20,922 nucleotides of DNA from Ruminococcaceae bacterium UBA5396 (lineage in GTDB: Bacteria > Bacillota > Clostridia > Oscillospirales > Acutalibacteraceae), in NCBI GenBank assembly GCA_002410715.1, contig DHOG01000149.1:1-20922 (forward strand), read 5' to 3'. The position numbers and the translations under genes were made by a program. This document shows positions 1 through 20,922 of the stretch, in pieces. Each line of letters begins with the position of its first letter. Positions within the stretch are counted from its first letter, which is position 1. Below the pieces are notes generated by a model, which was not told the origin of the DNA, made no database searches, and saw only the letters and a list, made by a program, of their open reading frames with translations.

Positions 1-155
1 TCTTACCATTTCTGCCTTTCGCTACTCTTGAGGAGCTTCAAATGCTGGCAAGGGACCAGCTTGAAAAAGGTGAAATGCTGTCGTGTGATATCGGTCCGAT
101 TGTCGGAACCCATGCAGGACCCGGTGCCGTGGGTCTTGCCTTTATCGCTAAATAG
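1..155 (+). CDS. DegV family protein, C-terminal end (partial)
   Basis: Only the last 50 or so residues are present; the reading frame is already open at the left edge and stops with TAG at 153-155. The tail contains the pattern DIGPIVGTHAGPGAVGLAF, which is the typical C-terminal signature of DegV proteins. These are cytosolic fatty-acid-binding proteins of Bacillota; some (FakB) present fatty acids to the kinase FakA for phospholipid synthesis. Which DegV paralogue this is cannot be told from the tail. The next gene starts three bases after this stop, so the two are probably co-transcribed and perhaps translationally coupled. Confidence 0.85.
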   Translation, partial: LPFLPFATLEELQMLARDQLEKGEMLSCDIGPIVGTHAGPGAVGLAFIAK

Positions 156-158
156 GTA

Positions 159-866
159 ATGAAAAGGATTAAACGCCGAGCATTGGTAATCGTTTTGGCA
201 TTTTTCGTGTTGAGCAGCTTTGGGTGCAGAAATGCTTCACATACTGAAAAGCCGGCTGTATCCGAATCGGTATCCCGGACATTAGAAGCAACGCAACCCA
301 ATACCGTAGAAACGGTTCCTATGCTTTTGCCTCATAATCTGTCGGAAACGCGGACAGAAAAGATTACGCATGTTGTATTGCATTTTTCAAGCAGTGTTGT
401 TCGGAAGCCCGAGCAGCCATTTCTTGTCGAAGATATCATAGATATCTTCAAAGATTACCAAGTTTCGGCACACTACTTGATTGCAAGAGATGGGCAGATA
501 TATCAGCTTGTTTCGGAGGATAGGGTGGCATATCATGCGGGAAAAGGCAGTCTTGACGGATACCCCGAATATGCCGACAGACTGAATCAATATTCAATTG
601 GCATTGAGATGCTGGCAATCGGTACGAAAGACGAAATGTCCACCTTGATCCATGGGGATGTTTATGATTCGCTGCCGGATGGGTATATCGGATATACGCA
701 GGCACAGTATATCGCCCTTAATAAATTGCTTGACAGCCTGCTTACGCGCCACCTAGATATAAAAAAGGATAAAAATCATATTATCGGGCATGACGAATAC
801 GCAAAAAACAGGAAAACCGACCCGGGTTGTTTGTTTGATTGGTCAAAAATCGGGTTGCAAAGATAA
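159..866 (+). CDS. N-acetylmuramoyl-L-alanine amidase (Amidase_2 type), exported, probable lipoprotein
   Basis: 235 residues. A basic start (MKRIKRR) is followed by a hydrophobic segment (about 8-22) and Cys23 in a context (LSSFGC) that resembles a loose lipobox, so the protein is exported and may be lipid-anchored. A linker of about 45 residues leads to an Amidase_2 (PGRP-like) domain from about 65 to 230. Visible family features are the zinc-ligand His in HVVLHF (His75), the AHYLIARDG strand, AYHAGKG, SIGIEM, and the C-terminal GHDEY...TDPG block, which carries the second His and the catalytic region. Such enzymes cleave the bond between MurNAc and the L-Ala of the stem peptide. The start at 159 lies three bases after the degV stop and has only a weak ribosome binding site, which fits coupling. 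Role in wall turnover is inferred from the family. Confidence 0.88.
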   Translation: MKRIKRRALVIVLAFFVLSSFGCRNASHTEKPAVSESVSRTLEATQPNTVETVPMLLPHNLSETRTEKITHVVLHFSSSVVRKPEQPFLVEDIIDIFKDYQVSAHYLIARDGQIYQLVSEDRVAYHAGKGSLDGYPEYADRLNQYSIGIEMLAIGTKDEMSTLIHGDVYDSLPDGYIGYTQAQYIALNKLLDSLLTRHLDIKKDKNHIIGHDEYAKNRKTDPGCLFDWSKIGLQR

Positions 867-925
867 AATGATAAAAGCAATTGGTTTTAAATTGTTGAAA
901 AAGTTTAGAAATTCGATAGTTTTGC

Positions 926-954
926 TTGACAAGCATTGTGTGTTTGGATATAAT
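926..954 (+). promoter_or_regulatory. Consensus promoter of the tRNA-Lys gene
   Basis: TTGACA at 926-931 and TATAAT at 949-954 are separated by exactly 17 bases, a perfect housekeeping sigma promoter. Start of transcription is expected near 961. The short leader contains a small hairpin around GCGG...CCGC (961-978). The -35 box also lies in a small inverted repeat, GCTTGACAAGC. Confidence 0.88.
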
Positions 955-988
955 GTTCTGGCGGCTTAAAAAGACCGCAAACGCGTGA

Positions 989-1064
989 GAGCCATTAGCT
1001 CAGTCGGCAGAGCATTTGACTTTTAATCAAAGGGTCCGGGGTTCGAATCCCCGATGGCTCACCA
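989..1064 (+). tRNA. tRNA-Lys (anticodon TTT), CCA encoded
   Basis: A complete cloverleaf can be folded by eye. The acceptor stem GAGCCAT (989-995) pairs with ATGGCTC (1054-1060). The D arm is GCTC/GAGC (998-1001, 1010-1013). The anticodon arm is TTTGA/TCAAA with loop CTTTTAA, giving anticodon TTT at 1022-1024. The T arm is CGGGG-TTCGAAT-CCCCG (1037-1053). The discriminator is A1061 and the CCA end is encoded (1062-1064). It decodes AAA/AAG lysine codons. A decayed integrase lies just downstream in the opposite orientation, so this tRNA was probably used as an integration site. Confidence 0.95.
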
Positions 1065-1079
1065 AAGCGAAAGTATGAG

Positions 1080-1131
1080 AAAACCGTGTGTTTAAGCCAT
1101 TTTTAAGGCTTTATACACGGTTTTTCTTTTA
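1080..1131 (+). terminator. Rho-independent terminator of tRNA-Lys
   Basis: The arm AAAACCGTGTGTTTAAGCC pairs with GGCTTTATACACGGTTTT with one or two mismatches around a short T-rich loop, and is followed by a T-rich run (TTTTTCTTTTATTTTT). It ends the short tRNA transcript. Confidence 0.88.
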
Positions 1132-1150
1132 TTTTTATAACCCACCTTTT

Positions 1151-1171
1151 TGTCGTAAAAGTGTCGTAAAA
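1151..1171. repeat. Tandem direct repeat TGTCGTAAAA (two copies)
   Basis: TGTCGTAAAA occurs at 1151-1160 and again at 1162-1171, one helical turn apart. It lies between the tRNA-Lys terminator and the integrase remnant, where arm-type integrase binding sites are commonly found. That role is an inference from position only. Confidence 0.45.
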
Positions 1172-1224
1172 ATATCACCTATTCTCCCCGCTATCTAATT
1201 ACGGACAACGGGGATTTGTTCTGT

Positions 1225-1464
1225 CTACTCGTCATTCTTCAACTGCTTCACAATCTGATTACCATACACCGCCGCACCCGTCACAAGCACGCCCTGTATA
1301 CAGCTGTTCACGTCAATACTGAAATCGGCGTGCCCCATTAAGGCAATCATATCTTTCGGACAAACCCCGGCGGCAGGCATTCTTGTAGAGAAGGTCTGGC
1401 GCATCGCATGAGGTGTATCCATGCACTTCCCTGAACCGATAAGCTGGTGAGTGCAGGTTAATAA
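1225..1464 (-). pseudogene. Tyrosine recombinase (phage/ICE integrase), C-terminal remnant
   Basis: About 79 codons remain open between a TAG at 1465-1467 and the stop at 1225-1227. The residues TPHAMRQTFSTRM and ALMGHADFS match the C-terminal catalytic core of phage-type integrases: the HxxR box and the LxGHxx box. The usual position of the nucleophilic Tyr (NTY-type motif after GHAD) reads NSC, codon TGT at 1300-1302, one base from TAT. The whole N-terminal and central part is missing, and no integrase-like sequence continues upstream. The remnant points toward the tRNA-Lys gene, the usual orientation for tRNA-integrated elements. It is almost certainly inactive. Confidence 0.8.
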
Positions 1465-1475
1465 CTATCGGAGTA

Positions 1476-1492
1476 TTTACATTTGATGTAAA
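1476..1492. promoter_or_regulatory. 17-base palindrome over the -35 box, candidate operator
   Basis: TTTACAT-TTG-ATGTAAA is a perfect 7-base inverted repeat around a 3-base centre. Its left arm is the -35 box of the predicted operon promoter, so a dimeric repressor bound here would block RNA polymerase. The regulator is not identifiable from the window. Confidence 0.5.
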
Positions 1493-1504
1493 AATGTGTA
1501 GAAT
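1476..1504 (+). promoter_or_regulatory. Promoter of the polysaccharide operon
   Basis: TTTACA at 1476-1481 and TAGAAT at 1499-1504 are separated by 17 bases; each box differs from consensus at one position. The first gene starts at 1582, which leaves a leader of roughly 70 bases. No other promoter of similar quality is seen before the first gene. Confidence 0.6.
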
Positions 1505-1581
1505 ATATGTCATAACTAATTGGCACGAGAAGAATATTAGCAGCAAAGATCTAATTATAATTTTGAAATGGGTATGTAGGT

Positions 1582-2211
1582 ATGTATAGGTGCTTTTTCA
1601 AGAGACTGATTGATATTATCCTGTCCCTTTGCGGAATAATCGTTTTCTCTCCCATTATGTTGATGGTTGCGATTGCCATTAAACTTGATTCTCCGGGTCC
1701 GATTTTTTTCAAGCAAAAGCGGATTGGATTACATAAGAAGTATTTTAACATTTTTAAATTCCGGTCAATGCCCGTAAAAATCCCCCCCGATGTCCCGACC
1801 CATCAATTGGGAGATGTTAGTTCGTGTTTGTCAAAATTTCAGAAATTTATACGAAAGTCTTCTATCGACGAGCTCCCGCAGCTTTTCAACATACTCTCGT
1901 CTAAGATGAGCATCATTGGACCGCGCCCGGCCTTATGGAATCAATATGATTTGATTGAAGAACGGGATAAATACGGTGCGAATGACATCAAGCCCGGGCT
2001 AACCGGCTGGGCTCAGATAAACGGCCGTGATGAGCTGGAAATCAGCGAAAAAGCGTGCTATGATGGTGAGTATGTCGAAAAGATGGGGTTTCTTTTTGAT
2101 GTGAAGTGTTTTATCGGCACCATTGTTACGGTTTTGAAAAAAGATGGTGTTGTTGAGGGCGGAACTGAAAGTTTAGAATCCGAAAATGAAGAAGCTAAGA
2201 CACTATTTTGA
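1582..2211 (+). CDS. Initiating phosphoglycosyl transferase (bacterial sugar transferase, PglC/EpsL/WcaJ C-terminal type)
   Basis: 209 residues, the short monotopic form with only the catalytic domain. A basic and hydrophobic N-terminal segment (about 8-34) forms the membrane re-entrant helix. It is followed by SPGPIFFKQKRIG, KFRSM, the catalytic dyad in SIDELPQLFNIL (Asp96-Glu97), MSIIGPRP, and KPGLTGWAQINGRDE, all hallmarks of the family. It transfers a sugar-1-phosphate, usually of an N-acetylated hexose, from a UDP-sugar to undecaprenyl phosphate at the inner face of the membrane and so starts the repeat unit. The exact sugar cannot be read from the sequence. ATG 1582 has a weak upstream site (GTAGGT). 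Its stop overlaps the region where the next gene begins. Confidence 0.92.
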   Translation: MYRCFFKRLIDIILSLCGIIVFSPIMLMVAIAIKLDSPGPIFFKQKRIGLHKKYFNIFKFRSMPVKIPPDVPTHQLGDVSSCLSKFQKFIRKSSIDELPQLFNILSSKMSIIGPRPALWNQYDLIEERDKYGANDIKPGLTGWAQINGRDELEISEKACYDGEYVEKMGFLFDVKCFIGTIVTVLKKDGVVEGGTESLESENEEAKTLF

Positions 2212-2243
2212 AAAGGATATCGCTGAAGGGAATGTTCGGTAGA

Positions 2244-3134
2244 ATGATTTTAGTAACCGGGATTACGGGTCACAGCGGTCGCTATTTCCTGCAGGAATTA
2301 AAAAATAGCAAGTATGAAAATACCATTAGATGTATCGTCAGAGAGACTTCGAAGATCGACATTTTGCAAAATTGCGGATTAAAGGTTGAAACGTGCTTTG
2401 GCGATTTGAATGATGAAGCATTTTTAGATAAATGTATGAAGGGAATTGATACGGTTGTACATATCGCAAGTATTCGTTATTCGAAAAAAATTATTAAAGC
2501 TGCGATAGACAATCAAGTAAAGAGAGCGGTATGCGTACATACAACCGGAATCTATTCAAAATTTAAGGCTGCGTCTGAGGAGTATAAAGCTATAGACAGA
2601 ACGCTGAAGGAAATGATCGAAGGCACTGACATTCAGTTGACAATACTCCAACCAACTATGATTTACGGCGATATGTGTGATCATAATATGAGCAGGTTTA
2701 TTAAAATGGTTGATAAACTTAAACTATTTCCGGTCATAAATCATGGATCATGTATGATTCAGCCGGTAAACGCAAGAGATTTGGGCAAAGCGTATTATCA
2801 GGTACTTACTATACCGGCCGATAAGGCGGGAACATTATATAACTTGTCAGGGGATAAGCCGATCCAGTTGATTGAAGTTTTAAGAATAATCAGTAACACC
2901 CTTGGCAAAAGAACAATATTTATAAGTTTTCCGCTTTGGCTGGGTGTTTTGCTTGCACGAACTGCAAAAATACTAACTTTAGGGAAGATCGATTATATTG
3001 AAAAAATCCAAAGAATGTCTGAGGACAGGTGCTTTTCACATGAGGATGCAGAGAAGGATTTTGGTTATAAGCCCTGCTTCTTCAGCGAAGGAATATTAGC
3101 AGAAATTAATGAGTATATCAGCCAAAAGAGCTGA
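2244..3134 (+). CDS. NAD(P)-dependent epimerase/reductase-like protein (atypical SDR)
   Basis: 296 residues from ATG 2244. Possible earlier starts in the same frame are ATG 2232 and TTG 2208, the latter overlapping the previous stop. I prefer 2244 because the Rossmann strand then starts at residue 2 (MILVTGITGHSG, a TGxxGxxG nucleotide-binding loop) and AAGGGA lies upstream, though rather far. An acidic residue pair (GDLND), a VVHIAS strand and an LQPTMIYGD strand follow in SDR order. The usual catalytic YxxxK is not obvious: SEEYKAIDRTLK has Tyr but no Lys four residues on. Neighbours in other loci are 4-ketoreductases or 4-epimerases of the first sugar on or before the lipid carrier. Here its place directly after the phosphoglycosyl transferase suggests the same kind of job. 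Substrate unknown. Confidence 0.75.
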   Translation: MILVTGITGHSGRYFLQELKNSKYENTIRCIVRETSKIDILQNCGLKVETCFGDLNDEAFLDKCMKGIDTVVHIASIRYSKKIIKAAIDNQVKRAVCVHTTGIYSKFKAASEEYKAIDRTLKEMIEGTDIQLTILQPTMIYGDMCDHNMSRFIKMVDKLKLFPVINHGSCMIQPVNARDLGKAYYQVLTIPADKAGTLYNLSGDKPIQLIEVLRIISNTLGKRTIFISFPLWLGVLLARTAKILTLGKIDYIEKIQRMSEDRCFSHEDAEKDFGYKPCFFSEGILAEINEYISQKS

Positions 3135-3154
3135 TCTTTTCGGATGGGTGAAAT

Positions 3155-4279
3155 ATGAGAATTATTGTGCTATCCTGTCATACGCCATCTCTTTTTTGGT
3201 TTCGTATGGATATGATGATTGATTTTATAAGATCTGGTTATGAAGTCTATGCACTGGGAAATGACAATGAGGATGTTTGGAAACAACAGTTTACTAAGCA
3301 TAACATTATATATAAACAAATAAAATTTCACAGAAACGGACTAAACCCAATATCAGATTTTATCTCAACCATTCATTTAATTTCTCTTATCAAAGATATT
3401 AAGCCGGACAAAATTTTTATTTATCAAGCGAAAACCATAATCTATGGAAGCATTGCTGCGAAAGTAGCCGGTGTTTATGATGTTTATTCTCTTGTAGCAG
3501 GACTGGGATCAATATTCAGGGGAAACGGATTTAAAAACAGTGTTATAAGGGCATTGTTGAAAGTCCAATACAAAATAGCATGTTGCTTTAATAAGGCTGT
3601 TTTCTTCCAGAATGACGATGACAGGAGGGAATTCGTAAACAACAGGATTATAGCAAAAAATAAGACGATAATCATAAATGGATCGGGCGTAAATCTTGAA
3701 AAATTTAAACCGACAGCTTTGCCTGATACGCCGGCTTTTTTGTTTATAGGCAGACTGATAAAGGATAAAGGAATCATTGAGTATTTAGAAGCGTGTAAAA
3801 GAATCAAAGAAGAATATCCGCAGACTCGTTGCCTTCTTGTCGGACCGTTTGACAGCAATCCTACCTCTCTTAAACCGGCTGATTTGGATCAATATATTGC
3901 AAATCATATTGTTGAGTATTACGGAGAGCAAAATGACGTAAGACCGTTTATTTCGCAATGCTCGGTATTTGTGCTACCATCTTATTATGAAGGTACACCG
4001 AAAACAGTTTTGGAATCAATGGCGATGGCAAGGGCGATTATTACAACGGATGCTCCCGGGTGCAGAGAAACGGTTATTAACGGAGTGAACGGTTTTTTGG
4101 TAAACATTAAGAATATAGAAGATTTGGTTGACAAAATGAAGTTCTGTATTATCAACCGGGATATTACAAAAAAAATGGGAGAAGAGAGTCTGCGCATTGC
4201 TATAGAAAAATATGATGTTACAAAAGTGAACCATCAAATCCAAAAGACGATGAACATTAAGAAAGCAGATGGTGTTTAA
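3155..4279 (+). CDS. Glycosyltransferase family 4 (GT-B fold)
   Basis: 374 residues. The N-terminal half starts MRIIVLSCHTPSLFWFR and has the PDKIFIYQAKTIIYGSIAAKVAG segment and VAGLGS. The C-terminal half has INGSGVNLEKFKP, FLFIGRLIKDKGI, and the family's EGTPKTVLE motif (Glu279 to Glu287, E-x7-E). These features place it with GT4 enzymes such as PglA and CapM, which commonly add the second sugar (often HexNAc or FucNAc) to the lipid-linked primer in the cytosol. This role is inferred; the acceptor and donor cannot be read. ATG 3155 has GGGTGA a few bases upstream. The stop TAA shares its last base with the ATG of the next gene (TAATG), so translation is probably coupled. Confidence 0.92.
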   Translation: MRIIVLSCHTPSLFWFRMDMMIDFIRSGYEVYALGNDNEDVWKQQFTKHNIIYKQIKFHRNGLNPISDFISTIHLISLIKDIKPDKIFIYQAKTIIYGSIAAKVAGVYDVYSLVAGLGSIFRGNGFKNSVIRALLKVQYKIACCFNKAVFFQNDDDRREFVNNRIIAKNKTIIINGSGVNLEKFKPTALPDTPAFLFIGRLIKDKGIIEYLEACKRIKEEYPQTRCLLVGPFDSNPTSLKPADLDQYIANHIVEYYGEQNDVRPFISQCSVFVLPSYYEGTPKTVLESMAMARAIITTDAPGCRETVINGVNGFLVNIKNIEDLVDKMKFCIINRDITKKMGEESLRIAIEKYDVTKVNHQIQKTMNIKKADGV

Positions 4280-5595
4280 TGGGCTTATACGAGAGAATTA
4301 TTAACCGCGAAGAAAAAATATCCTTAATCGGACTCGGTTATGTCGGCATGCCGATAGCAGTAACCTTTTCAAAAAAAGTGAATGTAATTGGGTTTGATGT
4401 TAACAAACAAAAAATAGAGTTATATAAAGCGGGTATCGACCCCACCAAAGAGGTAGGCAATGAAGCCGTCTCGAAATGTACGGTTGATTTTACATCTGAT
4501 GAAACAAGATTGAAAGAAGCAATGTTCCATATTGTCACTGTACCCACCCCGGTAAACTCGGATCATACACCCGATTTAACTTCAATAAAAGGTGCCAGTG
4601 CGATTTTGGGGCGTAATTTGACAGCCGGTTCGATTGTTGTATACGAATCCACTGTTTTTCCGGGGGTTACCGAGGATATATGCGTACCCATTCTTGAAAA
4701 AGAGTCCGGTCTGAAATGCGGCGCGGATTTTAAGATTGGTTATTCACCGGAACGCATTAATCCGGGAGACAAGACGCACCGACTGGAAACAATCACGAAA
4801 ATTGTATCCGGTATAGATGAGGAAACGCTTGATACAATTGCCAAGGTATATGAATTGGTGGTACAAGCGGGGGTATACAAAGCCGAATCCATCAAGGTTG
4901 CCGAAGCTGCAAAGGTAATTGAAAATAGTCAGCGCGATATCAACATTGCATTTATGAATGAATTATCCATCATATTTAATAAAATGGGGATTGATACAAA
5001 ATCTGTTTTAGAGGCTGCCGGAACAAAATGGAACTTTTTAAATTTTACACCCGGCTTGGTCGGAGGACATTGCATCGGTGTCGACCCCTACTATCTTACA
5101 TATAAGGCTGAGCAGTTGGGATACCACTCCCAAATCATTTTGGCGGGACGGCGAATCAATGACAACATGGGCAAATATATTGTGGAAAATCTGATGAAAA
5201 GCTTAATTAAAGCCGATGTTCCGGTCAAAAATGCCAAAGTCACCATTCTTGGATTCACCTTTAAAGAAAACTGTCCCGATACCCGTAACACACGCGTCAT
5301 TGACATTGTACGTGAGCTTCAGGAATTCGGAATTGATCCGGTCATTGTTGACCCGGTAGCGGATCCGGCGGAAGCGAGCCGGGAATATGGCATTCGGTTT
5401 GCTGAAGCCGATTCAATTCGAAATATGGATGCAGTTGTTCTTTCTGTGGCACATGATGAATTTAAGAACCTGTGTCGGGCAGACTTGGGAAAATTTTTCA
5501 AGTCAACGAACAGTAAAAAAGTCTTATTGGATATCAAGGGAATTCTCAATAAAAGTGAGTATGAAAAAGCAGGATATATATACTGGCGTCTTTAA
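4279..5595 (+). CDS. UDP-N-acetyl-hexosamine 6-dehydrogenase (TviB/WbpO type)
   Basis: 438 residues. An N-terminal NAD-binding loop GLGYVG (18-23) is followed by GFDVN and the VPTPV strand. The middle domain carries GGHCIGVDPYYLTYKAEQLG with the catalytic Cys at residue 265, and the C-terminal domain contains TFKENCPDTRNTRV. The wording of these blocks, and the AGIDPT.E segment, resembles TviB and WbpO rather than plain UDP-glucose dehydrogenase. The reaction is a two-step NAD-dependent oxidation of C6, giving UDP-GlcNAcA or UDP-GalNAcA. The next gene is the matching TviC/WbpP-like 4-epimerase, so the pair should supply UDP-N-acetyl-D-galactosaminuronic acid (as in Vi antigen). Substrate choice between GlcNAc and GalNAc is inferred. 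Start ATG 4279 overlaps the previous stop by one base. Confidence 0.93.
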   Translation: MGLYERIINREEKISLIGLGYVGMPIAVTFSKKVNVIGFDVNKQKIELYKAGIDPTKEVGNEAVSKCTVDFTSDETRLKEAMFHIVTVPTPVNSDHTPDLTSIKGASAILGRNLTAGSIVVYESTVFPGVTEDICVPILEKESGLKCGADFKIGYSPERINPGDKTHRLETITKIVSGIDEETLDTIAKVYELVVQAGVYKAESIKVAEAAKVIENSQRDINIAFMNELSIIFNKMGIDTKSVLEAAGTKWNFLNFTPGLVGGHCIGVDPYYLTYKAEQLGYHSQIILAGRRINDNMGKYIVENLMKSLIKADVPVKNAKVTILGFTFKENCPDTRNTRVIDIVRELQEFGIDPVIVDPVADPAEASREYGIRFAEADSIRNMDAVVLSVAHDEFKNLCRADLGKFFKSTNSKKVLLDIKGILNKSEYEKAGYIYWRL

Positions 5596-5638
5596 TATTT
5601 TATTATAAAAGTGTATCATGGACAAAGGAGCTATTTTA

Positions 5639-6613
5639 ATGGGTTATCAAGGATTAGAATTCAGCAGTGATTCTGTGTTTCTTGTAACAGGAGGGGCGGG
5701 ATTTATTGGTTCAAATCTGTGCCAAGCATTGCTTCACATGGGCTATACCGTTCGGTGCTTTGACAACCTTTCTACCGGAAAACAGGAACATGTAGATGAA
5801 TTCGCTTTAAATCCTAACTATAAATTCATAAAAGGTGATATTCGTGATCTTGATACCTGCATAGAAGCCTGCAGCGGTGTGGACTATGTGCTTCATCAGG
5901 CTGCATGGGGGAGTGTACCCCGCAGCATTGAAATGCCGCTTTTATATGAAGAAATCAACATCCGCGGCACATTAAATATGATGGAAGCCGCTCGGCAAAA
6001 CCGGGTTAAAAAGTTTGTTTATGCATCCAGTTCATCCGTATACGGAGATGAGCCGAATCTCCCCAAAAGGGAAGGACACGAAGGCAATTTGTTATCCCCG
6101 TATGCGCTTACTAAAAGGGTAGACGAAGAATACGGAAAGTTATATACTAAACTGTATGGTTTGGATACTTACGGGCTGCGGTATTTTAATGTTTTCGGCA
6201 GGCGTCAGGATTCCAACGGTGCATATGCCGCAGTGATTCCGAAATTTATTAAACAATTATTAAATGATGAAACTCCAACCATAAACGGAGACGGAAAACA
6301 GTCACGGGATTTTACCTATATTGAGAATGTTATTGAAGCCAATTTAAAAGCCTGCCTTGCTTCACATCAAGCTGCCGGACAAGCCTTTAATATCGCCTAT
6401 GGGGGGCGGGAATATCTGCTGGATATTTATTACGCCTTAACCAAAGCTTTGGGGAAGGATATCGAGCCGTTATTCGGACCGGAACGCAAGGGAGATATCA
6501 AGCACAGCAACGCGGACATAAGCAAGGCGAGACAGCTGCTTGGCTATGACCCTGATTATAGCTTTGCAGATGGTATTCAGCTGGCGATTGTGTGGTATAA
6601 GGAGAATTTGTGA
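5639..6613 (+). CDS. UDP-GlcNAc/GlcNAcA 4-epimerase (TviC/WbpP type)
   Basis: 324 residues from ATG 5639. This start is chosen over the in-frame ATG at 5618 because AAAGGAG (5624-5630) lies eight bases before it. It is an extended SDR: GGAGFIG (18-24), YASSSSVYGDEPNLPK, catalytic Tyr155-x3-Lys159 in SPYALTK, and the GLRYFNVFGRRQDSNGAYAA block that is typical of the WbpP/TviC group. These enzymes interconvert UDP-GlcNAc/UDP-GalNAc or, preferably, their uronic acids. With the dehydrogenase just upstream the likely product is UDP-GalNAcA. The stop TGA overlaps the ATG of the next gene (TGATG). Confidence 0.93.
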   Translation: MGYQGLEFSSDSVFLVTGGAGFIGSNLCQALLHMGYTVRCFDNLSTGKQEHVDEFALNPNYKFIKGDIRDLDTCIEACSGVDYVLHQAAWGSVPRSIEMPLLYEEINIRGTLNMMEAARQNRVKKFVYASSSSVYGDEPNLPKREGHEGNLLSPYALTKRVDEEYGKLYTKLYGLDTYGLRYFNVFGRRQDSNGAYAAVIPKFIKQLLNDETPTINGDGKQSRDFTYIENVIEANLKACLASHQAAGQAFNIAYGGREYLLDIYYALTKALGKDIEPLFGPERKGDIKHSNADISKARQLLGYDPDYSFADGIQLAIVWYKENL

Positions 6614-7653
6614 TGGATAAGCCGAAGATTGCAATACATAAAAATGACGCAATATTCAATCATTCAACCAATTGGAATAATGTATGGATAGATTATTGTC
6701 AGAAAAACAATCTGAATTACGGCGTTGTAAACTGTTTTGACCATGACATTCTTGCTACATTAAGAAATTACACCTGTCTCGTCTGGCATTTTAGTAATTA
6801 TGCGCTTCAAGAGATGTTGTTTGCAAGAAGCATTTTGAATTCAGCTAAAAAAATGGGTATAAGAGTTTTTCCGGATTACGACACAGCGTGGCATTTTGAC
6901 GATAAAATAGCGGAGTACTACTATCTTCAGGCAGTGGATGCACCTGTTCCCAAGAGCTATATATTTTATGATGTGAAATCCTGTACAAGCTGGCTTAAAT
7001 TACAGAATACTTATCCATTAATAGCAAAGCTCAGATGTGGTTCCGGTTCAAATAATGTTAAAATGATTAGAAATTATAGCGATGCGTTGAAACATACAAA
7101 ACGCATGTTTGGGAGAGGCTATAAAAATGTACCAAGTATTTTTTTTAAAACAAAATCAAATTTGAAGTCAGCTGGGAACTGCAAAACAATTTTGAAACGG
7201 GCAAAACGGATACCTGATTTTATACAAACCTATACGCACGCAAGAATGCTTCCAGGTGAACGTGGTTATACTTATTTTCAAGAATTCATTCCAAATGACG
7301 GGTATGATATAAAAATTGTTGTTGTCGGCGATAAGTTGAGCTTTATCGCAAGGAATGTACGGAAGGGTGATTTCCGTGCATCGGGCGGCGGGACTTTGTT
7401 TTTCGACAGGAATTTAGTAACACCTGATATTATAAATACCGCATTTGAAACAAGCGATAAACTAGGTTTTCAATGTATGGGTTACGACTATGTTGTTGAC
7501 AACAGAACGAATAAGCCTTACATAATTGAAATTAGCTATGGATTTTCTCATACAGCATTGATGCAGGCAGGGGGCTATTGGGATAGAAATGGTTTATGGC
7601 ATAATGAACCATTGAATGCACCGGCAGAAGTTTTAATGAATCTTAACAGGTAG
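6613..7653 (+). CDS. ATP-grasp family ligase (RimK-like), polysaccharide-locus type
   Basis: 346 residues from ATG 6613, which overlaps the previous stop (TGATG) and has AAGGAG (6599-6604) eight bases upstream; a GTG one codon earlier is less likely. The central part reads as an ATP-grasp fold: PLIAKLRCGSGSNNV (Lys139 and the Gly-rich loop), YFQEFIPNDGYDIKIVVVGDKL, and PYIIEISYGFS. In most ATP-grasp enzymes the last motif is E-x-N for metal binding; here it reads Glu306-Ile-Ser308. ATP-grasp enzymes activate a carboxylate as acyl phosphate and join it to an amine or thiol. Coupling to the UDP-GalNAcA genes suggests amidation of a uronic acid or addition of an amino acid to the glycan; this is inference. 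The fold assignment is good, the reaction unknown. Confidence 0.8.
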   Translation: MDKPKIAIHKNDAIFNHSTNWNNVWIDYCQKNNLNYGVVNCFDHDILATLRNYTCLVWHFSNYALQEMLFARSILNSAKKMGIRVFPDYDTAWHFDDKIAEYYYLQAVDAPVPKSYIFYDVKSCTSWLKLQNTYPLIAKLRCGSGSNNVKMIRNYSDALKHTKRMFGRGYKNVPSIFFKTKSNLKSAGNCKTILKRAKRIPDFIQTYTHARMLPGERGYTYFQEFIPNDGYDIKIVVVGDKLSFIARNVRKGDFRASGGGTLFFDRNLVTPDIINTAFETSDKLGFQCMGYDYVVDNRTNKPYIIEISYGFSHTALMQAGGYWDRNGLWHNEPLNAPAEVLMNLNR

Positions 7654-7699
7654 AGCGAAAAGCACTGTTTTATATATGGCTTGAAAGGGTATGGATATA

Positions 7700-8506
7700 A
7701 TGCCTAAAGTATCAATTATAATGTCCACATTTAACGGCAGCAAATATATCTGTGATGCGATTGAATCAATTATTAGCCAGACGTTCTCTGACTGGGAGCT
7801 TATTATTTGTGACGATTGTTCAACCGATGATACCTATAAAATTCTAACGAAATACAGTGCTAAATATCCTGAAAAGTTTATTATATTTCAAAATAAGAAT
7901 AACCTAAGGCTGGCAGCATCCCTCAATGAATGTCTAAAATATGCAAGCGGTGAATACATAGCCAGAATGGACGATGATGACATATCTTTACCGGAACGTT
8001 TTAGCTGTCAAGTAAAGTTCCTGAATGAACATCCGGACGTATCGTATGTGTGCAGCAATTGCTATCTGTTTGATAATGATAATAACATCTGGGGTGTTTC
8101 GATAAATAAAAGACCTCTTACAGTTGAGAATATATATAAATATCAGCTAATTGTTCATCCTACGGTTATGATCCGAAAAGATGTTTTAACCCAAGTCGGC
8201 GGGTATACAGTTGCTAGGTATACGAGGCGAACAGAAGACTTTGATTTGTGGTGCAAATTGTGTTCAGAAAAAAAAACAGGATTTAATTTGGATGAGATAT
8301 TATTAAAATATCGTGAAGATAATCATAGTTTTAAAAAAAGAAAAGCTAAATACAGAGTGGATGCATTTAAGTTGAGAATGATTTGGCGACGGAGATTAAA
8401 TTTGCCGTTACGATATGATTTGTATGCTTATGCAGCATTAATGAAAATTTTAATTCCAAGTCCGATTATAAAAATATTCCATAAAAGAATAACAAGAATA
8501 AAATAA
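7700..8506 (+). CDS. Glycosyltransferase family 2 (GT-A fold)
   Basis: 268 residues from ATG 7700. An in-frame ATG at 7691 lies too close to the ribosome binding site AAAGGG (7684-7689), which sits ten bases before 7700. Visible features are PKVSIIMSTFNGSKYICDAIESI, SQTFSDWELIICDDCSTDDT for nucleotide binding, NLRLAASLN, the metal-binding ARMDDDD (Asp91-94), HPTVMIRKDV, and the TEDFDLWCK segment with the probable catalytic Asp. The C-terminal 60 residues are basic, which would hold the enzyme at the membrane surface. It transfers a sugar from a nucleotide donor to the growing lipid-linked unit in the cytosol. Donor and acceptor are unknown. Confidence 0.93.
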   Translation: MPKVSIIMSTFNGSKYICDAIESIISQTFSDWELIICDDCSTDDTYKILTKYSAKYPEKFIIFQNKNNLRLAASLNECLKYASGEYIARMDDDDISLPERFSCQVKFLNEHPDVSYVCSNCYLFDNDNNIWGVSINKRPLTVENIYKYQLIVHPTVMIRKDVLTQVGGYTVARYTRRTEDFDLWCKLCSEKKTGFNLDEILLKYREDNHSFKKRKAKYRVDAFKLRMIWRRRLNLPLRYDLYAYAALMKILIPSPIIKIFHKRITRIK

Positions 8507-8524
8507 CATTGAGGGTGCGTTTAT

Positions 8525-9319
8525 ATGGAAAACGAGTGTGTTTTGTTAATGCTTGGTTGTGATAAGAATATTGATTTAGTGGAACTTAATTTGGATATGA
8601 TAAAACGATTTTGGCCTGACTGTCCGTTCCCTGTTTATATCAGTCTTGAGACATATCATGGGAATTATGGTGATAATATTAAAATCATGAATTCAAATGA
8701 AACAAAATGGTCAAAAAGAATTATGGAGCATCTGGCGGGATTAAACAGTAAATACGTAATGATTACGTTAGATGACTTTATTATTGAAGACTTTGTACAT
8801 ACCCAAACAGTTGTTGATTGTATCAATTTTATGAATGAAAATCCGCAAGTTGTTAATATGGCTTTTGATGCGTTTAACGGTAAAAGAATTCCTGGAAAAG
8901 ATTTTAAACATTTTCAGTGCAGAAAAAAAAGAAGCAATTGTCTTTTGAATTGGCAAATTGGATTATGGAGAACCGATAACCTAATAGAGCTTATGGATCC
9001 AAATGAGAATCCCTGGGAATCTGAGGTGTTTGGTTCTATGAGAGCAGAATTAAAAAAAGAATCACAATTTTATTGCTTGGATGTTAAAATGCATAAACCA
9101 ATTGAATATAATAATGGTTGGCTTGTTGTAAGGGGTTGCTGGAACGGAAACGAGATTAAGCGATTGGAACAGAAATTAAATATTAAAATTGATACGGGAG
9201 ATAGACTGATAAAATACAAAGACTTTCAATATATATCATTTTTTCCTCGAGTGAAGCGTCGCCTAAAAATTATTTTTAAAAGGTATAATTATAAAATTAA
9301 AAGTAGGTTGGAAGCATGA
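8525..9319 (+). CDS. Glycosyltransferase-like protein of unassigned family
   Basis: 264 residues. I do not recognise a named family. The N-terminal order (ECVLLMLGCDKN, then VELNLDMIKRFWPDCPFPVYISLE, then SKYVMITLDDFIIEDFV with Asp83-Asp84) resembles a GT-A fold with a DXD-like acidic site. A strand LLNWQIGLWRTDNLIELM and an acidic NENPWESEVFGS segment follow, as in enzymes that choose an acceptor. The C-terminal 35 residues are very basic (RVKRRLKIIFKRYNYKIKSR), fitting contact with the inner membrane face. GAGGGTG precedes the ATG. The stop overlaps the ATG of the GT6 gene by four bases (ATGA), so the two are coupled. A role in adding one sugar is inferred from shape and place. Confidence 0.7.
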   Translation: MENECVLLMLGCDKNIDLVELNLDMIKRFWPDCPFPVYISLETYHGNYGDNIKIMNSNETKWSKRIMEHLAGLNSKYVMITLDDFIIEDFVHTQTVVDCINFMNENPQVVNMAFDAFNGKRIPGKDFKHFQCRKKRSNCLLNWQIGLWRTDNLIELMDPNENPWESEVFGSMRAELKKESQFYCLDVKMHKPIEYNNGWLVVRGCWNGNEIKRLEQKLNIKIDTGDRLIKYKDFQYISFFPRVKRRLKIIFKRYNYKIKSRLEA

Positions 9320-10140
9320 GAAAAATAGCAATAATGTATATTTGTATTGGAAAGTACTCTGTTATGTGGCAAGCATTTTATGAATCAGCGCAAAGATTTT
9401 TATTTAATAATGACAGCAAACATTTTTTTGTTTTTACTGATTCGGAGGAAATATTAAATTCATTTTATCCCGATGTCACTACAATACGGGAATCTAATTA
9501 CGGTTGGCCGGGCAACACCCTTTACAGGTTCAAAATGTTTTCAAGTATTTCTGAAACAATTGAATCTTATGATTATGCATATTTTTTTAATGCAAATGCG
9601 TGTTTCGTAAAACCCGTATCTGACGAGGTGCTACCGAAAGATGGCTCGAAAATTGTTGTAGCACAGCATTTTAAAATGAGTGGCCTCAATCCGCTAAAAT
9701 ATGCTTATGATAGAAACGCGAAAAGTACTGCTTATGTAAAATGGGGTCATGAGGGCAAAGACTATATACAGGCTTGCTTATTCGGAGCAACCGGTTCTGA
9801 ATTTTCAAATTTAAGTAATATAATCAATAAAAACATAAAACAAGATGAAAAGCATGGTGTAGTTGCATTATGGCATGATGAATCCCATTTGAATAAATAT
9901 ATAATTGGAAAGAAATATACTTTGTTGCCGATATCTTATGTTTATCCTGAAGTTCTGTCATTGCCGGGCGAAATAAATATTCTAATGAGAAATAAAGAAA
10001 AATTTGCAAGTTTAAATACTTTGCGTTACAGTAAAAAAAGCATTATCAGAAATTTGGTTGAAAAAACATATAATCAATTTAGAAAATTAAAAGGATTGTA
10101 TTATTATTTGACAATTTCAAAATTAAAGAGGATTAAGTAA
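9316..10140 (+). CDS. Glycosyltransferase family 6 (ABO blood-group / alpha-1,3-Gal(NAc) transferase type), NXN variant
   Basis: 274 residues, the length of bacterial GT6 catalytic domains, with no membrane anchor. Matches to the GT6 pattern run from end to end: HFFVFTDSEE (36-45), the WPGNTLYRFKMF block (64-75), YFFNANACFV with Asn92-Ala-Asn94, YIQACLFGA (150-158), and the very characteristic WHDESHLNKY (186-195) followed by LLPISYVYPE. Vertebrate members use a DXD motif to bind Mn. Bacterial members such as BoGT6a carry NXN and work without metal, and this protein has NAN. The family transfers Gal or GalNAc in alpha-1,3 linkage with retention of configuration, often to fucosylated or plain galactosides. 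By eye, the positions matching the ABO specificity residues 266 and 268 are Gln152 and Cys154. The tail is basic. Coupled by ATGA to the gene before. Confidence 0.9.
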   Translation: MRKIAIMYICIGKYSVMWQAFYESAQRFLFNNDSKHFFVFTDSEEILNSFYPDVTTIRESNYGWPGNTLYRFKMFSSISETIESYDYAYFFNANACFVKPVSDEVLPKDGSKIVVAQHFKMSGLNPLKYAYDRNAKSTAYVKWGHEGKDYIQACLFGATGSEFSNLSNIINKNIKQDEKHGVVALWHDESHLNKYIIGKKYTLLPISYVYPEVLSLPGEINILMRNKEKFASLNTLRYSKKSIIRNLVEKTYNQFRKLKGLYYYLTISKLKRIK

Positions 10141-10143
10141 ATA

Positions 10144-11562
10144 ATGCATATAAAGTCGCGGCAAAAAAACAATGTAAAATATACATATTGGTGGTTTCAT
10201 GTTATACAGCTTGTTTTTTGTATGTTCAGCATATTCGTATGTATAACAGAAGGTGATAAACTATTCTTATTACCATTGCTATACTTTATTTTATATCTTA
10301 TTGTTTTTATTTTATTAAAAATTAAGTTAAATTTTGTAGCCTTGATGGTGTTTTCTATCACATGTTTACGATATGTTGTTTTGCCTTTGTTATATTATAC
10401 AAACAACGGAACCATAGGAAAAATCACCTATATCAGATATACCTTAAAATATACAAACCAAGTTATATTAATAATGGTGCTAGAATTAATTGCGATTATT
10501 TTTGCATACGTGGTATCCTATAAAAAATATCGTACTGATGATTTACAGGATAATATTTTTAGCCGGAATAATCACTATAATGCGACGGTTGGCAAATCCT
10601 TTGGGATATTTTCTTTCATTTTGGTAATAGTCGGTATTGTGATTGTAATAAGAAATCCATTATTGATACGTGGTATAAATGACCCGAAAATAAGTGCGAG
10701 TATTATAAAAAATAGTATAATGGCAATTTATCAAGTTGTTATAATTATTTTTGCATTACTAATAATAGAGCTAATATATTTCAGTAAGCTAAAAGAAAAC
10801 AATAAATGCGCACTGACAATTATATTGTATACACCATTTATTTACTTAACCTCTTTTATGGCGACTTCAGTTTCAAGAAATTCATTTATAATAAATTCTC
10901 TAATTCTTTTATTATTAATATTTAAGCTATATAGAAAATATTTTATCCGTTCTTTAATTGTAATAGGGGTATTCGGTATTGTATATTTTTTCTGGATAAC
11001 CTATATTAAATCTGGAAATCACCAAATAAGTACGAATATGTTTTATAGTGTATACAAGTCATTTGTTAATTACCCCATGTTTAATGCGTATTTTGCCGGT
11101 CCAACAAATATTGAATCAGGTTATTTAATGTACAAAAGACAGGGTGAGTTCATAAATATTCTGTATTTATTTAAAGATATGTTTTCAAATGTCCCTTTTG
11201 TAAGTAAATATTTCTACAATCAGAATACACTAATTATGTTTAATAAATTTCTATCAAATGGTTTGGCTTACGACCAGATAATCCCTATATCAACACAATC
11301 AAGTTTATACTTTGGATTAATTTTTAGTGGTTTATTATCCTTTGCAGCGACCTATTTTTCTAATAAGTGTTTTTACTCTTTATTCTCAGAAAGAAATATA
11401 ACGTTGTACTATGTGAGAGCATATACCACAATCGTTTTATGTATGGCTCCTATTTTGTCTATCAACTCTATTTCGATGCTATTATCATTAAGGGTACTGC
11501 CGTTAGTAATAATATACATAATCAACAAAAGGGTTACGCTACGAAAAAGTAATGAAGAATAA
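10144..11562 (+). CDS. wzy: Polysaccharide repeat-unit polymerase (Wzy-like membrane protein)
   Basis: 472 residues, almost entirely hydrophobic helices with short loops: about eleven or twelve membrane segments can be counted. A larger soluble loop is visible around residues 280-370 (INLY-type region with YKSFVNYPMFNAYFAGPTNIESGYLMYKRQGE), as expected for the external loop of Wzy proteins. Wzy proteins are poorly conserved, so the call rests on topology, loop position and gene context next to a flippase. It would join repeat units on the outer face of the membrane. The sequence is strongly A+T-rich. AAGAGGA (10126-10132) precedes the ATG at 10144. The stop TAA shares a base with the next ATG (TAATG). 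Confidence 0.78.
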   Translation: MHIKSRQKNNVKYTYWWFHVIQLVFCMFSIFVCITEGDKLFLLPLLYFILYLIVFILLKIKLNFVALMVFSITCLRYVVLPLLYYTNNGTIGKITYIRYTLKYTNQVILIMVLELIAIIFAYVVSYKKYRTDDLQDNIFSRNNHYNATVGKSFGIFSFILVIVGIVIVIRNPLLIRGINDPKISASIIKNSIMAIYQVVIIIFALLIIELIYFSKLKENNKCALTIILYTPFIYLTSFMATSVSRNSFIINSLILLLLIFKLYRKYFIRSLIVIGVFGIVYFFWITYIKSGNHQISTNMFYSVYKSFVNYPMFNAYFAGPTNIESGYLMYKRQGEFINILYLFKDMFSNVPFVSKYFYNQNTLIMFNKFLSNGLAYDQIIPISTQSSLYFGLIFSGLLSFAATYFSNKCFYSLFSERNITLYYVRAYTTIVLCMAPILSINSISMLLSLRVLPLVIIYIINKRVTLRKSNEE

Positions 11563-12968
11563 TGAGGAATAGTGTGAAAAAAAATATCTTGTATGTTATG
11601 ATTGCCAACATAATATCTTTAGCAATTTCTTTGGTAACAAACTTGATGTTGCCAAAGTATTTATCAGTTCATACTTACTCACAAATAAAAACGTATACAC
11701 TGTATTTGAGCTATGTCGGTTTTTTTCATTTCGGGTATAATGATGGCATGTATTTAAAATATGGAGGCAAAGAGCTAACCGGAATTTCAAACAAAGAGTT
11801 TGGATCTAATTTTTACAATTATTTATTTCTTGAATTATTTGTAACAGCAATATTTTTAATTGTTGGAGTATTTACAAGAGACCTTCTTATAATTGCTTTT
11901 TCATTTGGACTTCTTACTTCAAACATTATTGGTTATTTCAAGTCGTTTTATCAAGCGGTAGGAGAATTTAAGGCGTACAGCGTTGCATTGAATCTGGAAA
12001 AAGTTATATTATTAATCGTAAATTTGTTCTTACTTTTTATAATTAATACCGATGATTATATATTATATATTGGATTGCAAGTGATTATTCAAATTACAAT
12101 AATGATTTATCTTACTGTGCTGTTGCATAAAAAGTTTTCATTCATAAATCATATAGCATTTTCATTTAGGGAGATGGAAGATAATATCCAAACCGGATTT
12201 GTTCTAATGCTGGGTAATTTCTCAAGCGGAATTTTAACCGGTTTAGACCGCTGGTTTATAAAGTTACTTATGAATACCGCTTCATTTGCTGCGTATTCAT
12301 TTGCAGTTAGTCTCGAAAATATGATAAATATTTTTGTTACGCCGATTACATTTACTTTATACAATTATTTATGTAATAACCACCAACCAAAGGCAGTACT
12401 TCGGATAAAAAAAATGTCATTAATATGGGGCTTTCTGGTTATATCAGCAGCATTTCCATGTAAGTTTGTCATTGAGAATTTTATTGAAAAATATAAAGAT
12501 GCTTCTTCTATCATTTTCATATTATTTTCAACTCAAATATTTTATATAGTTATAAAGGGAATTTACATTAATTTATATAAAGTTTATGGAAAGCAACGGA
12601 ATTATTTTTTACAGACAATCATTATTGTTGTCATTGCATTCGTTTTAAATATCATTATGTATACTTTGTTTAGAAGCAAGGAAAGCATTGCCGTTGCAAC
12701 ATTAATTACTTCAGCTTTATGGTTAATAATATGTGAAGTTAAAGATGAACAAAATAGATTTAAAATTAATGAAGTGGTTGCAATTGTCTGTGTTTTGTTT
12801 TCCTTTATTACCTATGGGATACTATTAGATGCCGTTCTGGGATTTTTCATATATATCATAACCTGTATAATTGTTAGTTGCATATTTATGAGAGATAGCG
12901 TTGTTGATATTAAAAGAGAAATAATAAAAACCATAAAAAAGTTACGAATGAGTGTCACTTCAAGTTAA
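11562..12968 (+). CDS. wzx: Polysaccharide flippase (Wzx-like, MOP superfamily)
   Basis: 468 residues with roughly 12-14 membrane segments spread evenly. The N-terminus (NILYVMIANIISLAISLVTNLMLPKYLSV) is the usual first helix pair of Wzx/RfbX transporters, and GFVLMLGNFSSGILTGLDRWFIKLLM is the typical start of the second half, with a charged Asp-Arg in a helix. It moves the undecaprenyl-linked repeat unit from the inner to the outer face of the membrane for Wzy. The ATG at 11562 overlaps the wzy stop by one base; an in-frame GTG at 11574 preceded by GAGGA is an alternative start. Very A+T-rich like its neighbour. Confidence 0.88.
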   Translation: MRNSVKKNILYVMIANIISLAISLVTNLMLPKYLSVHTYSQIKTYTLYLSYVGFFHFGYNDGMYLKYGGKELTGISNKEFGSNFYNYLFLELFVTAIFLIVGVFTRDLLIIAFSFGLLTSNIIGYFKSFYQAVGEFKAYSVALNLEKVILLIVNLFLLFIINTDDYILYIGLQVIIQITIMIYLTVLLHKKFSFINHIAFSFREMEDNIQTGFVLMLGNFSSGILTGLDRWFIKLLMNTASFAAYSFAVSLENMINIFVTPITFTLYNYLCNNHQPKAVLRIKKMSLIWGFLVISAAFPCKFVIENFIEKYKDASSIIFILFSTQIFYIVIKGIYINLYKVYGKQRNYFLQTIIIVVIAFVLNIIMYTLFRSKESIAVATLITSALWLIICEVKDEQNRFKINEVVAIVCVLFSFITYGILLDAVLGFFIYIITCIIVSCIFMRDSVVDIKREIIKTIKKLRMSVTSS

Positions 12969-12994
12969 AAGAATGTATTGCAGGTGAAAAAAAG

Positions 12995-14035
12995 ATGTTC
13001 AAAAACAAAACTTTGTTAATCACTGGCGGAACAGGTTCCTTCGGTAACGCTGTTCTCAATCGTTTTCTTCAAACCGATATCGGTGAAATTCGTATTTTCT
13101 CCCGGGATGAAAAGAAACAGGATGACATGCGTCATCAATTTCAAGCAAAAGCACCCGAAGCGGCTGAGAAAATTAAGTTTTTCATCGGTGATGTGCGGGA
13201 TCTTTCAAGCGTAAAAAATGCTATACACGGTGTTGATTACATATTCCATGCGGCGGCACTCAAACAGGTTCCGTCCTGTGAGTTTTTTCCTATGGAAGCC
13301 GTCAAAACCAATGTGATTGGAACAGACAACGTGTTGACGGCGGCCATTGATGAAGGCGTAAAAACCGTTATCTGCCTGTCAACCGATAAAGCAGCGTATC
13401 CGGTCAACGCCATGGGAACATCCAAGGCAATGATGGAAAAAGTCGTTGTAGCAAAGTCTCGGACTGTTTCTCCCAAAAAGACAAAAATATGCTGCACCCG
13501 TTACGGCAATGTATTGTGCTCCCGCGGTTCGGTTGTTCCGCTTTGGGTTGACCAAATCAGAGAAAACAAGCCGATTACGATTACCGAGCCCAATATGACA
13601 AGATTTATTATGAGTCTTGACGAGGCGGTCGGCCTTGTATTGTTTGCATTTGAACATGGAGAATCGGGTGATATTCTTGTTCAAAAGGCACCTGCCTGCA
13701 CCATCAGCGTGCTGGCTCAGGCGGTCAAGGAACTATTTCATGACGATAGCGAAATCAAGGTAATCGGTATCCGGCATGGTGAAAAAATGTGTGAGACTCT
13801 TTTAACCAACGAAGAGTGCGCTTATGCTGTGGATCGAGGGGATTTTTATCGGGTCCCATGCGATAAACGAGATCTGAATTATGACAGGTTCTTCAAACTT
13901 GGAGACATCCAGCGTAATACGCTAACAGAATTCAGCTCAAATACCACCAAGCTGCTCGACATTGAGCAAGTGAAGGAAAAGCTGCTTTCATTAAAGTATA
14001 TCCGTGACGAGATTTCAAAACGGGAGAATGGCTGA
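12995..14035 (+). CDS. capE: UDP-GlcNAc 4,6-dehydratase/5-epimerase (CapE/FnlA/WbjB type)
   Basis: 346 residues. TGGTGSFG (10-17) is the NAD(P) loop, followed by IFSRDEKKQDDMRHQF, a hallmark of the CapE/FlaA1 group. The active-site stretch STDKAAYPVNAMGTSK has Met140 where most SDRs have Tyr, with Lys144 four residues on; this Met is normal for the CapE branch. Further blocks are CCTRYGNVLCSRGSVVPLW and ITEPNMTRFIMSLDEAVGLV. The enzyme removes water from UDP-GlcNAc and inverts C5, the first step to UDP-L-FucNAc. The two later enzymes follow in order. AGGTGA lies before the ATG. Base composition is richer in G+C than the preceding wzx and wzy. Confidence 0.93.
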   Translation: MFKNKTLLITGGTGSFGNAVLNRFLQTDIGEIRIFSRDEKKQDDMRHQFQAKAPEAAEKIKFFIGDVRDLSSVKNAIHGVDYIFHAAALKQVPSCEFFPMEAVKTNVIGTDNVLTAAIDEGVKTVICLSTDKAAYPVNAMGTSKAMMEKVVVAKSRTVSPKKTKICCTRYGNVLCSRGSVVPLWVDQIRENKPITITEPNMTRFIMSLDEAVGLVLFAFEHGESGDILVQKAPACTISVLAQAVKELFHDDSEIKVIGIRHGEKMCETLLTNEECAYAVDRGDFYRVPCDKRDLNYDRFFKLGDIQRNTLTEFSSNTTKLLDIEQVKEKLLSLKYIRDEISKRENG

Positions 14036-14037
14036 CC

Positions 14038-15150
14038 ATGAAAATACTGATTACCGGTGCAAAAGGGTTTATCGGCAAAAACCTGATTGCCGAGCTGCGC
14101 AATCAGGGGTATACTGAACTATATGAATATGATCTGGACACAGCACCCGGTTTGCTTGATGGCTTTTGTAAAGAGGCGGATTTTGTGTTACACCTCGCAG
14201 GTGTAAACCGCCCTAAGGATCAGAGCGAATATATGGAGGGCAATTTCGGATTTACGTCAGTCTTGCTCGATACCCTGAAAAAGCATAGTAACAGCTGTCC
14301 GGTGATGATTTCATCCACAACTCAGGCGGTTCTGGATAACCCATACGGGAAATCAAAAAAGGCCGGAGAGGAATTATTGTTTGAGTACTGGCAGCAAACC
14401 GGAGCAGATGTTCTTGTCTACCGTTTCCCCAATGTATTCGGAAAATGGTGCAGACCAAATTACAACAGCGCGGTGGCGACGTTTTGCCATAACATTGCGA
14501 ATGACCTGCCTATTCAGGTGAATGACCGCAGCACCCAATTGCATCTGGTTTATATCGATGATGTTGTTTCCGAGCTAATCAACGCATTAAACAGCAAACC
14601 CAATAAAGCGGAGGATAGGTTTTGCTATCTGCCGGCGGTTTATACAAAAACCTTGGGTGAGATTGTGGATTTGCTTTATTCATTCAAAGCTTGCCGCATC
14701 GGGTTAGGCATACCGGATATGGCAGATGAGTTTACAAAAAAGCTTTATGCCACCTATTTATCTTATCTCCCGACAGATCAGTTCCGCTATCCTCTTAAAA
14801 TGAATGTTGATGACCGGGGGAGCTTTACCGAAATCATTAAAACCCCGGACAGAGGGCAGTTTTCGGTCAACATTTCCAGGCCGGGCATCACCAAGGGAAA
14901 CCACTGGCATCACACAAAGAACGAGAAATTTGTTGTAGTCGGCGGCAAGGGCGTAATCCGTTTCCGAAAGATTGGTACGGATGAGATTATAGAATGTTTT
15001 GTAAGCGGGGACAAAATTGAAGTGGTGGACATTCCGACAGGTTATACCCACAATATCCAAAACCTCGGCAGCACCGATTTAATCACATTTATGTGGGCGA
15101 GTGAGCCATTTGATCCGGACAAGCCGGATACATATTTTGAGGAGGTATGA
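14038..15150 (+). CDS. capF: Bifunctional UDP-4-keto-HexNAc epimerase/reductase (CapF/FnlB/WbjC type)
   Basis: 370 residues in two domains. Residues 1-245 form an SDR with TGAKGFIG (6-13), a VLHLAGVNRPK strand, and catalytic Tyr103-x3-Lys107 in PYGKSK. Residues about 250-368 form a cupin with GNHWHHTKNEKFVVV (His289, His291, His292 as metal ligands) and PTGYTHNIQNLG. This two-domain build is specific to the CapF family. The cupin half epimerises C3 of the CapE product and the SDR half reduces the C4 keto group with NADPH, giving UDP-N-acetyl-L-talosamine-type product (6-deoxy). Starts three bases after the capE stop. Its last codons carry GAGGAGG (15139-15145), which is the ribosome binding site of the next gene. 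Confidence 0.94.
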   Translation: MKILITGAKGFIGKNLIAELRNQGYTELYEYDLDTAPGLLDGFCKEADFVLHLAGVNRPKDQSEYMEGNFGFTSVLLDTLKKHSNSCPVMISSTTQAVLDNPYGKSKKAGEELLFEYWQQTGADVLVYRFPNVFGKWCRPNYNSAVATFCHNIANDLPIQVNDRSTQLHLVYIDDVVSELINALNSKPNKAEDRFCYLPAVYTKTLGEIVDLLYSFKACRIGLGIPDMADEFTKKLYATYLSYLPTDQFRYPLKMNVDDRGSFTEIIKTPDRGQFSVNISRPGITKGNHWHHTKNEKFVVVGGKGVIRFRKIGTDEIIECFVSGDKIEVVDIPTGYTHNIQNLGSTDLITFMWASEPFDPDKPDTYFEEV

Positions 15151-15153
15151 CAT

Positions 15154-15606
15154 GTGAAAACCGCAAAAAAAGATTTCAGTTATATCATTAGCGTTTCAAT
15201 CGGAACCGGCTGCTACAGGCATATAAAAATCGCACCAACGGCAACCCTGTTCGAGCTTCACGAAGCCATCATCGATGCCTTTGAATTTTTTGATAACCAC
15301 GCCCACGCTTTTTTTATGGATAACAAAGTCTGGAGCGACGGGGAATCCTATTACAGTGACATGATAGAGGATGAGGATCGGTATACTTCGGAGTATTCGC
15401 TTGAGCAGGTCGGCCTTGATGTTGACAAAAAGTTCAAATATATTTTTGATTTTGGAGAGGAATGGCGGTTCCAGTGCAAGGTTCTGAAGGTACTGGATGA
15501 GCAAACCGAGTTTCCCGAGATTGTGCGTTCAAAGGGTGAAGCACCGCTGCAATACGGATATGATATGGATGAGTTTGAAGATGAGGAACCGGACCAAGAT
15601 GAATAA
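15154..15606 (+). CDS. Plasmid pRiA4b ORF-3-like protein (PRiA4_ORF3 domain)
   Basis: 150 residues from GTG 15154, chosen because GAGGAGG (15139-15145) lies eight bases before it. The nearby ATG 15152 runs straight into TGA. Recognisable family blocks are the N-terminal ISVSIGTGCYRHIKIAPTATLFELHEAIIDAF, a central HAFFMDNKVW, and IFDFGEEWRFQCKVLKVLD, followed by IVRSKGEAPLQYG; the last 15 residues are almost all acidic. Proteins with this fold are widespread on plasmids and chromosomes and their role is not established. It is placed between two enzymes of one sugar pathway and coupled to both: capG starts inside its end with an 8-base overlap. No glycan function is known to me for this family. 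Confidence 0.82.
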   Translation: MKTAKKDFSYIISVSIGTGCYRHIKIAPTATLFELHEAIIDAFEFFDNHAHAFFMDNKVWSDGESYYSDMIEDEDRYTSEYSLEQVGLDVDKKFKYIFDFGEEWRFQCKVLKVLDEQTEFPEIVRSKGEAPLQYGYDMDEFEDEEPDQDE

Positions 15607-16741
15607 ATTAAAACTTATGACGGTGGTGGGAACCCGCCCCGAAATTATTCGGCTTTCGGAAGTCATTAAAAAGTGTGACAAGTATTTTGAGCAAATACTT
15701 GTCCATACCGGACAAAACTACGATTACACACTGAATCAAGTTTTCTTTGAGGACTTGAAACTGCGTCAACCCGATTATTATCTTGACTCGGTTGGGGCTG
15801 ATCTCGGCGAAACCATCGGGAACATAATCGCGAAGTCCTATAAGCTGATGGTGGAGCAGAAACCCGACGCACTGCTGATTCTGGGGGATACCAACTCATG
15901 CCTTTCTGCAATATCCGCCAAACGGCTGAAAATTCCGATCTTTCATATGGAAGCGGGCAACCGCTGCTTTGACGAGAACCTGCCGGAGGAAACAAACCGC
16001 CGTATTGTTGACCATATTGCAGATGTGAATATGTGTTACAGCGAGCATGCGCGCCGTTATCTTAATGCCGAAGGAACGTCAAAAGAGCGTACCTATGTGA
16101 CCGGCTCGCCTATGGCGGAGGTCTTGCGCCGTAATTTTGAGCAAATTAAATCCAGTGCAATCCTAAATCGGGCGGGGCTTGAAAAGGGCAAGTACATTCT
16201 TTTATCGGCGCATCGTGAGGAGAATATTGATACCGAGGCAAACTTCCTTAGTCTCATGAACGCCGTCAATGAGATGGCGGATAAGTATGATATGCCGATT
16301 TTGTATTCCTGCCATCCCAGAAGCAGGAAGTTTATTGAGCAGCGCGGTTTTATATTTGATAAGAGGGTAATCCCCCATCAACCGCTAGGGTTCCATGACT
16401 ACAACAACCTGCAGATGAATGCCTTTGCGGTGGTATCGGACAGCGGAACATTGCCGGAAGAAAGCAGCTTTTTCCTGTCAATAGGCAATCCGTTTCCGGC
16501 GATCTGTATCCGCACTTCTACCGAACGACCCGAGGCTTTGGACAGGGGGAATTTTATCCTTGCTGGGATCACAAGCGAGCAAGTCCTGCAGGCGGTTGAT
16601 ACCGCTGTCGGGATGAACTGCAACCGGGATTACGGCATACCGGTTCCGGATTACACCGATGAGAATGTTTCGAATAAGGTGGTAAAGATCATTCAGTCCT
16701 ATGTTGGAGTGGTAAATAAAATGGTGTGGAGAAAATATTAA
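15599..16741 (+). CDS. capG: UDP-N-acetyl-L-fucosamine synthase, non-hydrolysing 2-epimerase (CapG/FnlC/WbjD type)
   Basis: 380 residues from ATG 15599, with GAGGAA (15583-15588) ten bases upstream; the frame is open further back but a normal CapG begins with KLKLMTVVGTRPEIIRLSEVI. Further blocks are HTGQNYDYTLNQVFFEDL, LGDTNSCLSA, HMEAGNRCFDENLPEETNRRIVDHIAD, SAHREENID, SCHPRS and SDSGTLPEESSFF, all of the WecB-like GT-B fold used by UDP-HexNAc 2-epimerases. The wording matches the CapG branch rather than WecB. It inverts C2 to give UDP-L-FucNAc, the last step after CapE and CapF. It overlaps the end of the previous gene by eight bases and is the last gene of the operon. Confidence 0.93.
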   Translation: MNKLKLMTVVGTRPEIIRLSEVIKKCDKYFEQILVHTGQNYDYTLNQVFFEDLKLRQPDYYLDSVGADLGETIGNIIAKSYKLMVEQKPDALLILGDTNSCLSAISAKRLKIPIFHMEAGNRCFDENLPEETNRRIVDHIADVNMCYSEHARRYLNAEGTSKERTYVTGSPMAEVLRRNFEQIKSSAILNRAGLEKGKYILLSAHREENIDTEANFLSLMNAVNEMADKYDMPILYSCHPRSRKFIEQRGFIFDKRVIPHQPLGFHDYNNLQMNAFAVVSDSGTLPEESSFFLSIGNPFPAICIRTSTERPEALDRGNFILAGITSEQVLQAVDTAVGMNCNRDYGIPVPDYTDENVSNKVVKIIQSYVGVVNKMVWRKY

Positions 16742-16778
16742 TTTCTAAAAACGGTATAGCCTAAGAAAAGATTTACGG

Positions 16779-16821
16779 AAAGATCGATGCCTGTAAGGTG
16801 ATGCAGGTGCCGATCTTTTTT
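16779..16821 (+). terminator. Rho-independent terminator of the polysaccharide operon
   Basis: AAAGATCG...CCTG (16779-16793) pairs with CAGG...CGATCTTT (16804-16818) around a 10-base loop, with two G-U pairs and one mismatch inside, and runs into TTTTTT. It lies 37 bases after the capG stop and just before the end of the convergent tail-fibre gene. The minus-strand side lacks a comparable T run. Confidence 0.9.
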
Positions 16822-16847
16822 GATTTTGTTTGCCCGAAGATTCAAAA

Positions 16848-19391
16848 TCATGCTTCCGCTCTGAATGATATTTCGTTCAAGCTGACACGAGTATTTGCTC
16901 CACTCATGAAATACACTGCACCGTTTGATACGATACTGATCGACCCGAATGCAGCCGTAGCATAAACCGCCCATCTTGAAATCTGCGCCGGTCTATATCC
17001 CTCCGGAAGGTTAAAAATAATGGTTCCGGCCGCTCCGCCGGTTACAAATCCCCGCATATGAACAATTCCCATGCTGTCCTTGAAATACCCTACATGTGGC
17101 GCAACCTCGGTCTGTATTTTCCACCCGTTTATCAGCGTCGGTGTAATCCAGGTCTCCTGAACCTTGTCGGATTTTTGTTGCAGCCATGATGCAATATCCC
17201 TGCTGTAATCAATCGAAATAGGGGCGTCGATGCCTGTGAATATATTGGCATTCAGGTGGGGCTGGGGGATGGTTTGGGCTGCATGCTGTGTGGTTGTCGG
17301 CGCAGCAAGCTGATAATATACCTTTAACGGCGTTCCGTCCGTGCTTTGGGCGGCGAGCCAAGCCTTGAACTTGGTGATCATCTGTAAATCGGTATCACCA
17401 TCCACATATCCGATTCTGTTTTTATGAATCCTGAAGAATATATCCGGGGACCCACCGATAAAAAATCCCTCTATATCGGATAAATAGGACGGAATTGAAA
17501 ATACAAAGTGAGTGCTTAATCCTGTACCCGGACTGTACTTGACCGGTGCGTATGGGTATTGAAACCGAATTGTGTTAGGCGATAAAGTCGGATTGATAAA
17601 GCTTTCTGTGCCGTCAAAGGTCTCAATCCCGATATTTCTCGTTTCCAATCCGCTTACTGCATCATAGCTGTCCGCAATGCTTCCGATACGATGCAGCGCA
17701 GAAAGCGCGGGCAGCTGATAATCGGTGCCTGTATAGGCTTCATATGCAGTATTGGTTGAACCAAGCTCGAGCTGAATGTAAAAGCTCTCATTGTAAGTGA
17801 TTCCGGCACTGCAAGCAATTTCAACCTGCAACTCGTTGTGTATGCCGTTCATTGTAAAAGGTGTAGCATAGACTGATTCAGAATAGGGAACCGCAGGCGT
17901 AACTGTACGATCAATAATTCGTATATATGCAGCGTCTGTTCCCCTTGCAACCGTTTTAGAAAGCCGATAGGTGCCTCGGAGTGTGTTTGCCGGAATTGTA
18001 TAAATGCTTTTATATGGATAGCCCGCCGATGTGCCTGACAAGGTATATGTACCATTGCTATAAGTCAGTTTTACACCCAAATTGGTATATGGCAATGAAT
18101 TGTTGTAGCCAATCCAATTCTTGCCCCGTACCGATACCTTTGTGGGTGTTACCCCTGTCACAGGCAAGGGCGCATCCGTTGCCGGTATTCCGTCTTGCGT
18201 TGATTTTCCCAACACCTTAACCGATGTGAAATCACTGGCATCCGCGCTGTCGGTGAGTGAAATGAGCGTATCGTGTGAAGCCATACCACATAGGCGGGAG
18301 GCGTATCTGCCACGTATGCGATTGGCTTGGTCAATAACCTCGGCGTCAATTGCATAGGGAAGCTCGCTCCACTTTTTAACCCCATCACCAACTTTTTTTC
18401 GCAATCCATTTGCTGTTCTTTCGTATCCAATCTCACGTGCCGCCAGTATAATATCATGATGCGCCCACCACGCCGTATCCATGATGATCCGCTGTAGCTT
18501 TACTCCGGCCGATTCCTCTCGTAAGCTGTCAATCACCGTTACCGGCGAATAGTGCCCCCCACCGTCTCCGCCGACGATACCGTCAACCGCGTTTATCGAT
18601 TCCATAGCAGCGGCAGCATTGGCGGCTGCGGCGTCGGCACGGGTGGTTGCTGATATTGCAGAATCAGTTGCAATATCAGCTTTTTCCGCTTTCTCCTTGG
18701 CGAGATTGGCCGCTGAATTTGCGTAAGAAGCGGCTGAATCAGCGGCGGTTGCCGCTGTATTTGCCATTTCTGCTGCATTTGTTGCAATACCGGCAGCCTG
18801 CTGTGCTGCCTTGCTTTGTTCATCGGCTGATAACGCCATAGCGTTTGCATTGGAGGCGGCGGCGGAAGCATTGTTATATGCTGACATTGCAGACTGGGCG
18901 GCGCTTGTTGCGCTAAGGGTGGCTGCTTGGGCGTCTGAAGTTATTTGATTTGCATCAGCAATGAATCCAGATAACCCCTTTTCAACACTCTGCGGCGTAG
19001 TGCCGACTCCATGACTTCTGCTTTCAAAAAACAATCTGCATGGCAGCGAGTATAAAACCATTTCCTCCTTATTGTCCAAACCTAGTTTGGCAATTACCAA
19101 CCGTAAAATAGCAAGACCGCCTGATGAAGTCCAGCCGTTTGGAAGATCAATGCTTACAAAATCGGAATCGGTGTCAAAAGTGGAATTTTCTGTCGTATCA
19201 TATTGATCAAATCCATCCAGAAACTCGAATCGGTAGAAAATGCGGTCAGAGCATACTGCGGAAAGTAGTTCGGCAGATAATTTGATTACTACATTTGTTG
19301 CGTTATGTTCACCTGCCACCCCTGCATTTTGTTCGGTTGCCGGCGTTACACCGTTTAATGATGCACAATATTCTAGAGTTCTAATTGCCAT
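16848..19391 (-). CDS. Phage-type tail fibre / baseplate protein, orphan
   Basis: 847 residues. Residues 1-145 resemble the N-terminal domain of baseplate upper (BppU-like) proteins of Bacillota phages (VVIKLSAEL, FYRFEFLDG, VSIDLPNGWT, FFESRS). Residues about 150-265 are an alanine-rich, Ala/Ser/Asp heptad-like stretch, surely a trimeric coiled coil. Residues about 318-350 contain KKVGDGVKKWSELPYA, the GDG...W..LPY pattern seen at the base of many tail fibres. Residues about 420-555 look like a carbohydrate-binding jelly roll (GKNW...IQLELGSTNTAYEAYTG). The tail ends with GYFKDSMGIVHMRGFVTGG, typical of phage tip domains. No signal peptide, anchor or LPXTG is present. GAGGAGG eight bases before ATG 19391 is a strong site. 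No other phage gene, holin or lysin is nearby in the window. Confidence 0.85.
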   Translation of the reverse strand: MAIRTLEYCASLNGVTPATEQNAGVAGEHNATNVVIKLSAELLSAVCSDRIFYRFEFLDGFDQYDTTENSTFDTDSDFVSIDLPNGWTSSGGLAILRLVIAKLGLDNKEEMVLYSLPCRLFFESRSHGVGTTPQSVEKGLSGFIADANQITSDAQAATLSATSAAQSAMSAYNNASAAASNANAMALSADEQSKAAQQAAGIATNAAEMANTAATAADSAASYANSAANLAKEKAEKADIATDSAISATTRADAAAANAAAAMESINAVDGIVGGDGGGHYSPVTVIDSLREESAGVKLQRIIMDTAWWAHHDIILAAREIGYERTANGLRKKVGDGVKKWSELPYAIDAEVIDQANRIRGRYASRLCGMASHDTLISLTDSADASDFTSVKVLGKSTQDGIPATDAPLPVTGVTPTKVSVRGKNWIGYNNSLPYTNLGVKLTYSNGTYTLSGTSAGYPYKSIYTIPANTLRGTYRLSKTVARGTDAAYIRIIDRTVTPAVPYSESVYATPFTMNGIHNELQVEIACSAGITYNESFYIQLELGSTNTAYEAYTGTDYQLPALSALHRIGSIADSYDAVSGLETRNIGIETFDGTESFINPTLSPNTIRFQYPYAPVKYSPGTGLSTHFVFSIPSYLSDIEGFFIGGSPDIFFRIHKNRIGYVDGDTDLQMITKFKAWLAAQSTDGTPLKVYYQLAAPTTTQHAAQTIPQPHLNANIFTGIDAPISIDYSRDIASWLQQKSDKVQETWITPTLINGWKIQTEVAPHVGYFKDSMGIVHMRGFVTGGAAGTIIFNLPEGYRPAQISRWAVYATAAFGSISIVSNGAVYFMSGANTRVSLNEISFRAEA

Positions 19392-19443
19392 GATGCTTCC
19401 TCCTCAAAATTGGTTTCGAAATTTTCTTTGCATTTCAAATGCA

Positions 19444-19473
19444 CTATAACATACTCCATCTAGTGAGCTGCAA
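19444..19473 (-). promoter_or_regulatory. Possible promoter of the tail-fibre gene
   Basis: Read on the minus strand, TTGCAG (19473-19468) and TTATAG (19449-19444) are 18 bases apart and about 50 bases before the start codon. Both boxes are imperfect, so this is tentative. Confidence 0.35.
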
Positions 19474-19515
19474 GTGAGGGGGCGCAATATTTTTATCAAC
19501 AATTAGTTTAAAACA

Positions 19516-19543
19516 TTTAAATTTTAACAGGCGGTAGTATAAT
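19516..19543 (+). promoter_or_regulatory. Possible plus-strand promoter in the 462-base intergenic region
   Basis: TATAAT at 19538-19543 is a perfect -10 box; TTTAAA at 19516-19521, 16 bases before it, is a poor -35. No plus-strand gene follows before the terminator at 19777-19815, so if active it would make a short non-coding transcript. Confidence 0.3.
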
Positions 19544-19558
19544 TGCAGGCTTTAGACT

Positions 19559-19587
19559 GTTTTGACACGTCTTGTCCGTGTCAAAAC
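19559..19587. repeat. Perfect 11-bp hairpin
   Basis: GTTTTGACACG (19559-19569) pairs with CGTGTCAAAAC (19577-19587) around a 7-base loop. There is no T run after it on either strand, so it is not a standard terminator. It is the first of several hairpins in the 462-base region between the tail-fibre and LysM-CAP genes (19392-19853), which holds no gene I can support. Confidence 0.7.
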
Positions 19588-19596
19588 CATATAAAC

Positions 19597-19620
19597 ACAT
19601 CAGCATCGATATGCTGATGT
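19597..19620. repeat. Perfect 10-bp hairpin with CGAT loop
   Basis: ACATCAGCAT (19597-19606) pairs with ATGCTGATGT (19611-19620) around CGAT. It follows the previous hairpin by nine bases and also lacks a T run. Confidence 0.7.
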
Positions 19621-19776
19621 AGCTATGCGTTCTTTTCGCTCATGCGGTTGCAAAGGACGTCACTCCAACAAAAAATCCATAGATTGTGATAAATGATGAG
19701 ACACAAATTCTATCGAAGCGAATAGAGGGAATGATACTCTTTTAAGAGTGGTAGGGCAAAGCCTACATAGAAAACA

Positions 19777-19815
19777 ACAAGGGCGAGGAACCCATCCCAC
19801 GCCCTTGTGTGTTTT
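19777..19815. terminator. Terminator hairpin, probably bidirectional
   Basis: ACAAGGGCG (19777-19785) pairs with CGCCCTTGT (19800-19808). On the plus strand it is followed by GTGTTTTTA, on the minus strand by TGTTTTCTAT. On the minus strand it lies 45 bases after the LysM-CAP stop and should end that transcript; on the plus strand it could end a short transcript from the intergenic region. Confidence 0.75.
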
Positions 19816-19853
19816 TACATTCAATAAGGTTGCTGCATATAATGGAACAGAAA

Positions 19854-20471
19854 TCAAGTAGGCTTCATGAACATCTGCGTCCAATAAAGGGTGCCGTTCG
19901 CTTTTTTTGCAGCGCCAACGCCTGTCTGGGTATAAGAACGGGAAAGAATATTTGCCCGATGGCCGGGGGAGTTCATCCATGCGTTTACAACTTCTTGGGC
20001 AGTTCTCTGCCCATACGCAATGTTTTCGGCAGCAGCCGAGAACCTGAGTCCAAATGCCTCCATCATATCAAACGGAGAGCCATAAGTCGGAGACTGATGA
20101 GAAAAATAGTTTTTGTCAATCATATCCTGCGACTTATACCTTGCAACGCGGGAAAGCTGCCAGTTGTTTGTCAAGGCAGGCAATCCTCTGCTTGTACGTT
20201 CTCTATTGATGAGGCGGATTACTTCAGCTTCAAATGACTCCAAAGGAGCGGCTTCAGGGATACTGATCTTCTGACCGGGGTAAATCAAGTTTGGGTTTTT
20301 GATTCCCGGATTCGCCTTGATCAGCTCTGAAACGCCAACCTGATATTTTACAGCAATTTTCCACATTGAATCGCCTCTGACGACTGTATAGGTTGCTCGT
20401 TGAGCAGATGCGCTCAACCCAATCGTGGCCGAAATAATAAGAGCAGCAAACGTAGAAATGAGCTTTTTCAA
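19854..20471 (-). CDS. Secreted LysM + CAP (SCP/PR-1-like) domain protein
   Basis: 205 residues. The start is TTG at 20471-20469, supported by the very strong site GGGAGGTGA about seven bases upstream; no ATG fits. A signal peptide (MKKLISTFAALIISATIGLSASA, cleavage probably after residue 23) leads to one LysM domain (about 27-72, YTVVRGDSMWKIAVKYQV...IYPGQKISIP) that binds peptidoglycan. A CAP domain follows (about 80-203, VIRLINRERTSRGLPALTNNWQLSRVARYKSQDM, YFSHQSP, AAENIAYGQ, NAWMNSPGHRANIL, WTQMFMKP), the layout of YkwD/SafA-associated wall proteins of spore formers. The function of bacterial CAP domains is not settled. A TATAAT lies at 20560-20555 on the minus strand, but without a good -35 box. 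Confidence 0.92.
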   Translation of the reverse strand: MKKLISTFAALIISATIGLSASAQRATYTVVRGDSMWKIAVKYQVGVSELIKANPGIKNPNLIYPGQKISIPEAAPLESFEAEVIRLINRERTSRGLPALTNNWQLSRVARYKSQDMIDKNYFSHQSPTYGSPFDMMEAFGLRFSAAAENIAYGQRTAQEVVNAWMNSPGHRANILSRSYTQTGVGAAKKANGTLYWTQMFMKPT

Positions 20472-20666
20472 ATAATCACCTCCCGAATTATCATATCCGA
20501 GGCGATTATGATTAACCCTGATAAATATTGAGTGCGCAAGAAGCTATTGGGATTATTATAAGAAATAATAGTCTGAAATTATTTTATGTTTTTACAAGTA
20601 AAATATGATTTAAAATTTTAGGGTGATAAAAAAACATGAATCTGTACAAGATAAGGTGGCATATAA

Positions 20667-20686
20667 ATGATTGGTGTAACAATCAT
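20667..20686. repeat. Inverted repeat ATGATTG-N6-CAATCAT
   Basis: A perfect 7-base inverted repeat with a 6-base centre lies 30 bases upstream of the -35 box of the rightward promoter at 20716. It sits in the 285-base divergent region between the LysM-CAP gene and the last frame and may be a regulator site. Otherwise that region is A+T-rich with nothing else I can support. Confidence 0.4.
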
Positions 20687-20715
20687 AATTTGTGTTATTT
20701 TTTGGAATATTACAA

Positions 20716-20744
20716 TTGACAAAATTTACTAATTATGATAGAAT
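20716..20744 (+). promoter_or_regulatory. Strong rightward promoter
   Basis: TTGACA (20716-20721) and TAGAAT (20739-20744) are separated by exactly 17 bases; only one base departs from consensus. Transcription should begin near 20751, which leaves almost no leader before the ATG at 20757. Confidence 0.8.
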
Positions 20745-20756
20745 GGAAGAAATTGT

Positions 20757-20922
20757 ATGAAAAGTTGGTTGATAGGGCAGTGGACAAATATGATTAGATT
20801 GATGAACATGAAAAAAGAGTCATCCTGTGATCTTCGGTATGCCAACAAAGACATTATTCCACACAATAAGAGTATTGTGCTGCAAACCGCTAAGATTCGT
20901 GTGTCAAAGCTACATGATTATG
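20757..20922 (+). CDS. Unidentified partial gene running off the right edge
   Basis: From ATG 20757 the frame stays open for all 55 codons to the window end (MKSWLIGQWTNMIRLMNMKK, then ESSCDLRYANKDI and a stretch ending KLHDY). GGAAG lies ten bases before the ATG. Later in-frame starts at ATG 20790, 20802 or 20808 are possible. The strong promoter directly upstream supports a real gene. I do not recognise a family and too little is present to give a function. Confidence 0.45.
   Translation, partial: MKSWLIGQWTNMIRLMNMKKESSCDLRYANKDIIPHNKSIVLQTAKIRVSKLHDY

What the first reader, a model, noticed from the sequence alone, without database searches (positions are those of the whole stretch)
9316..10140. 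ABO-type GT6 glycosyltransferase with NXN instead of DXD in a Gram-positive glycan locus
The protein carries the GT6 signature blocks (WPGNTLYRFKMF, WHDESHLNKY) and NAN at residues 92-94 where the vertebrate enzymes have DXD. Known bacterial GT6 enzymes with NXN are metal-independent. In this locus it could cap or build a repeat unit with alpha-1,3-linked Gal or GalNAc, giving an epitope that resembles a histo-blood-group antigen. Specificity positions read Gln152 and Cys154, the latter unlike the small Gly/Ala I expect at that site, so donor choice may differ.
Basis: partly seen in the sequence, partly recalled or inferred. Interest (0 to 1): 0.72.

Follow-up and report, generated by a model that had tools for sequence, protein, structure and literature searches.

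The report
Capsule enzyme related to blood-group synthases
A spore-forming bacterium carries, in a surface-polysaccharide gene cluster, a relative of the enzymes that make human A and B blood-group sugars; it belongs to a branch whose active site and partner gene suggest it builds a different, non-blood-group sugar chain.

Summary

The blood-group reading is not supported. The protein belongs to a well-supported GT6 branch ('HF'): His-Phe instead of His-Pro at human 233-234, mostly Gln-Ala-Cys at 266-268. Most bacterial GT6 loci read here hold a GT11 fucosyltransferase, the H-acceptor enzyme (60 of 80). None of the three HF genomes examined has detectable GT11; in all three an unannotated GT-A-fold gene sits directly upstream of GT6.

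Best reading: a metal-independent retaining alpha-1,3-transferase, probably using UDP-Gal, extending a lipid-linked repeat unit on a non-H acceptor. Neighbouring genes suggest UDP-FucNAc and UDP-GalNAc(A). Donor and acceptor are inferred, not shown.

The parts
9316..10140 (+). GT6 glycosyltransferase (HF/QAC branch), the finding itself; NAN 92-94, HF 118-119, QAC 152-154, HDESHLN 187-193, K227; predicted C-terminal helix 243-273
8525..9319 (+). Unannotated 264-aa protein with a predicted GT-A fold and invariant Asp83-Asp84; directly upstream of GT6 in the window and in both other HF loci; proposed acceptor-building partner (inference)
10144..11562 (+). Hydrophobic protein, Wzy-polymerase-like by position (no family over cut-off)
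   Evidence: inference
11562..12968 (+). Wzx-type flippase (PF01943)
12995..14035 (+). FnlA-like UDP-GlcNAc 4,6-dehydratase/5-epimerase (508 bits; curated cut-off 730, not reached)
14038..15150 (+). FnlB/WbcJ-like UDP-2-acetamido-2,6-dideoxy-hexulose reductase (415 bits; cut-off 500, not reached)
15599..16741 (+). FnlC-like UDP-GlcNAc 2-epimerase family protein (PF02350; WecB model over cut-off); start read as the in-frame ATG at 15599 (the queries began one codon earlier)
7691..8506 (+). GT2 glycosyltransferase, EpsE-like (below that model's cut-off)
6610..7653 (+). ATP-grasp protein, weakly RimK-like; possible ligase modifying the glycan (inference)
5618..6613 (+). WbpP/WbgU-like C4 epimerase (UDP-GlcNAc/GalNAc or their uronates)
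4279..5595 (+). TviB-like UDP-HexNAc 6-dehydrogenase (498 bits; cut-off 592, not reached)
3155..4279 (+). GT4 glycosyltransferase; best PDB match an alpha-1,3-GalNAc transferase (PglA type), E 2.4e-42
2208..3134 (+). SDR-type reductase/epimerase
1582..2211 (+). Bac_transf sugar-phosphate transferase (initiating enzyme)

Best explanation
A metal-independent, retaining GT6 transferase of a distinct branch (His118-Phe119 and mostly Gln152-Ala153-Cys154). It works on the cytoplasmic face, adding an alpha-1,3-linked hexose, most likely Gal from UDP-Gal, to a growing undecaprenyl-linked repeat unit that Wzx and a Wzy-like protein then export and polymerise. The sugar it caps is probably a beta-linked residue placed by the upstream GT-A-fold protein (8525-9319), not an H-type Fuc-alpha1,2-Gal. 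Shown here: family, fold, conserved catalytic residues, the co-directional gene cluster, the branch, and the partner swap in three genomes. Inferred: metal independence (from BoGT6a), donor, acceptor, linkage, and the role of the upstream protein.
For: Family and fold. BoGT6a ligand-contact residues kept at the aligned positions Y14, W64, N67, T68, R71, N92, A93, H118, W186, H187, D188, E189, K227 (roles from PMC3961637, sections read). N92 and E189 each in 120 of 120 listed homologues. HF branch: 31 rows on one side of a branch, support 100/99, in a 140-row tree (bootstrap not settled); still one branch, SH-aLRT 99, with the seven trait columns masked. Partner: GT11 in 60 of 80 GT6 loci (80 kept of 150 relatives), 38 of 48 non-HF loci with at least 5 kb on both sides (five of the 60 were seeds of the HMM). 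Pfam found GT11 in 7 of 7 candidates tested, six of them from the 80 loci. GT11 in 0 of 3 HF genomes and 2 of 2 comparison genomes; Fisher p 0.014, rows not independent. Gmd over cut-off in 0 of the 3 HF genomes. Homologue of 8525-9319 directly upstream of GT6 in 3 of 3 HF loci: window, Beduini massiliensis L002, and G740/L173. Donor: no Gly at human 266/268; passages of PMC4692239 say alpha-3-GalNAc transfer needs one. Host. Cluster: 15 genes from 1582 to 16741, all on +, gaps of at most 37 bp.
Against: No assay and no glycan structure. The Gly rule comes from mammalian enzymes. The locus encodes a WbpP-like epimerase that could supply UDP-GalNAc, which favours a GalNAc donor. Only three HF loci with context could be read, and the window's genome is 73% complete. 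Lack of Gmd is weak evidence: comparison genome G643 has GT11 but no Gmd over cut-off. BoGT6a contacts Thr10 and Thr134 are Ile11 and Ala130 here; its Arg243 and His239 could not be mapped, because the alignment ends before them. The upstream protein's relatives also occur away from GT6 (L007, L022, about 8-9 kb off), and its fold matches do not tell linkage: Foldseek lists human GTA chains too. 20 of the 80 loci have no GT11 hit, 19 of them non-HF, so lack of GT11 is not unique to HF.
Confidence: 0.58

Rival explanations
1. It makes a true blood-group A- or B-like epitope: alpha-1,3-GalNAc or Gal on Fuc-alpha1,2-Gal.
For: GT6 family; closest solved relative is BoGT6a, an A-antigen-type transferase (PMC3961637).
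Against: No GT11 found in its genome or in the two other HF genomes; no Gmd over cut-off; Pro234/Ser235 of human GTB replaced by Phe119/Lys120; separate branch. The genome is 73% complete, so a missed fucosyltransferase is possible.
Confidence: 0.1
2. It transfers GalNAc or GalNAcA (uronate) rather than Gal; Lys120, at the human Gly/Ser235 position, would meet a negatively charged sugar made by the cluster's TviB-like dehydrogenase and WbpP-like epimerase.
For: TviB-like and WbpP-like genes in the cluster; Lys or Arg at position 120 in 15 of the 23 HF proteins aligned.
Against: Gln152/Cys154 leave no Gly at human 266/268; position 120 is Gly, Ala, Asn, Val or His in the other 8 of 23; no TviB-like gene was found in the 20.7 kb read around Beduini's GT6.
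Confidence: 0.25
3. It is a degenerate or inactive passenger.
For: Substitutions at the loop 118-121 and at 152-154.
Against: Catalytic residues intact, open frame; a branch of 31 proteins in the tree shares the loop change.
Confidence: 0.03

Closest known systems
BoGT6a, Bacteroides ovatus GT6 (PDB 4ayj, 4cj8), metal-independent alpha-1,3-GalNAc transferase
   Different: A-G-G versus Q-A-C at human 266-268; HPGF versus HFKM; Thr10 versus Ile11
Human ABO transferases GTA/GTB (GT6)
   Same: Same family (E about 1e-16 to 1e-14), HDESHLN, Glu303 equivalent
   Different: DXD to NXN; window has Ser60, Lys120, Gln152, Cys154 at the four A/B-determining positions 176, 235, 266, 268
E. coli O86 WbnI and Helicobacter mustelae BgtA (B- and A-type bacterial GT6; passages of PMC4202792)
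   Same: Bacterial GT6 acting in surface-glycan assembly
   Different: Those act on Fuc-alpha1,2-Gal; their sequences were not compared here
UDP-L-FucNAc polysaccharide loci (FnlABC), as in S. aureus type 5/8 capsules (recalled)
   Same: FnlA-, FnlB- and FnlC-like genes with Wzx and an initiating transferase
   Different: No GT6 in those loci (recalled, not tested)

Membership tests
GT6 (Pfam PF03414) | Profile score over the curated cut-off | tested here: met
   84.9 bits against 25
GT6 (Pfam PF03414) | GT-A fold superposing on solved GT6 | tested here: met
GT6 (Pfam PF03414) | Catalytic Glu (BoGT6a E192, human E303) and conserved Lys (BoGT6a K231) | tested here: met
   E189 and K227
GT6 (Pfam PF03414) | Retaining alpha-1,3 transfer from UDP-Gal or UDP-GalNAc | not testable with these tools
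   Needs an enzyme assay
NCBIfam NF041524 'family 6 glucosyltransferase' | Score over the curated cut-off | tested here: not met
   243.1 bits against 250; I do not file it under this model
Metal-independent NXN bacterial GT6 (BoGT6a type) | NXN in place of DXD | tested here: met
   NAN 92-94 on BoGT6a 95-97
Metal-independent NXN bacterial GT6 (BoGT6a type) | Activity without divalent metal | not testable with these tools
   Needs an assay with EDTA
Blood-group A synthase (alpha-3-GalNAcT) | Gly at human position 266 or 268 (rule from passages of PMC4692239) | tested here: not met
   Gln152 and Cys154
Blood-group A/B synthase | Fuc-alpha1,2-Gal acceptor made in the same cell (GT11, GDP-Fuc pathway) | tested here: inconclusive
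   No PF01531 match and Gmd only below cut-off in G000, but the assembly is 73% complete

The most novel reading that the evidence does not exclude
The HF/QAC branch is a functionally separate GT6 subfamily that has left the H-antigen/GT11 pathway. It works with an uncharacterised GT-A-fold partner (the 8525-9319 family) on a non-fucosylated, possibly FucNAc- or uronate-bearing acceptor, and with a donor preference not seen in characterised GT6.
Probability: 0.35. Interest if true: 0.55.

Novelty: new variant of a known kind. Interest (0 to 1): 0.42.

Why it matters
Surface sugars of gut bacteria have been proposed as a source of natural human anti-Gal antibodies (abstract start of PMC12656782 as listed). 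Telling which bacterial GT6 sit beside an H-acceptor enzyme (60 of the 80 loci read here) and which do not (for example the HF branch) gives a simple sequence-and-synteny rule for predicting which bacteria could display blood-group mimics. If the HF branch has another acceptor, it also offers a new metal-independent alpha-1,3-transferase for glycan synthesis and names a partner family to test.

Tried and rejected
Considered and rejected: that NXN is the striking point (N92 in 120 of 120 and N94 in 119 of 120 listed homologues; NAN, NSN or NGN in 193 of 200 sequences). That Cys154 is odd (45 of 120). That the FucNAc genes are specific to HF loci: FnlA-like genes of about 500-550 bits (cut-off 730, reached by none) are also in the non-HF genome G643 and a second time in the window's own genome; in G740 FnlA lies about 25 kb from GT6 on the same contig, so the link is weak. 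That GT6 came by descent: it was found in 0 of 59 other near relatives and 0 of 393 others sampled from the order, so lateral acquisition is likely; the low-GC genes 7691-12968 (27-33% GC against 36-44% upstream and 44-47% downstream) fit.

Led nowhere: a single-sequence search with 8525-9316 found only itself; the profile search (233 hits, 120 listed) was led by proteins about 22-26% identical to the window's and gave no further HF synteny. The viral-contig scan kept 80 of 491 relatives, best identity 38%; they were not analysed. Plasmid and phage searches gave 2 and 71 records, all under 60% identity. Family and order searches around Beduini (2 of 43 and 6 of 315 genomes with a match, some weak) and a phylum sample (2 of 398) gave one further HF locus, G740. 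PADLOC gave nothing for three proteins. The 2012 BoGT6a acceptor-complex paper is not held. Paper searches; none listed a paper whose title or abstract start told of a GT6 branch with these features or of GT6/GT11 pairing, but the listings were capped and most subscription papers are not held, so this is no proof of absence.

Rows dropped before counts: L079 (fragment) and P0016 (same protein as L002), leaving 198; the 28 of 200 QAC still count P0016 and L002 apart. The tree used P0001-P0060 without P0016, 79 loci without L079, BoGT6a and a human ABO fragment: 140 rows. GT11 counts (regular expressions, 49 of 80) were replaced by an HMM built from six proteins, five of them from loci that are then counted (60 of 80). 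Five loci scored as fused (L009, L021, L032, L033, L072); only L009 was checked with Pfam. Many of the 80 loci are short contigs, so a GT11 may be missed in them.

Full report

Residue mapping. Read from the printed alignments, N92-A93-N94 fall on BoGT6a 95-97 and human 211-213; E189 on BoGT6a E192 and human E303; K227 on BoGT6a K231. Human Pro234 falls on Phe119. BoGT6a Thr10 and Thr134, listed as ligand contacts in PMC3961637 (abstract, Introduction and Results/Discussion read), are Ile11 and Ala130.

NXN is ordinary. Of 120 listed homologues (328 found), N92 is in 120 and N94 in 119. With 80 loci added, 193 of 200 sequences read NAN, NSN or NGN. PMC3961637 reports metal independence for BoGT6a (NXN) and metal dependence for a bacterial DXD enzyme, and said in 2014 that all bacterial GT6 but one were from Gram-negative species. 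Here 23 of 80 loci are from Bacillota, so a GT6 in that phylum is not rare today.

Cys154 is also ordinary. It occurs in 45 of 120. QAC occurs in 28 of 200; after removing a duplicate and a fragment, 24 of the 27 QAC rows fall in the HF group described next.

A branch of its own. Proteins with His-Phe at 118-119, where other GT6 mostly have His-Pro (145 of 164 others have Pro at 119), form one side of a branch with support 100/99 (31 rows of a 140-row tree; bootstrap not fully settled, rooted at the midpoint for drawing only), and still do when seven trait columns are masked (SH-aLRT 99). Of 34 HF rows in the larger alignment, 24 read QAC; Gly at 152 or 154 is found in 3 of 34 HF rows against 99 of 164 others.

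Partner genes. In the 80 loci kept (of 150 relatives), an HMM for GT11 fucosyltransferases finds a member in 60; in 35 it is fused or within 600 bp. Among 48 non-HF loci with at least 5 kb on both sides, 38 have it. Pfam found GT11 in 7 of 7 candidates tested, including a GT6-GT11 fusion in L009. This fits acceptor building of the H type for most bacterial GT6, but 20 of the 80, 19 of them non-HF, have no hit. The three HF genomes within reach (window G000, Beduini massiliensis G426/L002, G740/L173) have no GT11 match anywhere, while two comparison genomes with non-HF GT6 do. Fisher p is 0.014, but the loci are related, n is 3, and G000 is 73% complete. Gmd over cut-off was found only in comparison genome G1075; comparison genome G643 has GT11 without it, so the Gmd result is weak.

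Locus. Fifteen genes from 1582 to 16741 lie on one strand with gaps of at most 37 bp: an initiating sugar-phosphate transferase, SDR, GT4 nearest to PglA, TviB-like dehydrogenase, WbpP-like epimerase, ATP-grasp protein, GT2, the 8525 protein, GT6, a Wzy-like protein, Wzx, and FnlA-, FnlB- and FnlC-like genes with a small PRiA4-like ORF between the last two. Several of these reach their NCBIfam models only below the curated cut-off, so the sugar names are predictions. They suggest a Wzx/Wzy polymer with L-FucNAc and probably GalNAc or GalNAcA. The genes 7691-12968 have lower GC (27-33%) than those upstream (36-44%) and downstream (44-47%). GT6 was not found in 393 other genomes sampled from the order, which points to lateral acquisition.

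Host. The genome (3.16 Mb, 210 contigs, 73% complete) has Spo0A over cut-off, which one of 14 control genomes reached, and no LpxC match, which four of 14 controls had. The window itself encodes a YkwD/SafA-type protein over both spore models' cut-offs. A genome of the same phylum holds the Selenomonas ruminantium locus L004, which places the host in Bacillota. Its species and habitat were not identified.

Mechanism and confidence. GT6 identity is close to certain. Metal independence is likely by homology (about 0.85). The donor is more likely UDP-Gal than UDP-GalNAc (about 0.55), because the active site lacks the Gly at 266 or 268 that passages of PMC4692239 say GalNAc transfer needs; the WbpP-like epimerase in the cluster argues the other way. 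A non-H acceptor is likely (about 0.7). The predicted helix 243-273 (pLDDT mostly 75-83, last residues about 49), with many basic and aromatic residues, recalls the lipid-binding-like C-terminus reported for BoGT6a and would suit a membrane-bound acceptor (inference).

Verdict. It is a member of a known family, in a branch with a different active-site loop and a different neighbour gene, which makes the blood-group reading unlikely and gives a testable alternative.

Noticed in passing
L009, L032, L033, L072, L021: GT6 apparently fused to a GT11-like domain in single long ORFs (by the HMM; only L009 confirmed with Pfam): possible one-protein H-to-A/B synthases.
   Followed up: partly
L051, L071, L073, L074, L078, P0115: Bacterial GT6 with NGT, NAD or NID instead of NXN: divergent metal-site motifs.
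   Followed up: no
L071 and L074: Nearly identical GT6 in records titled Akkermansia muciniphila and Clostridiales (short branches): recent transfer or a binning error.
   Followed up: no
6610-7653: Weakly RimK-like ATP-grasp protein inside the polysaccharide cluster; may attach an amino acid to a uronic acid (inference).
   Followed up: no
15154-15606: PRiA4 ORF3-like protein between the fnlB-like and fnlC-like genes, overlapping the latter.
   Followed up: no
16848-19391 (-): 847-aa protein with weak matches to phage tail and virion proteins next to the cluster.
   Followed up: partly
926-1064: A 12-of-12 sigma-70-type promoter match at 926-954 just before a tRNA-Lys gene at 989-1064, upstream of the cluster.
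   Followed up: no
L179 (own genome, contig C33): A second cluster with FnlA- and FnlC-like genes and a Wzx resembling the window's (404 bits): the genome may make more than one FucNAc polymer.
   Followed up: partly
own genome G000: Two Spo0A matches over cut-off on different contigs, a possible sign of a mixed bin.
   Followed up: no
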